A stretch of 64,000 bases of DNA from Octadecabacter temperatus (GTDB lineage Bacteria; Pseudomonadota; Alphaproteobacteria; Rhodobacterales; Rhodobacteraceae). Under the pieces are notes generated by a model that did no database searches, had not been told where the DNA came from, and saw only the letters and a program-made list of their open reading frames with translations. Position 1 is the first letter of the stretch. Every line of letters begins with the position of its first letter. Below are positions 1 through 64,000 of the stretch, in pieces. The stretch covers positions 2,480,001 through 2,544,000 of the forward strand of contig NZ_CP012160.1 in the NCBI RefSeq assembly GCF_001187845.1. Reading direction: 5' to 3'. A program made the translations under genes and the position numbers.

Positions 1-512
1 TGGCCGTTGTGTGCCAACAAGTCCAAGGCGAAGGGGTTCAGGTCTAATTGGGGCTTGGTGCCTGCTGAGTAGACATTGAAGCGATCCGGGGCGAGGTCGC
101 GCAGGATGGCTTCGGCAAAGATCGAGCGGGCGGAATTGCCAGTGCAGATGAACAAGACATTGAATTTTTGGTCGGTCATTTCAGGAGCCCTTGTCGAGGT
201 ATCACTTGAAAATGGTGAACAAATTTCGGGTCGTCCCCGACAACAGTCGTGAATAAGGAACCCAATCGTCGCTTGCGTCGCCTCCATGTCCACCGCGTAG
301 CGCAGCGATGTGCCGATGCGCTCTTGGCTGATCAGACCGGTTTGCATCAGAGCGGACACATAGCTGGAAAGCGTATTGGGCTTGAGGTCGAGAGCATTGG
401 CGAGTTCCGTCGCAGGAACGCGATCAGGATAGCGCCGCATCAGCAGCCGGAACACAGCGAGCCGTTGCGGATAGCCAAGCGTTGAGAGGCGATCGGGAAT
501 CAGTTTGTCCAT
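1..512 (-). CDS. ArsR-type repressor fused to low-molecular-weight arsenate reductase (3' end outside window)
   Basis: One open frame runs leftwards from ATG at 512 to the window edge (170 residues visible). The first ~80 residues are an ArsR-like winged helix, with a helix-turn-helix around the segment [16 protein letters not shown]. They are followed by a Cys-rich linker ([11 protein letters not shown]) and then a low-molecular-weight phosphatase/ArsC fold. The P-loop CTGNSARS starts at Cys123, the expected catalytic cysteine for thioredoxin-coupled arsenate reduction. An internal Met112 (ATG 177-179) is in frame and could start a separate reductase, but no stop codon separates the parts. 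From family knowledge such HTH-ArsC fusions occur in Rhodobacteraceae. The inferred role is a self-contained arsenic-responsive repressor and reductase; the linker cysteines could bind arsenite. The C-terminus is cut by the window, so partner genes such as arsB or acr3 are not seen. Confidence 0.85.
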
Positions 513-514
513 AG

Positions 515-530
515 TTCATGAATAAGTGAA
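515..530. promoter_or_regulatory. Palindromic candidate operator of the arsR-arsC gene
   Basis: Two bases upstream of the ArsR-ArsC start codon lies the perfect palindrome TTCATGAA (515-522), extended by AGTGAA so that TTCA and TGAA half-sites bracket an 8-base centre. ArsR-family repressors bind such imperfect inverted repeats and often repress themselves. The location is what autoregulation would need, but binding is inferred. Confidence 0.4.
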
Positions 531-758
531 TTATGTTTTAGGCCAAAGTGAAGGTTTTGTAACACCGAGCCCGGCGCTCAGCGGAGAAACTCTCTGTAAC
601 GAGCGGCCGACACACCATCTGAGGTCAATTGGCCTACGGGTTTGCCCGCTGGTTTTCAGTCGGCGACTTCAGACCGGAAAAATAGCCTTTTAGGTTCGCT
701 TTTTCTGATGGGCTGGATTCGTTTTTTGCGCCGCGAAGTCGTGGTTCTGCTCTGCGGC

Positions 759-782
759 GGCGAACGACAGGTGCCGTTCGCC
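759..782. other. Perfect inverted repeat downstream of the recombinase gene
   Basis: GGCGAACG (759-766) and CGTTCGCC (775-782) form a perfect 8-bp stem with an 8-base loop, 8 bases past the recombinase stop codon. No T-run follows in either direction, so it is not a textbook intrinsic terminator. It could stabilise the recombinase mRNA or be a recombination or protein-binding site. Confidence 0.45.
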
Positions 783-790
783 TAGACGGT

Positions 791-1423
791 TCAGATATCG
801 ATCCCCTCCGCAATACTCAAAGCATCTTCAAGCTCGACGCCGAGGTAACGCACTGTGCTATCAACCTTCGTATGGCCAAGCAAAAGCTGCACAGCGCGAA
901 GGTTACCGGTTTTGCGGTAGATTTCCGCAGCTTTGGTCCGGCGCAGTGAATGAGTGCCATAGGCGCTCGGCTCCAACCCGATCGATGTCACCCAATCACG
1001 GACGAGCCGACCGTATTGCCGCGTTGAGATGTGTGGTCGATCGTGGAAACGGCTTGGGAACATGAACTGGCAAGCAAACATCTCAGGCGATTTAACCCAT
1101 AGTAAGACTGAATCGCGCGTGTTTTCAGTCAGTTCGAACTGCACCGGCTTTTTGGTTTTGCTCTGGATCACCAAAACCCGTTCGCGAACGCGATCTCCTT
1201 TTACTAGGTCCGTGACGGTAAGTTTGACCAGATCACAACCGCGCAGTTTGCTATCAATCGCGACGTTGAACAGCGTAAGGTCGCGGGGATAACTAGCAAG
1301 TTCAAGGCGCGCGCGGATCGCCCAGACCTGTTTGGGAAACAGCGGTCGTTTCTGCCCTATGATCCGTCCCTTGTTCCAGGCTTTGCGCTTAGGTGTGACT
1401 GCAGGAAGTTGTACTCTTGGCAT
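791..1423 (-). CDS. Small tyrosine recombinase (phage-integrase catalytic domain only)
   Basis: The 210-residue protein consists almost entirely of a tyrosine-recombinase catalytic domain. All catalytic positions can be identified: Arg61 in SKLRGCDL, a beta-hairpin lysine near 89-91 (QSKTKK), His158 and Arg161 in HSLRR, His184 in LLGHT, and the nucleophile candidate Tyr193 in VRYLGV. The N-terminal arm-binding and core-binding domains of phage integrases are absent. The start at 1423 was chosen over an upstream ATG because a GGAGG lies seven bases before it. Small recombinases of this kind are common and often stand alone; their substrate is usually unknown. Neighbouring DNA is gene-poor on the upstream side, with repeats and no partner phage gene, so it looks like a residue of a mobile element or an orphan site-specific recombinase. 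Confidence 0.85.
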   Translation of the reverse strand: MPRVQLPAVTPKRKAWNKGRIIGQKRPLFPKQVWAIRARLELASYPRDLTLFNVAIDSKLRGCDLVKLTVTDLVKGDRVRERVLVIQSKTKKPVQFELTENTRDSVLLWVKSPEMFACQFMFPSRFHDRPHISTRQYGRLVRDWVTSIGLEPSAYGTHSLRRTKAAEIYRKTGNLRAVQLLLGHTKVDSTVRYLGVELEDALSIAEGIDI

Positions 1424-1702
1424 AATATGCCCTCCAATCCTCCCTCCAAACCCAGACGTCAGCACCGCGCTGACACCAAAAGCATAGCATTGGATTGAAT
1501 AGCCGTCCTTGGACGCGTGCAGGCGGCATTTCTAAGACTGCATCGTGCCGCAACAAGCCACAAATGATCCTTTCGCCTTTTATCTTTGCTGCGATTTGTT
1601 TGAATGACCACTTTTCCTGCTGCGAAGCTGCATGGAAACTTAGCAGTTGCAGCATTCTCCTTGCTGCGAGCGCGCGCAGCGAGAAAAACGAACTTACAGA
1701 TT

Positions 1703-1738
1703 GGGCTCAAAGCAGACATTCGCTGCAGATCGCAAGAA
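1703..1738 (+). repeat. Dispersed intergenic repeat, copy 1
   Basis: A 36-bp stretch with the core CATTCGCTGCAGATCGCA matches 23674-23709 at 33 of 36 positions. Both lie in gene-free DNA, and the related motif CGGACTTTCGCTGCACGG appears near 10214. This suggests a short dispersed intergenic repeat family. Confidence 0.65.
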
Positions 1739-1865
1739 ATTTTGGAAGGCTTATGGTATGACTTTTGGAAAAGTTATGCTGTGTTCTACAACTGCCAGAA
1801 AAAGGGGAAGCATGCGCAACGCAAAAATTGCCCCTTTGATTTCAAAGGCAAAAATAACCACCAAA

Positions 1866-1905
1866 AAAGATATAGGTTGCGCAAGAAAGATATAGGTTGC
1901 GCAAA
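1866..1905 (+). repeat. Tandem duplication of a 20-bp unit
   Basis: The unit AAAGATATAGGTTGCGCAAG (1866-1885) is followed at once by a second copy (1886-1905) that differs only at its last base. No gene overlaps it. Confidence 0.8.
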
Positions 1906-2312
1906 GTGAAAAATGGGTACCAAAGCAGCTGTTCGCTGCGATCGCGAACGGTCTAGCTTACCTGAACGTCTGCTGTGCGGACAAAGCCGACCTTGGAGAA
2001 TTCTCGACCAATTGCCGCTTTCTTAGAGCTGCACACGCAGCGAAACAAACTTTGCCGGACTTCTGACTTTTGCTTCGGGGCCAAGTGGCAAATCAAAGAA
2101 CTCGAAAGCAGACCTTGATCCTTTGGAATGTTAGTGTGTTTCAGACCACAAGAGTGATAACAGTCATTAGATGCGTACTAGAACGCCGTTTGATCGCATT
2201 GAATGTTCCACCATCTCAAAACATCCAAAGTTTGCGCGACGACCTCATAAGCCTAAGGTCACTGACATTCTTGCGTTCTGCGATGCGGCTTGGGTTAGAA
2301 GCTTCCATCACC

Positions 2313-3236
2313 TCATTGTCTACGGTCATGTGCGGCACACCCGTAGAGGGCTGCAAAGTCGTCTTCGATTGTGAAAAGGCCGGGTGTTCGATCACCAAGG
2401 ATGTCGCAAGGTTGCGCAAAGACCTCGATAAGTCGGACCGTTGATATGCTTACTACAGCCCTGGCTACGCTTCCTGCGAGGTAGACGCCTGAGGACGGCA
2501 TGTAGGCCAACGACAGATCACGCAGCAGCTGTCCAATCAGTGCGGCGTAGTCATCAATGGCGTTCGAAATGGCAGGGTTGCTCGACGTCTTGTAGGATTG
2601 GATCGCAGTGGTTCCAAGCAGGGTATCATCGCCGGTCGCCTGCTGGCAAAACAACGTAAAGCCGCGTCCTGAAAACAGTGTTTCGATCGTTGGAAACAGG
2701 TCTGGCGAATGACCGATTGCCTTAAGCATGTCGGACACGCCTTTCGGCATAGAAATATGCCCTGCTTCGACAGCGAAGCAATGAACGCTGCTGGATGTAC
2801 TCAAAACAGGGCTAACGTTAAATCCCGTCCCGATCCCGACGACCAAATATTGCCCGTTCTTGGGCGCCAACGCGGGACCGTTAAAGATGCGCCGCAACTG
2901 CGTTGTGGGCATTGAAGGGACCGCATACCCAAGTGCAGACAAATCATTGACCAGAGCCACCTGCTTACAGCCGAACCGTTGGAGCAATTCGGTCTTTAGA
3001 ATTGTCCACTTCCGGTTTGTCAGCACCGCTTGATCGCCGTGAACAGGCCCCGCAACGGCAATTACCATGTTATCCAGCGGCACGGGCGCGTGTTCTTTGA
3101 GGTAGGCCGTTACGATATCGTAGAGATGCGGCCAGTCATCATTGCTGAAATTGCGAACGGTTTGCGGGGCGATTGCTCCGTCTTTGCACAAAGCCAATCG
3201 TGCATTCGTCCCGCCAATGTCTGCCACCAAACGCAT
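2313..3236 (-). CDS. glk: Glucokinase
   Basis: The 307-residue protein phosphorylates glucose to glucose 6-phosphate with ATP in the cytoplasm (EC 2.7.1.2). It begins with the phosphate-binding motif DIGGTNARLA (residues 6-15). It also has NDLSALGYAV, GIGTGFNV and the substrate loop EAGHISMP, which place it in the E. coli Glk-type family rather than the ROK family. Length is close to the usual ~320 residues. It is the last gene of the leftward glucose-transport operon, with only four bases after the upstream ATPase gene, so imported free glucose would be trapped at once. That linkage strongly supports glucose as the transporter's substrate. The C-terminus (DDFAALYGCAAH) is complete; nothing looks damaged here, unlike the gene before it. 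Confidence 0.92.
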   Translation of the reverse strand: MRLVADIGGTNARLALCKDGAIAPQTVRNFSNDDWPHLYDIVTAYLKEHAPVPLDNMVIAVAGPVHGDQAVLTNRKWTILKTELLQRFGCKQVALVNDLSALGYAVPSMPTTQLRRIFNGPALAPKNGQYLVVGIGTGFNVSPVLSTSSSVHCFAVEAGHISMPKGVSDMLKAIGHSPDLFPTIETLFSGRGFTLFCQQATGDDTLLGTTAIQSYKTSSNPAISNAIDDYAALIGQLLRDLSLAYMPSSGVYLAGSVARAVVSISTVRLIEVFAQPCDILGDRTPGLFTIEDDFAALYGCAAHDRRQ

Positions 3237-3240
3237 GCGG

Positions 3241-4337
3241 TTAATTCAGGCGCAAACCGGTCTCGGGTTCAAAATAGGAGACCTTTCCAAGATCAAACGC
3301 CAGACGTTGTGCAGCGCCTGCGGCAGCTGTTGTTTCAGCATGCAATCGCGCAGTCACGTGTTTACCGCCAAGCTGCATCACCGCAAACGTATCGGCGCCT
3401 GCGGGCTCAACAATATCGATCAGACAATCCGCTTGTTGCGTGTCGTCTGTGCGGGCAAGGGCGGCGTCTACGATATCTTCAGGACGCACTCCAATAATGA
3501 CATTCTCGGGCAAGTCGGCATTGCGCTTGTCTGTCAAAACAATCGGATCGGCGTCCTTGCGTGCGATTTCTATCTGCATGCCTTTGCCGTTCACTTTTGT
3601 CTTGGCTGGGATCAAGTTCATCGCAGGACTGCCCATGAAGTCGGCCACAAACAGGTTGGCAGGGCGATTGTAAATTTCGGCTGGCGTGCCGATTTGCTGA
3701 ATCACGCCGCCTTTCATCACGACGATCTTGGTCGCCAGTGTCATAGCTTCGATCTGATCGTGTGTGACGTAGACCATGGACGCGCCAAGCCGTTGATGTA
3801 GGGCTTTGATCTCTGTGCGCATTTCGACGCGCAGTTTGGCATCCAGGTTGGACAGTGGTTCGTCAAACAGGAACAACTTAGGATCCCGCACCAGAGCACG
3901 GCCCATCGCGACACGTTGGCGCTGACCGCCAGATAATTGGCCCGGCTTGCGGTGCAACAGAGGTTCGATTTGCAACTGCGTGGACACATATTTTAGCTTG
4001 GCGTCCTGTGTTGCCTGATCGATGCCGCGTACTTTCATCCCGAAGGTGATGTTCTTGGCCACAGTCATGGTCGGATACAAAGCGTAGGATTGAAACACCA
4101 TCGCGATGTCGCGGTCCTTGGGGCTGACGTTGGTCATGTTTTGCCCGTCAATAAACAAGTCCCCCCTGTGATCGGTTCAAGCCCCGCAATACAATTCAAC
4201 AGCGTTGACTTACCACAACCGGAGGGCCCGACGAGGACCAGAAAGTCCCCTTTTTCGATCGACACATTGATGTCCTTCAGGACTTCGGTGGACCCGTAGT
4301 TCTTGTAGAGGTTCTTAACTTCGAGAATAGGTGGCAT
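3241..4337 (-). pseudogene. gtsD: Glucose ABC transporter ATPase (MalK/UgpC type), interrupted by a one-base frameshift
   Basis: The gene should encode a MalK-like ATPase of about 365 residues. The first part (from ATG 4337, after an AAAGGGA ribosome site) carries Walker [10 protein letters not shown]. The frame is then lost in a G6 run (coding strand; 4161-4166) and hits a stop after LLTGKT. The rest continues in another frame: [11 protein letters not shown]-loop VFQSYALYPTM, signature LSGGQRQRVAMGRA, Walker B LFLFDEPLSNLDA, switch His in YVTHDQ, then the C-terminal regulatory fold (VGVRPEDI-like). Adding one base at the G run restores a full-length protein. It lies between gtsC and glk in one operon. 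If the shift is real, either the ATPase is lost or slippage on G6 makes some product; a sequencing error is the main alternative. Confidence 0.8.
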
Positions 4338-4342
4338 CTGTT

Positions 4343-5236
4343 TTATCCCTTTACAGAACCAGCGGTCAGACCGCGGATGAAATATTTGCCAGCAACGACA
4401 TAGACAAGCAGCGTCGGCAGGGCAGCGATGATCGCTGCGGCCATATCGACATTGTATTCTTTGACGCCAGTGGTCGAGTTTACGATGTTGTTAAGAGCAA
4501 CCGTCACAGGCTGGGTGCCAGCTTGGCTAAAGCTCACTCCGAACAGGAAGTCGTTCCAGATCTGGGTGAACTGCCAGATGACGGATACAACGATGATCGG
4601 CAGGCTAAGCGGCAGGAAGATCGACCAGAAGATACGAAAGAACCCTGCACCATCGACTTTTGCCGCCTTTGTCAACTCGGAAGGGATGCTCACATAGTAG
4701 TTGCGGAAAAACAGCGTGGTAAAACCGAGGCCATAGATCACGTGGACAAAAATCAAACCCGGTATGGTGCCAGAGATTCCTAACTTGCCTAACACGATCG
4801 CCATTGGCAGTAACACGACCTGAAACGGGATGAAGCAACCAAACAACAGCAATGCAAAAAAGATGTTCGCGCCTTTGAACTTCCATTGCGCCACAACGTA
4901 GCCATTCAACGCGCCGATGATCGTAGAGATAAGAACCGCAGGAATGGCGATCAGAAGTGAATTCAGGAAATATGGGCGCACGCCTTCACATTGGATACCC
5001 GTACAGGCGCCAGACCAAGCAGTGCGCCAAGCATCAAAAGTGACTTCACGTGGAAGCGATACCAGATCTCCCGTGCGGATTTCATCCAATGACTTCAGCG
5101 ACGTTGTAATCATCACAAACAGCGGCATAAGATAAAACAGCGCAAAGACGCCAAGCAGGATGTAGAGGATAAAGCGCAGAACCAGTTTGGTCGTCGGGCT
5201 TTGGGTGCGGGTTGGGGCGTAAGACATATCAGTCAT
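4343..5236 (-). CDS. gtsC: Glucose ABC transporter permease 2 (MalG type)
   Basis: This 297-residue inner-membrane permease belongs to the CUT1 carbohydrate transporters. It has about six hydrophobic segments, the first at residues ~18-42. The cytoplasmic EAA loop reads [20 protein letters not shown], which docks on the ATPase. A small periplasmic loop carries [15 protein letters not shown], in keeping with glucose-type GtsC proteins of pseudomonads. The start overlaps the end of gtsB by eight bases, and the next gene, the ATPase, starts five bases beyond its stop, so the genes are translationally coupled. With gtsB it should form the heterodimeric channel for glucose (possibly also mannose). 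Confidence 0.88.
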
Positions 5237-6101
5237 CTTTGGTCCTCAATTCTGAATAGAGGTAAGGGACAACAATCGTGAAAACGACAAGCATCATAAC
5301 CATGGCCGAACTTGCCGCCTGCCCGATGTCACCGCGCGAAAACGCCATGGCATACATGTAGGTGGCCGGAAGATCGGTCGCGTAACCCGGGCCACCGCCA
5401 GTAAGCGCTATGACGAGGTCAAAGGCTTTGATCGCGAGGTGGGCCAGCACGATGAACGCGCTGAGGAAAATCGGGGCCATCGACGGAATAATGATAGCAG
5501 AATAAACACGCCAAGTGGGGATACCATCGACCTGCGCGGCCTTGATGATTTCTTCATCCACAGAGCGAAGTCCGGCCAAAAACAGCGCCATAACGAAGCC
5601 GGAGCTTTGCCAGACAGCGGCAAGCACAACGGTGTAGATCGCCATGTCAGGATCAACCAGCCAGTTGAATTCAAAATTGGCGAACCCCCAGCCTTTGACG
5701 GTGGCTTCGATGCCAAGTTCAGGGTTCAGGATCCATTTCCATGCGGTGCCTGTGACGATCATCGACAGGGCCATAGGATAAAGATAAATCGTGCGGATCG
5801 CGCCTTCGGTGCGGATTTTTTGGTCCAGCAAGATCGCCAGAAGCAGACCCAGCACCATGGCGATCACGATAAATAGCGTGCCAAAGATGGCGAGATTCAC
5901 CATCGCGGTCTCAAACCGTGGCGAGTCGGCGAGGCGCTCATATTGAATGAAGCTATCAAGCTCGTAGCGCGGCATTAGACGCGAGCGGGTCAACGACACC
6001 CAAGCTGTCCATGCGATAAAACCGTACACAAACACCATGACGGCGATGAATGACGGTGCCAAAACGATTTTTGGCATGTTGTCTTGCAACCAGCGTGTCA
6101 T
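5229..6101 (-). CDS. gtsB: Glucose ABC transporter permease 1 (MalF type)
   Basis: This 290-residue permease has six predicted membrane spans, beginning at residues ~9-32. It contains the stretch YLYPMALSMIVTGTAWKWIL, which I recognise from pseudomonad GtsB glucose permeases. The EAA loop is DEEIIKAAQVDGIPTWRVYS. Start ATG 6101 is preceded by AAGGGGGA at good spacing. A strong hairpin lies in the 71-base gap to gtsA, so gtsB-gtsC-ATPase-glk may be expressed less than the binding protein. Function as the first half of the transmembrane channel is inferred from family and operon. Confidence 0.88.
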   Translation of the reverse strand: MTRWLQDNMPKIVLAPSFIAVMVFVYGFIAWTAWVSLTRSRLMPRYELDSFIQYERLADSPRFETAMVNLAIFGTLFIVIAMVLGLLLAILLDQKIRTEGAIRTIYLYPMALSMIVTGTAWKWILNPELGIEATVKGWGFANFEFNWLVDPDMAIYTVVLAAVWQSSGFVMALFLAGLRSVDEEIIKAAQVDGIPTWRVYSAIIIPSMAPIFLSAFIVLAHLAIKAFDLVIALTGGGPGYATDLPATYMYAMAFSRGDIGQAASSAMVMMLVVFTIVVPYLYSELRTKDD

Positions 6102-6124
6102 GTGATGTCCCCCTTTTGATTGGT

Positions 6125-6151
6125 GATCCTACCCCCCTTGGGGATAGGATC
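6125..6151 (-). other. Hairpin between the binding-protein gene and the permease genes
   Basis: GATCCTA (6125-6131) pairs perfectly with TAGGATC (6145-6151), with additional C/G pairing inside. There is no T-run in the operon direction, so it is more likely an mRNA 3'-end stabiliser or processing barrier than a terminator. Such stems after a binding-protein gene commonly keep binding protein in excess over permeases. Confidence 0.6.
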
Positions 6152-6172
6152 GGTTTCTAAACGCCTAAGCGG

Positions 6173-7423
6173 TTAGCGGGAGTTCGCAACAGCGTTTGCC
6201 AACATCTGAACCGCTTCTTCAGAAGACATGTCTGAGTTGAAGTGCGCTGTTACAACGTCTGTGATCGCGCCGGACTGGGCACCAAACAGTGCCATGCCGT
6301 GTGCGTAAGATGGCATCAATGTGCCGCCATCGTTTGTGGACGCCATGTCAGCAGCAGAAATCTGCGCGCACTCATCAAAGCCGGACAGATCAACGTCTGT
6401 GCGCGCTGGGATGGAACCTTTGTTCATGTTGAACACTTCTTGGAAGTTTGGCCCCATGATGAGTTCAGCCAGAAGTTCCTGACCAGCGGCTTTGCCGTCG
6501 CCTTCAACAGAGAACATTGCAAAGCTGTCCACGTTGTAAAGGTAGCCGTCACCCGGAGTGGAGGCGCATGTGAAATCAACGCCCGGCACTTTACCAGCGG
6601 CGAGGAATTCACCCTTTGCCCAGTCACCCATGATCTGGAAAGCGGCTTCGCCGTTCATGACCATTGCTGTGGCGAGGTTCCAGTCACGACCAGAGAAGTT
6701 TGGATCAACATAGCCACGCATGGTGCGCATCTGATCAAACGCTGCAATCATCGTGTCGGATGTCAGCGCCTCTGGGTCGAGGTCTACGAGGGCTGCCTGA
6801 TAGAACTCAGCGCCGCCGAGACCCAGAACAACAGTTTCGAACACAGTCGCGTCCTGCCAAGCCTGACCACCGTGGGCCAGTGGAATGATGCCAGCGGCTT
6901 GCAGCGTTTCGGCTGCAGCGTTGAACTCGTCCCAAGTTGTTGGCATCTCGATGCCGTTAGCGGCCAAGATTTCTGTGTTGGCCCAGATCCAGTCAACACG
7001 GTGTACGTTTACCGGCGCCGCACACCAAGTGCCTTCGCACTGCATGTGTGCTGCGATGGAGGCTGGAAGCAGGTTTGCCCAGTCGTTGGCTTCTGCAACG
7101 CTGGAAATGTCAGCCAGAACGCCTTCGGCAAACCATTCCTGAATGGCTGGGCCTTTGATCTGTGCCGCTGTCGGCGCGTTTCCGGACAGAACACGTGCAC
7201 GCAGGGCTGTACCAGCCGCGTCACCGCCGCCACCAGCGACTGGCATATCTGTCCATGTGCCGCCGTTTGCAGCGAACTCTTCTTGCAGAACTGCGACCGA
7301 TTTCGCTTCGCCACCGGATGTCCAGTAGTGTAAAACTTCTGCTTCAGCGTGACCGTCAGCAGATACCGCGCCAGCGGCACAAACAGCGATCGCGGATGCG
7401 GTGCTCAATACGTAAGATTTCAT
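6173..7423 (-). CDS. gtsA: Periplasmic glucose-binding protein of ABC transporter
   Basis: The 416-residue family-1 solute-binding protein starts at ATG 7423, preceded by GGGAGGAAATCG; the longer upstream frame lacks a site. A signal peptide (MKSYVLSTASAIAVCAAGAV, cleavage after SADG or nearby) sends it to the periplasm. Residues after cleavage include YWTSGGEAKSVAVL, AQIKGPAIQEW, NVHRVDWIWAN, LAHGGQAWQD and NMNKGSIPAR. These closely match, from memory, Pseudomonas GtsA and Thermus glucose/mannose binding proteins, where the Trp, His and Lys positions contact glucose. It is the first gene of the leftward operon gtsA-gtsB-gtsC-ATPase-glk. It diverges from a two-component system with phased TGTTRC boxes between them, pointing to regulated glucose uptake. 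Confidence 0.9.
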   Translation of the reverse strand: MKSYVLSTASAIAVCAAGAVSADGHAEAEVLHYWTSGGEAKSVAVLQEEFAANGGTWTDMPVAGGGGDAAGTALRARVLSGNAPTAAQIKGPAIQEWFAEGVLADISSVAEANDWANLLPASIAAHMQCEGTWCAAPVNVHRVDWIWANTEILAANGIEMPTTWDEFNAAAETLQAAGIIPLAHGGQAWQDATVFETVVLGLGGAEFYQAALVDLDPEALTSDTMIAAFDQMRTMRGYVDPNFSGRDWNLATAMVMNGEAAFQIMGDWAKGEFLAAGKVPGVDFTCASTPGDGYLYNVDSFAMFSVEGDGKAAGQELLAELIMGPNFQEVFNMNKGSIPARTDVDLSGFDECAQISAADMASTNDGGTLMPSYAHGMALFGAQSGAITDVVTAHFNSDMSSEEAVQMLANAVANSR

Positions 7424-7550
7424 TTTCGATTTCCTCCCAGAAAAGACCGCTCTTTGCGGCTCGAATGCCGGTAACTGACGGCAACAACTGTATCTATGCA
7501 ATTGCAACATGACGGGTATTCGTGGGGCGGATGTAGAAATTGGCGCGCCT

Positions 7551-7600
7551 TGTTACACGCTGTTACGTTGCTCTCGATTTTGTTGCATTCTGTTACATAA
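7551..7600. promoter_or_regulatory. Phased TGTTRC boxes, candidate response-regulator operator
   Basis: TGTTAC occurs at 7551, 7561 and 7591 and TGTTGC at 7581, so the four half-sites start exactly 0, 10, 30 and 40 bases apart, on one face of the helix. The GTTACA-N4-GTTAC arrangement resembles direct-repeat sites of OmpR-family regulators. It lies between gtsA (start 7423) and the response-regulator gene (start 7659), 59-108 bases before the latter. It is the natural candidate for control of both. Confidence 0.65.
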
Positions 7601-7658
7601 CAAGATGGCGCACCCTTGTCCGATAAGAAACCTCATCGTGCGTTGGAGAAATTGAACC

Positions 7659-8396
7659 ATGGCGATTCCACGTATCCTTGTCGTCGATGATGACCCTGAC
7701 ATGCGGCAGATGATGACGCAGTTTCTGCGACAGAACGGGTCGATTGCCCTACCGGCTGCCAATGAGACCGAGGTCCGCAGCCACATCGATGGGGGCCGCG
7801 TTGATCTGGTCTTACTCGACGTAATGTTGGGCGACGAGAATGGACTGGAAATTTGTAAGCGGCTGCGGCGTGAACAGGACGTGCCGATTATTATGGTGTC
7901 TGCTTTGTCTGCCGATCACCAGCGTATGGAAGGGTATGCGGTTGGCGCTGACGATTATATCGCCAAACCGTTTAACCCTAAATTGTTGCTGGCGCGGGTC
8001 AAAGCAGTGCTGTCGCGCGCGCGTCGGTCGGCGTCCTTGGTGCACCGTCGCAACACCAAAACATTTCAGTTCCATGGATGGACGTATGACGCCAAAACAG
8101 GCGACGTTCTATCGCCTGTAAAAGTGCAAGTCGCCCTATCGCACCGCGAAACCGCATTGTTGCAAGTGTTGCTCGCCAACCCGCACATCCCCCTCACACG
8201 TGAGGAAATTGCGACCAACCTAGATGCCACTGGCGAAGGCCAGTCTCCCAATGAGGCGACGGGCCGCGCGATTGATGTTTTGGTAGGTCGCTTGCGTAAC
8301 AAGATCGAAGCGAACCCGAAGGAGCCCCAAATTCTGAAAACGGAACGCGGGGTCGGTTATGTATTCGCCGTAGATGTCGCGGTGTCAGACACGTGA
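7659..8396 (+). CDS. OmpR-family response regulator
   Basis: The 245-residue protein has an N-terminal receiver domain with acidic pocket residues at 10-12, phosphoacceptor Asp54 in LLDVMLG and Lys103 in AKPF. The C-terminal winged-helix DNA-binding domain (~135-240) ends in the typical ILKTERGVGYVFAVDV. The stop overlaps the following kinase start by four bases (GTGA), so the two form one operon. It diverges from the glucose transporter operon. In Pseudomonas, GltR with its partner kinase controls glucose uptake genes; equivalent use here is inferred from position and the four phased boxes, not from close sequence match. Confidence 0.9.
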   Translation: MAIPRILVVDDDPDMRQMMTQFLRQNGSIALPAANETEVRSHIDGGRVDLVLLDVMLGDENGLEICKRLRREQDVPIIMVSALSADHQRMEGYAVGADDYIAKPFNPKLLLARVKAVLSRARRSASLVHRRNTKTFQFHGWTYDAKTGDVLSPVKVQVALSHRETALLQVLLANPHIPLTREEIATNLDATGEGQSPNEATGRAIDVLVGRLRNKIEANPKEPQILKTERGVGYVFAVDVAVSDT

Positions 8397-9844
8397 AAAA
8401 CCCTCTAAACAGCCTGCGCATGATAGGATCTATATTGGTTCTTGCGGCGCTTATTATGGGCGGTGGCACGGTTTGGATGTGGACAAAATCCACGTCCGAT
8501 TGGCGCGCACATGGCACCGAAGCCTACGATGCTGGCGTGACTTTGTATTACGCAATGCAAAACGGCACCGCCCCCCCAGCAGGCATAGAGTTCGTACGCC
8601 TACCCGCCGACGACCAGATACATGCAACAAGCGGATCATTCCGCCAAATTGTGGGTGCTTCGCCTGCCTCGCGGATCACGATTGTCCCAATCTTGCCCGA
8701 TGCTGCCAATCAGATCACTGGGGCCTCTGTCACTATGGCTATCCTTTCACCCGATCTGACCTACGGTCTTGCAGATCTACCGCGCCGCGACGGGCAAACG
8801 GCGGCAGAAACCATGGGCGCGATCACTCGAAAATTGGCCACGTTATGTAACGATCCGTTTGTCGTGGCCCGCATGGGAGATGCCGACTGGGTTGAAGTGG
8901 AAGGCGACGCGGTTTGGGGGTGCGCCGCTGCCCCCCCTGATCGCCGCATACTCGCAGCGCTTTTGGCGGTGGTCGCCACCGGCATTCTCATGACCGTCGC
9001 GTTGAATTTGCCCGTGTCATTCTTGTCCTTTGCGGGACAGCTGAGAAACCGCCGACGCGTCGGCGGCCCCACTCGCTATGATCCAACTGGCCCACAAGAA
9101 CTGCAAGAAATCATTACAGCAGTTAACAGCTATCTGGAAATCGAACGCGAGCAATTGGCGGGTCGTGCCGCTGTCCTCTCGGGCGTGAGCCACGATCTTG
9201 GCACACCCGCCACACGGCTCCGCCTGCGCGCCGCGTTGATCCAAGACGCAGACTTACGCCGCAAATTTGAAACCGACATCGACAGCATGACAGGCATCAT
9301 CGAAAGCGTGCTGACCTATACCCATGTGGAAATGGGTGCCGAAGAACCGCGTAACCTGTCGTTGACGTCGCTGTTGGACGCAATCGTTTCCAACTACCAA
9401 GACGTGGACCGCCCAGTGACATTGCGCAAAGCCAAAGACGTCATCGTTCAAGGTGGGAAATCTATCTTCATGTCGCGGCAAGGCTACGGTGTGGTGTCCA
9501 ATGATCGTGACACAGTCGTTTATGGGCGTCCCGTATCGCTTGAACGGGCGATCACCAACTTGATTGAGAACGCGCTTAAATACGGTCGCCGCGCTACGGT
9601 ATCGCTAGAAGCAAACGCGCACTCCGCAACCATCATCATCGAAGATGAAGGCTCTGAAAGTTCTGCCGCTGAGATAGAAGAGCTTTTGGCACCGTTTCAA
9701 CGTGGTGAGAACACCAAGACGATAGATGGCCACGGACTTGGACTTACTATTGTGGCGACAATCGCTAAACTGCATGGCGGCAGACTGACATTCGAAGACT
9801 CCGCAACGGGTGTAACGGCGCGGTTAGTTATTCAGCGATCTTGA
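8393..9844 (+). CDS. Two-component sensor histidine kinase
   Basis: The 483-residue inner-membrane kinase starts with GTG overlapping the regulator stop. Membrane segments lie at ~9-29 and ~185-212, enclosing a ~155-residue periplasmic sensor region of no recognised family. A short HAMP-like linker follows. The H-box VSHDLGTP has phospho-accepting His267. The ATP-binding domain shows the N-box NLIENALKYG, a G1-like EDEG and the G2 loop GHGLGLTIV. It should phosphorylate the upstream regulator. The periplasmic sensor and the divergent glucose transporter suggest sensing of an external sugar or of its binding protein, which is inference. Confidence 0.88.
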   Translation: MKNPLNSLRMIGSILVLAALIMGGGTVWMWTKSTSDWRAHGTEAYDAGVTLYYAMQNGTAPPAGIEFVRLPADDQIHATSGSFRQIVGASPASRITIVPILPDAANQITGASVTMAILSPDLTYGLADLPRRDGQTAAETMGAITRKLATLCNDPFVVARMGDADWVEVEGDAVWGCAAAPPDRRILAALLAVVATGILMTVALNLPVSFLSFAGQLRNRRRVGGPTRYDPTGPQELQEIITAVNSYLEIEREQLAGRAAVLSGVSHDLGTPATRLRLRAALIQDADLRRKFETDIDSMTGIIESVLTYTHVEMGAEEPRNLSLTSLLDAIVSNYQDVDRPVTLRKAKDVIVQGGKSIFMSRQGYGVVSNDRDTVVYGRPVSLERAITNLIENALKYGRRATVSLEANAHSATIIIEDEGSESSAAEIEELLAPFQRGENTKTIDGHGLGLTIVATIAKLHGGRLTFEDSATGVTARLVIQRS

Positions 9845-10328
9845 GGCATAGAACGAAAAATAGACAGCCACGACGATTAGATATGCAATACTTCAATTGG
9901 CCAGAAGCGCTTTTTTTATTGCGGACTGCCGCCGGAATGGTCGGAGTTTAGCGTTAGGTCGCTACTGCTCTCAGAAGGGTGGTTTACTCGGATAGTAGAT
10001 CATCGAGCCATGCGATTGCAGCGCAACACTACAATGTCCGCTTTGGCGAAGTAGCAGCTGGACTCGATTTTCAATATATATGGCCACTGAGGGCCGTGTT
10101 ATCAGGGCTGTATTTTTCTGTTTCCCGAAATCAGACATTCGCGGCATCGCAAAAAATAGGTAGTGCGGGCTCTCAGCGGTCGTAAGCTGCGCTGACCACG
10201 AACGACTGGTCTAGTATGAACGGACTTTCGCTGCACGGTGCCTGAACTGGAAGACTGCGGACTCTGCTGCCTTTAGCTGCACTTGCGCCAATGTCTGCTT
10301 CGCGGATTAGAGATTTTCACCCCGGTCG
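9845..10328. other. Intergenic region with degenerate repeats
   Basis: No gene is supported. It contains one dispersed-repeat copy (10091-10139) and the related short motif CGGACTTTCGCTGCACGG near 10214. The composition resembles the other gene-free repeat stretches at 1.4-2.3 kb and 23.4-23.9 kb. Confidence 0.5.
10091..10139 (+). repeat. Dispersed intergenic repeat, second type, copy 1
   Basis: This 49-bp stretch aligns without gaps to 23598-23646 at 37 of 49 positions and shares the exact block TCTGTTTCCCGAAA. In the second location it sits just before the other repeat type, so the two motifs may be parts of a larger decayed element. Confidence 0.55.
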
Positions 10329-10718
10329 CTATCCTTGGAATTCAGAGCGGTTCACGACATCGCGCAGAAAATCGATCCGTTTTGCCGTATATTCAGCATG
10401 GCAATATGCAGCGCCGCTGTCATGGGCAAACAATAGTGGCCAGTATACCTTGCAGTCGCGTTCGCGCGTATTGCTCCAACTGATTTGAGACGCCTGCAGG
10501 TCATTGGCAAAATTTTGGCCTATAGAAAATTTAATAAACGTCATCGCATCGGTAAATTCGATTGCCAATTGTAAGTCCCATGCGGCAGCTTCGTCGGCCC
10601 AGCATTCCGTTGGGTCTTGGCTTTGGACGCATCCATTTTCACGGACTTGATTTTCATTCACGATGCTAAGGCAGTCTGCCGCATGTTCGGCAGTCACCAA
10701 GCTACTTGCGAGCGTCAC
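10329..10718 (-). CDS. LprI/DUF1311-like secreted protein, start uncertain
   Basis: The 129-residue frame ends in a pattern typical of the DUF1311 (LprI, lysozyme-inhibitor) family. It has paired cysteines, a conserved C-x(n)-W region (CWADEAAAWD) and LQASQISWSNTRERDCKVYW followed by a late Cys before a charged helix. GTG 10718 is preceded by AGGAGG at ten bases. The in-frame sequence continues upstream as RNFIAGGVGSVTLASSLVTA, which resembles a signal peptide, but the expected ATG is a TTA codon and the next upstream codons offer no start. Either the GTG is used with a short leader, or the start codon was lost and the gene is decaying. Family members act in the envelope; exact function here is unknown. 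It stands alone between repeats and a flavoprotein gene. Confidence 0.5.
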   Translation of the reverse strand: MTLASSLVTAEHAADCLSIVNENQVRENGCVQSQDPTECWADEAAAWDLQLAIEFTDAMTFIKFSIGQNFANDLQASQISWSNTRERDCKVYWPLLFAHDSGAAYCHAEYTAKRIDFLRDVVNRSEFQG

Positions 10719-11003
10719 AGAGCCGACACCTCCTGCAATGAAATTACGTAACTGCCCGATGTGCCTTGGTAAGGATAGCGCGGTTCAACGCTATTGGTAT
10801 CGCAGGTCAGCCTAACAGGTGCTTGCCCCGGCAGCGTTACCGTTATTCCCCCAGCTTTCCTCCACGTTTAGCATGGTGCCTGCTAATTCTATTTCGGTAC
10901 CAAAAATTCATCTTAGGTCAACTGACTTTCATCACTTAGCCGATGTTGCTGTAGACCGCAGCATTGGTCAGATTGGGCTCTAATGCGCGCCTAAGGGTGC
11001 TGT

Positions 11004-11756
11004 TTAGATGTGGGTGATAAAAGCTGTCACGCTTTGTGCATCAGCCCTTAGGCGGCCATCTTCATCAAAATTACTATCCTCATTGAATTGCATCAGGGGC
11101 AATTCGTCGAAACCGTCGATGATGCCAGCATGCGCGGATAATCGATCCGCCAACCTCGCCTCTGTCTGCTGTTTTTCATGGTCTTTCCAATAACCGTGAA
11201 CTCCGTGGATGACCTGTGGTTGGGCGACGTTACATCCCAGATATCGAAAGGTGTAAGCCAATGGCCACAGAAGCATACGCACGTCGCCCTCTTTGCCGTC
11301 TGGTGAGCTTTCGCTTTCGCCAGATCCTGTGCTGGTACAAAACAATACGGTTTTGTCGCGGTACCGCCCTGCATCAAATCGTTCGCTCGCGGTGTGCATC
11401 GCGCCGTTTGCTAGGACACGCTCACACCAGCCTTTGATAATCGCGGGTGGGCCGAACCACCAGATTGGGAAGTGCAAAATGATCCTGTCAGCCGCTCTGA
11501 ATTTTGCGATTTCGGCTTCGATTTCGGTTGGCAGCGTCCCGCGCTCTGATGCTTCCTCCTGACATTTAAGAACGTCTGAACCTGTATGATCTGGATAGTG
11601 TTCAAACCGCTCGACCGGATCAAAATTCATCTGCACCAAATCTGAACGTGACACAGTTCCACCTGCTTGCAGGCATGCCTGTTCTGTTTTTTTCGCCCAT
11701 GAATTGGTGAAAGAGCCCCTAGAAGGATGGGCTGTTATGATCAATGTATGTGTCAT
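11004..11756 (-). CDS. NAD(P)H quinone reductase-like flavoprotein
   Basis: The 250-residue protein has a flavodoxin-2 fold of the NQO1/KefF/MdaB group. It opens with MTHTLIITAHPSRGSFT, where the phosphate-binding serine/threonine turn is visible, and has the motif LHFPIWWFGPPAIIKGWCER, typical of the flavin-binding loop. It likely carries out two-electron reduction of quinones using FAD or FMN. Start 11756 was chosen because TTAGGAG lies seven bases upstream, while the longer frame overlaps the divergent regulator's promoter region. It is transcribed away from the DeoR-type regulator at 11913 across a 156-base gap. A regulatory link between them is possible but not shown. Confidence 0.82.
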   Translation of the reverse strand: MTHTLIITAHPSRGSFTNSWAKKTEQACLQAGGTVSRSDLVQMNFDPVERFEHYPDHTGSDVLKCQEEASERGTLPTEIEAEIAKFRAADRIILHFPIWWFGPPAIIKGWCERVLANGAMHTASERFDAGRYRDKTVLFCTSTGSGESESSPDGKEGDVRMLLWPLAYTFRYLGCNVAQPQVIHGVHGYWKDHEKQQTEARLADRLSAHAGIIDGFDELPLMQFNEDSNFDEDGRLRADAQSVTAFITHI

Positions 11757-11912
11757 GCAAAAGCTCCTAAGGCATTCATTTGAATGGTGTTTGATGCAAC
11801 GTACCGCGCGGTTTCTGGGATGGAAATGCACAATATGATCATTATAAGTCATTTTGGTGATTGTTTTTGATCGTATTATTTGGTTGGATGCATTTGAACC
11901 AAGGATGGAATC

Positions 11913-12707
11913 ATGACCGAAGATCGTCAATCTAAACTGCTCTTGTTGCTTTTATCGCAAGGTCAGAAGTCGGTGCATGATATTGTGGTCGCCTTAAATG
12001 CCTCTCCTGCGACTGTGCGGCGGGATCTGTCCGAACTGGAGCAATCGGGGCGGATCGAACGGCTGCATGGGGGCGCGCGCATCGCAACCGGATCACAAAA
12101 GGAACTGGCATTCTCGGCGCGTGAAGACAATCAGATCGCTGCAAAGCGTGCGATTGCCAACGCGGCCTCTGCGCTTATCCAGCCGAATGAGGCAATTTTT
12201 CTGGATGCTGGTACGACTGTTCTTCAACTGGCGCGCCATATCAAAAGCAATTCGGTTCCGATCAATGTGTTCACCAACGGGTTGGTCATCGCGCAAGAAC
12301 TGGCGCACGTCGCCCATGTGAACGTCACGCTTATTGGCGGCCGCGTGCGATCTGAAAACCTGTCGATGGTGGGGCCAGCTGCGATTGCGATGTTGGACAG
12401 CTTATGGTTCGACCGCTTGTTTTTAGGGGCCTCTGCCATTGATCTTGGGGGTCACATCACAAGTCTTGACGCAGACGAAGCCGCAACAAACGCACAAATG
12501 GTTGCACGCAGTGCATCGCTGGTCGTTCTTGCTGATGGTACGAAATTCAACACACGCATCACCCACGCGGTCACCAAATTGGGCGAAGGCAACCATTTGA
12601 TCTCGGACGCGAAACCGACAGGCGCGTTTGGTGCATTTATTGATGCAGCCGATGTGTCATTTACCCAGTCTGGCAAGCCCGCGACCCTTCGGGTTTCACA
12701 TGGATAG
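11913..12707 (+). CDS. DeoR/AgaR-family sugar-phosphate-responsive repressor
   Basis: The 264-residue protein has an N-terminal DeoR winged helix (residues ~1-60, ASPATVRRDLSELEQSGRIERLHGGA, split here by motif TVRRDL). A C-terminal DeoRC sugar-phosphate-binding domain follows, with AGTTVLQLA and the G-G-x(n)-LGASAIDLGG region. DeoR proteins are repressors released by a phosphorylated sugar. It starts a tightly packed rightward operon with a sugar kinase, AgaS and KbaZ, so the AgaR role (amino-sugar or galactose-type phosphates) is the best guess. The stop overlaps the next gene by eight bases. Confidence 0.87.
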   Translation: MTEDRQSKLLLLLLSQGQKSVHDIVVALNASPATVRRDLSELEQSGRIERLHGGARIATGSQKELAFSAREDNQIAAKRAIANAASALIQPNEAIFLDAGTTVLQLARHIKSNSVPINVFTNGLVIAQELAHVAHVNVTLIGGRVRSENLSMVGPAAIAMLDSLWFDRLFLGASAIDLGGHITSLDADEAATNAQMVARSASLVVLADGTKFNTRITHAVTKLGEGNHLISDAKPTGAFGAFIDAADVSFTQSGKPATLRVSHG

Positions 12708-13608
12708 GACTGTTCTGTGCATTGATGGTGGGGGCACCAAAACGGCGGGCCTTGTTGCGGACGTCCACGGCGCATTGCATACTTTGACGCCAGCGGAGGG
12801 GTGCAATCCGCAAGATAGGCTCGGTTGGCAGAATGCGCTTGGTTCCCTTTTTGATCAGGCGCCGGGCATCGATTTTGCAGTCATTGGCATGCCCGGTTTT
12901 GGGGAAGTCCCAAAGCATGATACCGAAGCCGTAAATTTCATCAAAACTAAGATCAGCGCCGATCATCTGATCATCAATGACGTCGAATTGGCCTTTCGCG
13001 GTGCGTTCCCTGATCGGAACGGTGTTTTGGTTCTGGCGGGCACAGGATCAATGGCCATCGGGCAAGCTGGTGGCGATATTCGGCGATCTGGCGGGTGGGG
13101 CCATTGGCTGGGCGATGAGGGCAGCGCGTTCTGGATCGGGCAACAGGCGTTGTCACGCGCCGCGGCAGAACTGGATGGCAGAACGCCACACGTCGGGTTC
13201 GCCGCGAAATTGGCTGATGCGCTAGATGCGCCAAACCATCCTTTCGGGCTTTTGGACTGGGCAATGCAGGATGGTTCAAGTCGTGCGCGGATCGCAAGTG
13301 TTGCACGTACCGTGGATGATTTGTCTTTGTCAGGTGACGTCACCGCGCGTTCTATTTTGGGCGCAGCCGCATGCCATTTGACCGCATTGGCGCAATCTGT
13401 TTTGCACACGTCCCAGCCGTGGGCCCATGCCGGTTCTGTCTTTCAAAGCACACACATCACTGACGCGATGACGCAGTCACTTGGCCCGGCAAAACCACCC
13501 GCGACAAGCGCGTTGGTCGGGGGCGTTCTTCATGCTGCGACACTGGCAGGGTGGGACACCTCACCTGCTTGGACCGATAAAGTTATGTCGCAAGGCACTC
13601 ATTTATGA
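12700..13608 (+). CDS. BadF/BadG-type N-acetylhexosamine kinase (AgaK-like)
   Basis: The 302-residue protein belongs to the BadF/BadG/BcrA ATPase family, which includes N-acetylglucosamine and N-acetylgalactosamine kinases. It opens with the phosphate loop CIDGGGTKTAGLVAD, followed by NDVELAFRGAF, GTGSMAIG and the characteristic GGWGHWLGDEGSAFWIG. The ATG at 12700 overlaps the regulator's stop by eight bases; the longer frame upstream encodes only regulator shadow. With an AgaR-type regulator before it and AgaS after it, the likely substrate is (N-acetyl)galactosamine or a related hexosamine, giving the 6-phosphate. Glucosamine cannot be excluded. Confidence 0.82.
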   Translation: MDRTVLCIDGGGTKTAGLVADVHGALHTLTPAEGCNPQDRLGWQNALGSLFDQAPGIDFAVIGMPGFGEVPKHDTEAVNFIKTKISADHLIINDVELAFRGAFPDRNGVLVLAGTGSMAIGQAGGDIRRSGGWGHWLGDEGSAFWIGQQALSRAAAELDGRTPHVGFAAKLADALDAPNHPFGLLDWAMQDGSSRARIASVARTVDDLSLSGDVTARSILGAAACHLTALAQSVLHTSQPWAHAGSVFQSTHITDAMTQSLGPAKPPATSALVGGVLHAATLAGWDTSPAWTDKVMSQGTHL

Positions 13609-13628
13609 CACTCAAAGGAGCCTCTCAG

Positions 13629-14582
13629 ATGGCACTCACAATTGATGGTATCACCGGACAATTCGACTTTTGGCGCAAGGCAAAGATGCCAGCGCCATTG
13701 CCTGTTACCGAAGTCACCTACGTCGTGATCGGCTGTGGGACCAGCTATAACCTTGCCCTCGCCGTGGCCGCTGCAATGTGCGCTGCGGGCCACAGCGCGA
13801 TTGGCGTGCCTGCGGGTGAATGGTTTGACCGACCAGAGGCCTATCTGCCCAAAAGTGCCAACGCTAAGATCATTGCATTGTCGCGCAGCGGCACGACAAC
13901 AGAAACGGTGCGGGCCGCACAGGCCAGTCGGGCGCGGGGCCTTCATGTGACGGGGATATCTTGCGCGCCAAAGACCGCATTGGAAGCCGCCTCTGACACG
14001 GTAATCGTCTATGACACGCATCCTGCCGAAGGCATAGTGATGACATCATCTGCGTCCTTGATGCTGCTTGCAGGCTATGCGTTGGCCGGCCTGACGGTTG
14101 ATGATGTACTCACAGCACAGGCAGAAACGTTGCTGAACGCATTGAACGCCGCTGATATTGCCCCATTCCATACCCGCGACCACATCGTGTTTCTTGGTGG
14201 GGGTGCACATTACGGCGTTATGCTTGAAGGCGGCCTGAAGCTAATGGAAATGGCGATCACCGCGACGCAGACGTTTCATCCCGGTGAATATCGCCACGGC
14301 CCGATCAGCTTGATCGACGAAGGATCTGCGGTCGTTATGCTGTATCACAGCGACACAGCAGCGGCGGACGCGGATCTTGTCCAAGAAGTCCAAGCCAAAG
14401 GCGCATTCGTTGTCGGGATTGGTGGGCCGGGGGATGTGTCCTTGCCTGTCGGCGCAATCGGTGACCTTGTGGGCGCAGAAGCCCTGCCAGCGTTACAATT
14501 GCTCGGCGAACGTCATGCACAATCCAAGAACATTGACACCACAGCCCCCCGCCACTTGAGTAAAGTCGTGGTTTTAGCATGA
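13629..14582 (+). CDS. agaS: SIS-domain sugar isomerase/deaminase, AgaS-like
   Basis: The 317-residue protein carries two SIS (sugar isomerase) domains. Domain one shows GCGTSYNLALAVA and the SRSGTTTET loop; domain two shows FLGGGAHYGVMLEGGLKLMEM and HPGEYRHGP. These features fit AgaS, the galactosamine-6-phosphate deaminase/isomerase that yields tagatose 6-phosphate. The start at 13629 has AAAGGAG eight bases upstream. An ATG at 13605 overlaps the kinase stop but has no site. Its end overlaps kbaZ in ATGA, so the genes are coupled. GlmS-like deaminases are the main alternative; the adjacent KbaZ favours the tagatose route. Confidence 0.82.
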   Translation: MALTIDGITGQFDFWRKAKMPAPLPVTEVTYVVIGCGTSYNLALAVAAAMCAAGHSAIGVPAGEWFDRPEAYLPKSANAKIIALSRSGTTTETVRAAQASRARGLHVTGISCAPKTALEAASDTVIVYDTHPAEGIVMTSSASLMLLAGYALAGLTVDDVLTAQAETLLNALNAADIAPFHTRDHIVFLGGGAHYGVMLEGGLKLMEMAITATQTFHPGEYRHGPISLIDEGSAVVMLYHSDTAAADADLVQEVQAKGAFVVGIGGPGDVSLPVGAIGDLVGAEALPALQLLGERHAQSKNIDTTAPRHLSKVVVLA

Positions 14583-15865
14583 CCCCACTAGAGGCTTTTA
14601 TCGCGCTGCCAGCGGCCCATGGTGCCGGTCAAAAACCAGGTGTGACCTGCGTGTGTTCCGCGCATCCGTTGGTCATCGAGGCCGGATTGATCGAGGCCCA
14701 CACCGCCGGTCAAATCCCTTGCATTGAAGCGACGTGCAATCAGGTCAACCAAGACGGCGGATATACCGGAATGACCCCGGCTGATTTTCGCGACATTGTG
14801 ATGGGTATTGCCGATACGGTTGGCGTCCCGCACGACACCATACTGCTTGGCGGGGATCACCTTGGCCCGAACCCATGGCGTCATTTACCTGCGCAAGATG
14901 CTATGGCCAAGGCGCTCGTGATGACAAAAGCCTACGCTCAAGCCGGATTTGCAAAAATCCATCTGGATGCGTCAATGTCGTGCGCCGACGATCCCATCCC
15001 CCTCAGCAATGACGTCATCGCCGCGCGCGCCGCAGCCCTTATGGCGCAGTCTGAAGATGGGGCCACAGCCGGTGGCCATCCGCCCCCCGCCTATATCATT
15101 GGCACCGAAGTTCCAGTTCCCGGTGGCGCATCAGAGGGCCACGAACATTTGGTCGTGTCCCGCCCCGAAGACGCGGCTGCCACCGTGTTGGCCCATGTAG
15201 ACGCGTTAAGATCGGCAAACCTTGACCACGTCTGGCCCCGAATTGTCGGCCTTGTCGTTCAGCCCGGTGTCGAATTTGGCCAGATCGACATTGATCGTTA
15301 TGTTTCAAGCGCAGCAGCACAGTTGTCTGAATGGCGGGCGGCCCAAGACGCCTTAGTCTTCGAAGCCCATTCGACCGACTATCAACCCGCACAAGTCCTG
15401 TCCCAATTGGTGCAAGACGGCTTTCCAATCCTCAAGGTTGGCCCTGGATTAACCTTTGCGATGCGCGAGGCATTTTACGGATTGGATGCCATCGCGGGTG
15501 AAATGTCGGATGACTACGTGGCCGGATTCCTGCCCAAAACAATGGAAGCGGTCATGATGGAAAACCCAGTACAATGGCGCAGTTATGTCAGCGGCACCGA
15601 GCATGAACAAAAAACCCAGCGCCATTTCGGGCGGTCCGACCGGATCCGGTATTTGTGGCCGGACCCGACCGCGAAGGCCGCGATGGATACCCTTTTGGCG
15701 ACGCTTGGGAGCAGCGAAATACCGTGGTCTTTGATCTCTCAACATCTTGGCCGCTTGGCGGATGATGTTGCGGACGGCACGCAATTGCCCGTGGCGCGCG
15801 ACCTTGTTCTTGGCGCGATCCGTGCGGCCTTGGCCCCCTACACCACCGCCTGTCAGGAGGGCTAG
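14579..15865 (+). CDS. kbaZ: Tagatose-bisphosphate aldolase-associated protein (KbaZ/GatZ/AgaZ)
   Basis: The 428-residue protein matches the KbaZ/GatZ family (PF08013). It has CSAHPLVIEA, EATCNQVNQDGGYTGM, LLGGDHLGPNPW, HLDASMSCADD and EAHSTDYQ. In enterobacteria GatZ/KbaZ stabilise the catalytic class II aldolase GatY/KbaY. In Shewanella genome work the family was proposed to be a tagatose-6-phosphate kinase (AgaZ). No KbaY-type aldolase or other tagatose kinase is in the window, which makes the kinase reading attractive here or means the aldolase is elsewhere. The next gene, an ABC ATPase, starts three bases after its stop. Confidence 0.88.
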   Translation: MTPLEAFIALPAAHGAGQKPGVTCVCSAHPLVIEAGLIEAHTAGQIPCIEATCNQVNQDGGYTGMTPADFRDIVMGIADTVGVPHDTILLGGDHLGPNPWRHLPAQDAMAKALVMTKAYAQAGFAKIHLDASMSCADDPIPLSNDVIAARAAALMAQSEDGATAGGHPPPAYIIGTEVPVPGGASEGHEHLVVSRPEDAAATVLAHVDALRSANLDHVWPRIVGLVVQPGVEFGQIDIDRYVSSAAAQLSEWRAAQDALVFEAHSTDYQPAQVLSQLVQDGFPILKVGPGLTFAMREAFYGLDAIAGEMSDDYVAGFLPKTMEAVMMENPVQWRSYVSGTEHEQKTQRHFGRSDRIRYLWPDPTAKAAMDTLLATLGSSEIPWSLISQHLGRLADDVADGTQLPVARDLVLGAIRAALAPYTTACQEG

Positions 15866-15868
15866 ACT

Positions 15869-16918
15869 ATGGGTACGTTGAAACTGGATAACATCACTAA
15901 GTCCTACGGCGCCGTAGAAGTGTTACACGGCATCAATTTCGATGTGGCCGAAGGGGAATTTATCGCCCTTGTGGGCCCATCCGGCTGCGGGAAATCCACG
16001 CTTTTGCGGATGATCGCGGGGCTTGAGGCCGTCACATCAGGCGAGATTTCAATGGGCGATAAAGTCGTTAACGAAGTCGCACCCGCCGAACGTGATGTGG
16101 CCATGGTGTTTCAATCCTACGCTTTGTATCCGCATATGACCGTGCGCCAGAACATGGGGTTTGCTCTGGAAATGGCATCGGTGCCCAAGGCCGAAGCTGC
16201 TAAATCCGTTGAACATGCGGCAAACATTTTGGGCCTGACGCCGTATCTGAAACGCCGCCCTAAAGAACTATCTGGCGGGCAAATGCAACGCGTGGCGATG
16301 GGGCGTGCCATCGTGCGCAACCCAGAGATTTTCTTGTTCGACGAACCGCTATCCAATCTTGATGCACAACTGCGCGGACAGGTGCGCGGCGAAATCCAGA
16401 CCCTGCATGACAAACTGAAAACGACGACGATTTATGTGACTCATGATCAAGTCGAAGCGATGACACTGGCCGACCGGCTTGTGGTACTGCGCGCCGGGCA
16501 TGTCGAACAGATCGGCACGCCACTTGATCTTTATGACCGTCCTTTAACGCCATTCGTGGCTGGATTTATTGGTGCACCGCCGATGAACCTGTTTGAAGGA
16601 TCATATGCTGCGGGTGCCTTAACGCTCCAAGATAGTACAAAGCTGGTCGTGGCCACGGGAATACATCTGGCGCAAGAAGATACGACGATTATTGGTGTGC
16701 GACCCGAGCATTTGCACCGTGCCGCCCATGGGTGGCCTGCCAAAGTGACGCTTGTGGAAACGATGGGTCATGAAACCCATGTTTCGGCGATGATTGGTGA
16801 AACGGCCGTGACTTACACCATGACAACACGCGATTTCCCCAAAGCCGGAGACGACATTTTCTTGTCCCCTGACCCGACGCAGTTGCACGTTTTCCGCAAT
16901 GGCGAACGCCAGAACTAA
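15869..16918 (+). CDS. Carbohydrate ABC transporter ATPase (UgpC/MsmK type)
   Basis: The 349-residue CUT1 ATPase is intact. It has Walker [10 protein letters not shown], the Q-loop VFQSYALYPHM, signature ELSGGQMQRVAMGRA, Walker B FLFDEPLSNLDA, the switch histidine in YVTHDQVEAMT, and a C-terminal TOBE-like domain (GVRPEHLH). It should power the binding protein and permeases encoded at 18-21 kb, although it is separated from them by the AraC gene on the other strand. MalK-type ATPases can serve several transporters, so it might also energise the glucose system whose own ATPase gene is frameshifted. The stop overlaps the convergent AraC gene's stop by four bases. Confidence 0.9.
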   Translation: MGTLKLDNITKSYGAVEVLHGINFDVAEGEFIALVGPSGCGKSTLLRMIAGLEAVTSGEISMGDKVVNEVAPAERDVAMVFQSYALYPHMTVRQNMGFALEMASVPKAEAAKSVEHAANILGLTPYLKRRPKELSGGQMQRVAMGRAIVRNPEIFLFDEPLSNLDAQLRGQVRGEIQTLHDKLKTTTIYVTHDQVEAMTLADRLVVLRAGHVEQIGTPLDLYDRPLTPFVAGFIGAPPMNLFEGSYAAGALTLQDSTKLVVATGIHLAQEDTTIIGVRPEHLHRAAHGWPAKVTLVETMGHETHVSAMIGETAVTYTMTTRDFPKAGDDIFLSPDPTQLHVFRNGERQN

Positions 16919-17778
16919 TGCCCGCGCATCTTGGAGCGGTAATCGCGTGGTGTCCGCCCAAGATGCGTTTTGAACGCATCATAAAGCCGCGTCAAAGAAC
17001 TGTATCCGGCGCGGTGTGCGATCTCTGAAATGCCATGATCGGTCTCTGCCAGAAGCCGCATCGCGAGGCTTAACCTTTGGCGACGCAGGTATTGCGCGAT
17101 GGTCATTCCAAGGACACGACGAAAGGCGGCTTGTGCGTTTGTGGGGTGCAATCCGGTCTGGCTTGCGATGATTGCAACATCAATCGGGTCGGCCAAATTA
17201 TCCTGAATGAACGCCGTCATTTGCTCCACATGCCGCACACCGGTTGCCCGCCGTCCCTTCAACAAATCCGCCCCCTCAAGTGTGCCCGATTGGCGTGGTT
17301 CCACAGACATACGCCGTAGCCGCAACAGGATTTCTTCGCGCCAGATTTGTTGCACAACAGTGTCCGCACCGCCCCAACCCGCCGCCATATCCTCAAGCCT
17401 GTAACCGTCTTCGGGGGATTCCACACCCGATTGCACAAGCGCGCCCGCCAACACAGACGCCCGAAATTCGGGATCAATTGGCAAGGCCAAAAAACTACCG
17501 ATTGGGATGTAAGCGCAATACATCATCTGGTCTTCTTGCACCGATATAGTCTGGTGATTTATCGCCGCCCAAAATACCCCGATGCGACGCGGCAACAGCG
17601 ACACGCGCCGCCCGTTCATCAGGTAATCTATCCGACCTTTGGGGACCCAGTTGATCTCAAGGTGGTCATGCCAATGCGCGGCAGGCATGGCATCCGCCTC
17701 GTGGCGCTCGACAAAAAAATCATCAGGCGCAAGGCCCTCTTCGGGGGGGTCATAAAGACGCGTATCAGCCGTTGACAT
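16915..17778 (-). CDS. AraC-family regulator, MelR-like
   Basis: The 287-residue protein has an N-terminal cupin-like sensing domain (AHWHDHLEINWVPKGRIDY) and a C-terminal double helix-turn-helix of AraC/XylS type at ~190-285 (IASQTGLHPTNAQAAFRRVL and ISEIAHRAGYSSLTRLYDAF). Its organisation resembles MelR, the melibiose-responsive activator. It is divergent from the binding-protein gene at 17969 with 190 bases between, where a perfect palindrome is found. Activation of the transporter and GH4 operon by an alpha-galactoside is inferred. Confidence 0.85.
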   Translation of the reverse strand: MSTADTRLYDPPEEGLAPDDFFVERHEADAMPAAHWHDHLEINWVPKGRIDYLMNGRRVSLLPRRIGVFWAAINHQTISVQEDQMMYCAYIPIGSFLALPIDPEFRASVLAGALVQSGVESPEDGYRLEDMAAGWGGADTVVQQIWREEILLRLRRMSVEPRQSGTLEGADLLKGRRATGVRHVEQMTAFIQDNLADPIDVAIIASQTGLHPTNAQAAFRRVLGMTIAQYLRRQRLSLAMRLLAETDHGISEIAHRAGYSSLTRLYDAFKTHLGRTPRDYRSKMRGH

Positions 17779-17798
17779 GAAAACCTCTAAATCACTTC

Positions 17799-17810
17799 TT
17801 TTCCGGAAAA
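17799..17810. promoter_or_regulatory. Perfect 12-bp palindrome in the divergent regulator/transporter promoter region
   Basis: TTTTCCGGAAAA is a perfect palindrome 21 bases before the AraC-type start and 159 bases before the binding-protein start. A partial copy, TCGGAAAAAATTC, follows at about 17823. It is a candidate operator, but AraC proteins usually prefer direct repeats, so a LacI- or DeoR-type factor may be the ligand. Confidence 0.4.
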
Positions 17811-17968
17811 TATTACCCTAGCGTCGGAAAAAATTCAAGCCAAACTTCGTAAATACGATGCTAGGCTGTTTCCATCTTACGCACTCGGGCATCAAACAAG
17901 ACCCAAGGCAAAGATATTTTTTGCAGCACAACCCATAGTGGGAGTGCGCGACACGGAGGTTCTAACCA

Positions 17969-19219
17969 ATGAAAAAATATACAAACATTTTCGCAACTAC
18001 GGCATTGGCGACCATGATGGTCCCCGGCCTTGCGGCGGCGCAAACCGACCTGACCTATATGATGTGGGGCGACCCGCCAGAAATCGCCGTCTGGGAACAG
18101 CTGGTCGAGGCGTTTCAGGTAGAACATCCTGACATTAACATTGCCGTCGAAGTGTCTGACTGGGGCACCTATTGGGAAAAACTTCTGGTGCAGGTCGCCG
18201 GTGGTGATGCGCCTGATCTGTTCGCCATGGACGCCCCGATTTACCCTGATTGGCAAGCTCGTGGAGCCTTGCTTGATATCACACCATACTTGGCCGATTC
18301 TGACGTTCTGGATGGTATTTATGCTGGGCCACTGTCGTCCTATCAACTTGAAGCTGGCACATTCGGCCTGCCCCGCGATTTCCAGACCATCGTGATGTAT
18401 TACAACAAAGCGATGCTTGACGAAGCCGGACTTGAGTATCCGTCCGCTGATTGGACGCTGGATGATCTGCGCACCACCGCTGCAGCCCTTACAATCGACA
18501 AAGACGGCGACGGCAATATTGATCAATGGGGCATTGGCACCGAAGCATGGGACATGGAGCCATTTTGGGGCCCGGTTGTGTTTGCCCACGGCGGCGAAAT
18601 CATATCAGAAGACTTTTCGACCACGTTAATGACCGAAGGCCCAGCACGCGATGCGTTTGATTACATCAACGCGCTGATCGTCGAAGATAAATCCATCATG
18701 TCCGAAGAAAACCTTGAATCCTACGGTTGGGATGGTTTTCAGGCAGGCGTGGCTGCGATGACGTTCTCGGGTCACTGGGTTATTCCTGCCTATTCTAGCC
18801 TTGATTTTGATTGGGCTGTGGCACCGTTCCCGTCCGGTCCAGCTGGTCGTGCGACATTGGTTAATTCTGCCGGTATCGTGGGCAGTGCGACAACAGAACA
18901 TCCAGATGAAGTTTATGAATTCATGGAGTTTGTGGTGTCTGAAGAAGGTCAATCGATCCTCGCATCTTTGGGTTTTGCCATTCCGGTGAACAGAGCGGCG
19001 GCCTCTGGTCCTGCGTACCTGGAACAGACATCGCCAGGGGATCACGTGATGTTTGTGGATGCGCTTGAATATGCGCGCGCCAAGCCGGCGTTTCGCGGGT
19101 ACGAAGAATGGTCCGGCCTTGTTGGCGAACCCCTTGGTATGACGTGGGCCGGTGAATGGTCAATTTCCGAGGCTCTCGATGAAATCGCGGCAACTGCTGA
19201 CGACGCTCTCGGAAATTAA
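17969..19219 (+). CDS. Periplasmic sugar-binding protein of ABC transporter
   Basis: The 416-residue family-1 solute-binding protein has a clear signal peptide (MKKYTNIFATTALATMMVPG, cleavage near AAAQ). Then follow YMMWGDPPEIAVWEQLVEAF, LLVQVAGGDAPDLFAMD and MYYNKAMLDEAG, the usual landmarks of oligosaccharide-binding proteins. ACGGAGG precedes the ATG. It is the first gene of a rightward operon (binding protein, two permeases, GH4 glycosidase, amidohydrolase). The substrate is probably an alpha-galactoside or a (N-acetyl)galactosaminide, judged from the enzymes. The sequence itself does not settle it. Confidence 0.9.
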   Translation: MKKYTNIFATTALATMMVPGLAAAQTDLTYMMWGDPPEIAVWEQLVEAFQVEHPDINIAVEVSDWGTYWEKLLVQVAGGDAPDLFAMDAPIYPDWQARGALLDITPYLADSDVLDGIYAGPLSSYQLEAGTFGLPRDFQTIVMYYNKAMLDEAGLEYPSADWTLDDLRTTAAALTIDKDGDGNIDQWGIGTEAWDMEPFWGPVVFAHGGEIISEDFSTTLMTEGPARDAFDYINALIVEDKSIMSEENLESYGWDGFQAGVAAMTFSGHWVIPAYSSLDFDWAVAPFPSGPAGRATLVNSAGIVGSATTEHPDEVYEFMEFVVSEEGQSILASLGFAIPVNRAAASGPAYLEQTSPGDHVMFVDALEYARAKPAFRGYEEWSGLVGEPLGMTWAGEWSISEALDEIAATADDALGN

Positions 19220-19229
19220 TTCTCCCCGT

Positions 19230-19263
19230 CGGGGCGGCGTAATGCTGCCCCGATGACTTTTTT
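19230..19263 (+). terminator. Terminator-like attenuator between binding protein and permeases
   Basis: CGGGGCGGC (19230-19238) pairs with GCTGCCCCG (19244-19252) around a five-base loop, and a T6 run follows at 19258-19263. This is a standard intrinsic-terminator layout, 10 bases after the binding-protein stop. Partial read-through would keep binding protein in excess over the membrane parts. It overlaps the first possible ATG of the next gene (19253), arguing for a later start. Confidence 0.7.
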
Positions 19264-19291
19264 ACCCAACATTCGATTGGAATGCGGCGTT

Positions 19292-20173
19292 ATGCAAGTC
19301 GACGGAATGACGCCAAAAGGCCGCGAGAGGTTTTGGACCGGGGTCTTGCTCACGCCGACAATGCTCGGACTTGGGCTTGGCGTTTTGGGGTCGATCTTTG
19401 CGACACTCTGGTTGGGCTTTTACGACTGGGATTTGTTCACCGCGCCCGAATGGGTTGGTCTTGAAAACTACACCGACCTGCCCGGTGATCGCCGATTTAT
19501 GCAGTCCCTGCGCGTCACAACCCTTTTTTCTGCCATCTACGTCCCTGGCACCGTGATCCTTAGCATCGCGATAGCACTGTTGCTCAACCGTCATGTCGTT
19601 GGTAAATCGCTGTTCCGGCTGTTCTTTTTCCTCCCCGTTGTGACGTCGCCCGTAGCCGTTGGTCTTGTCTGGAGCTGGATTTATTCCCGCGATCAGGGGC
19701 TTCTTAACAACATGCTGTCAACCGTTGGGATGGATCCTGTCTATTGGCTGGGGCGCGATATGGCGCTGTATTCCGTGGTGGTCGTGAATATCTGGGGCGC
19801 TGTGGGCGAAGGCATGATTATCTTCCTCGCGGGCCTGCAAGCCATTCCCAAAAACCTGTACGAGGCCGCAATGTTAGATGGCGCCTCGCGATCCAAGCAA
19901 TTCTGGCGCATCACGCTGCCCCTGCTGATCCCGTCGATCTTTTTCCAAGTCATTCTGTCGACCATTAACGCTTTCCAGGCGTTCGATTACGTTTACGTGC
20001 TGACATCCACCCAAGGGGGCGGATCAACCATGCCGACGCTGGTGTTCAATCTCTACCGCGAAGGGTTCAAGTTCTTCCGCATGGGGGACGCCGCCGCACA
20101 GGCAGTCGTTCTGGCCGGTATCATCATGGTGCTGACGTTGATCTACAATCAACTCCAGAAACGGTGGGGCTAG
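19292..20173 (+). CDS. Sugar ABC transporter permease (MalF type)
   Basis: The CUT1 permease has six predicted membrane spans, the first beginning at FWTGVLLTPTMLGLGLGVLG. Its EAA loop is PKNLYEAAMLDGASRSKQFW, the ATPase contact. The open frame extends to ATG 19253, but that codon lies in the attenuator hairpin, so ATG 19292 (MQVDGMTPKGRERFW) is preferred. The ATG before TPKG (19307) is a third option. The next permease begins four bases after the stop. It forms the transmembrane pore with the next gene product. Confidence 0.85.
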   Translation: MQVDGMTPKGRERFWTGVLLTPTMLGLGLGVLGSIFATLWLGFYDWDLFTAPEWVGLENYTDLPGDRRFMQSLRVTTLFSAIYVPGTVILSIAIALLLNRHVVGKSLFRLFFFLPVVTSPVAVGLVWSWIYSRDQGLLNNMLSTVGMDPVYWLGRDMALYSVVVVNIWGAVGEGMIIFLAGLQAIPKNLYEAAMLDGASRSKQFWRITLPLLIPSIFFQVILSTINAFQAFDYVYVLTSTQGGGSTMPTLVFNLYREGFKFFRMGDAAAQAVVLAGIIMVLTLIYNQLQKRWG

Positions 20174-20176
20174 GTC

Positions 20177-21028
20177 ATGTCAAACGCCCACCTTCTTAAA
20201 CCCACATTCGGCAACCACATGCGCGAAAACGCGATCTTTTACGCGCTGTTGTTGTTGGGCACGTTCATCATGATAGGCCCGTTTGTGTGGATGATGTCCA
20301 CCGCCCTCAAGGTGCCCGGCGATCAGTTTGATCAACGCCTGATCCCGCAAGAAATCACTCTCGATAACTTTTCGAACGCGTGGCAGTTGATGGAGTTTCG
20401 CCATCTGGTCTGGAACAGTTTCAAAATTGCGGCACTGTCGACCATCGGCCAGTTGATCACCTGTTCCATGGGCGCGTTCGTGTTTGCTGTCGTCAAATTC
20501 CGTGGTCGCGAAGCATTGTTCGTTTTGCTTTTGGCCACACTGATGATCCCCGCGCAGATGACGGTGATCCCCCAATTCCTGATTTTCCGCTGGCTTGGCC
20601 TTTATGGGACCGCCGCCCCGCTTTACCTTCCTGCATTTCTAGGCGGTGCCTTCGGTGTCTTTCTGCTGCGTCAATATTTCCGCACGATCCCTATGGATCT
20701 GATGGACGCCGCCCGCCTTGATGGCGCATCGCTGTTGTCGATCTGGTGGCGCATCTATTTGCCATTGGCGCGCCCGGCTCTGGCGGCACTTGCCATCTTT
20801 GCGTTCATGTCATCGTGGAACGACCTGTTCACCGCGCTGATCTACCTGCCGTCTGATCTTGAAAAAACGACGCTCCCGGTCGGGCTTTCACTCTTTCAAC
20901 GGCTGTATCGCGCAGAGTGGACGATCATGATGGCCGCGGTCCTAATCTCGGTCACCCCGATCATGATCGCATTCTTTTTCGTTCAACGTCAGTTCATTGC
21001 GGGCATCGCGATGACGGGCGTCAAATAA
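20177..21028 (+). CDS. Sugar ABC transporter permease (MalG type)
   Basis: The 283-residue CUT1 permease has a short N-terminal tail, a first membrane span at residues ~20-40 and five more. The EAA loop reads PMDLMDAARLDGASLLSIWW. It is co-transcribed with the preceding permease and with the GH4 glycosidase gene 28 bases downstream. It completes the importer of the galactoside island with the binding protein at 17969 and, most likely, the ATPase at 15869. Confidence 0.88.
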   Translation: MSNAHLLKPTFGNHMRENAIFYALLLLGTFIMIGPFVWMMSTALKVPGDQFDQRLIPQEITLDNFSNAWQLMEFRHLVWNSFKIAALSTIGQLITCSMGAFVFAVVKFRGREALFVLLLATLMIPAQMTVIPQFLIFRWLGLYGTAAPLYLPAFLGGAFGVFLLRQYFRTIPMDLMDAARLDGASLLSIWWRIYLPLARPALAALAIFAFMSSWNDLFTALIYLPSDLEKTTLPVGLSLFQRLYRAEWTIMMAAVLISVTPIMIAFFFVQRQFIAGIAMTGVK

Positions 21029-21055
21029 CCCCCTGTTTCCAAAGGACCTAACCTT

Positions 21056-22372
21056 ATGACTAAAATTTGCCTCGTCGGCGCTGGCAGCACCGTTTTCGCC
21101 CAATCGATCTTGGGTGACGTGCTGTCTATTCCTGCACTTCAACACGCCGAAATTTCACTGTTTGATATTGACGCCGAACGCCTTGAGACTTCGCTAACCG
21201 TGACGCGCCGGATTGGAGAAACTCTGGGGATCAAAGACCTGAAGGTTTCAAGCCACCTTGAACGTCGTCCCGCATTGGACGGTGCTGACTTCGTTATTCT
21301 GATGATGCAAGTTGGAGGATACAAACCCGCCACCGTCACCGATTTTGAAATCCCCGAAAAATACGGCCTTGGCCAAACGATTGGCGATACCTTGGGTATT
21401 GGTGGCATTATGCGCGGCCTGCGCACGATCCCCGTTCTGTTCGACATTTGCGCGGATATGGAGGAACTTTGCCCCGACGCGACGTTGTTGCAATACGTCA
21501 ATCCGATGGCGATCAACTGTTGGGCGATCAAGGAAAAGTTCCCCAATATCAAGGTCGTGGGCCTGTGCCATTCCGTGCAAGAAACCGCACATGAATTGGC
21601 TGGCATGCTGGGAGTTGATCCGCATGCGTTGCATTATCGCTGCGGCGGTATCAACCATGTGGCGTTCTATTCCAAATTTGAATTGGTCCATCCTGATGGC
21701 ACCCACGAAGACCTTTATCCGCGCCTGAAACAGATGGCGCAGGATCGCACCTACCCTGAATACGACGAGGTGCGGTTCGATATGTTGCGCCGCGTCGGGC
21801 ATTTCGTCACCGAAAGTTCAATGCACTTTAGCGAATACAGCTCTTGGTACCTCAAGGCCGCGCACCCTGAAATCGTTAAGAAAAATCAACTGCGGATCGG
21901 CGAATACCTGTACCGCTGCGAAGAACAGATTGCCGAATGGCGCGAGCTTCAAAAGGAACTTGAGGGCGACGCGCCTTTAGAGGTCGAACGTTCAAACGAA
22001 TACGCCGCCGGCATTATCGAAGGTATCGTAACTGGCAAACCCCAAACCATCTGGGGCAACGTCCCAAACAACGGTCTGATCCCCGCTCTGCCCGATGATT
22101 GCATCGTCGAAGTCCCCTGCCACGTCGATCGCAACGGCATTTCGCCCATGCGCGCCGAACCGATGCCGTCGATGCTGACGTCCATCATGGGCAAGTCCAT
22201 CGCCGTCCAACGCGAGGTCGTGAACGCCGCTGTTACGGGCAAGAAGGATTCGATTTATCACGCTGCAATGCTTGACCCGCATACGTCGGCGGAACTGACC
22301 TTGGATCAATCCTCAGCCATGGTGGATGAATTGCTGGCCGCTCATGACGACTGGCTGCCGCGCTACACCTGA
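21056..22372 (+). CDS. melA: GH4 alpha-galactosidase-type glycosidase (MelA-like)
   Basis: The 438-residue protein is a family GH4 glycosidase, cytoplasmic and NAD- and Mn-dependent. The N-terminal Rossmann motif is VGAGSTVFAQSILGD. NPM (149-151), Cys171 in GLCHSVQ and His201 in GGINH mark the metal and substrate site. Length and these motifs fit MelA, which cleaves alpha-galactosides by an oxidation-elimination route. GH4 also includes alpha-glucosidases, alpha-glucuronidases and alpha-galacturonases, so the exact glycan is not certain. Position after a complete importer shows it acts on an imported oligosaccharide or glycoside. The stop shares a base with the next gene's start (TGATG). Confidence 0.85.
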   Translation: MTKICLVGAGSTVFAQSILGDVLSIPALQHAEISLFDIDAERLETSLTVTRRIGETLGIKDLKVSSHLERRPALDGADFVILMMQVGGYKPATVTDFEIPEKYGLGQTIGDTLGIGGIMRGLRTIPVLFDICADMEELCPDATLLQYVNPMAINCWAIKEKFPNIKVVGLCHSVQETAHELAGMLGVDPHALHYRCGGINHVAFYSKFELVHPDGTHEDLYPRLKQMAQDRTYPEYDEVRFDMLRRVGHFVTESSMHFSEYSSWYLKAAHPEIVKKNQLRIGEYLYRCEEQIAEWRELQKELEGDAPLEVERSNEYAAGIIEGIVTGKPQTIWGNVPNNGLIPALPDDCIVEVPCHVDRNGISPMRAEPMPSMLTSIMGKSIAVQREVVNAAVTGKKDSIYHAAMLDPHTSAELTLDQSSAMVDELLAAHDDWLPRYT

Positions 22373-23436
22373 TGGAGTTGAAAGACTTCGCACCTCACCC
22401 CACGTTGGTGACCCATGAAACATCGATAAGTGGGCCATCACGTCGGTGTATCGATGCGCACAACCATCTGGGCGCGTTTGGCGGTGACTGGGCCGCGCGT
22501 CCGGCAGTTGAATTTTTCGATCATATCGACAGCCTTGGCGTCGCACATTATGTCGATCTGGACGGCGGCTGGGGCGAAGACATTCTCGACGATCGGTTGC
22601 GACGCTACAAAGCGCTGCGGCCCGATCAATACCGCGTTTATGGCGGCGTCGATTGGGGCCGTTGGGCGGATGATGGGCACAGGTTTGCCGAAAAATCCGC
22701 CAAACGACTTGAGGCGCAGGCCGCACGGGGGGCAGAAGGCCTCAAAATCTGGAAACCCTTTGGCTTGCACGTCACTGATGACGCCGGGCAACTGGCGAAA
22801 ATCGATGATCCACGCCTTGATCCGATATGGGAAACGGCGGGCGCAATTGGCCTTCCTATAATGATCCATATCGCGGATCCCGTCGCATTCTTTGACCCGA
22901 TAACACCGCACAACGAACGCATCGAAGAACTTGGCCAGAACCCCGACTGGTCTTTTCCACCCGACAGGTTCCCGTCGTTCAGTGATTTGATCGAAGCCTT
23001 CGCTAGACTGGTCAAACGCCACCCAAAGACAACGTTCATCGGCGCTCATGTCGGTTGTTACGCCGAAAATCTGCAATGGGTCGGGGCATTGCTGGATGCC
23101 TGCCCAAACCTGATGATAGATTTTTCAGCACGCATCGCGGAACTGGGCCGCCAACCTTTTGCGGCCCGAAAGTTTTTCATGGACCACAGTGACCGTATTC
23201 TATTCGGAACCGACGCGGGCCCTGATCGCGTCACCTACGCCATCTATGCGCGGTTCCTTGAAACGTCGGACGAATATTTCAGCTACAGTCCGGACAAAAT
23301 CCCGGGTTCGGGGCGCTGGAATATCTATGGGTTGAATTTGCCCGCACCGGTTCTGGACAAGGTGTATTATGAGAATGCAGCCACATTATTTGGCCTCAAT
23401 GACAGTATTTCAACCAGTGCTTTGCATCGAGGATAG
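22372..23436 (+). CDS. Amidohydrolase-2 family metal-dependent hydrolase
   Basis: The 354-residue protein is a TIM-barrel amidohydrolase (PF04909 type). Likely metal ligands are H30 and H32 in DAHNHLG, His in IMIHIADP, His in FIGAHVG and Asp in LFGTDAGP. Family members hydrolyse lactones or amides or decarboxylate ring acids; the substrate cannot be read from sequence. It is translationally coupled to the GH4 gene, so it should act on a product of the imported glycoside. A tempting inference is deacetylation or de-amidation of the released sugar or aglycone, because the pathway's AgaS step needs an unacetylated amino sugar and no NagA/AgaA-type deacetylase is present. Confidence 0.8.
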   Translation: MELKDFAPHPTLVTHETSISGPSRRCIDAHNHLGAFGGDWAARPAVEFFDHIDSLGVAHYVDLDGGWGEDILDDRLRRYKALRPDQYRVYGGVDWGRWADDGHRFAEKSAKRLEAQAARGAEGLKIWKPFGLHVTDDAGQLAKIDDPRLDPIWETAGAIGLPIMIHIADPVAFFDPITPHNERIEELGQNPDWSFPPDRFPSFSDLIEAFARLVKRHPKTTFIGAHVGCYAENLQWVGALLDACPNLMIDFSARIAELGRQPFAARKFFMDHSDRILFGTDAGPDRVTYAIYARFLETSDEYFSYSPDKIPGSGRWNIYGLNLPAPVLDKVYYENAATLFGLNDSISTSALHRG

Positions 23437-23597
23437 CCTTGCAGACTACGGTTAAATAAAAAGCAGACCTGAGGACATGAAGGCAACTTTGCCTGCGTTG
23501 TGTGAATACGCCGAACATCTGAATTTGCGGTTGGGGCGAATGGCAGCAATGCGGGCTGCTATCGCAGCATAGCCGAGGGTCGAGCAATGTCTCCTTT

Positions 23598-23646
23598 GGG
23601 CCGTGGTTTCAGGCTCAGTTTTGTCTGTTTCCCGAAACCGGACTTT
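23598..23646 (+). repeat. Dispersed intergenic repeat, second type, copy 2
   Basis: This partner of 10091-10139 shares GGGCCGTG at its start and TCTGTTTCCCGAAA in the middle, about three quarters identical over 49 bp. It is followed 27 bases later by the other repeat type. Confidence 0.55.
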
Positions 23647-23673
23647 GGCCACGATGCAGCAAAACGGCAAAGA

Positions 23674-23709
23674 GGGCTCAAAGCCGACTTTCGCTGCAGA
23701 TCGCACGAA
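23674..23709 (+). repeat. Dispersed intergenic repeat, copy 2
   Basis: This partner of 1703-1738 is identical at 33 of 36 positions, with the shared core TTCGCTGCAGATCGCA. Both copies are in the same orientation. Confidence 0.65.
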
Positions 23710-23871
23710 CGTCCGCTTTTTCACATCAGCAGCAAAACGGCCCCGCCTCAAGGCACCTGCACTGATCGCAGACCTTACGCTTGACGCGCCCTCATCTGCT
23801 CGACATGTTCTGGCTATGTCACAAGCAGAACGCCTCATACACACGACCAACTAACCGCTCCTTCATCGGGG

Positions 23872-24219
23872 AAACCGTTAACCACCGACAGCTCATATAT
23901 TTCTGCCGCAGCATTCAGTCGCCAAGTCGGCATTAGAGAATCTGGGTGGTTTGAAAAACTATTTTCCGCAGGTCATGCAAGCGCCACGCGCAGACCTCAT
24001 CCGACACTTGGCGGAGACCGGATTTACCTATCCGAGCAAGACATTGAAGCATTTCATCTACAGTTCCTCACATCGACGACGATGGTTTTGGAGTTTACCG
24101 AGGCCCGGCAGACCGTAATTGCTAAATTGACGGCAGCTGGGGTGAAACCATTCGGCCCAAATGGTGAGACCTATGGCCCACTATACTTGCGCAAAGACGT
24201 CGAAGCGGTTCTGGGCTGA
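23872..24219 (+). pseudogene. C-terminal remnant of a DNA-binding mobile-element protein
   Basis: A frame with no start codon is open to TGA 24217-24219. It encodes a coherent protein end: SAAAFSRQVGIRESGWFEKL, then HPTLGGDRIYLSEQDIEAFH, and finally GVKPFGPNGETYGPLYLRKD. The layout is a helix-turn-helix, then wings, then a second helix-turn-helix. It resembles C-terminal regions of TniQ-like or other transposon-associated DNA-binding proteins, though I cannot name the family with certainty. The N-terminal part is missing. It lies on the 3' side of tRNA-Arg, a usual integration position for islands. Confidence 0.45.
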
Positions 24220-24394
24220 CGATCTCAGCGTCGCTCGGAGCTGGCGTTGTCGCGGCTATGAGGCGTTTGGGCACACAAAACCTATAGTGCAAAATGCGGT
24301 TCAAAAACGAAGGCCCTTATTTATATGGCCTGAGCAACCTATTGCCTTTTTTGCGCATGCTTATGCTTTTTCTGGCAACAACAATCGGAAAATC

Positions 24395-24471
24395 TGGCGA
24401 TCCCGGGAGGACTCGAACCCCCAACATCCTCATTAGAAGTGAGGTGCTCTATCCAGTTGAGCTACGGGACC
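24395..24471 (-). tRNA. tRNA-Arg (anticodon TCT)
   Basis: Reading leftwards, the acceptor stem GGTCCCG pairs with CGGGATC. The D-arm contains AGCTCAACTGGATAGAGC, the anticodon stem-loop is CCTCA-CTTCTAA-TGAGG with anticodon TCT, and the T-arm is GGGGG-TTCGAGT-CCTCC. The 3' CCA is encoded (24395-24397). It reads AGA codons. All stems are intact. Confidence 0.95.
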
Positions 24472-24683
24472 GCTCTCGCCCTTCTAGCGGGCAGCTGGGC
24501 CAAACTTCAAGCGTCGCGTTATAAAATACGCCGCTAGGTCTTTAACGCGGCCATGACACCCCTAAGTTCTGCAAGCAGCGCGCCTATAGTTGCGACCATA
24601 TCCGTGTCACCGGCAAGTTGTTCGGATTCATGGAAACTTGCGTGGGGTCCTTCTGCGGGGCCAAGACGCAACGTATTGCGAAG

Positions 24684-24926
24684 ATGAGCAAAATGAACGA
24701 CAATGTTGTTGAAACCGCTGGCTACTATAATCTTGCAGGTTTCAACGACGACACCCGCGCCTTCCTATCGCTACCGGCGCGGCAAGAACTGTGGCGGCGT
24801 GGTGTCGCCTTGCACCTCGGAGATGAAATCGACCGTGGTATCCTCACAAGAAACGAGGCGGAGGGCGTGGCCAAATGGCTGGTCCACGATGCTGCCGTGG
24901 GTTCCTACAGACTAAAGAAAGTATAG
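24684..24926 (+). CDS. Small conserved-looking protein of unknown function upstream of mannitol-dehydrogenase gene
   Basis: The frame gives 80 residues from ATG 24684 (MSKMNDNVVETAGYYNLAG). It is rich in charged residues with no signal peptide or membrane span. The composition (NDDTRAFLSLPARQELWRRG, LGDEIDRGILTRNEAEGVAK) looks like a folded soluble helical protein rather than random sequence. The stop lies three bases before the next gene's ATG, so the two are probably translated together. A later ATG at 24693 is possible; neither start has a strong ribosome site. I do not recognise a family. A regulator or partner of the dehydrogenase is possible. Confidence 0.5.
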   Translation: MSKMNDNVVETAGYYNLAGFNDDTRAFLSLPARQELWRRGVALHLGDEIDRGILTRNEAEGVAKWLVHDAAVGSYRLKKV

Positions 24927-24929
24927 ATT

Positions 24930-26222
24930 ATGCCCCGCTTAATTCATCTTGGACTTGGTAATTTCCATCGGGCGCATCAAGCGTGGTACACAGCCCAAGC
25001 CGGCGAAGACTGGCGAATTACTGGTGTGGTGATGCGCAACGCCGCGCTTTTTGACGCGCTGCAAAGCGGCAACGGGTACGCCTTGGGCATCCGTTCCAGC
25101 GACGGATTGCGCACCGAACAGATCACCCTGCATGACAAAGTGCTTCTGGCCAGTCGCGACCCTGCGGCGGTCATCGATGCTTTTGCCGACCCGGACCTTA
25201 TGGCCGTCACGCTTACGATAACTGAAAAAGGCTACTGTCTAGATCCGGCGACCGGCCAGCTGGATTTGGATAACCCTGTTATCAAAGCCGACCTTGCAGG
25301 GCAGCCGACCAGCGCGATTGGCCTTTTGGCGCTTGGCCTTGCACGGCGGATGGAAGCTGGCCTTGACCCGTTGACTGTTCTGAGCTGTGACAACCTATCG
25401 GGAAATGGCCACAAACTTGGCGCAGCGATTTCCGATTTTTCAAAGGCTGCGCAGCTTCAAATCGATCCAGGAACGTGTTTTCCAGACACTATGGTCGACC
25501 GCATCACCCCAGCCACAACCGAAACCCTTAGCAACGAGATAGCGGCGTCAGCCGGCCAACCCGCCGTGATGCCAGTCATGACCGAAGCCTTCACTGAATG
25601 GGTCATCGAAGACAATTTCGCCGCATCGCGCCCGGCATGGGAATTGGCCGGCGCTGAACTTGTGCCCGACGTCGCACCTTACGAGAAACGCAAACTTCGG
25701 CTTCTCAATGCGTCCCATTCTTGGCTGGCCTACGCGGGTTTGCTTTCTGGCCACCGGTATGTCCACGAAGCGATGGCAGACGCAGACCTACGTGCAAGCG
25801 TTGAACGTCTTTGGGACGAAGCCGTCGAGACACTACCCGATAGCGTGAAAGACACCGCCCCCGCCTATCGCGCCGCACTGCTTGACCGCTTTGCCGTGAC
25901 CGAAATGCGCCACGAGCTGATCCAGATCGCAACCGACGGCAGCTTAAAAATGCGCGAACGGATCGTCCCGCTTCTGGTCAACGGTCGCGATGCCCCGCAA
26001 GCCTTTGACGCGGTGGCGGCATGGATCGCGTTCGCCCTGCGAACACATCAGCGTGGCGAAACACTGTCTGACCCAAACAGCGCAAGGATTACCGAAATGA
26101 TCGACGCCGCGCGCGACAATCGACTTGCCATTGCACAACTGGCCGATCTTATCGGCATCTCTGATCTTAAGCCGACCCAGCTAGACACCCTTGCTGCGCG
26201 TGTCGAAGCGTTGGGTGCTTAA
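24930..26222 (+). CDS. Mannitol dehydrogenase-family polyol/uronate oxidoreductase
   Basis: The 430-residue protein is a long-chain polyol dehydrogenase (mannitol dehydrogenase, D-arabinitol dehydrogenase, fructuronate or tagaturonate reductase group). The N-terminal NAD-binding segment is IHLGLGNFHRAHQAWY, and the mid-domain shows SCDNLSGNGHKLG and VDRITPAT. The catalytic region KLRLLNASHSWLAYAG holds the lysine and Asn/His expected for the family. Length is slightly short of the ~480 of mannitol dehydrogenase. Substrate choice between mannitol and a uronate cannot be made from sequence. No permease or kinase for mannitol lies next to it; the broken GH31 gene follows. Confidence 0.85.
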   Translation: MPRLIHLGLGNFHRAHQAWYTAQAGEDWRITGVVMRNAALFDALQSGNGYALGIRSSDGLRTEQITLHDKVLLASRDPAAVIDAFADPDLMAVTLTITEKGYCLDPATGQLDLDNPVIKADLAGQPTSAIGLLALGLARRMEAGLDPLTVLSCDNLSGNGHKLGAAISDFSKAAQLQIDPGTCFPDTMVDRITPATTETLSNEIAASAGQPAVMPVMTEAFTEWVIEDNFAASRPAWELAGAELVPDVAPYEKRKLRLLNASHSWLAYAGLLSGHRYVHEAMADADLRASVERLWDEAVETLPDSVKDTAPAYRAALLDRFAVTEMRHELIQIATDGSLKMRERIVPLLVNGRDAPQAFDAVAAWIAFALRTHQRGETLSDPNSARITEMIDAARDNRLAIAQLADLIGISDLKPTQLDTLAARVEALGA

Positions 26223-26240
26223 CACAAAAGAACATAGCGA

Positions 26241-27019
26241 ATGAAGACGCTGAAATCCTGGACGCTGGGGCATTAGTTGCCCAATGGCGTTGAGTTGGAC
26301 GTCGAAGGTCGCCACATTTTGCGTATTGTGGCTCTCGAAGGTCGAGCTTTTTCGCGTGTCCCTCAAGATCTCACAACACGAAATCCCCTGCGATAGTTTT
26401 CAGCTATCTTCCGGTTACACCTCGATCGGCACCAAGCGGCATGTGTTTAACTGGAACCAAGACAAAGTACCTGACATTATGGCGCTGGCCGGGAAATTCC
26501 ACGACGCACAAGTTCATTTGGTTGCGAATATCAAACCCTGCCTGCTGCACGATCATTCCCGAATTTATGAAGCCGTGACCGCCGGACTGTTAATCAAAGA
26601 AAGCGAAACAGGCGCGCTGGAACAGTCGACTTTCTGGGACGATACTGGATCGCATCTGGGCTTCACAAACGCCGACACAATGGATTTTCTGGCCCAAGCC
26701 CCGATCCCGAGCTCTTCGTGCGTTGGGTGCAAAACGGGATTTTCCATCCGGGGTTCACCATCCATTCACGGAACGATGACGCGACCGTGAACAATACATG
26801 GATGTACCCGCAGATGACGGGGAAAGTGTTGATGCACCATTTTCGCTTTTGCAATTCGCGTTGACCAGCGGCGACGACGATCTTCAACTTGACTGGCAGC
26901 AACTCGCAAGCCCGCTCAGCGTTCAAAATAGTGCGGCCGTAATCTTGCCGGACGGCGAAAACCGCCCCTTGACGGTGCGCAACACGCAGGCGTCAAATGG
27001 GTCCCTGATTTCGTTCTAA
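26241..27019 (+). pseudogene. Decayed GH31 alpha-glucosidase/alpha-xylosidase
   Basis: Pieces of a family GH31 glycosidase occur in order but in different frames. These are a start at ATG 26241 (MKTLKSWTLG, then a stop), DVEGRHILRIVALEG in a second frame, then a longer piece from ~26380 (DSFQLSSGYTSIG, KRHVFNWNQDK, HLVANIKPCLL, STFWDDTGSHLGFTN). Next comes PELFVRWVQNGIFHP, IHSRNDDATVNNTWMYP in another frame, and a tail ending GSLISF before TAA 27019. Intact GH31 enzymes are about 650-800 residues, so large internal parts, including the catalytic Asp region, are gone. It starts 18 bases after the dehydrogenase gene, probably once in the same operon. Its loss fits erosion of alpha-glucoside use in this strain. 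Confidence 0.8.
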
Positions 27020-27334
27020 TCCCTGTGACAATCGCACACGCGGAATGTCGCCCTTTGGCGGGCAGGCTTTGACTGGCATGATTTTTCGGTCAATCCTGCC
27101 AAAAATGTTGCAATAACCACCCGACGTCTTGGCCCCCCGCATGAAAAACACGTTAAACGCGGCGCACGTTCTGCCGTTCATTCCATATACTTCAGATGAC
27201 GGAATTGCACGATGATCCGTGGGCTCATGAGCAAACGGGAAACACGCAAGAAAATCGCAATCGTTAACCTATTGAGAGGCCAAATCGAGTAAAGAAAGAA
27301 ACTGTCTCGTTGTGCAAAATGGATTGTTAACCCC
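27020..27334. other. Intergenic region before the GGDEF-EAL gene
   Basis: No gene is recognised. The stretch must hold the promoter of the following gene. A 49-codon open stretch before TGA near 27199 has no recognised similarity and no start site. Confidence 0.5.
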
Positions 27335-29641
27335 ATGAAACCAAAACTGGCTGAGGTTAAAGACGTCGCTCCAGACGAAGAACATATCCTTGAACGCATT
27401 CGCGGTTTTAATGCGTCGTTGGACCGTCTTATGAGACTTTATACAGGGAATTCCGTTAGTTATGCGGATTTTTCGGCGATCGTCACTGAAGAAGCCGGTG
27501 ACCAACTGGGGGTCGCGCGCGTTAGCGCTTGGTCGCTGTCCGATAACCACGACGAAATCGAATGTGTGGATTTGTATCTTGCTGAGGATCAGAAACATCA
27601 ATCCGGTACGATACTGAAAGAAAAGGACTTCCCGCGATATTTCGACGCTTTTCTTAAGGAAAGGGTCATTGCAGCGGACGATGCGCGCGTAGACCTGCGT
27701 ACGTCTGAGTTCGCGGATGTTTACCTTAAACCAAATCGCATCATTTCCATGCTAGACGCTCAGATCAGGTCTGCTGCAGGCCCCAAAGGGGTCGTTTGCA
27801 TCGAGACCGTCGACATATTCCGTGAGTGGTCCCCGGACGAAGTCGCCTATGCCGCATCAGTCGCTGAACTGATCGGCTTTTTCATGGACCGTGAGGAGCG
27901 TCTACAAATTCATACCCAACTTGAGGAAGTCAACGAACGGTATGACCTTGCGATGGATGCGGCAGTTGATGGGATTTGGGATTTCGACTTGGTTAACGGT
28001 TTGGTGTTTTTCTCGACGCAGAATTTCAAGCTCTTGGGGGAAAGTTACGACGTTGCGCCAGATCAGTTCTCTTGGTGGGAAGAAAGGGTTCATCCAGACG
28101 ACGTTAAGAAAACTCGTGACGCGTTCGATGAGCACATCCGACTCAGTTTGCCGTTTAACGAAACCTATCGCATGAAACATAGCGATGGTTCGTGGCGGTG
28201 GTGGCGATCACGAGGACAGGTAATGCGTTCGGCGTCCGGAAAAGCTGTTCGCGTCGTTGGTACAAGTTCAGACGTCACAGACTTCATCAACATGCAGACC
28301 GAGCTGGAGCAGCGAAATCAGCAGCTGGTTTTAGCAAATCGTAAGGTTGAGGATAGCGCTCTACGGGATGCCCTGACCGGCCTGCCAAACCGAAGGCACT
28401 TTGAGCGGGTATGCAAAGAATTTCACACAAATGAATTTGAAGATGAACGTTATGTGTCGATTCTACATATCGATCTGGATTACTTTAAAGACGTAAACGA
28501 CAAGTTTGGCCACGCGATTGGCGACGCAGCCCTTATCAGCGTTGCCAGACACTTGAACGCACTTAAGCACCGAGACGAATTTGTAGCCCGTTTGGGCGGT
28601 GATGAATTCGTGGCAATACTGGATGATGGACAAGAGGGAACCCGCGCCCACGCATTCTGCATAGAGCTAAACAAACGGCTTGCGACTCCAATGGAGATCG
28701 ATGGACACGGAATCTCAATCTCTGCCAGCGTCGGCATCGCTGGTTGTTTAAGCAAGCTGGCCGATATTTGGGGCGGGTTAGGCGACGCCGACCTTGCGCT
28801 CTATGAAGCGAAACGTTCGGGACGACAAACCAGCTGTATGTTTGACCCCAAGCTGCGCCAAAAGGCTAAACATAATCGCGACATGAAAGAGCAGCTAAGT
28901 CAGGCGTTGTCCGAGAGTGGGCAGATCGTTCCATACTTCCAAGCCCAATTTGACGCGAAGACCTCGGAACTCGTTGGGTTGGAGGTGCTCGCACGTTGGA
29001 AACACCCTGAACACGGCCTCCTCTTACCTGCCGACTTCCTCAAGTTTGCGGAGGAAATGAACTGTGTCGCCGAACTCGACCGACAAATTCTGAACGAGGC
29101 GATCAGGTGCCTTCAAAACTGGCGCCGCGACGGGTTTGTTGCGCCACGATTGTCAGTGAATATTTCCGGCCAACGATTGGTCGATCCGCAAATCATAGAA
29201 TGTGTTGAAGCATTAGGTGATGATGCAAAATACTTGTCGTTCGAGCTTCTCGAAACTGTGTTTTTAGACGTCACAAATGATCAAGTTTCACAATCGCTAT
29301 ATCGGCTTAAGCAACTTGGAGTGGAGTTCGAAATAGACGATTTCGGCAGCGGCTACGCATCAATTCTGGGTCTGGTAAATGTCCGTCCCAAAAGGCTGAA
29401 GATTGACCGTTCCTTGACGCTTAATGTGCATGAAGACCCCGCGATGATTAGTCTCGTGAAGTCGATTGTGGACATTGCACGCGCCCTAAAAATCGAGGTT
29501 GTCGCCGAGGGTGTTGAAAATCAGGAGCAGGCAGAAACGCTCGCAGCACTCGGATGCGACATCCTTCAGGGTTTTCACCTCGCAAAACCCACATCACATG
29601 CAGGAATAATTGAGCAAAAGTATAAACTAATGAAGCGATAG
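27335..29641 (+). CDS. GAF-PAS-GGDEF-EAL cyclic-di-GMP protein
   Basis: The 768-residue cytoplasmic protein has no membrane span. An N-terminal GAF-like sensor (~15-190) is followed by a short coiled linker, a PAS/PAC domain (~205-325, with FNETYRMKHSDGSWRWWRSR), GGDEF at 421-425 in RLGGDEFVAI, and an EAL domain. EAL landmarks are EVL (550-552), SVNISGQRL, SFELLET, IDDFGSGYASI, KRLKIDRSL and AEGVEN. Both catalytic signatures look intact, so it could make or degrade c-di-GMP, the switch set by sensor ligands. It stands alone, with no partner gene in the same direction. A second dual-domain protein lies 11 kb further on. Confidence 0.92.
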   Translation: MKPKLAEVKDVAPDEEHILERIRGFNASLDRLMRLYTGNSVSYADFSAIVTEEAGDQLGVARVSAWSLSDNHDEIECVDLYLAEDQKHQSGTILKEKDFPRYFDAFLKERVIAADDARVDLRTSEFADVYLKPNRIISMLDAQIRSAAGPKGVVCIETVDIFREWSPDEVAYAASVAELIGFFMDREERLQIHTQLEEVNERYDLAMDAAVDGIWDFDLVNGLVFFSTQNFKLLGESYDVAPDQFSWWEERVHPDDVKKTRDAFDEHIRLSLPFNETYRMKHSDGSWRWWRSRGQVMRSASGKAVRVVGTSSDVTDFINMQTELEQRNQQLVLANRKVEDSALRDALTGLPNRRHFERVCKEFHTNEFEDERYVSILHIDLDYFKDVNDKFGHAIGDAALISVARHLNALKHRDEFVARLGGDEFVAILDDGQEGTRAHAFCIELNKRLATPMEIDGHGISISASVGIAGCLSKLADIWGGLGDADLALYEAKRSGRQTSCMFDPKLRQKAKHNRDMKEQLSQALSESGQIVPYFQAQFDAKTSELVGLEVLARWKHPEHGLLLPADFLKFAEEMNCVAELDRQILNEAIRCLQNWRRDGFVAPRLSVNISGQRLVDPQIIECVEALGDDAKYLSFELLETVFLDVTNDQVSQSLYRLKQLGVEFEIDDFGSGYASILGLVNVRPKRLKIDRSLTLNVHEDPAMISLVKSIVDIARALKIEVVAEGVENQEQAETLAALGCDILQGFHLAKPTSHAGIIEQKYKLMKR

Positions 29642-29701
29642 GTGGCGCAATTCAAACTAAACTGTTTTGACGTAAAACCAGTTTGGAAACGCCCGCAGTA
29701 C

Positions 29702-30013
29702 TTAGTGCGTCCATGCACCGCGACGGTTCGTTGCGAAGTTTTCCGCATAGCCATTGGCGCGAATGTTTGCGCGACGTTTCTTCGGTTCTTGCAAGGATGC
29801 GTCAATTCCATTGGCTGCAGCATATTCAACTGCGGCCTCTTTGGTATCGAACGACATCTTAACTTGTGTCTGCGTGTCAGATGACGATGTCCAACCCATC
29901 AACGGATCAACATCGCGTGCAGACGTTTGTGCAAATTCCAAAACCCAATGCTTGGTCTTCGCAGTGCCTGACGACATAGCGGTTCGAGCTGGCTGATAAA
30001 TACGTGCGCGCAT
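29702..30013 (-). CDS. ETC complex I subunit, NDUFS4-like
   Basis: The 103-residue protein belongs to the ETC complex I conserved-region family, related to the 18-kDa (NDUFS4/AQDQ) accessory subunit of NADH dehydrogenase. Key stretches are MRARIYQPARTAMSSGTAKT, HWVLEFAQTSARDVDPLMGW, SSSDTQTQVKMSFDTKEAA and NIRANGYAENF. In alphaproteobacteria it is a peripheral subunit on the cytoplasmic arm of complex I and is encoded away from the nuo operon, as here. A role in assembly or stability is known for the family. Confidence 0.9.
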   Translation of the reverse strand: MRARIYQPARTAMSSGTAKTKHWVLEFAQTSARDVDPLMGWTSSSDTQTQVKMSFDTKEAAVEYAAANGIDASLQEPKKRRANIRANGYAENFATNRRGAWTH

Positions 30014-30089
30014 GATGGGCTCCTACTGGCTTGGCCCGTATATCGGGGATTCCCCAACTTCGCGCAAGTCTTTGAGCGTTCAAATACGC

Positions 30090-30926
30090 CTAAAGCTGTC
30101 CGAAGAACTGCCAAATCGCCGATGATGCGTCTAGCTCTTGGGTTGCAGGGCCCAAAAGACGGGTTGCTCGGGCTCTTTGCCGAGGCCAACCGTGGCCGTG
30201 CCCTTCAATTAATAGGTAGCGCAACGCTGCTGTGCACCCAGCATAGTCAATAACCTGCACAGCGGTCCCATCATTTTGCGTATCAATTGTTTGCACCACA
30301 CGCGATGCACCACAACGGTTGCGCTGTTGCCACGTTGCCATTCCGTCGGCTGCGGACATCGTCGCCCCTAGCCGTGCACCACCTGGGCGGCCCACATGTG
30401 GCGCAATTGGATCAAGTGTCCCATGAATGAAGATCGCAGGGACTGGCAGGCCTTGCGGGCAAGTATAGGCACTTGGGACCTTGGTCGCGACCACAGCAAT
30501 GCCTGCCAATAGGTTTGGGCGATCACAGGCCAACCGCATCGCCATTCCGCCGCCATTTGAATGGCCTACGGCATAGACTTGCGAAAGATCGGCCCGCCCG
30601 TCGCTTACAAAGGACGAAACCAGCTGTGTCAGAAAACCGACATCATATGTTTCATTGGCCGGGCTCCGACCATCATTCCAACGTCGACGAAGACCGCTTG
30701 GGTAAACCACCACAAGGCCATTTGCGCGAGCTACGCGATCAAACCCGCTGCTGCGCCTGATTTCTTCGGGGGTCCCCAGAAATCCGTGCATGACGATAAC
30801 CAAAGGCGCCCGTGCGCCGCGATCATGCCGTGCGTCCGTGATGACAACGTCGCGACCGAACAGTTGTTCAGCCGCCAACTGCGTCCCCAACAAACAGGTT
30901 ATAACCGCCAACACCAAAAACCGCAT
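30090..30926 (-). CDS. Secreted esterase of PHB-depolymerase/LpqC type
   Basis: The 278-residue alpha/beta-hydrolase has a signal peptide (MRFLVLAVITCLLGTQLAAE). After an oxyanion region VIVMHGFLGTPEEIRR, the nucleophile elbow is GHSNGG. HGTLDPIAPH carries the acid, and a late GHGHGWP gives the His. This set fits the polyhydroxybutyrate-depolymerase-like esterase group, which includes feruloyl esterases. It is probably periplasmic or secreted and cleaves short esters; the natural substrate is unknown. Several Cys suggest disulfides. It ends 76 bases from the start of the complex I subunit gene, on the same strand. Confidence 0.82.
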   Translation of the reverse strand: MRFLVLAVITCLLGTQLAAEQLFGRDVVITDARHDRGARAPLVIVMHGFLGTPEEIRRSSGFDRVARANGLVVVYPSGLRRRWNDGRSPANETYDVGFLTQLVSSFVSDGRADLSQVYAVGHSNGGGMAMRLACDRPNLLAGIAVVATKVPSAYTCPQGLPVPAIFIHGTLDPIAPHVGRPGGARLGATMSAADGMATWQQRNRCGASRVVQTIDTQNDGTAVQVIDYAGCTAALRYLLIEGHGHGWPRQRARATRLLGPATQELDASSAIWQFFGQL

Positions 30927-31088
30927 AACAGGCTCTCTCTAATTTACTCACCCCGAGCCTTGCGCGATACCAACTTCTAGTCAAATACGGAAAACCAGAA
31001 CCAGCGACACCCTGCTGACATACTGCTGTCAGCATCCCCTCTTGAAGCTGCGCGGATCGATGTCACATTAGAGCGGACAGGAGCGCCC

Positions 31089-33296
31089 ATGCCTTACGCC
31101 CAGACCGATAAATCCGAAGCCGAACAATTCCTCGCCAACCCAGCGCCGGACGTGAAAACCCGTGAAAAACTGGAAGGTGGGCGCGCGCTTAAGCTGGTGA
31201 CCGAATTTGATCCTGCCGGTGACCAGCCAACCGCCATCAAAGAGCTGTGTGAAGGTATCAACGCGGGCGAGCGCGACCAAGTTTTGCTTGGGGCGACGGG
31301 GACCGGTAAAACCTTCACGATGGCCAAAATGATTGAGGAAACGCAGCGCCCTGCGATTATTCTCGCGCCAAACAAAACCCTAGCCGCCCAGCTTTACGGC
31401 GAATTCAAAGGCTTCTTTCCAGAGGCCGCGGTCGAATACTTCGTGTCGTTCTATGATTACTACCAACCCGAAGCCTACGTTGCGCGGTCTGACACGTTCA
31501 TCGAAAAAGAATCCCAGATCAACGAACAGATCGACCGGATGCGCCACTCGGCCACCCGTGCGCTGTTGGAACGCGATGACGTGATCATCGTGGCGTCCGT
31601 GTCGTGCATTTACGGCATCGGATCCGTGGAAACCTACGGTGCGATGACCCAAGATTTGCACGTTGGCGAAAACTACGATCAACGCGGCATCATGGCGGAC
31701 CTGATCGCGCAAGCCTACAAACGTAACGACCAAGCATTCCAACGCGGCACGTTCCGCGTGCGTGGCGATACGCTGGAAGTCTGGCCTGCCCACCTTGATG
31801 ATCGTGCATGGAAACTCAGCTTCTTTGGCGAAGAGCTTGAGAACATCACCGAGTTTGACCCCCTCACAGGTGAAAAAACCGACACCTTCGAAAAGGTCCG
31901 CATCTACGCGAATTCCCACTACGTCACGCCGAAACCTACGATGAAACAGGCCATCGTCGGTATCAAAAAAGAACTGCGCCAGCGGTTGGATCAACTGGTT
32001 GGTGAGGGGAAGTTGCTCGAAGCGCAACGCCTTGAGCAGCGCTGCAATTTCGACCTTGAGATGCTTGAAGCCACAGGCGTGTGCAACGGTATCGAAAACT
32101 ATTCCCGCTACCTGACGGGCCGCGCCCCCGGTGAGCCGCCCCCCACCCTGTTCGAGTTCATCCCCGACAACGCGATCGTATTCGCCGATGAATCCCACGT
32201 CTCGGTGCCGCAAATCGGCGGCATGTATAAGGGTGACTTCCGCCGCAAGATGACACTGGCTGAACACGGTTTTCGCCTGCCGTCTTGTATGGATAACCGC
32301 CCGCTGAAGTTTGAGGAATGGGACGCCATGCGCCCGCAGTCTGTGTTCGTATCTGCGACTCCAGCATCGTGGGAAATGGAGCAGACGGGTGGTGTGTTCA
32401 CCGAACAAATCATCCGACCAACTGGCCTCCTCGACCCCATGATCGAAATCCGCCCCGTGGACACCCAAGTCGATGATGTCATGGATGAAATCCGCAAGGT
32501 AAATGCCTTGGGAATGCGCACCTTGGTCACCACATTGACCAAACGGATGGCCGAAGATCTGACCGAATATCTGCACGAGAACGGCATCAAAGTGCGCTAC
32601 ATGCACTCTGACATCGACACGATTGAACGCATCGAAATCCTGCGCGATCTACGGCTCGGGGCGTTTGATGTGCTGATCGGGATCAACCTGTTGCGTGAAG
32701 GTTTGGACATTCCCGAATGTGGGCTGGTCGCCATTTTGGATGCCGACAAAGAAGGCTTCTTGCGGTCCGAAACTTCCCTGATCCAAACCATCGGCCGCGC
32801 CGCGCGCAACGCCGAAGGCCGCGTTATCATGTACGCGGATCGCATCACCGGCAGCATGGAACGCGCGATGGGGGAAACCGACCGCCGCCGTGCCAAACAG
32901 ATCGCCTATAACGAAGAGCATGGCATTACCCCGCAGACAGTGAAGAAAAACGTCGAGGATATTCTGGCCGGCCTCTACAAAGGCGACGTCGACATGAACC
33001 GCGTCACAGCCACAATCGACGCCCCAGCAGGCGCGAACCTGCAAGCCGTATTGGAAGGCCTGCGCACCGATATGCGCAAGGCGGCTGAGAACCTTGAGTT
33101 TGAAGAAGCCGCAAGACTGCGCGACGAGGTGAAACGATTAGAAACCGTCGACTTGGTCGTCTCCGACGACCCACTCGCGCGCCAGTACCAAGTGGATAAA
33201 GCTGTGGCAGACAGCAAGAAAAGCGCGGGTCGCTCACAGGCCGGCAGACCCGGCCAACGCGGTGGGATCAAGCCGAGGAAGAAGAGGGGCGGGTAG
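31089..33296 (+). CDS. uvrB: Excinuclease ABC subunit B
   Basis: The 735-residue protein is UvrB, the damage-verifying helicase-like subunit of nucleotide excision repair. Walker A is GATGTGKT (68-75), and the beta-hairpin begins [10 protein letters not shown]. The helicase motifs DESHVSVPQ and [13 protein letters not shown], and QTIGRAARN, are all present. The C-terminal UVR motif ([20 protein letters not shown]) binds UvrC. The N-terminus is ~30 residues longer than in E. coli, and the C-terminus ends in a basic tail. No SOS box was recognised upstream. It is transcribed alone, ending convergently with the beta-helix gene. Confidence 0.97.
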
Positions 33297-33351
33297 TTCG
33301 TTCAGTCATAGCTATCGATAGGCGTCGCCCAATGGTGGTTATGTAAAGGAC

Positions 33352-33376
33352 AGGGGCACCCTCAACAGATGCCCCT
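33352..33376. terminator. Hairpin between convergent uvrB and beta-helix gene
   Basis: AGGGGCA (33352-33358) pairs perfectly with TGCCCCT (33370-33376) around an 11-base loop, midway between two convergent stops. The T-run is weak, so it is a probable but not certain bidirectional terminator. Confidence 0.45.
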
Positions 33377-33387
33377 TCCAAAACCTT

Positions 33388-35673
33388 CTAAGACGGATCA
33401 TCCATTCGCACGGAATAGCGGATTTCCCCTTTCACGGGTTCCGGCCAAATGATGTGGAACTCATCCTCATCCGCCCCCTGTTCAGGAACCGCATAGGGCT
33501 GGACGAACACGGCACTATTCGACCCGTTCTTGATCGCATTGATCGGAACCAGCGTGTCAATGTGGCGTGCGGGCCCTCCGAACGGCAGGTTTTTCTCGGT
33601 GTCCACAACCCATGTCGCATCAACCGAGCTTTCCGTGTGCACCTCAAGGTGGGGATTGCGCGTCGTCTGATCGACACCGTGAAACGAGTTCCCTTCAAAA
33701 ACGATGTCGCGCATGCGTGAGTAATCGAGGCCAGCATAGGTGGTATCGACCGTTTCGACCCGTTCAATGCTGCCGTTGTACGTTCGGAAAATATTCCCTT
33801 GGACGTTTAGCCCGTTAATGAACATGCCCGTTCCATAGGGCTTTACCACGATCCAACGGGTCGATGGTTGACCATCAATGCTAAGAAAAACGTTGCCTGT
33901 AATCGACAGCGCGCCAAATGAATAGCCCGGCACATCCGGTTCGGCGTCATGCTCGTTCGTCCACTCGATGAAACAGTTATCAATGTAGTTTCCGGAAATC
34001 GTAGACGCGCAATTTGGCGTCGTGAGGACAAGCCCCGCAACGCGTACGCCGTCGGCTTCTTCGTCCCCATTGAAAAAGTGATTGTTGGCAATAATCGCCT
34101 GGCCACCATGAATTACCCCGAAATGCCGGAAATGCGATGCGCGACAGTTGCGGATTTTTACGTCGTTGGCATTGGTATTGAAGCATTGCGATACGCGTAG
34201 ATGTGAGGGGGTCGGAGACTCATCGGATTCAAAATTGCAGCGGTCAATGATCATGCCCTGACAGCCCCCACCAATCGACGTAATTCCGCGGTCTTTCGGA
34301 CGGATGAACTGACAATCATGCATTTGAAACAAGACACCCAAAGGTGCCAACATCACTGCGCTACATTCGCCATTACAACGCAACTCAACCCTGTCCAAAA
34401 TCAAATCGGAGTGCTTTGTGAATCCGCTGAAATCAAGCAGATACTTGAACCGCGTGAAGGTGAATTCCTGCGTGCCTTCTGCGTCAAACAGCTCTTGGCT
34501 GAGCGTGATCGTGGACGCCGCGACATCGACCTCACGCACATAAACCTCACGGCCCACACCGTTGCCCGTCACCAATGACCCAACTTGAATGCTGCCAATG
34601 TCGGCAACATTGCTTAGTTCTTTGGGATCTGCCGCGTTATAGGTCGCCTGCGCAAGAACGGCGTCATCATCCCATGCCGGTCCAGCGATCGCCTGAAATT
34701 GCCCATTATGGATAACGCGGCGCGTTTCAAATTGCGTACGGTTGTTGACTGCCGCCTGCATATCAATCGGCGCGGTCAGCGAAATACGCCGCCCGCCCAA
34801 ATCCAGTGATTCATGATCAGAAAAGTTCAACAGCGCCTGAAACGCCTTTTTAAACGCCAACTCTTCATCGCCAAAAGCGTCCACATAAGTGGGGTAGTCA
34901 AAGTTCTTCTGGAAAATCAATCGATGCTCTTCGGCCATTGTAACCGTGCCTTCAAAACGCACCTGATTAACGAAGGTAACTGAATCTCCTAGAAAATAGG
35001 TCCCCGCTGTGATCAGAACTTCGCGCCCATCGGCATCATTGTCTGCCGCTTCAAACGCAGCGGAGTCGTCCGTCACACCATCGCCCAATGCGCCGTAGTC
35101 ACGTACATCCACGATCCCAAGCATATCGCGCAAAAACGCGCCTGTGATATCCTCAATTTCAATATCATCGACACGCACAACGCCGCCGTTCGCACCCGTA
35201 AAGTCCAGCCCGATGTGTCCGTAATCCGCGTCTGCCCAGACCATATCAACGCCGGTTCGCGCGCCAGTTCCGATGATCGCTGAAATCTCAACGACGTCGC
35301 CGTAACCCGTCAGCGAAACCGATGATCCCGTTTCGACAACACCGCTCAAGTGGCTGCCACCGGCTTGTCCCGCCCAACCCGCGATGCGCACGTCAGGCAA
35401 GGCACCAGAAACACACTTCACCCGCGCAGTTACACGCAGATAGCATCCCGGCTGAACGCTGGTCTCGCCCATGTAGCGCAGCTTTGCCACGCTATCGGTT
35501 TTGATAAATTCAAGGCATCCGTCAAAATGTTGATCAGCAGGAACAAACGCCCCATTCCCTGATTGTTCGTAGGTGTCTGATCCTGGGGTCCCGTCCCCGC
35601 TTGACCAAACATCCAAACCATCTGCAAACGGTGTCGGCATCAGGACAAGCCCGTCGGTAATTACCTTGTTCAT
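33388..35673 (-). CDS. Large right-handed beta-helix protein (pectate-lyase-3/GH28-related)
   Basis: The 761-residue protein starts at ATG 35673, behind GAGGGG. No clear signal peptide is present (MNKVITDGLVLMPTPFADGL). An N-terminal carbohydrate-binding-like region (~1-200, VWSSGDGTPGSDTYEQSGNG) leads to VDVRDYGALGDGVTDDSAAF at ~205-225, the entry of pectate-lyase-3/GH28-like beta-helices. Coils of parallel beta repeats with IRNCRASHFRHFGV, SGNYIDNC and ITGNVF follow to ~690. Proteins of this layout occur as phage tail spikes, polysaccharide-processing enzymes and exported epimerases. No catalytic Asp set typical of GH28 is evident. No phage genes surround it. Function is unknown; a surface polysaccharide role is the reasonable guess. 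Confidence 0.75.
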   Translation of the reverse strand: MNKVITDGLVLMPTPFADGLDVWSSGDGTPGSDTYEQSGNGAFVPADQHFDGCLEFIKTDSVAKLRYMGETSVQPGCYLRVTARVKCVSGALPDVRIAGWAGQAGGSHLSGVVETGSSVSLTGYGDVVEISAIIGTGARTGVDMVWADADYGHIGLDFTGANGGVVRVDDIEIEDITGAFLRDMLGIVDVRDYGALGDGVTDDSAAFEAADNDADGREVLITAGTYFLGDSVTFVNQVRFEGTVTMAEEHRLIFQKNFDYPTYVDAFGDEELAFKKAFQALLNFSDHESLDLGGRRISLTAPIDMQAAVNNRTQFETRRVIHNGQFQAIAGPAWDDDAVLAQATYNAADPKELSNVADIGSIQVGSLVTGNGVGREVYVREVDVAASTITLSQELFDAEGTQEFTFTRFKYLLDFSGFTKHSDLILDRVELRCNGECSAVMLAPLGVLFQMHDCQFIRPKDRGITSIGGGCQGMIIDRCNFESDESPTPSHLRVSQCFNTNANDVKIRNCRASHFRHFGVIHGGQAIIANNHFFNGDEEADGVRVAGLVLTTPNCASTISGNYIDNCFIEWTNEHDAEPDVPGYSFGALSITGNVFLSIDGQPSTRWIVVKPYGTGMFINGLNVQGNIFRTYNGSIERVETVDTTYAGLDYSRMRDIVFEGNSFHGVDQTTRNPHLEVHTESSVDATWVVDTEKNLPFGGPARHIDTLVPINAIKNGSNSAVFVQPYAVPEQGADEDEFHIIWPEPVKGEIRYSVRMDDPS

Positions 35674-35827
35674 ATGAAACCCCTCAATGGGGGCAGCCAC
35701 CCTGCCCCGTAAAAATCCAGATCCCGTGCGAAAATGCGCTCGGGTCATCGGGGGATAGAGTTAGGGCGAAGGGGTAAACGGCCTCTGACAGCACCGTGAC
35801 GGTGACGCAGCGCATAGCGCAACGGTT

Positions 35828-36223
35828 TTAGGAAACGATCTCCGGCGCTGGGATCACATACACGCCGTTGATCTGCCAGCCCTCCGGTGTCTCAATCATC
35901 TGATAATCAAGAATATAGAACACTCCATCTGGCCCCTGAATTTGGACTTCCTGACGGGTCAGATTTTCAAGCTCGTTGCGATCCAGAAACCGCACATCCG
36001 TGTTGTCCCAGACCATCGGATACCCGTTTTCCACCATTCGGGCGAAGTTTTCAGGCGTGCCAAACGTGCCCTTGATGAAGGGGCTGGCATGTTCCCATGC
36101 ACCCGCAATATCCCGATCATTAAAGGATTGTAGTTGGTTGCGGATAACGTCTTCGATGCTGGTGTCTTGCGCCAGCGAAGGGGCAGGCAAACACAATGCA
36201 ACTAGAATAAGAAGGTGTTTCAC
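35828..36223 (-). CDS. DUF4864 secreted protein
   Basis: The 131-residue protein begins with GTG behind GGAGACCCGCC and has a signal peptide (MKHLLILVALCLPAPSLAQ). The mature part IEDVIRNQLQSFNDRDIAGA, HASPFIKGTFGTPENFARMV and GWQINGVYVI matches the DUF4864 family, an NTF2-like small periplasmic fold. Function is unknown. It follows lysS on the same strand after an inverted repeat. Confidence 0.82.
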   Translation of the reverse strand: MKHLLILVALCLPAPSLAQDTSIEDVIRNQLQSFNDRDIAGAWEHASPFIKGTFGTPENFARMVENGYPMVWDNTDVRFLDRNELENLTRQEVQIQGPDGVFYILDYQMIETPEGWQINGVYVIPAPEIVS

Positions 36224-36234
36224 GGCGGGTCTCC

Positions 36235-36264
36235 TTGTGCGTATCCTACCTCAGATACGCACAA
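36235..36264. other. Perfect 11-bp inverted repeat between lysS and DUF4864 gene
   Basis: TTGTGCGTATC (36235-36245) and GATACGCACAA (36254-36264) form a perfect stem with an eight-base loop. It lies 25 bases past the lysS stop and just before the ribosome site of the next gene. No T-run follows in the transcript direction. It could be a terminator of the stem-only type or an operator of the downstream gene. Confidence 0.55.
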
Positions 36265-36289
36265 AGGCCCATTTCGGTTTCAAATTGGC

Positions 36290-37930
36290 TTAAGAAACCA
36301 ACTCGCCAGCCAAACCACTTTCGATCAACGCAATGCTTTCTTCGACGCCGTAAAGCGCGATGAACCCGCCAAAACGTGGCCCTTGTTTCGCACCAAGCAG
36401 CACTTCGTACAGGCAAGAGAACCAAGCGCGCAGCGGGTCAAACCCATGCACTTTGCCAACCGCAAACACGATCGACTGCAAGAACTCGTCGTTGGTCCAG
36501 TTCACCTCTGGCAGCGGCGTGTCCTTACCCTCTTGCGCGTTCTTTTGCGCAATAACGGTCAACGCCGCCTCTTCGGATTTCAACGCAGTCACCAACGCCT
36601 CAAGCGCACCGCGTTCCTGATCGTCTGGCAGACGGAACACTTTGCCCGGCTCAACGAAGTCTTTGTAGTAACGCACCGCGAAACCAGCCGCGGCGTCCAG
36701 ATCAGGATTCGTCTTAGGGGATGCATCAGGCGCATAACGCTGGATGAACGCCCATAGCTTGTCCTTGTCACTGGCCTGCGAAACAGACGCGAGGTTAAGC
36801 AACATGGAAAACGGCACTACCATCGTCGACGTCGGAACGTTCTCACCGTGGATGTGGAAGACAGGGTTGTTCAACTTACCCGCATCGTCTTGCGTTGGAT
36901 AAGCACGCAGCTGCTGGTGATACTCGTCAACGGCCTTCGGGATCACATCGAAGTGCATCCGCTTGGCTGTCTTCGGCTTCAGGTACATGAAGTACGACAG
37001 GGATTCAGTGCTGGCATAGGTCAGCCACTCATCAATGCTGACCCCGTTTCCGGACGTTTTGGAAATCTTGTGACCTTGGTCATCCAAGAACAACTCATAG
37101 CTGAAATGCTCAGGCTTCTTGCCACCCAAAATCTCGCAGATACGGTCATAGATCGGCGTGTTGGTAGAGTGATCCTTGCCATACATCTCAAAGTCCACGT
37201 CAAGGCTTGCCCAGCGCGCACCAAAATCCGGTTTCCACTGCAATTTTACATTGCCACCCGTCACAGGAACCGTGAATTCCTTGCCGGTTTCGTCGTCAAA
37301 CGTCACGGTGCCGGCTTTGGCATCCACGGATTTCATCGGAACATACATTACGCGGCCAGACTCAGGGTGCATCGGCAAAAAGATCGAATAGGTCTCGCGA
37401 CGCTCTTCGCGCAGGGATTTCAGCATAACCGCCATCACGTCATCGTAGCGTTCAAGCGCACGCAACAGCACGGCGTCAAACTTGCCGGACTCGTAGTATT
37501 CCTTGCCAGAGATGAACTCGTACTCAAACCCGAACGTATCCAGGAAGCGGCGCAACATCGCGTTGTTGTGGTGGCCAAAGCTTTCATACTTATCAAACGG
37601 ATCCGGAACGGCTGTCAGCGGCATCTGCATATACTGCTCAAGGCGCTCTGGGTTTGGCACGTTGCTCGGCACCTTACGCATGCCATCCAGATCGTCGGAA
37701 AAACAAACCAGACGCGTCGGAATGTCCGAAATCACTTCAAACGCACGGCGCACCATTGTGGTGCGGCTCACCTCACCGAATGTCCCGATATGGGGCAGAC
37801 CTGATGGGCCGTAACCCGTTTCAAACAAAACATGGTCCTTGCCGGATTTTTCAATCCGTTTGAGCAGCGTGCGTGCCTCTACAAAGGGCCAAGCTTTGGA
37901 CGTCATGCCCGCATCGCGCAAATTGCTCAT
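36290..37930 (-). CDS. lysS: Lysyl-tRNA synthetase, class I
   Basis: The 546-residue enzyme charges tRNA-Lys. Its fold is class I, as shown by HIGTFGE (HIGH motif) near residue 45 and KISKTSGN (KMSKS motif). The more familiar class II LysRS has neither. Class I LysRS is typical of archaea and of alphaproteobacteria. Start ATG 37930 ([16 protein letters not shown]) was chosen; the longer frame contains unlikely sequence and overlaps the divergent gene's start. A GAGAGA site precedes it. The gene diverges from the TerB-like gene at 38041. Confidence 0.95.
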
Positions 37931-38040
37931 GGTTTCTCTCATATTTTGGGACGCACCGGAGTGGTGCGACATGTCGCGCGTCCTATTGCAGCGCAGCGTT
38001 GGCGTCAATAAATGTACACTCAACAACAGGAGCATCATCC

Positions 38041-38460
38041 ATGTCCGATACGCCATCCCTTACCGCCCAAGACGCGCTATGCGCCGTGATGATCGCGGTT
38101 TCTGCCAGCGACGAAAACATCCGCACGGCTGAATTGGTGAAGATCACAAACATTATCAATAACTTGCCAGTGTTTGCGGAATACGACGCCGACCATGTTC
38201 CGCGCGTTTCACAAACGGTATTGGACCTGTTTGACCAAGAAGACGGTCTGGACGCACTGTTCGGCCTTATCCGCGACACCCTGCCAGAACGCCTGAACGA
38301 AACCGCCTATGCGCTGGCCTGTGATGTGGCGGCCGCTGATGGTGAAATCGCGCAATCCGAACTGCGGATGCTCGAGGAAATGCGGTACGAGCTGAACATC
38401 GACCGTCTGCACGCCGCAGCGATTGAACGCGGCGCCCGTGCGCGGCACATGACGCTCTAA
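38041..38460 (+). CDS. TerB-like tellurite-resistance-family protein
   Basis: The 139-residue acidic protein is helical and TerB-like, with two similar motifs: [20 protein letters not shown] and [18 protein letters not shown]. Conserved Asp/Glu residues in such loops bind metal in this family. AGGAG lies eight bases before the ATG. Despite the name, no ter operon is nearby and the role is unknown. Its stop overlaps the convergent dacB stop by four bases. Confidence 0.8.
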
Positions 38461-40043
38461 TTCGCCGGAACTTCCAATTGCGCATCAATATCAACGCCTT
38501 GTGAATACGGGCGGTCGTCGTCGTACGTCAGGCTCCAACGTTGCAGCAACACCTGCTGCAACCGCTTGGCGCGACGGTTCCACTCAATTGATCCGGCAGG
38601 AACTTCGTCGCCCGCAGCCTTACCCTGTTCGCGTCTCTCAAGGTTGGCCGCAATAATCGCGAACGTAACATCGGACCCATCAGCCGTTTCAACATAGCCC
38701 GCCAAACTGCTTACAAAATTCAGCGTTCCGGTCTTTGCACGCACTTCGTTCGGGAAGTTCTCAATCCGGTCATTGTCAGCATCCCGCATCGGGATGCGCC
38801 GCAAAATCGGACGTAGCGGCCCATCTGCCCCAACGGCCTGCATGACCTTCACCATATCGGATGCACTCACACGGTTCGCGTCACTTAGCCCAGAATGGTC
38901 AACGAAACGGCCCTCAATGCCGTAGGTTTCCCCCAACCAACGTGTCATTTGCGCAGCCGAACTTTCGATTACCAAAGACGTGCGATACCGCGCTTGCGTC
39001 GCAGCCAATCCGCAGATTTCAGCCGTCAAATTCGTGGAATAAAGCAACATTTCCTGCAGTATCACCCGCAAAGTCGCGCTGCTATGCTGCGCGATTTCAG
39101 TGCCTTCCGGCAGATCATCGACCACTTCTGGCGCAGGCAAAGGCACCCCAACCTCACGTGCAAGCGTTTGAAATACATCGCCAGCATATAACGCAGGCTG
39201 GCGCACAGGCATCCAACGCGAACCACCGTTCCCAAGCGCTGATCTCGCAACGGACCAACTATCTGGGCCATCGGTTGCAAACACAGGCGAACCGCGATCA
39301 ACAATACGCACATTAGCCATGTAGACGCGCGGCACCCGGGTTTCTGTACGGGCATCCATCGTCGTCTGCCAACTGCCGTCCACCCGTTTCCATTCAAAAT
39401 GCACGCGATTGAAGTTTAGGTTCAGCCCGCTGACGGCAGGGTTATATCCCAAATGGTCCAGCTGGCTCGGCTCGATCTCTTCGGCGTAGGGCAGCGCACC
39501 GCGCCAGCAAAGGAACTTGCCCGTGATTTCGTTCACGCCAGCCGCTTTCAGCGCCTCAGCCAGTTCTGCAAGGTGATCCGCAGAAAGCGTCGGATCGCCG
39601 CCACCTGCCAAAATCAAATCACCACGTAAAACCCCACCTTCAACGGGTCCTGTAGCAAACAGGCGCGTGATAAACCGGAACGCGCCGCCCAACGCATCCA
39701 GCGCGTATAGCGCGGTTACGGCCTTGGTAACGCTGGCCGGTGGCAAGGCCACATCGCCATCAATCTGCTCAATCACCTCACCCGTGCGCGCATCTGTCAG
39801 CACAACGCCGACCGTGCCATCCAGATCAGCCGAAGCAACAATCTGCTCAAGCGTGGCGCGCATCCTTGGCGCAATACGTGGGATCGGGCTGGTCTCAAGC
39901 GCAACATTCACCTCGCTAACCGGCGCGACACCAGATCGCGCATTCGGGCGCAATGAAGACAACGGCGCTTCGGCCAAGGCGGCACCTGCTGCTGTCGACA
40001 ACAAACCACCCAAAACAGCGCGACGGGAAAACTTCACTGACAT
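38457..40043 (-). CDS. dacB: D-alanyl-D-alanine carboxypeptidase/endopeptidase (PBP4, S13)
   Basis: The 528-residue peptidase trims or cleaves peptidoglycan cross-links in the periplasm. The N-terminus has a twin-arginine pattern, SRRAVLGGLLSTAAGAALAE, suggesting Tat export. Active-site signatures are SVTK (Ser104, Lys107), YSTN (the SxN motif) and KTGT. The large insert between SxxK and SxN, typical of S13 enzymes, is present (DPTLSADHLAEL region). The nadD gene is nine bases upstream on the same strand, and the pair may be co-transcribed. Confidence 0.92.
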   Translation of the reverse strand: MSVKFSRRAVLGGLLSTAAGAALAEAPLSSLRPNARSGVAPVSEVNVALETSPIPRIAPRMRATLEQIVASADLDGTVGVVLTDARTGEVIEQIDGDVALPPASVTKAVTALYALDALGGAFRFITRLFATGPVEGGVLRGDLILAGGGDPTLSADHLAELAEALKAAGVNEITGKFLCWRGALPYAEEIEPSQLDHLGYNPAVSGLNLNFNRVHFEWKRVDGSWQTTMDARTETRVPRVYMANVRIVDRGSPVFATDGPDSWSVARSALGNGGSRWMPVRQPALYAGDVFQTLAREVGVPLPAPEVVDDLPEGTEIAQHSSATLRVILQEMLLYSTNLTAEICGLAATQARYRTSLVIESSAAQMTRWLGETYGIEGRFVDHSGLSDANRVSASDMVKVMQAVGADGPLRPILRRIPMRDADNDRIENFPNEVRAKTGTLNFVSSLAGYVETADGSDVTFAIIAANLERREQGKAAGDEVPAGSIEWNRRAKRLQQVLLQRWSLTYDDDRPYSQGVDIDAQLEVPAN

Positions 40044-40052
40044 CCTGAAACC

Positions 40053-40688
40053 TTATTTACTCTTTGATGTATCTTTATCGGCATCTGCGCCCCAAGTCCC
40101 TGTCGCACGGATCGCGGTTGATGACGATTGCGACATCGGCAAATTCGTAAAGGCCCAACTTGGCGCCTGTGTTTGCCCCAAAAGCCGCGCAGCCCGCCCG
40201 ATTAGCCGTTCATCGCGATAAATTCGCGCCGCCCGTGACAGACGCGCCGAAATCCGATCCCCCGGTCGCGCCAAAACACCAACGGGGACGCGCGCCATTA
40301 TATCTTGCCAATCCTGCCACAAATGGAATTGCGTCAGGTTATCCGCCCCCATCAGCCATACAAATCGGACATCAGGATAAAGGCGTTGCAAAGCGGCAAT
40401 CGTCTTCGCTGTGTAGCGTGTGCCCAACTGCGTCTCGATGTCAGTCACCGTCACCCTTGGGTGCTGCATGACGTCCTGCGCCCTTGCGACACGGTCTTCG
40501 ATCGGCGCCGGTCCACGTGTTTTCAACGGATTAGCAGGGCTTACAAGCCACCAAACGCGATCCAGACCAAACCGCTCCATCGCTGCTTTGGTGATATGCA
40601 CATGCCCATCATGGGCCGGGTCAAACGACCCTCCCAGCAATCCCACCACTTGTCCGGCGGGCGCATATGGCATCCGATTACGTTGCAT
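40053..40688 (-). CDS. nadD: Nicotinate-nucleotide adenylyltransferase
   Basis: The 211-residue enzyme makes nicotinate adenine dinucleotide from NaMN and ATP in NAD biosynthesis. [17 protein letters not shown] carries the nucleotidyl-transferase (H/T)xGH-type motif, and [17 protein letters not shown] and the C-terminal SSTAIRATG (the ISSTxIR motif) confirm NadD. Start ATG 40688 has AAGGA six bases ahead. The glutamine-dependent nadE lies 15 kb away. Confidence 0.92.
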
Positions 40689-40826
40689 TGTGTTTCCTTA
40701 CGCAGCCGGTGTCCCAAAGGCAATTCCGCGCGTGACCATCAATTTCCAAATTAAGCTTTTCGTCGATTGGTTAACGAACCGATAGTAATTAGCGATTAGA
40801 AAGCGAGGGAGTAATAGGTTGAAGTC

Positions 40827-40925
40827 ATGTCAAACTCTTTAGTGGTCGTTCTGATCCTACTACTAATCGCGGCCTTTGTTGCGCCACTGATATGGAACCT
40901 TGCACGCAAAAAAATAGATACCTAA
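40827..40925 (+). CDS. Short membrane-anchor reading frame preceding a GGDEF-EAL gene
   Basis: A 32-residue frame encodes MSNSLVVVLILLLIAAFVAP plus a basic tail, which is one clear transmembrane segment with positive-inside charge. The frame ends at TAA 40923 shortly after an A7 run (40908-40914). One extra A would join it in frame to the following PAS-GGDEF-EAL protein (RKK-NRYLKSRAAQADYF). It is therefore most likely the true N-terminus of that protein, separated by a one-base deletion, a slippage site or a sequencing error. A free-standing small membrane protein is the alternative. Confidence 0.55.
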   Translation: MSNSLVVVLILLLIAAFVAPLIWNLARKKIDT

Positions 40926-42661
40926 AATCCCGCGCCGCCCAGGCGGATTACTTTCGCCTCGCTTGCGAGAACGCAGCTGATGGCATTTTGGTTCAAGATC
41001 TTAATGCGAAGACCCTTTGGGCGAACCAAGCCTATGCAGACATTCACAATCTCGACCTGAATAACATAATTGGCCGAAGCCCACTCGAATATGCTTTGCC
41101 TAAAGATAAGACGCCGACAAAAGAAGAGATACAGGATTTCAGGTATGATCCAGATGATCCAAAATGGAATGGTTTCGAACTGGTTAAGAACCAACGCCCG
41201 GACGGGTCCGAGTTTTGGAACCAGATCAGCATTTCGTTCGTAAAAAACTCAGACGGCGCCGAGAACGCGATCGTTGTGTGCCGCGATGTTACCGAACAAG
41301 TAACGCAAGAAAACCAGCTCCGTAAAATCGGCTACGAACTGGAACATCAGGCCTCGCATGACAGTCTTACCGGCATCCCTAACCGTGCTGCATTTCTTGC
41401 TTTTATTAGTCAGGAAATGGCAGCTCCGGACCGCGCGGCAGTTGGCTTGCTTCATATTGACCTAGACAATTCCAAAGCCATTAACGACACGCATGGCCAT
41501 TCGGGGGGCGACGCTGTCTTGCGGCATACGGCCAACATCATCCAAGGGCTTATCCGCGATAGTGATTTGGTCGCACGCGTTGGTGGTGATGAATTTGTTG
41601 TTGTTTGCCCACTCGTGAACAACCCCGATTTTTTGACACGGTTCAGCAGCCAACTGCTGAACACCTTGGCAGAACCGTTCGAGTGGAACGGCCGCAAGCT
41701 CCAAGTCGAGGCCAGCATTGGCGCAGCGGTCTCTCAATCAAGGTACGACACGCCCGAAGACCTTCTTGTTCGATCAGATTTCGCACTCTATGAGGCAAAG
41801 CATAACGGGCGCTATCAAGTTGTCACATACGACACGGCCCTTCGCGACCAACACGCCTTTCAAACCCGCCGCGAACGCGAGCTTGCTGACGCGATTGATG
41901 GCGGAAATCTTGATTTCTTTTTCCAACCACAGCTGTGTCTAAGAACCGGCGAGATCATCGGAATGGAAACCCTCGTGCGCTGGATCCATCCCTCTGACGG
42001 GTTGATCGAGCCAAACGACTTCCTGACGTTGGTACGCGATTTGGGGCTTCTTGGCGTGATGGACCTTTCGGCGATGGACGCTGCGCTTGCCGAAAAAAGG
42101 CGACTAAATCTCGCAGGCTTTGATGACATTGGTGTCGCCTTTAATGCCTCGCCAGAGCTATTGGCACATCCTGATTTCATCAATCGTTTGGTTTGGGCTG
42201 TCGAAGCTGGCGAGATTGATCGAAGTCAGATCACGATCGAAGTCCTCGAAACCACAAACTTCGGAGACGCCACTCACAAGGCGTCACACGCGGCGATTAT
42301 TCACGACCTGCGTCACGCTGGTTTTGGCGTTCACTTAGACGATTTTGGCATCGGTTTTGCGGGCCTGTCGCACCTCGCCGCTCTGGACGTGAGTGGTGTG
42401 AAAATCGATCGAGGGCTCGTAAGCAACCTGCTAAATGACACGACCTGTCAAAAAATCGTTCGCAAAATTATTGAACTTTCGAACGACCTCGGACTGATCG
42501 TGACGGCTGAAGGTGTCGAAGACGCCCTGACTGCGACAGCCCTTCAAGAGATGGGTTGCAGCGTAATTCAAGGCTATTGGCTTTCCAAACCTATGCCTTC
42601 TGAAAATCTGATCGGTTGGATCGAAAATCAGGACCGTCACACTCACCCGCTGCGCGCTTAA
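40892..42661 (+). CDS. PAS-GGDEF-EAL cyclic-di-GMP protein, N-terminus frame-interrupted
   Basis: The frame gives 589 residues from ATG 40892. A PAS domain (~20-140, NAADGILVQDLNAKTLWANQ) is followed by GGDEF (231-235, RVGGDEFVVV) and an EAL-type domain with ETL at 359-361. That domain also has AFNASPELL, IEVLETT, LDDFGIGFAGL, VKIDRG and AEGVED. Both domains keep their key residues, so it may both make and degrade c-di-GMP. The annotated ATG has no ribosome site and lies inside the short upstream membrane-anchor frame (40827-40925). The original protein was probably anchored in the inner membrane and continuous across the A7 run. Confidence 0.85.
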   Translation: MEPCTQKNRYLKSRAAQADYFRLACENAADGILVQDLNAKTLWANQAYADIHNLDLNNIIGRSPLEYALPKDKTPTKEEIQDFRYDPDDPKWNGFELVKNQRPDGSEFWNQISISFVKNSDGAENAIVVCRDVTEQVTQENQLRKIGYELEHQASHDSLTGIPNRAAFLAFISQEMAAPDRAAVGLLHIDLDNSKAINDTHGHSGGDAVLRHTANIIQGLIRDSDLVARVGGDEFVVVCPLVNNPDFLTRFSSQLLNTLAEPFEWNGRKLQVEASIGAAVSQSRYDTPEDLLVRSDFALYEAKHNGRYQVVTYDTALRDQHAFQTRRERELADAIDGGNLDFFFQPQLCLRTGEIIGMETLVRWIHPSDGLIEPNDFLTLVRDLGLLGVMDLSAMDAALAEKRRLNLAGFDDIGVAFNASPELLAHPDFINRLVWAVEAGEIDRSQITIEVLETTNFGDATHKASHAAIIHDLRHAGFGVHLDDFGIGFAGLSHLAALDVSGVKIDRGLVSNLLNDTTCQKIVRKIIELSNDLGLIVTAEGVEDALTATALQEMGCSVIQGYWLSKPMPSENLIGWIENQDRHTHPLRA

Positions 42662-42733
42662 AGCCCCATTGCACCGCCGCTGTCCCCCGCGTATTCACGT
42701 CACAAATATAGTTTTTCTCGGGGGACCTCGCAC

Positions 42734-44389
42734 ATGGCGGCCTATCAATATGTCTACTTCATGGACGGCGTGTCCAAAACTTACCCCGGCGGGAAAAAGG
42801 TATTTGAAAACATACGCTTGAACTTCCTCCCTGGCGTGAAAATCGGCGTCGTCGGTGTGAACGGTACGGGTAAATCCACGCTGATGCGGATCATGGCCGG
42901 CCAAGATAAAGAATTCCAAGGCGAAGCTTGGGCCGCTGAGGGTGCAACTGTTGGCTACCTTCCGCAGGAACCTGAACTCGACGCGAACCTGTCCGTGCGT
43001 GAAAACGTCATGCTTGGCGTTGCTGCGAAAAAGGCTGTTCTTGATCGCTACAACGAACTGGCGATGAATTACTCGGATGAAACAGCCGATGAAATGGCCA
43101 AGCTTCAGGACGAAATCGACGCACAGAACCTCTGGGATCTCGACGCTCAAATCGACGTTTCCATGGAAGCGCTACGCTGCCCACCAGATGATGCAGACGT
43201 CACAACACTTTCGGGTGGTGAAAAGCGTCGCGTGGCCCTGTGCCAGCTCCTCCTCGACGCGCCAGACATGCTGCTGCTCGATGAACCGACCAACCACCTC
43301 GACGCCGAAACAATCGCGTGGCTGCAACAGCACCTCATTGATTACAAAGGCACAATCTTGATCGTCACGCACGACCGCTACTTCCTCGACGCGATCACAG
43401 GTTGGATTTTGGAACTCGACCGTGGTTCAGGCATCCCTCATGAGGGTAACTATTCCAGCTGGTTAGAGGCCAAAGCAAAGCGTCTGGAACGCGAAGCCAA
43501 GGATGACAAATCCAAACAGAAAACGCTGGAACGCGAACTGGAATGGATGCGCCAAGGCGCAAAAGCCCGCCAAGCGAAGTCCAAAGCGCGTATCAGCGCC
43601 TATAACGACCTCGCCAACCAGTCCGAGCGTGAAAAACTGGGCCGCGCCCAGATCATCATTCCGAACGGTCAACGCCTCGGCTCACAGGTCATCGAAGTCG
43701 AAGGCCTTACAAAGGCGATGGGCGACAAACTTCTCGTCGAAAACCTCAGCTTTGACCTCCCACCCGGCGGCATAGTCGGCGTAATCGGCCCCAACGGCGC
43801 CGGTAAATCCACGCTGTTCTCTATGCTCACCGGCCAACTTGAACCCGACTCCGGTACGGTCACATACGGCGACACGGTGCAGCTGTCCTACGTTGACCAA
43901 TCCCGCGATGCACTGGATGCGGAAAACTCCGTCTGGGAAGAAATCACAGGTGGCGCAGAAGTCATTCAACTTGGCGACGCCGAAATGAACTCCCGCGCCT
44001 ATTGCTCGGCGTTCAACTTCAAAGGCGGCGATCAGCAGAAGAAACTCGGCGTGTTGTCGGGTGGTGAACGCAACCGCGTCCACATGGCCAAGCTATTGAA
44101 ATCAGGCGGAAACGTCCTGCTCCTCGATGAACCGACCAACGATCTGGACGTTGAAACGCTGCGTGCCCTCGAAGACGCGCTTGTCGACTTCGCAGGCTGT
44201 GCTGTTGTGATTTCCCACGATCGCTTCTTCCTCGACCGCATCTGCACACACATCCTCGCATTCGAGGGCGAAGCCCACGTCGAATGGTTCCAAGGTAATT
44301 TTGAGGACTACGAAGAAGACAAGAAAAAGCGCCTTGGTGCTGATGCGATGGAACCCAAGCGGATGAAGCACAAGAAGTTCGCGCGTTAA
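42734..44389 (+). CDS. ettA: Energy-dependent translational throttle protein EttA (ABC-F)
   Basis: The 551-residue protein has two ABC domains without membrane parts. Walker A sequences are GVNGTGKST and GPNGAGKST, signatures TLSGGEKRRVALC and VLSGGERNRVHMA. The two EQ-type Walker B motifs are LLLDEPTNHLDA and LLLDEPTNDLDV. The linker (EWMRQGAKARQAKSKARISA) and the arm insertion in domain 1 are EttA-like. EttA binds the ribosomal E site and gates the first peptide bond according to ADP/ATP. The start codon sits behind GGGGGA-like purines. A small secreted-protein gene begins four bases after its stop. Confidence 0.95.
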   Translation: MAAYQYVYFMDGVSKTYPGGKKVFENIRLNFLPGVKIGVVGVNGTGKSTLMRIMAGQDKEFQGEAWAAEGATVGYLPQEPELDANLSVRENVMLGVAAKKAVLDRYNELAMNYSDETADEMAKLQDEIDAQNLWDLDAQIDVSMEALRCPPDDADVTTLSGGEKRRVALCQLLLDAPDMLLLDEPTNHLDAETIAWLQQHLIDYKGTILIVTHDRYFLDAITGWILELDRGSGIPHEGNYSSWLEAKAKRLEREAKDDKSKQKTLERELEWMRQGAKARQAKSKARISAYNDLANQSEREKLGRAQIIIPNGQRLGSQVIEVEGLTKAMGDKLLVENLSFDLPPGGIVGVIGPNGAGKSTLFSMLTGQLEPDSGTVTYGDTVQLSYVDQSRDALDAENSVWEEITGGAEVIQLGDAEMNSRAYCSAFNFKGGDQQKKLGVLSGGERNRVHMAKLLKSGGNVLLLDEPTNDLDVETLRALEDALVDFAGCAVVISHDRFFLDRICTHILAFEGEAHVEWFQGNFEDYEEDKKKRLGADAMEPKRMKHKKFAR

Positions 44390-44393
44390 TCTC

Positions 44394-44786
44394 ATGAGAT
44401 TGCTCACCGCGATCGTTATTTGGAATTTGTTGATCCCGTCATTGGCCTTTGCCGATGCACGGGTCTACAACTGTTCCCTGACCTCGTTAGGACAACTAAG
44501 GAACGCTGAACTTCGTCTTTATGAATTTGACAGGGTCGTCCATTCGGCTTTCGCACAATTCACGTTAGAAGATGGGGACACCCTACCATTCGTGTTCATT
44601 TGCGATGATTTTTGCAAAATGGAGATTCAGGATCTCGGAATAACCTATAGGTTAATTTTTGATCCGCCACTTTCACGTGGATCTGAAGTCATCATTGCAG
44701 GGACAAATAGCTACGACGATGACAAGGACTTCGTAGATAGGTTCAGTGTCACGCGATGCAATATGACCGTGAACGCTGGCCAGTAA
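44394..44786 (+). CDS. Small secreted protein of unknown function
   Basis: The 130-residue protein has a signal peptide (MRLLTAIVIWNLLIPSLAFA). The mature part has four or five Cys (YNCSLTS, FICDDFC, VTRCNMT), which probably form disulfides. I recognise no family. It starts four bases after ettA on the same strand, with no separate promoter seen, and ends just before the phnA-end fragment. Confidence 0.6.
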   Translation: MRLLTAIVIWNLLIPSLAFADARVYNCSLTSLGQLRNAELRLYEFDRVVHSAFAQFTLEDGDTLPFVFICDDFCKMEIQDLGITYRLIFDPPLSRGSEVIIAGTNSYDDDKDFVDRFSVTRCNMTVNAGQ

Positions 44787-44795
44787 GGCGGTCAC

Positions 44796-44829
44796 TTCCG
44801 CTTCACAAATTCCGTCAAAATCACGATCC
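44796..44829 (-). repeat. Duplicate fragment of the phnA 3' end
   Basis: This 34-bp stretch equals 46962-46995 at 32 of 34 positions. Read leftwards it encodes IVILTEFVKRK and a stop, exactly the phnA C-terminus. It has no upstream phnA reading frame, so it is a relic left by a duplication or rearrangement. Confidence 0.8.
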
Positions 44830-44854
44830 ACGACTTTCAAAGCGTCCTAACTAA

Positions 44855-46204
44855 GTGATAGTCAGACTGAATATGGTTCTTCCCTACGACACCCCAGCAC
44901 TTGATGCTTATTGGATGCCATCCCGTGACGGCGGCATTCATCGGCTCGGCCCGATGCCCGCGCCATGGGAAAAGGTGCGCGGTGGTACTATCAAAACCAC
45001 AACCCTAACCGATAAGCAGCGGATCAATCGGCTTTGGTCGCGTGAGTGGAAAGCCCTTAAAAGCGACAAACAGTTTACCTCTGCCGTGGAAACCGACGTA
45101 CGGCCTGTCGTTATTGAAAACCTTACGGTATCCGACACGCATCTTGCGGTGAATGGCAAATGGTTGGTGACAGGTCCATCCGGTGCGCGGCTTCTTGGGA
45201 CAACGGGACGCGCCGCAAAGAAAGCTCGCGGTCAAGCTGCGGCAGTCAAAGAACTCAACGCGTTCTTCACTCAGGCCCGCCAGCAGTCCACTGAACTTCC
45301 TCTTTGGGAGGACGATATTGCAGGGCTGGACTTCGTCATCGAAGCGAGGAACCTGAAAAACTACTTTCACTTTGTGCGCGAGACCTTTTCCGTCTTCGCC
45401 CTCATCGCTGATCTGAAAGGTTTCACAGGTCGCATAATCATCGTTGCCAAAGATCGCGACGTTCCCGCATTCGTTCTGGCTCATATCGCTGCAATTTTCC
45501 CCGAACTCCGCGACAAAGTTGACATCCGCCAAGCGCCCGCCACATTTGAACGCGCGATCATTGCCCACTACAGCGACACTTCGTATTTCTACCAACCCGA
45601 GGCCAAGATCGAAGGATTGATCCCCGAAAACCAACCACTCGCCAAAGACGAGGTAGGTACAAATCTGGTTAAACTTATCATCCTAAATAGCTACTCGCGC
45701 TCGCTGCGAAAACTGCGCGAGGCAGCGCATAAACGTATTGAGGACCAATGGTTTGACCATCTTCCGGAACGCTTTTGGGTTAGCCGCCGCTCTACCCCTG
45801 GCCATGATCGCACCATCGAAAACGAAGACGAGATAATCGCGCTTCTTGAACCTTACGGCTTTAAGAAAATCTATTTTGAGGACTACGCCCCCCTCACACA
45901 GGTCGGGATCATGCGCGACGCGGATATAATGATTTCTTATCACGGGGCTGGCTTCACCAACATGCTTTATGCTGGTACGCAGGCCCGCATTATCGAACTC
46001 GGGACACTGCAAACAGCACGCCTCAGAATGGATGACTTTACGGGTTTCGCAAATGCATCGCAGTCTGATTACACCGTCGCGGTTGCAGACTTCCCCGATG
46101 AATTCGGAGACGTTGTCCCCCCGATGCGTGGCGCAGGGATATATCCCGTCCGGATGAGCGACGCCGCCGTCGAAAGGCTCATCGCGTTGGTCAAAACGCT
46201 CTAG
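44855..46204 (+). CDS. GT61-family glycosyltransferase
   Basis: The 449-residue protein belongs to the GT61/DUF563 glycosyltransferases. The C-terminal half carries the recognisable block FWVSRRSTPGHDRTIENEDE, then QVGIMRDADIMISYHGAGFT and NMLYAGTQARIIELG. The N-terminal ~200 residues are variable. No signal peptide or membrane span is evident, so it is probably a cytoplasmic enzyme acting on capsule or lipopolysaccharide precursors. GTG 44855 is the first start; ATG 44873 is an alternative. It faces a sulfotransferase-like gene converging on it. Confidence 0.85.
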   Translation: MIVRLNMVLPYDTPALDAYWMPSRDGGIHRLGPMPAPWEKVRGGTIKTTTLTDKQRINRLWSREWKALKSDKQFTSAVETDVRPVVIENLTVSDTHLAVNGKWLVTGPSGARLLGTTGRAAKKARGQAAAVKELNAFFTQARQQSTELPLWEDDIAGLDFVIEARNLKNYFHFVRETFSVFALIADLKGFTGRIIIVAKDRDVPAFVLAHIAAIFPELRDKVDIRQAPATFERAIIAHYSDTSYFYQPEAKIEGLIPENQPLAKDEVGTNLVKLIILNSYSRSLRKLREAAHKRIEDQWFDHLPERFWVSRRSTPGHDRTIENEDEIIALLEPYGFKKIYFEDYAPLTQVGIMRDADIMISYHGAGFTNMLYAGTQARIIELGTLQTARLRMDDFTGFANASQSDYTVAVADFPDEFGDVVPPMRGAGIYPVRMSDAAVERLIALVKTL

Positions 46205-46206
46205 CG

Positions 46207-46944
46207 TCAGCCCTTTAGCGCAGCGCCATATCCAAGGCGCGCTTCAAGCTCATCGTCCAGATTGTCCCGAATAAACGCCATGTCCGCGTCCGAAATCACG
46301 TCCGCCGTCACGCGTGTTTTCTCGCGACCTTTGGCCCCAACATGGCCTGTCACTTCGATGTCAGGTTTGGCGTCGATCCCAAAAAGATCGGCAATCTCAC
46401 GTAACATTTCCGCAGGCTCTAGCCGCGCTACGTCATAATCAACGACCACGCAATTACATTCACGGTTCAACAGGCCAAGGAAGCTCTGGTTCTTAATCTT
46501 ACGCATTTCCAACGGGTTAGCAAAACGCGCACCCGTAATCGGATGGCGATCAATCTGGTTGGCAGTTTTATGATCCCTGTTCATCCCGTTATAGCCCCAG
46601 CGGGCATGGCCGAAGTCCTTGGGGCGGTACTGATCATACCACTGCGTGCGCAAAAACTCCGAGAATGGTAGACCTTCGTGCGAAATGGCGAAGGGGCGGT
46701 TGTGCAAGCTGGACAGCCAAGTGATGGGCGAGCGGACAACCACAACAATCAACGCAGATCGCGCGATACAGGGCATCGTTGGATGCCCGTGCTTCCAGCC
46801 ATACTTTGTTGTTTCCGTTAGCGGAAAATTGTCGGCGATCAGCTTGGCGACGTAGTTCGTCCCCGTGCGGCGTTCTCCGAACACCTGGTAGTGGTCGATC
46901 GGACGGTTGTGAAATTTGACGTGCTCTAGCGTGTGCGTGCCCAT
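46207..46944 (-). CDS. Sulfotransferase-like P-loop protein
   Basis: The 245-residue protein begins with a sulfate-donor-binding-type P-loop, FGERRTGTNYVAKLI. It then has VVVVRSPITWLSSLHNRPFA, which resembles the 3'-phosphate-binding RxxxxWxxS region of PAPS sulfotransferases. The middle (YDQYRPKDFGHARWGYNG) is unusual. It is likely cytoplasmic and could sulfate a polysaccharide built by the adjacent GT61 enzyme; the acceptor is not known. The stop is two bases from the convergent GT61 stop. It shares the strand with phnA, 14 bases downstream of phnA's stop. Confidence 0.7.
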   Translation of the reverse strand: MGTHTLEHVKFHNRPIDHYQVFGERRTGTNYVAKLIADNFPLTETTKYGWKHGHPTMPCIARSALIVVVVRSPITWLSSLHNRPFAISHEGLPFSEFLRTQWYDQYRPKDFGHARWGYNGMNRDHKTANQIDRHPITGARFANPLEMRKIKNQSFLGLLNRECNCVVVDYDVARLEPAEMLREIADLFGIDAKPDIEVTGHVGAKGREKTRVTADVISDADMAFIRDNLDDELEARLGYGAALKG

Positions 46945-46957
46945 CTGAATGTCCGTC

Positions 46958-47482
46958 CTATTTCCGCTTCACAAACTCAGTCAAAATCACGATCCGCTGG
47001 CCTTCGACCTTACCTTCAATATGACCCGCGTTTTCCGGCACCAGTGAAATATTTCGCACAGCTGTACCGCGTTTGGCGGTAAATCCGGCACCCTTCACAG
47101 GCAAGTCTTTGATCAAGACGACCGTATCGCCATGTTCCAGCCGCATGCCGTTGCTGTCAAAGTGTTCCACCTCGACGGCCACGTTTTGCGCCCGTGCCAT
47201 CACCTCTGGTTCCATCATCATGCTTTCGCGTGCATCAGAGGCCCACATCTCGTCAATCTCGCCGAGTTTGCGCCAAACAGCGATCTGCACGGACGGCTCA
47301 CCAGACCACATCGCCCCCTCAAGACAGCGCCAGTGGGCCGCCGGAACATCGCCCTCACCGCGACAAGACGGGCAAAGCAGCACCTGATCCTCGGGTGGAA
47401 CATCAACACTCGCCAGCCCCTCAGACGCGCCACAAAACTCGCAAACGCTGCCCGCGCGATCCATCAGTTCATCCCAGCGCAT
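46958..47482 (-). CDS. phnA: PhnA/YjdM-type zinc-ribbon protein
   Basis: The 174-residue protein has an N-terminal zinc ribbon with Cys14-x2-Cys17 (CEFC) and Cys37-x2-Cys40 (CPSC). The C-terminal PhnA domain shows GMRLEHGDTVVLIKDLPVKG, GTAVRNISLV and QRIVILTEFVKRK. The family was named after phosphonate use, but phosphonate linkage is not supported for YjdM and its role is unclear. A short copy of its 3' end lies at 44796-44829, so the GT61/sulfotransferase block is bracketed by phnA sequence. Confidence 0.85.
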   Translation of the reverse strand: MRWDELMDRAGSVCEFCGASEGLASVDVPPEDQVLLCPSCRGEGDVPAAHWRCLEGAMWSGEPSVQIAVWRKLGEIDEMWASDARESMMMEPEVMARAQNVAVEVEHFDSNGMRLEHGDTVVLIKDLPVKGAGFTAKRGTAVRNISLVPENAGHIEGKVEGQRIVILTEFVKRK

Positions 47483-47594
47483 CTTTGTAATCCTTAGCTT
47501 TTTCCCGCTCCACAGACACCGAAGTCTGTCAAATCACAAGCCCCTTCAACCCTGGCGGGAAATTGCCAACCGCGTGAAAGTACGGCCTTTCCCC

Positions 47595-47623
47595 TTGTCA
47601 AACAGGCTTTCCTGCCCCATATG
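47595..47623 (+). promoter_or_regulatory. Candidate promoter of the cold-shock gene
   Basis: TTGTCA (47595-47600) and CATATG (47618-47623) are 17 bases apart. This would give a cold-shock mRNA with a roughly 120-base leader, as is common for cspA-type genes. The match to the -10 consensus is weak. Confidence 0.35.
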
Positions 47624-47750
47624 AGCCTTGCAAACGTTATTCTATCTCGACCCTCTGTCTTCCTATCAAGGCTTACAGTTCTTCGATCTAGCACTGACTA
47701 CGCCACGGTTGCCGCACTTCGCGGGCGACATTTTAAAAGGAAGACATGAC

Positions 47751-47957
47751 ATGGCCAACGGTACAGTCAAATGGTTCAACACAACAAAAGGCTTCGGCTT
47801 TATCGCTCCTGAAACTGGCGGCAAGGACGTTTTCGTTCACATTTCCGCAGTTGAGCGTTCCGGCCTCACAGGTCTGGCAGACGATCAAAAGGTAACTTTT
47901 GACGTTGAAGCTGGCCGCGACGGTCGTGAGTCCGCGGTTAACCTCGCACTCGCATAA
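47751..47957 (+). CDS. Cold-shock protein, CspA family
   Basis: The 68-residue protein is a single cold-shock domain, with RNP1 GFGFIAPE and RNP2 DVFVHIS, and the starting MANGTVKWFNTTKGFGFI. It binds single-stranded nucleic acid and acts as an RNA chaperone. AAGGAAG lies seven bases before the ATG. An intrinsic terminator follows. A longer upstream frame in the same phase is leader sequence, not protein. Confidence 0.95.
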   Translation: MANGTVKWFNTTKGFGFIAPETGGKDVFVHISAVERSGLTGLADDQKVTFDVEAGRDGRESAVNLALA

Positions 47958-47983
47958 GCTTTCGGCCTTTTGGCCAAAGTTAA

Positions 47984-48012
47984 GGGCGGTACCTACGGGT
48001 GCCGCCCTTTTT
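47984..48012 (+). terminator. Intrinsic terminator of the cold-shock gene
   Basis: GGGCGGTACC (47984-47993) pairs with GGTGCCGCCC (47998-48007), with one G-U pair and loop TACG, followed by T5. A smaller hairpin, CTTTCGGCC with GGCCAAAG, lies just before it. Confidence 0.9.
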
Positions 48013-48034
48013 CGTGCCTGCTCGATTTATTGAA

Positions 48035-48313
48035 TTAGGCGGCCGCGTCTTTGATGTCTTCCACGACGTCTTCTACTACGTCTTTGACAGTTTCTTCGAC
48101 GGCTTCAGGCGCGGGCAGCGCCAGTGCTTCGTCTGGCATCTGTTCAGGCAGTTCGACAGAGATCAGTCCAGTGTTCAAATTAACGCCGACGATAGGCTTA
48201 TCACCCATCAAAGCCAAAACGCTGTTCAACTCTTCAAGCGCACGCGCAACTGTGTCGCGCTGTTTTTCAATTTTGGCTTTGCCGCCAACTTTACCTAGCA
48301 AGAACTTAAACAT
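48035..48313 (-). CDS. Small acidic protein of unknown function
   Basis: The 92-residue protein starts at ATG 48313 behind GGGGA, with MFKFLLGKVGGKAKIEKQRD. Its tail is Ala-, Glu- and Val-rich (PEAVEETVKDVVEDVVEDIK), predicting an amphipathic, possibly coiled, helix. It has no membrane span or recognised family. The longer frame upstream is not supported by a ribosome site. It follows dodecin on the same strand. Confidence 0.6.
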   Translation of the reverse strand: MFKFLLGKVGGKAKIEKQRDTVARALEELNSVLALMGDKPIVGVNLNTGLISVELPEQMPDEALALPAPEAVEETVKDVVEDVVEDIKDAAA

Positions 48314-48418
48314 GATTATCCCCAATGGTTTCACCAAAAGCTTATGCTTTGCGCAACTCACACGGGAGGGGAAATGCCCGCAATCGTTCCCACACGGTGT
48401 CAATTCGCCGTGAAGATA

Positions 48419-48448
48419 GGCGCCGCAGTCCTGCAGCGCCCATTTTTT
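48419..48448. terminator. GC-rich hairpin between dodecin and the small acidic gene
   Basis: GGCGCCGC (48419-48426) pairs imperfectly with GCAGCGCC (48433-48440) and a T6 lies at 48443-48448 on the plus side. For the leftward dodecin transcript only TATCTT follows, so termination may be partial. Confidence 0.35.
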
Positions 48449-48461
48449 AGCCAGCAGGCTT

Positions 48462-48671
48462 TTAGTCTTCCAGAACGAAAGTCAGCTTCAGAACAACACG
48501 GTACTCGTCGATCTTGCCGTCGTTGACTGTCACCTTTTGGTCCGCGACCCATGCACCAGTAATACCTTTAAGCGTCTTAGATGCACGCTTGATGCCGTTC
48601 TCGACAGCGTCATCAAATGACTTGGACGAGGAACAGATAACTTCTGTGACTTTTGCGATTGAATTGGACAT
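48462..48671 (-). CDS. Dodecin
   Basis: The 69-residue protein is a dodecin, a flavin-binding small protein that assembles into a dodecameric hollow sphere. Sequence landmarks are SIAKVTEVICSSSKSFDDAV, GIKRASKTLKGITGAWVADQ and YRVVLKLTFVLED. The key aromatic tryptophan in ITGAWV, which stacks on flavin in dodecins, is present. It stores or buffers riboflavin or FMN. It begins 70 bases from the tesA stop on the same strand. Confidence 0.93.
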   Translation of the reverse strand: MSNSIAKVTEVICSSSKSFDDAVENGIKRASKTLKGITGAWVADQKVTVNDGKIDEYRVVLKLTFVLED

Positions 48672-48741
48672 AACAGTTCTCCCTATTGGTTAAGCCGTCA
48701 GGCTAGCGCCCAGTTCAGCAGACGTCCACGCTCTCGTTGGG

Positions 48742-49344
48742 TTACTCTGAAATCAGCTCAAGAACCGCTGGGCCAATACCTTCGACGATTTTATCCACCC
48801 CATCCGCATTCGGATGGATTCCGTCCGCTTGCATATAACGCGCACGCGCCGCGTCTAGATCAGCGCCGGCATTCAACGGTTCAAAGAAGTTCTCATACAA
48901 CGCAGCCTCATATTCCTGCGCCAAGTCCGGATAGATACCCTCAAACGCCGCTTCGTATTCAGGACCATAGTTGGACGGTGCATCCAGCCCGACCAGCAGC
49001 ACCTCAACGCCGGCGTCAGCGGCGGCACTTAGAATGCCATCTAAGTTCGCACGGCTCAGTGCCGGGTCCAGCCCGCGCAGCAAATCATTGCCACCAAGGT
49101 TCACAATCATCGCATCCACATCCGGCGTCAGCGTCCAAGCAACGCGGCTTAAACCACCCGCAGTCGTATCCCCTGACACGCCTGCGTTGATCACCTCTAC
49201 ATCGGCACCCTGTTCGCGCAACCACCCTTCAAGCTGCGGAACAAAACCGTCTTCAATCGGCAGCCCGTAGCCCTGCGTCAATGAATCCCCCAACGCCGCA
49301 ATCGTCACAGTTTCCGCCTGTGCGGTTCCGACTGCTAAAATCAT
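48742..49344 (-). CDS. tesA: SGNH/GDSL lysophospholipase-thioesterase (TesA-like), N-terminus uncertain
   Basis: The protein is a periplasmic-type SGNH hydrolase: block I ALGDSLTQGYGL, block III NLGGNDLLRG and block V GIHPNADG hold Ser, Gly, Asn and Asp/His. The in-frame sequence upstream of ATG 49344 (RCVRNLCLGMILAVGTAQAE) looks like a whole signal peptide, but no ATG, GTG or TTG lies at its beginning; a TTG occurs only inside it (49350). Starting at 49344 leaves a short, weak leader. The true start may be unusual or lost, or the sequence may contain an error. It is divergent from ybbA-ybbP, the usual neighbours in many proteobacteria. Confidence 0.75.
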   Translation of the reverse strand: MILAVGTAQAETVTIAALGDSLTQGYGLPIEDGFVPQLEGWLREQGADVEVINAGVSGDTTAGGLSRVAWTLTPDVDAMIVNLGGNDLLRGLDPALSRANLDGILSAAADAGVEVLLVGLDAPSNYGPEYEAAFEGIYPDLAQEYEAALYENFFEPLNAGADLDAARARYMQADGIHPNADGVDKIVEGIGPAVLELISE

Positions 49345-49417
49345 CCCCAAACAAAGGTTGCGGACGCAGCGAAATACCCCATATCCAAAGGATGTGATTT
49401 CACCAAAGGCCGCCCCA

Positions 49418-50104
49418 ATGACAGATGCCCTTACTCTCACCGATGTTTCCCTATCGCTCAGTGGCAATGCCGGAACAGTCGACATCTTGCACGACATCTC
49501 ACTGTCAGTCGCTACAGGGGAAACTCTGGGGTTGGTCGGGCCAAGTGGGTCTGGCAAATCGTCTCTCCTGATGCTGATGGGCGGGCTGGAAACCGCTACG
49601 TCTGGTTCAATTGCTGCGCTCGGTACAGACATCACATCTTTAGGTGAAGATAACCTTGCGCGCTTTCGTAGGGATAATATGGGGGTGGTGTTCCAGTCTT
49701 TCCACCTCATTCCTACAATGACCGCCCTTGAAAACGTCGCGACCCCGCTGGAACTCGCTGGCGTGCGCGATGCTTATGCGCGTGCCGCCGCGGAACTGGA
49801 TGCCGTTGGCCTCGCTAATCGCGCCGATCACTATCCTGCGCAAATGTCAGGTGGTGAGCAACAACGCGTCGCCCTCGCCCGTGCGTCCGTAACCCGCCCC
49901 AAGCTGCTTTTGGCGGATGAACCCACCGGTAACCTCGACGAAACCAACGGCGCGGCAATCATCGACATGCTGTTTGGCTTGCGCGAACAACACGGCGCAA
50001 CCTTGATCATGGTGACCCATTCCAACGAACTTGCGGCACGCTGTGATCGCGTGATCCGCCTTCGGGATGGTCGCATCGACACCGTAAAGGCCGCAGCTGA
50101 ATGA
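49418..50104 (+). CDS. ybbA: ABC transporter ATPase, YbbA/LolD type
   Basis: The 228-residue ATPase has Walker A GPSGSGKSS, Q-loop VFQSFHLIPTM, signature MSGGEQQRVALARA, Walker B LLLADEPTGNLDE and switch His MVTHSNELA. It belongs to the MacB/LolD/YbbA group. The ATG at 49418 is preferred over the longer frame, which overlaps the divergent tesA leader. It is directly followed by the permease gene (stop/start overlap), and the pair form a transporter with no membrane-fused ATPase. YbbAP function remains unclear in most bacteria. Confidence 0.9.
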   Translation: MTDALTLTDVSLSLSGNAGTVDILHDISLSVATGETLGLVGPSGSGKSSLLMLMGGLETATSGSIAALGTDITSLGEDNLARFRRDNMGVVFQSFHLIPTMTALENVATPLELAGVRDAYARAAAELDAVGLANRADHYPAQMSGGEQQRVALARASVTRPKLLLADEPTGNLDETNGAAIIDMLFGLREQHGATLIMVTHSNELAARCDRVIRLRDGRIDTVKAAAE

Positions 50105-52632
50105 TGTCAGCGCAATTTAAACTCGCATGGACCTTCGCAAAACGCGAACTACGCGGTGGCTTGCACGGCTTTCGCATCTTCCTCGCCTGTCTCGCGCTTG
50201 GCGTGGCTGCCATCGCCGCTGTCGGAACCGTTCGCGCCTCTATCCAATCGGGCCTTGAAACCGAAGGTGCCGCCCTCCTAGGCGGCGATGCCGTCGTACG
50301 CTTCACCTACCGCTTTGCCAATGACGACGAACGCACATGGATGTCCTCCATCGCCAGCCGAGTGTCAGAAACCACCGATTTCCGTTCAATGGTCGTGGTT
50401 AACCGCGCCGAGGTCGAACGCGGCCTCACCCAAGTCCAAGCCGTTGATGACCTCTACCCACTTATCGGCGAAACCACCCTCGACCCGCCCATGCCCCTCG
50501 CCCAAGCCTTCGCTGGCACTGACACTTTCCCCGGCGGCGTTCTTGAGCGCGTCCTTGCTGACCGCCTCGGGCTTAGCGCTGGCGATACCTTCAACTTGGG
50601 CGACCAAACCTTCGTCCTTTCGGCAATCCTTGTGACCTACCCCGACAATTCAGGCGGCGGCTTTGGCCTAGGCCCGCGTACATTGGTTCTGCTCAAAGAC
50701 CTCGAAAACTCCGGCCTTCTGGCGACGGGCACCTTGATGGAAAGCAACTATCGCCTCGATTTACCCAACGACGTTGACCTCGAAGCCCTTGAAACCGAAG
50801 CAGAAACCAAATTCGAAAACTCGGGCCTTCGTTGGCGCGATGCCCGCGCAGGCGCGCCAGGTGTTGCGCGTTTCGTGGATCGTATCGGTGCGTTCCTTAT
50901 CCTTATCGGGCTGTCAGGTCTCGCTGTCGGTGGCGTTGGTGTGTCCTCAGCCGTGCGTTCCTACCTCAGCGGCAAAGCCCCCGTCATCGCGATCCTGAAA
51001 ACCCTCGGCGCGTCACGGCGCACGATCTTTCTGACGTATTTCCTTCAAATCGGCATTCTTACCCTCGTCGGCGTCGCCCTTGGCCTCATCCTTGGCGCTG
51101 CAATCCCGCTCGCCTTCGCGCCCATTTTTGAGGCCCGTCTGCCAATCCCATCCGACTTCACCCTACACGCCGCCCCCCTGTTTGAGGCCGCAATCTACGG
51201 CGCCCTTGCCGCCCTCATCTTCACGCTTTGGCCCCTCGCCCGCACCGAGGATATCAAGCCAGCGACCCTGTTCCGCGACGCATTTGGCGCAGGAAAAACC
51301 CTGCCAGCGCCCAAATACCTCATCGCGACACTGCTCCTGCTCGCCATACTTATCGGCGCTGCGATCCTGTTCACAGGCACCGCATTCCTCACGCTTTGGA
51401 CTACAGGCGGCATCCTTTTCGCGCTCGCCCTGTTGGTCACAGCCGCTGTCATCGCACGCTGGACAGCTAGCCGGTTCCGCCGCCTCAGCCGTGGCCGCCC
51501 CGCCCTTCGCGCGGCCCTCAGCTCAATCGGCGCACGGGGCGGTGAAACCACCTCCGTGGTCCTCTCCCTTGGTCTCGGCCTCTCGGTCCTTGCGGCCGTC
51601 GGGCAGATTGACGGCAACCTGCGCGGTTCCATCGCGAATGAACTGCCCGACATCGCCCCAAGCTACTTTTTCGTCGACATCCAGCCAGACCAAATCGACG
51701 GCTTTCGCGCCCGCCTCGACAACGACGCGCAGGTATCAGAATACGAAGCTGCCCCAATGCTGCGCGGCATCATCACCCAGATCAACGGCATTCCCGCCCG
51801 CGACGTCACCGACCACTGGGTTCTGCGCGGCGACCGTGGCATTACCTATTCCGCGCAACCGGGCGACGGGACAATCATAACCGAAGGCGAATGGTGGCCC
51901 GAAGACTATTCAGGCCCGCCCCTCATCAGTTTTTCCGCTGAAGAAGGCCTCGAAATGGGCCTCAACATCGGGGACACTATCACCACCAACATCCTCGGGC
52001 GCGATATCGAGGCGACCATCGCCAGCTTCCGGGAGGTATCATTCGAGGACGCGGGCATGGGCTTCATCATGTCGATGAACCCTGCCGCGCTGCAGGGCGC
52101 ACCCCACTCGTGGATCAGCACCGTCTATTCAGACCCAAGCGCCGAAGCCGCGATCCTGCGCGACCTCGCCACCAGCTACCCCAACATCACCGCGATCCGC
52201 GTCCGCGACGCCATCGATCAAGTCGTGCAACTGCTTGGCGGGATATCTGCCGCCACCCGCTACGGTGCGCTTGCGACGCTCCTCACAGGGTTCCTTGTTC
52301 TGATTGGGGCCGCCGCCGCGGGCATTCGTGCGCGCACATATGAGGCGGCGGTGCTCAAAACACTCGGGGCTTCACGCTCCACAATCCTACTCAGCTTCGC
52401 ACTACGGTCCGCCCTCCTTGGGTTGGCAGCAGGGCTCGTCGCGCTCGCAGCGGGTATCGCCGGCGGCTGGGCCGTTAGCACCTTCATCATGGAGACTGAC
52501 TTCACCCCAATTTGGTCCTCAGCGGGTATCATTATCCTTGGCGGAATGGGGGCAACACTGCTTGCTGGCCTCGCTTTTGCATGGCAACCTTTGGCCGCAA
52601 AACCTGCCCAAGTCCTTCGCGCGAGAGAGTAA
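50101..52632 (+). CDS. ybbP: FtsX-like ABC permease, YbbP type
   Basis: The 843-residue inner-membrane protein has an N-terminal membrane span (~25-48), a large periplasmic domain and two FtsX-type core blocks. The blocks are GLSGLAVGGVGVSSAVRSYL and the C-terminal YEAAVLKTLGASRSTI, each with four spans. Coupling loops ILKTLGASRRTI and LKTLGASRSTI contact YbbA. Length and duplication fit YbbP. It overlaps ybbA by four bases and is followed three bases later by a gamma-glutamylcyclotransferase-like gene. Confidence 0.88.
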   Translation: MMSAQFKLAWTFAKRELRGGLHGFRIFLACLALGVAAIAAVGTVRASIQSGLETEGAALLGGDAVVRFTYRFANDDERTWMSSIASRVSETTDFRSMVVVNRAEVERGLTQVQAVDDLYPLIGETTLDPPMPLAQAFAGTDTFPGGVLERVLADRLGLSAGDTFNLGDQTFVLSAILVTYPDNSGGGFGLGPRTLVLLKDLENSGLLATGTLMESNYRLDLPNDVDLEALETEAETKFENSGLRWRDARAGAPGVARFVDRIGAFLILIGLSGLAVGGVGVSSAVRSYLSGKAPVIAILKTLGASRRTIFLTYFLQIGILTLVGVALGLILGAAIPLAFAPIFEARLPIPSDFTLHAAPLFEAAIYGALAALIFTLWPLARTEDIKPATLFRDAFGAGKTLPAPKYLIATLLLLAILIGAAILFTGTAFLTLWTTGGILFALALLVTAAVIARWTASRFRRLSRGRPALRAALSSIGARGGETTSVVLSLGLGLSVLAAVGQIDGNLRGSIANELPDIAPSYFFVDIQPDQIDGFRARLDNDAQVSEYEAAPMLRGIITQINGIPARDVTDHWVLRGDRGITYSAQPGDGTIITEGEWWPEDYSGPPLISFSAEEGLEMGLNIGDTITTNILGRDIEATIASFREVSFEDAGMGFIMSMNPAALQGAPHSWISTVYSDPSAEAAILRDLATSYPNITAIRVRDAIDQVVQLLGGISAATRYGALATLLTGFLVLIGAAAAGIRARTYEAAVLKTLGASRSTILLSFALRSALLGLAAGLVALAAGIAGGWAVSTFIMETDFTPIWSSAGIIILGGMGATLLAGLAFAWQPLAAKPAQVLRARE

Positions 52633-52635
52633 ACC

Positions 52636-53184
52636 ATGACCCACCCCCGCTTCTTTGGCTACGGCAGCCTCGTTAACCTCGCAACGCACACCTATCCTGA
52701 CCCAACCCCTGCGGAACTGGTCGGTTGGCGGCGGGTTTGGCGTCATTCAAACGCATTTCCCGTCGCGTTTCTGTCAGTCGAACCCTGCCCTGTCACCACG
52801 TTGCACGGCATCACGGCCCAAGTGCCAAACGCGGATTGGGCCGCGTTGGACGAACGTGAAAACGTTTACAATCGCCGCGATGTTACGGATCAGTTCACCA
52901 GCCAAACTACCGTCTATGAAGCAAACCCCGACTTCACAGCACCGCAGGGTACAAAACACCCCATCCTGCTTAGCTATCTTGATGTGGTCATCGCCGGATA
53001 CACCACCCTAATGGGTGACGCCGGTCCTGCGCATTTCTTTGAAACGACAACAGGTTGGGTGCCCGTCATCGACGACCGCGCCAATCCACGCTACCCACGC
53101 GCGCAACCGTTAACGGAGCAAACCCGCACTTGCGTTGATGACGCCCTAGCAACCCTCGCGGTTGAGGTTAGACCTTCGGTTTAA
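52636..53184 (+). CDS. Gamma-glutamylcyclotransferase-like protein
   Basis: The 182-residue protein starts with FFGYGSLVN, the substrate-loop YGSLxN motif of the GGCT fold, and has a later conserved acidic residue in ALDERENVYNRRDV. Family members cleave gamma-glutamyl amines such as glutathione-derived peptides, but many bacterial members have unknown substrates. It ends convergently, overlapping gltX by 17 bases. Confidence 0.75.
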   Translation: MTHPRFFGYGSLVNLATHTYPDPTPAELVGWRRVWRHSNAFPVAFLSVEPCPVTTLHGITAQVPNADWAALDERENVYNRRDVTDQFTSQTTVYEANPDFTAPQGTKHPILLSYLDVVIAGYTTLMGDAGPAHFFETTTGWVPVIDDRANPRYPRAQPLTEQTRTCVDDALATLAVEVRPSV

Positions 53185-54490
53185 CCTGCAAGAGCGGCAT
53201 GACGTCCGCCATTTCAGGCCCGCGTGTGCGCCCAGTCACCGCATGGCGTAGCGGCATAAACAGCCCCTTACCCTTGCGGCCAGTCGCTTCTTTCACGGCA
53301 GATGTCCAAACGCCCCAGGTATCATCGGCGTAAGGCGGCTCCCCGAGCAGCGCCAAAGCCTGTGGGATAAATTCTGCGTCTTCATCGGCAACCTGCGGGT
53401 CAGCACCATCACGGAACACAGCCCACCAATCATTCATCTCTTCCAATGACGCGATGTTTTCACGCACGACATTCCAGAACCGCTCGCCCAAATCTGCAGG
53501 CACACCCAGCGCAGTAACAGCGTCTGCTACTTCACTGTAAGGACGAGCAGCCAACCAACGTGCCGTCAACGGGCCAAGGTCATCCGCGTCAAACTTCGTC
53601 GGAGCCGAGCCGAACTTGGACAAATCGAAACCAGAGACAACTTCATCGATGCTTTCGCGCAGCTCAACCGGATCAGACGACCCCAGACGCGCCATCAAAG
53701 ACAGGATCGCCAACGGCGCGACCCCATTCTTGCGCAAATCGCGCAGTGCCAAAGTGCCAAGACGCTTGGACAATGCTTCGCCCTGCGGACCCGTCAAAAG
53801 CGAGTGGTGCGCAAAGCTCGGAACAGTGCCGCCCAGCGCTTCGATCATCTGGATTTGCGTCGCTGTATTGGTCACATGGTCGGACCCGCGCACAACATTC
53901 GTCACGCCCATTTCCGTGTCATCAACAACGGACGCCAACGTATACAAAATCTGGCCATCGTTCTTGAACAACACAGGGTCACTCACCGACGCTGCATCAA
54001 TGGAGATGTCCCCGATAATGCCATCCGTCCACTCGATCCGCTTGTGATCCAGCTTGAACCGCCAATGCGATCCACCGCGTTCAGCCCGCAACGCATCCTT
54101 CTCGTCCTCGGACAAGGCCAACGCCGCACGGTCGTACACAGGCGGTTTACCCATATTCAGCTGCTTCTTACGCTTTAGGTCCAATTCAACCGGCGTCTCG
54201 AAACATTCATACAAGCGGCCCATCTCAATCAAACGCTGCTTGGCCGCGTCGTAACGCTCCAACCGCTTGGATTGGTATTCGATCCGGTCCCAAGAAATCC
54301 CGAGCCACGTCAGGTCTTCCATGATCCCATCAATATATTCCTGCTTGGAACGTTCTGGGTCCGTGTCATCAATCCGCAAGATGAACTCGCCACCCGCCTG
54401 ACGCGCGATTGCGTAGTTAAACAGCGCAGCGCGCAGGTTACCAATGTGAATATAGCCTGTTGGGGAAGGTGCGAAACGGGTCGTTGTCAT
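53168..54490 (-). CDS. gltX: Glutamyl-tRNA synthetase
   Basis: The 440-residue class I synthetase has HIGN (HIGH motif) at 15-18 and the KMSKS-type motif as LSKRLG. Its anticodon-binding part is shorter than in the ~470-480-residue E. coli enzyme. Alphaproteobacteria often carry two GltX proteins, one charging tRNA-Glu and one tRNA-Gln as well; which of the two this is cannot be told by eye. It stands alone on the minus strand, convergent with the upstream cyclotransferase gene. Confidence 0.93.
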   Translation of the reverse strand: MTTTRFAPSPTGYIHIGNLRAALFNYAIARQAGGEFILRIDDTDPERSKQEYIDGIMEDLTWLGISWDRIEYQSKRLERYDAAKQRLIEMGRLYECFETPVELDLKRKKQLNMGKPPVYDRAALALSEDEKDALRAERGGSHWRFKLDHKRIEWTDGIIGDISIDAASVSDPVLFKNDGQILYTLASVVDDTEMGVTNVVRGSDHVTNTATQIQMIEALGGTVPSFAHHSLLTGPQGEALSKRLGTLALRDLRKNGVAPLAILSLMARLGSSDPVELRESIDEVVSGFDLSKFGSAPTKFDADDLGPLTARWLAARPYSEVADAVTALGVPADLGERFWNVVRENIASLEEMNDWWAVFRDGADPQVADEDAEFIPQALALLGEPPYADDTWGVWTSAVKEATGRKGKGLFMPLRHAVTGRTRGPEMADVMPLLQVKPKV

Positions 54491-54569
54491 GGGATCTAAT
54501 TCCGTCTGAAAGAGTTACAAAGCCTCTTTCATAGCCACGCACCAATGTCCACATTTAGCCCAACGCAGC

Positions 54570-55004
54570 CTAGGACGGGCTAACCGGATAAATCTTTCCC
54601 AAATCCCTTAAACCTGCACGGATCAGTTCTTCCAAAACAGCCATATCGATATCGGCTAGCTTGGTGACATACAGGCACGCCTTACCGACCTTGTACTTCC
54701 CCAAACGTGACAAAATCTCATCGTAGTCCTGATACCCCGGCATGATGTAAATGCTCTGCGCTGCCTTGCGCGGGCTAAACCCGCTGGCGTTGCAATCGCC
54801 TTCGCGCCCAGAGTCGTATTTGTAATGATACGAGCCATACCCAACAATCGTTGCCCCCCACATCTTCGGCTGCCATCCCGTAATCTTGCGAAACAGTGCA
54901 TCCAAAACCAACGCATCAGCGCGGCGCACCGGATGTTCAACCGCCTCAAGAAACGCGCGAACATCCGCGTCTGTCTCTTGGGTTTTGTTCTTCGCGTCCG
55001 CCAT
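54570..55004 (-). CDS. DUF1801-family protein
   Basis: The 144-residue protein has the DUF1801 (YdhG/YyaQ-like) signature. It shows VRAFLEAVEHPVRRADALVL, WGATIVGYGSYHYKYDSGRE, FSPRKAAQSIYIMPGYQD and LGKYKVGKACLYVTKLADID. Function is unknown; proteins of this fold are small cytoplasmic alpha/beta. The next gene on the strand lies 41 bases upstream. Confidence 0.85.
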   Translation of the reverse strand: MADAKNKTQETDADVRAFLEAVEHPVRRADALVLDALFRKITGWQPKMWGATIVGYGSYHYKYDSGREGDCNASGFSPRKAAQSIYIMPGYQDYDEILSRLGKYKVGKACLYVTKLADIDMAVLEELIRAGLRDLGKIYPVSPS

Positions 55005-55045
55005 GCATCGCCCTTCGTTAAGGTGAGCTTAGCACAGCAAATCCG

Positions 55046-55702
55046 TCAAATCACCTTGCGGCCCTTAAAAAGTCGGTCCGATAACTTCGGCACCGACTGC
55101 ACAGGGCTTCCAGAGGCGGCCTGCGATTGGGGGCTCGCGAACGAATGCCCAACGGCAGTCGCCGTCGGCATAGGGTTAGCGTGGCGGCGATCAGCAGGCG
55201 GTGCAACTGGTCTGACAAGTCGTGAAGCCGGACTAGTTAACATTGCTTCGTTCAGGTCTTCCTTCCGCTGCGCGTGGCGGGCATAGGTTTCAATGTCGCT
55301 CGCCATGTCTTTGACTGGCCCACTCATGTACGCGGGATTTATCTGTACGCGACCTCCAAGGATGTTCTTTCCGGTCTTGATGATCAAAGACCGTGAGATC
55401 GGGATGAACCACATATAAGTCGTGTGAACTTTTGCTCCGCGATACTCATCCCAGCTGCGCTTTGGTTTGCCCATCACCGAGAACCCGTCTGCGTCTGCTT
55501 CAAAACTCGGCGCTGGGTTAAGGTGATTTTTGACAAGCGGGTAGACCATCGCCAACCCGAAGACCGCGAACATCAAAGGCACAGCAATCGAACCGTCCGA
55601 CGACCAGGTTTTAAACTGAAGCGCTATAAACAGTGCAAACCCACCAATTCCGGCAGATTTCTTAAGGGAGCGATCACTGGGGTAAAGTGCAATTGGTGTC
55701 AT
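55046..55702 (-). CDS. Membrane protein with PH-like domain, unknown function
   Basis: The 218-residue protein has two membrane segments near the N-terminus (~17-31 and ~39-58). A cytoplasmic region follows with FEADADGFSVMGKPKRSWDE and a WFIPISRSLIIKTGKNIL core resembling bacterial PH domains. A low-complexity C-terminal tail is rich in Pro, Ala, Ser and Arg. No family is firmly recognised. It is leftward, 90 bases from nadE's stop. Confidence 0.6.
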   Translation of the reverse strand: MTPIALYPSDRSLKKSAGIGGFALFIALQFKTWSSDGSIAVPLMFAVFGLAMVYPLVKNHLNPAPSFEADADGFSVMGKPKRSWDEYRGAKVHTTYMWFIPISRSLIIKTGKNILGGRVQINPAYMSGPVKDMASDIETYARHAQRKEDLNEAMLTSPASRLVRPVAPPADRRHANPMPTATAVGHSFASPQSQAASGSPVQSVPKLSDRLFKGRKVI

Positions 55703-55792
55703 GGTTCCGCCTTTTGGTTACCCAAAAACCGTACCTGCAGCTTATGACCAAACTTTATCCAAATTGTGGAAAAGCTCGTTCAAAGTATTAAT

Positions 55793-57451
55793 TCAGCCGT
55801 TATCGCGCCAGCGGTTCACAATCGGATAGCGCCGATCCAGCCAGAAAGCTTTCATCGAAAGGCGCGGCCCCGGTGCAGACTGAAAGCGTTTGTATTCACT
55901 GATATAAAGCAGGTGTTCGATCTTTTTGACGACATCGCGGTCATATCCTGCGGCAACACAGTCCGCGACACTGGCCTCATCATCCACCAGCATCGTCAGG
56001 ATGCCATCAAGCACATCATATTCCGGCAAGCTGTCGCTGTCTTTCTGATCGTCCCGCAATTCAGCACTTGGAGGCTTGTCGATGATCGCCACAGGGATCA
56101 TTTCTCCAGCCGGCGCTTTCATCCAAGGGCGGTGGTTCGCATTACGCCAGCGGCAAATATCAAATACCCGCGTTTTATAGAGGTCTTTGATGGGGTTATA
56201 TCCACCAGACATATCACCATAGATCGTCGCATAGCCCACGGCGACCTCGGATTTGTTGCCTGTTGTCAGAAGCATTTCACCAAACTTGTTGGATTGCGCC
56301 ATCAACAACAAGCCTCTGATCCGGCTCTGGATGTTTTCTTCCGTCAGCCCCTCGTCAAGACCTTCAAACAGTGGGGCCAGCGTTTCCGTCACAGCCGTGC
56401 GGGTCGCGCCAATCGGCACGATGTCATATTTAACGCCCAGCGCCGCTGCCGCCGCCTTGGCATCCGTCAAAGACCCTTCTGATGTGTATTCAGACGGCAG
56501 CATCACGCAGCGCACATTTTCCGGCCCCAGCGCATCCGCAGCAATCGCTGCAACAATAGCCGAATCCACGCCACCAGACAGGCCAAGCAGAACTTTCTTG
56601 AACCCAGTCTTCGCCATGTAGTCGCGCAAACCCGCAACCATTGCGGCGTAATCGGTCTCCATGCTGTCAGGCTCAAGCGCCTTATCGCCGTCTTCAGCGA
56701 CCCAACCTTCGTTCGTCCGAACGAAATCTACATGCGCAATGGCTTCATCGAACCACGGCAATTGAACGGCCAAGGCCCCATGTCGGTTCAACACGAACGA
56801 GCCGCCGTCAAACACCTGATCATCCTGCCCACCAACCATATTCAAATACACAAGCGGCACATCACATTCCGTGACCCGCGCAACCATCTGGTTCATGCGC
56901 ACGTCATGTTTGTTGCGAAAGTACGGGCTGCCATTGGGCACCATCAACACTTCAGCACCGCTTTCAACCATGGCTTCACACACGTCAGGATACCAAGAAT
57001 CCTCACAGATTGGCGTGCCAACCCGCAACGGTCCCGCATCCCATGGGCCTTGCATGTCGGCGCGGCTAAACAGGCGAACTTCATCGAAGACATTGAAATT
57101 AGGCAGGAAATACTTGCGCGTAGTAGATACCACTTTGCCGCCCTTCAGGATGAAATACGCATTGCGCAGCTTGTCACCCTCGCGCATTGGCCCACCAATC
57201 CCTAGCATCGGCCCATCCGCGCAATCCGCCATCAACTGATCAAGCGCCGCCATAGCGTCCCGCTCGAACGCGGCCTTTAGGATCAAATCCTGCGTCTGAT
57301 AGCCTACAAGAAACATCTCTGGCAGCATCACCAAATCAGCCCCCGCATCACGCCCCTTCGCCCAAGCATCACGTGCTTTGGCTGCATTGCCCGCAATATC
57401 CCCAACAGAAGGGTTCAATTGCGCCAGTGTTACGCGAAAACGGTCAGTCAT
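55793..57451 (-). CDS. nadE: Glutamine-dependent NAD+ synthetase
   Basis: The 552-residue two-domain enzyme makes NAD+ from nicotinate adenine dinucleotide, ATP and glutamine. The N-terminal nitrilase-type glutaminase has catalytic Glu45, Lys113 and Cys149 (TPICEDSW). The C-terminal synthetase has the PP-loop SGGVDS (292-297), GLLLMAQSNKFGEMLLTTGN and DLYKTRVF. Start ATG 57451 was chosen because AAAGG precedes it by seven bases; the longer frame adds MGVRPMKGHT. Together with nadD at 40 kb it supplies NAD biosynthesis. Confidence 0.95.
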   Translation of the reverse strand: MTDRFRVTLAQLNPSVGDIAGNAAKARDAWAKGRDAGADLVMLPEMFLVGYQTQDLILKAAFERDAMAALDQLMADCADGPMLGIGGPMREGDKLRNAYFILKGGKVVSTTRKYFLPNFNVFDEVRLFSRADMQGPWDAGPLRVGTPICEDSWYPDVCEAMVESGAEVLMVPNGSPYFRNKHDVRMNQMVARVTECDVPLVYLNMVGGQDDQVFDGGSFVLNRHGALAVQLPWFDEAIAHVDFVRTNEGWVAEDGDKALEPDSMETDYAAMVAGLRDYMAKTGFKKVLLGLSGGVDSAIVAAIAADALGPENVRCVMLPSEYTSEGSLTDAKAAAAALGVKYDIVPIGATRTAVTETLAPLFEGLDEGLTEENIQSRIRGLLLMAQSNKFGEMLLTTGNKSEVAVGYATIYGDMSGGYNPIKDLYKTRVFDICRWRNANHRPWMKAPAGEMIPVAIIDKPPSAELRDDQKDSDSLPEYDVLDGILTMLVDDEASVADCVAAGYDRDVVKKIEHLLYISEYKRFQSAPGPRLSMKAFWLDRRYPIVNRWRDNG

Positions 57452-57589
57452 TGTGTGGCCTTTCATCGGTCTTACCCCCATCTAATCCGACAGAGCGGCA
57501 AGGGAAAGCCGAAGCCGCAGAACCCCGTTGAATTGGTCTGCTCCTACGCTTAACGTAGCGCAAATATTTCAGCGAAAGACCGACCCACC

Positions 57590-59029
57590 ATGATGCGCTT
57601 CACGCCCCACCTGCTCGCCGCGCTTATGCTGGCAACACCCGCCGCAGCGCAGTCTGTGCAAACCAAACAATACGACGATGGTGGCATCTACGAAGGTCAG
57701 TTCCTCAACGGGCTGCAACACGGCCAAGGCGCTTACACCCTCCCCAACGGTTATCGCTATGAAGGCGAATGGTTTGAAGGCGAAATTCGCGGTGATGGTA
57801 CTGCGCAATTCCCCAACGGATCGATCTACGAAGGCCAGTTTGCAGCCGGCAAACCCGAAGGCTTCGGCGTGATCAACTTTGCCGACGGCGGCACCTATGA
57901 AGGCGACTGGCTAGACGGAAAAATCACAGGCCGTGGCATTGCGCGTTACGCCAATGACGTCGTCTATGAAGGCGACTTTCGAAATGCCATGCATCACGGC
58001 CAAGGCACCATGACCTCTCCGGGCGGGTATATCTATGCAGGCCCGTGGGTGAATGGCGTTAAAGAAGGCGAGGGATCTATCACCTATCCTGATGGCGCGG
58101 TCTATGTTGGCTCCCTCGCGGATGGCGAACGCCAAGGCGTCGGCAAACTGACAATGCCTGACGGCCTTATTTATGAAGGCACATGGGCCAACGGCCAGAT
58201 CGAAGGCACAGGCCGCCTGACCCAACCCAATGGCGATATCTATGAAGGCGACCTCGTGGCTGGCAAACGCAATGGCACCGGCACTGTCACCTACGCCAAT
58301 GGTGACGTCTACGCTGGCGGCTTCGCCAATGATCTGCGCGACGGGGACGGCACGTTCACGGGCGCTGATGGCTACCGCTATGCAGGCGAATGGTCCGAAG
58401 GCCAGATTGAAGGTACTGGCAGCGTTACATACCCCGACGGCTCGACCTACGCGGGCACATTCATGGACGACCTCGCCCACGGCACAGGCAAAATCACTTA
58501 TCCCGATGGTTCCACTTATGAAGGCGGCTGGGACGGCGGCGTGATAAACGGCACGGGCATCGCGACCTACGCCAATGGGCTGGTCTACCAGGGCGAATTC
58601 CTGAACGCCAAAAACCACGGCCAAGGCACCATGACATACGCTGACGGTTATACCTATGTCGGCGCTTGGGCAGACGGCCAGCGCAGCGGCTTTGGCACCG
58701 CCACCTACGCCGACGGCACAATCTATGAAGGCGAATTTACAGGTGGCCAACGCAATGGCTCCGGCAAAATCACCATGGCAGATGGCTTCACCTATGAGGG
58801 CCAGTGGGACACCGGCGAAATCTCTGGCCTTGGCGTCGCAACCTACACCAATGGCGACATCTATACTGGTGAATTCCGTTCAGGCCGCCGCCAAGGGACC
58901 GGCACCATGACTTACGCCGCCTCTGGCCAAGATGCGGACGGCGAATGGCAAGACGGCGCACTGGTCACACAAGGCGCAAGCAGCCCCGCAACTGAAGGTG
59001 TTGTGGTTGAGGAACCCGCGACCGAGTGA
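57590..59029 (+). CDS. MORN-repeat protein with 18 repeats
   Basis: The 479-residue exported protein has a signal peptide (MMRFTPHLLAALMLATPAAA) and then 18 MORN repeats of exactly 23 residues (residues 34-447), each of the form YxGxWxxGxxxGxGxxTYxxG. A short acidic tail (PATEGVVVEEPATE) ends it. The repeats 1-9 and 10-18 align as two blocks, showing a large internal duplication. MORN repeats in bacteria may bind membranes, lipids or metals, but no enzyme domain is attached here. It is likely periplasmic or on the surface. A bidirectional long reading frame in this region is a by-product of the repeats. Confidence 0.88.
   Translation: MMRFTPHLLAALMLATPAAAQSVQTKQYDDGGIYEGQFLNGLQHGQGAYTLPNGYRYEGEWFEGEIRGDGTAQFPNGSIYEGQFAAGKPEGFGVINFADGGTYEGDWLDGKITGRGIARYANDVVYEGDFRNAMHHGQGTMTSPGGYIYAGPWVNGVKEGEGSITYPDGAVYVGSLADGERQGVGKLTMPDGLIYEGTWANGQIEGTGRLTQPNGDIYEGDLVAGKRNGTGTVTYANGDVYAGGFANDLRDGDGTFTGADGYRYAGEWSEGQIEGTGSVTYPDGSTYAGTFMDDLAHGTGKITYPDGSTYEGGWDGGVINGTGIATYANGLVYQGEFLNAKNHGQGTMTYADGYTYVGAWADGQRSGFGTATYADGTIYEGEFTGGQRNGSGKITMADGFTYEGQWDTGEISGLGVATYTNGDIYTGEFRSGRRQGTGTMTYAASGQDADGEWQDGALVTQGASSPATEGVVVEEPATE
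57689..58930 (+). repeat. Eighteen 69-bp MORN coding repeats
   Basis: Every unit is 69 bp without any length change. Units 1-9 (57689-58309) and 10-18 (58310-58930) match in order. Units 1 and 10 end in GYR, units 5 and 14 share HGQGTMT or NHGQGTMT, units 7 and 16 share GKLTM/GKITM, and units 4 and 13 share GIA-YAN. A nine-unit duplication is thus visible despite divergence. Confidence 0.85.
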
Positions 59030-59489
59030 TGTTCGGCTTGCGTGCTTAAGACCACGCATGCCCCTAGCTCCAAACGTTCGGCTACCCGATCACTTAGTGT
59101 AGGCTAGTCCAGAATGGGCTTGGTCTGGTTCAAAAAAAGGCAGATCGTTGTGGTTTTTGCGGCCAATTTTTTCAACAACCGATGATCCGTCGTTTCGCAC
59201 GCGAATAATACACAACCCATGACGTGCAATCGCATTGTTTCCAAATTCTCAACAATTCAAATCATTCGGCTGAATTGAGCGCCCCACTCGGCTGAGCAGC
59301 GCGATTCTGCGTTGTGAGAGCGGCTTTTCCCCTAAACGACAGGATTTTCACACCTACATCTACATTAATTGATTGTGAATCTCATGGTGGCGCCCGCTTT
59401 CAAATTGATGCGCCACACCGATAAACAACCAAGTTCGCTCGTCTGAAAGCCTTGAGGAATTCGAGGTTAATTAATGTGAAGGGAAGCAA
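59030..59489. other. Intergenic region before the Hint gene
   Basis: No gene, RNA or strong hairpin is recognised. It should hold the promoter of the Hint protein gene; ACATTAATTGATTGTG and TTAATTAATG are AT-rich sections compatible with one. It is more AT-rich than the flanking genes. Confidence 0.5.
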
Positions 59490-60569
59490 GTGCCAGTATT
59501 ATACTTATACGAACTATCAAGCTTTTCTGTCGGTCCCCCTAATGAGGGCGGCGGCGGCGGCGGCGCGATTGGCACACCAGATCACACGATTACTACTGGC
59601 GCGACGCTTAGCGTTATCGAGATCGATGTAACCGATAACGACAACATCATCAGTGAGAACGGTGGCAATAACCAAGTTCTCACCAATGCGACAACAATCA
59701 ATGGCGTAAGCTATCCCGCGGGAACGCAAATTCGCATCGATTATTACCTGACAGCAGCGGACGGTGAAGTCGTCGCTTCTGTTTCCGTTGGTGGGGGCAA
59801 TTCAGGTACAGACATAAGCCAAGGGCTCGTCTCAACAGAGCCACTTTTGCCAAATCAAAGCTATGACTTCACTGAGGAATCAAACGCGAATCCAGACTTC
59901 ACACCGTCTGCGGAAGATCAGTTTTACACCGATTTCATTGTCTGTTTCGCTGGTGGCACGCAAATTTTGACACGTAACGGTCGTATCTGCGTCGAAGATC
60001 TAGAAATCAACGACGAAGTCATGACAATGGACAACGGCTATCAACCGATCCGCTGGATCGGGTCGCGCACATTGGATTCCATTGATCTTGCAGTTAACCC
60101 GAACTTGAGACCGATTAGAATTGAAGCAGGCGCCCTCGGTGACGGCGTCCCAGAGCAAGACCTGCTTGTCTCCCCGCAACACCGAATTTTTGTCCGCTCG
60201 ATTGTGGCGCAACGTATGTTTGGCGAATCTGAAGTTTTGATCCCTGCCAAGAAACTCTTGGGGCTTGAAGGGATTAGCGTCGATCAGGACACGACATCGG
60301 TGACCTATACCCACTTCTTGTTCGCCAAGCACGAAATCGTATTTGCGAACGGCGCGCCAACCGAAAGTCTGTTTACCGGACAGGAAGCTCTTAAAGCGGT
60401 TGGTCCCGCTGCGCGCCGTGAAATTACGGCCTTGTTTCCGGAAATCGTTTCTGCTGATTTCAGCCCAAGCCCAGCGCGTTTCATTCCTGAAAAGGGGCAT
60501 GCGATGCTCTCGCTTGCGGGCCGTATCAAGAAGAACAGCAAGCCTGTGTTGGAACAACCGATCCAATAA
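59490..60569 (+). CDS. Hint (Hedgehog/intein) domain protein
   Basis: The 359-residue protein starts with GTG behind AGGGA. Its N-terminal ~145 residues are a Gly-, Asn- and Asp-rich, beta-like stretch (GGGGGG at 20-25, GNNQVLTNATTI). A Hint domain starts at Cys152 in VCFAGGTQILTRNGRICVED, with NDEVMTMDNGYQPIRWIGSR, LLVSPQHRIFV and the late FLFAKHEIVFANGAPTESLF. This is the Hint_2 type common in Rhodobacteraceae. Hint domains can cut the protein at the Cys. No signal peptide is seen, so type I secretion or a membrane-independent role is likely. No partner genes lie beside it. Confidence 0.85.
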   Translation: MPVLYLYELSSFSVGPPNEGGGGGGAIGTPDHTITTGATLSVIEIDVTDNDNIISENGGNNQVLTNATTINGVSYPAGTQIRIDYYLTAADGEVVASVSVGGGNSGTDISQGLVSTEPLLPNQSYDFTEESNANPDFTPSAEDQFYTDFIVCFAGGTQILTRNGRICVEDLEINDEVMTMDNGYQPIRWIGSRTLDSIDLAVNPNLRPIRIEAGALGDGVPEQDLLVSPQHRIFVRSIVAQRMFGESEVLIPAKKLLGLEGISVDQDTTSVTYTHFLFAKHEIVFANGAPTESLFTGQEALKAVGPAARREITALFPEIVSADFSPSPARFIPEKGHAMLSLAGRIKKNSKPVLEQPIQ

Positions 60570-60634
60570 TCGCTGCATCCCTAAATGCGAAAGTGCGTCG
60601 TAGGTTTTGAACCGTCTTAGGCTCGATCAAATGC

Positions 60635-61105
60635 TCAGCTAATCTTCTTCCTGAACAAAATTGCCGTCGGTCGTTTAAACCCATCATGTGTCGTTCGCGC
60701 AATTTCACGGTAACCTAACGCCTTGAAGACAGCATGAACCTCGACCAGTTCCACGCGGCTTTGCAGCTCTAACCAATCATACCCAAGCACCACCGCGCGT
60801 TCCTCGGCCAGTTCCATCAACGCACGGCCTAACCCTTGGCGCGGGTCCGTCACCGCCAACTTCCCGACATACAGAACCTTCTCCTTCGGCGTCAGGGTCA
60901 CTGTGCCAACCACAGGGTCTCCGGCCACCCAGAATTCTGCATCATCCGCGGTCCGTTGCAGGCTCTCTAACGTCATCGATTCAAGCGATGATGGCGGGTC
61001 AATCCGCCCTTCCATCCCTGCAAATGCGGCACGCATAACATCGAATGCTTGCGCGAGCGCAGGATCATTCGGCTGCAATTGGCGGAACTTGACCCTGTTC
61101 ACCAC
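60635..61105 (-). CDS. GNAT-family acetyltransferase
   Basis: The 156-residue protein has the GNAT fold: the acetyl-CoA-binding segment VGKLAVTDPRQGLGRALMEL contains the QGLGRAL pyrophosphate loop. The end YREIARTTHDGFKRPTAILF shapes the acceptor site. The acceptor is unknown. It starts inside the end of the SDR gene (seven-base overlap) and is probably co-transcribed with it. Confidence 0.85.
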   Translation of the reverse strand: MVNRVKFRQLQPNDPALAQAFDVMRAAFAGMEGRIDPPSSLESMTLESLQRTADDAEFWVAGDPVVGTVTLTPKEKVLYVGKLAVTDPRQGLGRALMELAEERAVVLGYDWLELQSRVELVEVHAVFKALGYREIARTTHDGFKRPTAILFRKKIS

Positions 61106-61758
61106 ACGACCTCCGCGCCCGTGTAATCAAAAAAACCACCCGTTTGCTTGGCACCCAATCCGTCCAATACATTGCACAAATTCGACGCGGCTTCTTTAGG
61201 AGTTACCTTTCTGTGGGTAGGGTAGTTTTGCGTGAATTCTGTATCCACGGTCCCGGGATGCAAAGCCACAATGACCGTGTTGGGACGCTTTCGCCCAATC
61301 TCAATCGCTGCCCCTCGCACAATTTGATTCAACGCTGCTTTGGAGGCGCGATAAGAATGCCAACCACCGATTTTATTGTCGCCAATAGACCCAACTCGCG
61401 CTGACAAAACACCAACCACACTGCGGCGGTCCTGTGGTAGCAATTTTTGGATATGTGCCAAGATGAGCGCAGGTCCGATGGCGTTCACGGCCATAACCCG
61501 CGCCATCTGATCGCTGTCTATGGCCGCCAACGACTTTTCAGGTTCTCCACCCGCCGCCAAAGTTCCAATCGCCACAAATACAAGGTCAAACGTGCCCTCA
61601 AGCATGGCCACACTCCGCTCAATCGCCGCGGTATCAGTAACATCCAGCCCGTCACCCGAGCGCGACAAGCCAGTAACTTCAAAATCCCGACAGGCCAATT
61701 CCAACGCCATAGCGTCACCTATGCCGCCCGACACACCTATAACCAATGCTCTTTTCAT
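61099..61758 (-). CDS. Short-chain dehydrogenase/reductase
   Basis: The 219-residue SDR has an N-terminal nucleotide loop VIGVSGGIGDAMALELA, a NAG-like segment near VFVAIGTLA, catalytic Ser in GVLSARVGS and the YxxxK pair in SYRASKAALN. The resemblance is to small C-factor/CsgA-like reductases. Start ATG 61758 was chosen; the longer frame overlaps the leucine leader. NAD(P) preference and substrate are unknown. Confidence 0.85.
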   Translation of the reverse strand: MKRALVIGVSGGIGDAMALELACRDFEVTGLSRSGDGLDVTDTAAIERSVAMLEGTFDLVFVAIGTLAAGGEPEKSLAAIDSDQMARVMAVNAIGPALILAHIQKLLPQDRRSVVGVLSARVGSIGDNKIGGWHSYRASKAALNQIVRGAAIEIGRKRPNTVIVALHPGTVDTEFTQNYPTHRKVTPKEAASNLCNVLDGLGAKQTGGFFDYTGAEVVW

Positions 61759-61849
61759 ACACTCCAATCTAAGCCGTTGCGCCATTAGGTCCACAGAAAT
61801 TGACAGCACCCCCCTTTTCAATCGCGAACACTGGAGTATAGTCAGCCCC

Positions 61850-61906
61850 ATGATGCAAAACGCACATATCCAGGCCCTCCTCGGCCTCCTCCTTAGTCGC
61901 CTCTGA
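61850..61906 (+). CDS. leuL: Leucine leader peptide of leuA
   Basis: The 18-residue frame MMQNAHIQALLGLLLSRL has six Leu codons, five of them within six codons (CTC CTC GGC CTC CTC CTT). It lies 75 bases before leuA and its end overlaps the alternative hairpins. GGAG occurs upstream, though 13 bases from the ATG. Attenuation of leu genes by such peptides is established in proteobacteria. Here ribosome stalling when Leu-tRNA is scarce would favour one hairpin and switch leuA on. Confidence 0.8.
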   Translation: MMQNAHIQALLGLLLSRL

Positions 61907-61947
61907 GCGTGCCTTTCGGCGCGACCGCTCAGAGGGTGAGACGCGCC
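61900..61947 (+). promoter_or_regulatory. Alternative hairpins of the leucine attenuator
   Basis: CCTCTGAGCG (61900-61909), which includes the leader's stop codon, pairs perfectly with CGCTCAGAGG (61926-61935). The competing GGCGCG (61918-61923) pairs with CGCGCC (61942-61947). The two stems overlap, so only one can form, as expected for leader-peptide attenuation. No T-run follows, so the second may act by another mechanism than intrinsic termination. Confidence 0.65.
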
Positions 61948-61980
61948 AAGAAATACTAAGGAAATCAAGGAAATACCAAA

Positions 61981-63540
61981 ATGACCGATCAAGTTCTGAT
62001 CTTTGACACGACTCTGCGCGACGGCGAGCAATCCCCCGGCGCAACAATGTCTCATGACGAAAAACTGGAAATCGCAGAGATGCTGGATGAAATGGGCGTC
62101 GATATCATCGAAGCCGGTTTTCCCATCGCCTCAGAGGGTGACTTCAACGCGGTAAGTGAAATCGCAAAGCTGTCCAAGAACGCCCAAATTTGCGGGTTAT
62201 CGCGCGCCAACTTCAAAGACATCGACCGCTGCTGGGAAGCCGTGAAACACGCATCCAAGCCGCGTATCCACACGTTCATTGGCACCTCACCGCTGCACCG
62301 CGCGATCCCGAATCTCGACATGGATCAAATGGCGGAACGCATCCACGACTGCGTCACCCACGCCCGCAATCTGTGCGACAACGTGCAGTGGTCCAGCATG
62401 GACGCGACCCGCACCGAATGGGATTTCCTAAAGCGCACCGTTGATATTGCCATCAAAGCAGGCGCGACCACGATCAATATTCCAGACACCGTGGGCTATA
62501 CCGAACCCGTGGAATCCGCCGATCTGATCAAGCGTTTGATTGAAGAAGTTGATCGTGCCGATACGGTTATTTTCTCAACCCATTGTCACAACGATCTGGG
62601 GATGGCGACAGCGAACTCATTGGCGGCTGTTCAGGGCGGCGCGCGACAAATTGAGTGTACAATCAATGGCCTAGGCGAACGCGCAGGGAATACTGCGCTG
62701 GAAGAAGTCGTTATGGCAATGAAGGTTCGCAAGGACGTGATGCCGTATCGTACTGGCATTGATACCACTAAAATCATGAACATCTCGCGCCGCGTTGCGA
62801 CGGTTTCCGGCTTTAACGTGCAGTTCAACAAAGCCATCGTCGGCAAGAACGCATTCGCCCATGAATCCGGCATCCACCAAGACGGCATGCTGAAAAACCG
62901 CGAAACGTTCGAGGTCATGCGCCCTGAGGATGTTGGTCTGTCCGGAACGTCCCTGCCGTTGGGCAAACACTCCGGCCGTGCCGCGCTGCGCGCAAAGCTG
63001 ACTGAGCTGGGCTTCGAGATGGGCGACAACGAACTGAAAGACGTGTTCGTACGCTTCAAAGACTTGGCTGACCGCAAGAAGGAAGTCTTTGACGACGACC
63101 TGATCGCGCTGATCCGCCAAAACGATACTGAAGATGATCGTCTGAAGCTGAAAGACCTGACCGTCATCTGCGGTATGAATGGCCCGCAAAAGGCGACGAT
63201 GGTTCTGGAAGTCGATGGGACCGACCACACGACCCAAGCCACAGGCGATGGCCCAGTTGATGCGACCTTCAACGCTGTTAAGGCCCTGTTTGACCACAAC
63301 GCACGCTTGCAGCTGTACCAAGTGCATGCAGTCACTGAGGGCACCGACGCGCAGGCGACTGTATCGGTTCGCATGGAAGAAGACGGGCGCATCGCAACAG
63401 GCCAGTCAGCAGATACAGACACGGTGGTTGCCTCTGCAAAGGCGTACATCAACGCGCTTAACCGATTGATTGTAAAGCGTGAAAAAACTGCGCCGGGGTC
63501 TGATACTGCAGGTATCAAATACACGGATGCGGGTGAGTAA
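61981..63540 (+). CDS. leuA: 2-Isopropylmalate synthase
   Basis: The 519-residue enzyme condenses acetyl-CoA with 2-oxoisovalerate in the first committed step of leucine synthesis. The catalytic N-terminus FDTTLRDGEQSPGATM, the metal-binding HCHNDLGMATANS and GERAGNTALEEV are intact, as is the C-terminal LeuA regulatory dimer domain (from ~390, LKDLTVICGMNGPQKATMVL split here by LKDL). AAGGAAAT precedes the ATG. Leucine control is predicted at two levels, feedback on the C-terminal domain and attenuation by leuL. The stop overlaps the next gene's GTG start by eight bases. Confidence 0.96.
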   Translation: MTDQVLIFDTTLRDGEQSPGATMSHDEKLEIAEMLDEMGVDIIEAGFPIASEGDFNAVSEIAKLSKNAQICGLSRANFKDIDRCWEAVKHASKPRIHTFIGTSPLHRAIPNLDMDQMAERIHDCVTHARNLCDNVQWSSMDATRTEWDFLKRTVDIAIKAGATTINIPDTVGYTEPVESADLIKRLIEEVDRADTVIFSTHCHNDLGMATANSLAAVQGGARQIECTINGLGERAGNTALEEVVMAMKVRKDVMPYRTGIDTTKIMNISRRVATVSGFNVQFNKAIVGKNAFAHESGIHQDGMLKNRETFEVMRPEDVGLSGTSLPLGKHSGRAALRAKLTELGFEMGDNELKDVFVRFKDLADRKKEVFDDDLIALIRQNDTEDDRLKLKDLTVICGMNGPQKATMVLEVDGTDHTTQATGDGPVDATFNAVKALFDHNARLQLYQVHAVTEGTDAQATVSVRMEEDGRIATGQSADTDTVVASAKAYINALNRLIVKREKTAPGSDTAGIKYTDAGE

Positions 63541-64000
63541 CCGCTACCTAACAAACCTCGCGCCGGATGACGTCGCGGGGTTTTACGACGGTTTTCGCCG
63601 CCTTCTTTCGGACGTTTGCGGTGCCAAAATCGAAAGTGCCCCAGAAGCAGCAGACGCCCTTATCGCGCAAGTCGCGACAATAACCGATGAACCAATCGGC
63701 TTAGAGGCAAGGCTCGCGCTCACGCTTTTGGCCGACCTCAAATCAAACGGTGAGTTGGGCCGTTTATGGTTCGGGCGCGGAACAATAACAGGTCGAGTAC
63801 AGCCCTATTCATTGATTGTTGAGGACCTTTCTCGAATTGACGTGACGTGCCCCAGCGTTGGGTTTGTTCGCTTTAGAAAGGGAAACCCTTGGTTTGCCTT
63901 GCAGTCCGCCGATATCGCGAAGGACATCTGCACAGTTCAAGTGCTCGAACGCCGAATGCGACGTAAACAGGTTGAACTTGTCCAAGCACAATCCACCGGC
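63533..64000 (+). CDS. Unknown protein, 3' end outside window
   Basis: A frame from GTG 63533 is open to the window end (156 residues: MSNRYLTNLAPDDVAGFYDG at the start). It has no signal peptide and no membrane span. LEARLALTLLADLKSNGELG looks helical and basic runs (RRMRRKQVEL) occur near the visible end. I recognise no family. The start overlaps the leuA stop by eight bases in another frame, suggesting translational coupling, but no strong ribosome site is seen. Confidence 0.6.
   Translation, partial: MSNRYLTNLAPDDVAGFYDGFRRLLSDVCGAKIESAPEAADALIAQVATITDEPIGLEARLALTLLADLKSNGELGRLWFGRGTITGRVQPYSLIVEDLSRIDVTCPSVGFVRFRKGNPWFALQSADIAKDICTVQVLERRMRRKQVELVQAQSTG

Follow-up and report, generated by a model that had tools for sequence, protein, structure and literature searches.

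A gene island in Octadecabacter temperatus that probably serves the catabolism of alpha-linked galactosamine oligosaccharides

We propose that an island of 11 genes in Octadecabacter temperatus forms a complete module that breaks down, in the cytoplasm, short alpha-linked galactosamine oligosaccharides or glycosides. We consider this explanation probable, given the families of the proteins and the context of their relatives. The genes and their families, the conservation of the set, the active-site residues of GatZ, and, in other bacteria, the linkage between endo-alpha-galactosaminidase-family genes and both the amidohydrolase and the importer type were all observed directly.

In the proposed pathway, an ABC importer (substrate-binding protein or SBP, permeases, and ATPase) would take up the oligosaccharide; the GH4 glycosidase would free galactosamine units; the amidohydrolase would strip the N-substituent, most simply acetate, where there is one; the BadF-type kinase would form galactosamine-6-phosphate; the SIS-domain enzyme would deaminate and isomerize this to tagatose-6-phosphate; and the GatZ/KbaZ protein would epimerize tagatose-6-phosphate at C4 to give fructose-6-phosphate, which would enter central metabolism.

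Genes of the island

The island is real: its 11 genes, at 11913-23436 of the window (the whole stretch of 64,000 nucleotides that was analyzed), are all open. Scans with Pfam and NCBIfam, which covered the island genes except permease 2, agreed with the preliminary description on the BadF kinase, the KbaZ-family protein, the GH4 enzyme, the amidohydrolase, and an ABC importer with its own ATPase. As it had also stated, no NagA/AgaA, KbaY, or phosphotransferase system (PTS) genes were recognized among the 11 (open reading frame list and family scans); an E. coli-type Aga pathway, with PTS, AgaA, and KbaY in the operon, was not recognized. Its AgaR and AgaS labels were too loose, and it overlooked a divergent AraC-family regulator.

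Features of the island (positions in the window)
Feature	Position	Strand	Basis
DeoR-family transcriptional regulator	11913..12707	+	PF00455 and PF08220; AgaR and GlpR models below cut-off
BadF/BcrA-type sugar kinase, candidate galactosamine 6-kinase	12700..13608	+	PF01869, E 1.3e-21
SIS-domain amino-sugar-phosphate deaminase/isomerase, candidate for galactosamine-6-phosphate to tagatose-6-phosphate	13605..14582	+	PF01380
GatZ/KbaZ-family protein, putative D-tagatose-6-phosphate 4-epimerase	14579..15865	+	PF08013, E 1.6e-157
ABC importer ATP-binding subunit (UgpC/MalK type)	15869..16918	+	PRK11650, 482 bits (cut-off 432)
AraC-family regulator, MelR-like, divergent from importer operon	16915..17778	-	PF12833; MelR is the best model
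ABC importer substrate-binding protein (SBP)	17969..19219	+	PF01547
ABC importer permease 1	19253..20173	+	PF00528; in-frame internal start at 19292 possible
ABC importer permease 2	20177..21028	+	open frame; kept after permease 1 in related loci
GH4 glycosidase, putative alpha-galactosaminidase or alpha-galactosidase	21056..22372	+	PF02056 and PF11975
Metal enzyme of the Amidohydrolase-2 family, candidate N-deacetylase for the proposed pathway	22372..23436	+	PF04909, E 3e-22

Conservation of the gene set

The island is not a chance hybrid. We found nearly the same set in four Rhodobacterales loci (L003, L004, L007, and, from Yoonia maricola DSM 29128, L005) and on a Pelagibacterium plasmid (L099), all of which contain GatZ, DeoR, kinase, SIS, GH4, ATPase, amidohydrolase, SBP, and two permeases. 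GH4, SIS, GatZ, kinase, DeoR, and ATPase also occur together, in differing gene orders, in rhizobia, Devosiaceae, and Rhodobacterales. A search with the amidohydrolase gave 80 loci, of which 55 have a SIS match, 40 have a GH4 match, and 12 have GatZ; SIS or GH4 lies at most 400 bases from the amidohydrolase in 44. Among the titles listed in searches of the open-licence literature (titles and abstract openings), none describes this gene set.

At the family level, a search of 198 genomes for the amidohydrolase (E ≤ 1e-30) found it in the source genome alone; this set holds about one genome per genus, so relatives can be missed. At the class level, 385 genomes were searched for the GH4 protein (E ≤ 1e-100), and 11 have it, the source genome included; it is absent from all 18 other same-genus genomes searched (completeness 61-100%). 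A gain or loss of GH4 within the genus is likely.

We also considered whether the island is a tRNA-borne insertion and rejected this: no direct repeat of at least 18 bases was found in 9800-24930, and the GC content is ordinary. A tRNA-Arg gene lies at 24395-24471, about 0.96 kb past the last island gene; when the genus was searched with the DNA of the right flank, the matches were mostly to the tRNA, and no empty site could be delimited.

From galactosamine to fructose-6-phosphate

The preliminary description spoke of missing steps and suggested KbaZ as the kinase. According to PMC11907403, E. coli GatZ and KbaZ are the fructose-6-phosphate/tagatose-6-phosphate C4 epimerase. Neither a second kinase nor an aldolase would then be needed to reach fructose-6-phosphate, and neither idea is supported. 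The seemingly absent steps are probably not truly absent. The island's protein matches PF08013 with 524.9 bits (cut-off 26.7) and is 49% identical to KbaZ from E. coli, and when aligned to 2fiq it is identical at all seven of the GatZ active-site residues that PMC11907403 names (Cys20, Glu44, Asp87, His88, Glu171, His257, and Lys279). It is below the cut-offs for equivalogs (541.8 for TIGR02810, cut-off 568.8; 470.7 for PRK15458 KbaZ, cut-off 707), so it is a relative rather than a strict equivalog. We infer that it is a tagatose-6-phosphate 4-epimerase. The rest of the genome has one NagA that exceeds its cut-off, at C1:2044740-2045774, and one class II aldolase, at C1:2603851-2604651; neither is near the island. 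Among the 80 amidohydrolase loci, 17 have a LacD-type aldolase and 7 have a LacC-like kinase (as annotated in cluster representatives).

The SIS-domain protein was first labeled AgaS, but it scores just 58 bits against TIGR02815 (cut-off 529.2). GlmD (107 bits, cut-off 580) and the glucosamine-6-phosphate deaminase 1j5x (E 1e-28) are closer to it, and its identity to AgaS from E. coli is 27% across 247 columns. The kinase scores 64 bits against the NagK model (cut-off 370). Their predicted substrates are galactosamine-6-phosphate and galactosamine, respectively.

The regulator that was called AgaR does belong to the DeoR family, but its score against the AgaR model (NF040755, 159.5 bits) is below the cut-off of 260 and below its score for GlpR (176.8 bits, cut-off 300). 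For the AraC-family regulator, the best model is MelR (147 bits, cut-off 253), and an AraC protein with 39% identity to it adjoins GH4 in two rhizobial plasmids. The two regulators may control the two halves of the island.

The amidohydrolase

PF04909 (80 bits, cut-off 26.4) is the only Pfam match of the amidohydrolase. NCBIfam gives no match either, and no match to a NagA/AgaA family was thus obtained, which is still compatible with a function like that of NagA. His30, His32, His166, His226, and Asp281 (an HxH...H...H...D set) are invariant in all 40 aligned sequences, including the island's, and would be the metal and catalytic residues of this family. Neither the single sequence nor a profile of the 40 sequences matched any solved structure by sequence. 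In comparisons with an AlphaFold2 model (pLDDT 89.7), the fold neighbors were mainly decarboxylases (aromatic and ACMSD-type) and uncharacterized proteins, along with 2-pyrone-4,6-dicarboxylate hydrolases, di-iron enzymes, and, in Foldseek only, dihydroorotases, which act on an amide. This comparison identifies the general amidohydrolase fold and does not tell the reaction; similarly, the absence of sugar deacetylases from the best 50 matches of either fold list excludes nothing. None of the 80 amidohydrolase loci has a NagA-like gene, and among the matches listed this subfamily bears only generic names. That the amidohydrolase is the deacetylase of the pathway is a plausible guess.

GH4, the importer, and the substrate

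The GH4 protein has both the N- and C-terminal Pfam domains (PF02056 and PF11975) above cut-off, passes the alpha-galactosidase model PRK15076 (601.3 bits, cut-off 486), and is 48% identical to MelA from E. coli. The chemistry of this family is NAD+-dependent. The enzyme could be an alpha-galactosaminidase or an alpha-galactosidase. The importer has its own ATPase in the island, which exceeds the UgpC subfamily model PRK11650. Relatives of the SBP (44-54% identity, tblastn E < 1e-100) are present in 21 of the 80 amidohydrolase loci, and 11 of these 21 also have a GH114-family gene.

PMC12054363 describes GH114, GH191, and GH135 enzymes as endo-alpha-galactosaminidases and galactosamine-rich exopolysaccharides as matrix components in communities of bacteria and fungi. 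GH114-family genes are present in 25 of the 80 loci: 24 of the 55 with SIS and 1 of the 25 without. (28 loci had tblastn matches to GH114 queries; L038, L059, and L081, which had no PF03537 match there, were left out.) Across 79 genomes, 27 of the 53 GH114-family genes lie inside amidohydrolase loci, which make up 0.35% of the DNA; 0.19 would be expected. The 53 genes derive from 56 PF03537 matches over cut-off after merging those in the same frame (three in G198 and two in G640); one match below cut-off (G664:C71) was left out. One type of GH114-family protein matches Ega3, an "endo alpha-1,4 polygalactosaminidase" (E 2e-54), and another matches TM1410, of the GH191 type (E 2.5e-35). In relatives from Chloroflexota, GH114/GH191-type genes lie near the amidohydrolase, which is often accompanied by SIS, GH4, and an importer of the same type; in a Rhodobacteraceae MAG (L007), a GH114 domain adjoins the importer; and among actinomycetes, Embleya has a GH114 gene and Nonomuraea has a Spherulin4 protein. 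DUF4832 and GH114_assoc proteins share the locus with GH114 genes in only 4 of 9 such loci.

The GH114, GH191, and spherulin-4 genes that are co-located with the amidohydrolase in relatives suggest galactosamine polymers, and the substrate is likely an alpha-linked galactosamine oligosaccharide of the Pel or galactosaminogalactan type. Gene context in Pseudomonadota, Chloroflexota, and to some extent Actinomycetota supports a route from an imported alpha-galactosaminide through galactosamine to tagatose-6-phosphate, while the missing steps, KbaZ as kinase, and a marine osmolyte found no support. The source genome has no PF03537 match, whereas a galactosaminan locus would be expected to have an endo-galactosaminidase gene in the same genome; a Spherulin4 search of this genome also gave no matches, but the control likewise gave no signal. 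O. temperatus may be a scavenger that leaves the cutting of the polymer to other organisms. More tentatively, these genes might belong to a widespread and unnamed system for alpha-1,4-galactosamine polymers (such as Pel and galactosaminogalactan), with extracellular GH114/GH191/GH135-type enzymes, a dedicated ABC importer, an exo-alpha-galactosaminidase from GH4, and a new Amidohydro_2 N-deacetylase that acts before phosphorylation; O. temperatus would have just the importer and the intracellular half.

Alternative explanations

Some observations count against our proposal. The nearest relatives of the GH4 protein are named as alpha-glucosidases or alpha-galactosidases, and it groups apart from the GH4 proteins of other alphaproteobacterial loci with the amidohydrolase. 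SIS was not seen in 25 of the 80 amidohydrolase loci and a GH114 gene is missing from 55. Another Rhodobacterales locus (L006) has the amidohydrolase alone, the rhizobial loci lack it, and the two actinomycete loci have no match to SIS or GatZ.

Given the alpha-galactosidase model, the similarity to MelA, and the MelR-like regulator, the importer and GH4 could instead be a side arm for melibiose, raffinose, or galactosylglycerol that was joined by chance to SIS, GatZ, and kinase genes for free galactosamine. We think this unlikely, as these genes stay together despite different orders in rhizobia, Devosiaceae, and Rhodobacterales, no galactose-catabolic gene was recognized in the island (Pfam/NCBIfam), and the same importer type is often found with GH114. 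That the island imports and uses the glycoside of a marine osmolyte, for example galactosylglycerol, would also fit a GH4 of the alpha-galactosidase type, but it is very improbable: no osmolyte-specific gene was recognized, and related sets occur in bacteria from desert soil, root nodules, and reactors. Another reading concerns the SIS protein, whose preference for GlmD and 1j5x over AgaS would suit a glucosamine-6-phosphate deaminase, with GatZ serving another hexulose phosphate. Deamination of glucosamine-6-phosphate yields fructose-6-phosphate, so GatZ would be idle in a glucosamine system, yet GatZ is part of the set here, in rhizobia, and in the 12 amidohydrolase loci noted above; with LacD-type aldolases in 17 loci as well, we give this reading little credence. 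Finally, the amidohydrolase might be a lactonase or another hydrolase that acts on an oxidized amino sugar, in a side route via galactosaminate. The model's fold neighbors include 2-pyrone-4,6-dicarboxylate hydrolases (with many decarboxylases), an SDR dehydrogenase adjoins a D-serine-dehydratase-like PLP enzyme near the GH4 and amidohydrolase genes in L026 and L101, and L100 has an SDR-like frame (by eye). However, no dehydrogenase was recognized in the island (Pfam/NCBIfam) or in the annotated neighbor clusters c0-c5, c11, c12, and c14 (c6-c10 and c13 were left out), and we doubt this role.

Comparison with known systems

A similar system is a rhizobial locus (L097 and L098) with the order AraC-GH4-DeoR-BadF-SBP-permeases-SIS-GatZ-UgpC. 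It shares the types of regulator, kinase, SIS, GatZ, and ATPase, and its GH4 is 64% identical, but it has no amidohydrolase and carries another importer: the island's SBP has no match there at E 1e-5 and the permeases are only 29-33% identical. In Sinorhizobium meliloti, Smb21216-21221 with Smb21373/21374 is described in the available portion of PMC4961836 as a predicted D-galactosamine locus, with a predicted ABC importer and catabolic genes; that portion names neither a GH4 enzyme nor an amidohydrolase. The aga/kba operon of E. coli (L084) resembles the island in its DeoR-family regulator, SIS isomerase, and KbaZ, but it includes a PTS, kbaY, and agaA, which is a pseudogene in K-12. The island instead encodes an ABC importer, a BadF kinase, GH4, and Amidohydro_2. 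In the mel operon of E. coli (L083), a GH4 gene likewise adjoins a divergent AraC-type regulator (MelR), but this operon encodes the symporter MelB and lacks amino-sugar genes. GH114/GH191/GH135 systems are linked to the island through the amidohydrolase loci of its relatives, while the source genome has no GH114-family match.

Implications

The presence of KbaZ without KbaY need not signal a broken pathway. Enzymes that cut galactosamine-rich exopolysaccharides are known, but in the literature that we searched, the consumers of the pieces and their pathway are poorly described. If our proposal is correct, then the island would provide a route from import to fructose-6-phosphate, a GH4 candidate for a galactosaminidase, and a possible role for a subfamily of amidohydrolases that has only generic names among the matches listed.

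Gene content of the island

The window (G000:C1:2480001-2544000 of a 3.26 Mb genome) contains an island of 11 open genes; the closest protein relatives, from Pelagovum and Yoonia, point to a probable member of the Rhodobacterales. On the + strand, genes for a DeoR regulator, a BadF kinase, an SIS enzyme (a candidate amino-sugar-phosphate deaminase/isomerase), GatZ/KbaZ, and an ABC transporter ATPase follow one another almost without gaps. A divergent gene for an AraC regulator separates the ATPase from the downstream half, again on the + strand: the substrate-binding protein (SBP), two permeases, a GH4 glycosidase, and an Amidohydro_2 protein (the amidohydrolase). The genes listed in the preliminary description are all present, but its names for the regulator and the isomerase were loose and it omitted AraC. 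tRNA genes are a common kind of integration site; we found no direct repeats of at least 18 bases around the island.

Features in and beside the island
Feature	Position	Strand	Remark
Flavodoxin-like, quinone oxidoreductase-like frame	11004-11930	-	read from sequence; overlaps island start
Island	11913-23436		11 open genes
Amidohydrolase	22372-23436	+	Amidohydro_2
tRNA-Arg (TCT)	24395-24471	-	just past island
Mannitol/fructuronate dehydrogenase-like open frame	24930-26222	+	read from translation; follows tRNA-Arg

Tagatose 6-phosphate and the supposed gaps

A tagatose-6-phosphate kinase and an aldolase had been considered missing. PMC11907403 describes GatZ and KbaZ of E. coli as a C4 epimerase between fructose 6-phosphate and tagatose 6-phosphate. 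It refers to related work in Sinorhizobium and Agrobacterium and specifies which residues form the GatZ active site. In an alignment, the window's GatZ/KbaZ is identical to 2fiq at the equivalents of Cys20, Glu44, Asp87, His88, Glu171, His257, and Lys279. No other PF08013 match occurs in the genome, whose one PF01116 aldolase is distant from the island. Because GatZ would take tagatose 6-phosphate to fructose 6-phosphate in one step, there is probably no gap to fill. For S. meliloti, a locus for D-galactosamine that includes an ABC importer was already predicted (PMC4961836), so the monosaccharide half of the pathway is of a known kind.

Related loci

We searched a genome collection with a 16-sequence alignment of the amidohydrolase (459 pattern matches, 228 confirmed) and took the best 80 of the 228 as loci. 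By their titles these are mostly from Chloroflexota; many are incomplete, and 50 are at least 15 kb. Using tblastn with the 11 island proteins, we found near-complete sets in four loci: L003, L004, L005 (from Yoonia maricola), and L007. Their genes run GatZ (- strand), DeoR, kinase, SIS, GH4, ATPase, amidohydrolase, SBP, permeases, with an extra permease pair between kinase and SIS in L004 and L007. The order on a Pelagibacterium plasmid (L099) is identical to that of these Rhodobacterales sets, and AraC had no tblastn match in any of the five. In another Rhodobacterales locus (L006), the amidohydrolase alone matched. A relative of the oxidoreductase-like frame (54% identical) adjoins GatZ in Y. 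maricola L005 and was found in none of the remaining best 80 loci (E 1e-8); the dehydrogenase-like frame had no match in the related loci searched (E 1e-8).

Among the best 80 of 228, SIS is present in 55, SBP in 43, GH4 in 40, and GatZ in 12. Recurrent neighbours are a PfkB kinase (34/80), a LacD-type aldolase (17/80), a LacC-like kinase (7/80), and a melibiase-like protein (4/80), each cluster being named from one annotated representative. The melibiase-like (PF02065) protein adjoins SIS or the amidohydrolase in L011, L021, L023, and L053. Since GH4 had no match in L011, L021, and L053, where this protein is present, the comparison suggests that glycosidase families are swapped in one slot.

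Two rhizobial plasmids instead carry AraC-GH4-DeoR-BadF-SBP-permeases-SIS-GatZ-UgpC, without the amidohydrolase. Their permeases are 29-33% identical to the window's, and their SBP has no detectable match to the window SBP. (At E <= 1e-120, GH4 matched 430 plasmid records, including 209 from Rhizobium; we examined the context in two.) In a tree, Pelagovum and Devosia proteins join the window GH4 first (support 0.995) and rhizobial ones next (0.79), while GH4 of L003, L004, L005, L007, and L099 forms its own clade (1.0) with the window GH4 outside. GH4 was not found in any of 18 other genomes of the genus (E <= 1e-100). From this grouping and the two gene sets, we read the window island as a rhizobial-type AraC and GH4 combined with the other type's amidohydrolase and importer.

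Linkage to GH114-type galactosaminidases

Recurrent extra proteins in the loci, secreted-looking by eye, belong to the GH114 family (PF03537) and more rarely to DUF4832/DUF4874 and GH114_assoc. Of the GH114 types, one matches Ega3, "endo alpha-1,4 polygalactosaminidase" (E 2e-54), and another matches TM1410 (E 2.5e-35). According to PMC12054363, GH114, GH135, and GH166 endo-galactosaminidases take part in the breakdown of galactosaminogalactan and of other fungal and bacterial exopolysaccharides that contain galactosamine; TM1410 is placed in GH191, one enzyme of which is active on Pel, and attempts with TM1410 itself failed.

We searched for PF03537 in 79 genomes (35 + 44), covering every one of the 80 loci but L003, and found matches in 27/35 and 16/44. 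Counting domains that share a frame as one gene, 35 + 18 = 53 genes exceeded the cut-off. The amidohydrolase loci, which were selected by the amidohydrolase and not by GH114, make up 1.31 of 374 Mb, yet contain 27 of the 53 genes (in 25 loci; 0.19 expected; binomial 4e-52, which treats related genomes as independent). The binomial figure is best taken as saying no more than that the linkage is very strong. Among the best 80 of 228 loci, a GH114-family gene is present in 24/55 with SIS versus 1/25 without. It is also present in 11 of the 21 loci with the window's SBP type (tblastn E < 1e-100). Speaking against the link, no GH114-family gene was found in 55/80 loci or in the window's own genome.

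In L007, a GH114 domain adjoins the importer (E 5.8e-43). Two actinomycete loci, from Embleya (L100) and Nonomuraea (L101), share the arrangement GH4-amidohydrolase-permeases-SBP, with no match for SIS or GatZ in either locus; a GH114 gene lies about 8 kb away in Embleya, and in Nonomuraea the SBP adjoins a Spherulin4 protein that matches spherulin-4 (5c5g, E 2.5e-5), of GH135 type. The earlier guess of a galactosaminide substrate seems right in outline. At a distance from its amidohydrolase locus, Y. maricola, a relative that is in culture, has a 1096-aa open frame with three GH114-family domains (G198:C5:140267-142786), which may encode a partner enzyme. DUF4832/DUF4874 proteins occur in L044, L046, L059, L061, L073, and L074, and GH114_assoc (named after the GH114 family) with DUF1565 in L038, L039, L059, and L064; a GH114-family gene is found as well in 4 of these 9 loci (L039, L064, L073, L074).

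The amidohydrolase as a candidate deacetylase

The amidohydrolase is a member of Amidohydro_2 and not of the NagA family. All of 40 sequences share His30, His32, His166, His226, and Asp281, a set that fits an ACMSD-type site with a single metal ion. Although its structure model is good (pLDDT 89.7), fold comparison brought up uncharacterised proteins, decarboxylases, 2-pyrone-4,6-dicarboxylate hydrolases, di-iron enzymes, and dihydroorotases. With lower probability, the enzyme may be a lactonase rather than a deacetylase.

Our argument for a deacetylase is by elimination. Within 400 bases of the amidohydrolase lies SIS in 38, GH4 in 7, and either in 44 of the best 80 of 228 loci. A NagA-like gene was found by tblastn in 0/80, in a search that found the control agaA in the E. 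coli aga/kba operon and that a very divergent NagA would escape. And the amidohydrolase occurs both with the SIS route and near an SDR dehydrogenase and a D-serine-dehydratase-like enzyme (L026, L101), a pair that may mark an oxidative galactosaminate route; being present with both, it would act before the two routes part. In those loci the SDR gene adjoins that of the D-serine-dehydratase/BhcC-like PLP enzyme (L026:7207-9046, Chloroflexota; L101:19259-21175), with GH4 and amidohydrolase genes near the pair; in L026 there is, in addition, a low-scoring NagB-like match (67 bits against a cut-off of 237). The genome's own NagA, which stands among seemingly unrelated genes, could also serve.

Proposed pathway

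The island is a real, conserved pathway and is probably functional. It would proceed by import, cleavage by GH4, optional N-deacylation, phosphorylation, deamination/isomerisation, and C4 epimerisation to fructose 6-phosphate. Our analysis establishes the protein families, the gene set, the GatZ residues, and the linkage to GH114, and the literature supplies the activities of GatZ and of GH114/GH191, whereas every substrate assignment and the deacetylase role are inferences. Judging by titles and the starts of abstracts, we found no description in the literature of the variant with amidohydrolase and importer or of its tie to galactosaminidases. The most interesting point of the pathway is the amidohydrolase.
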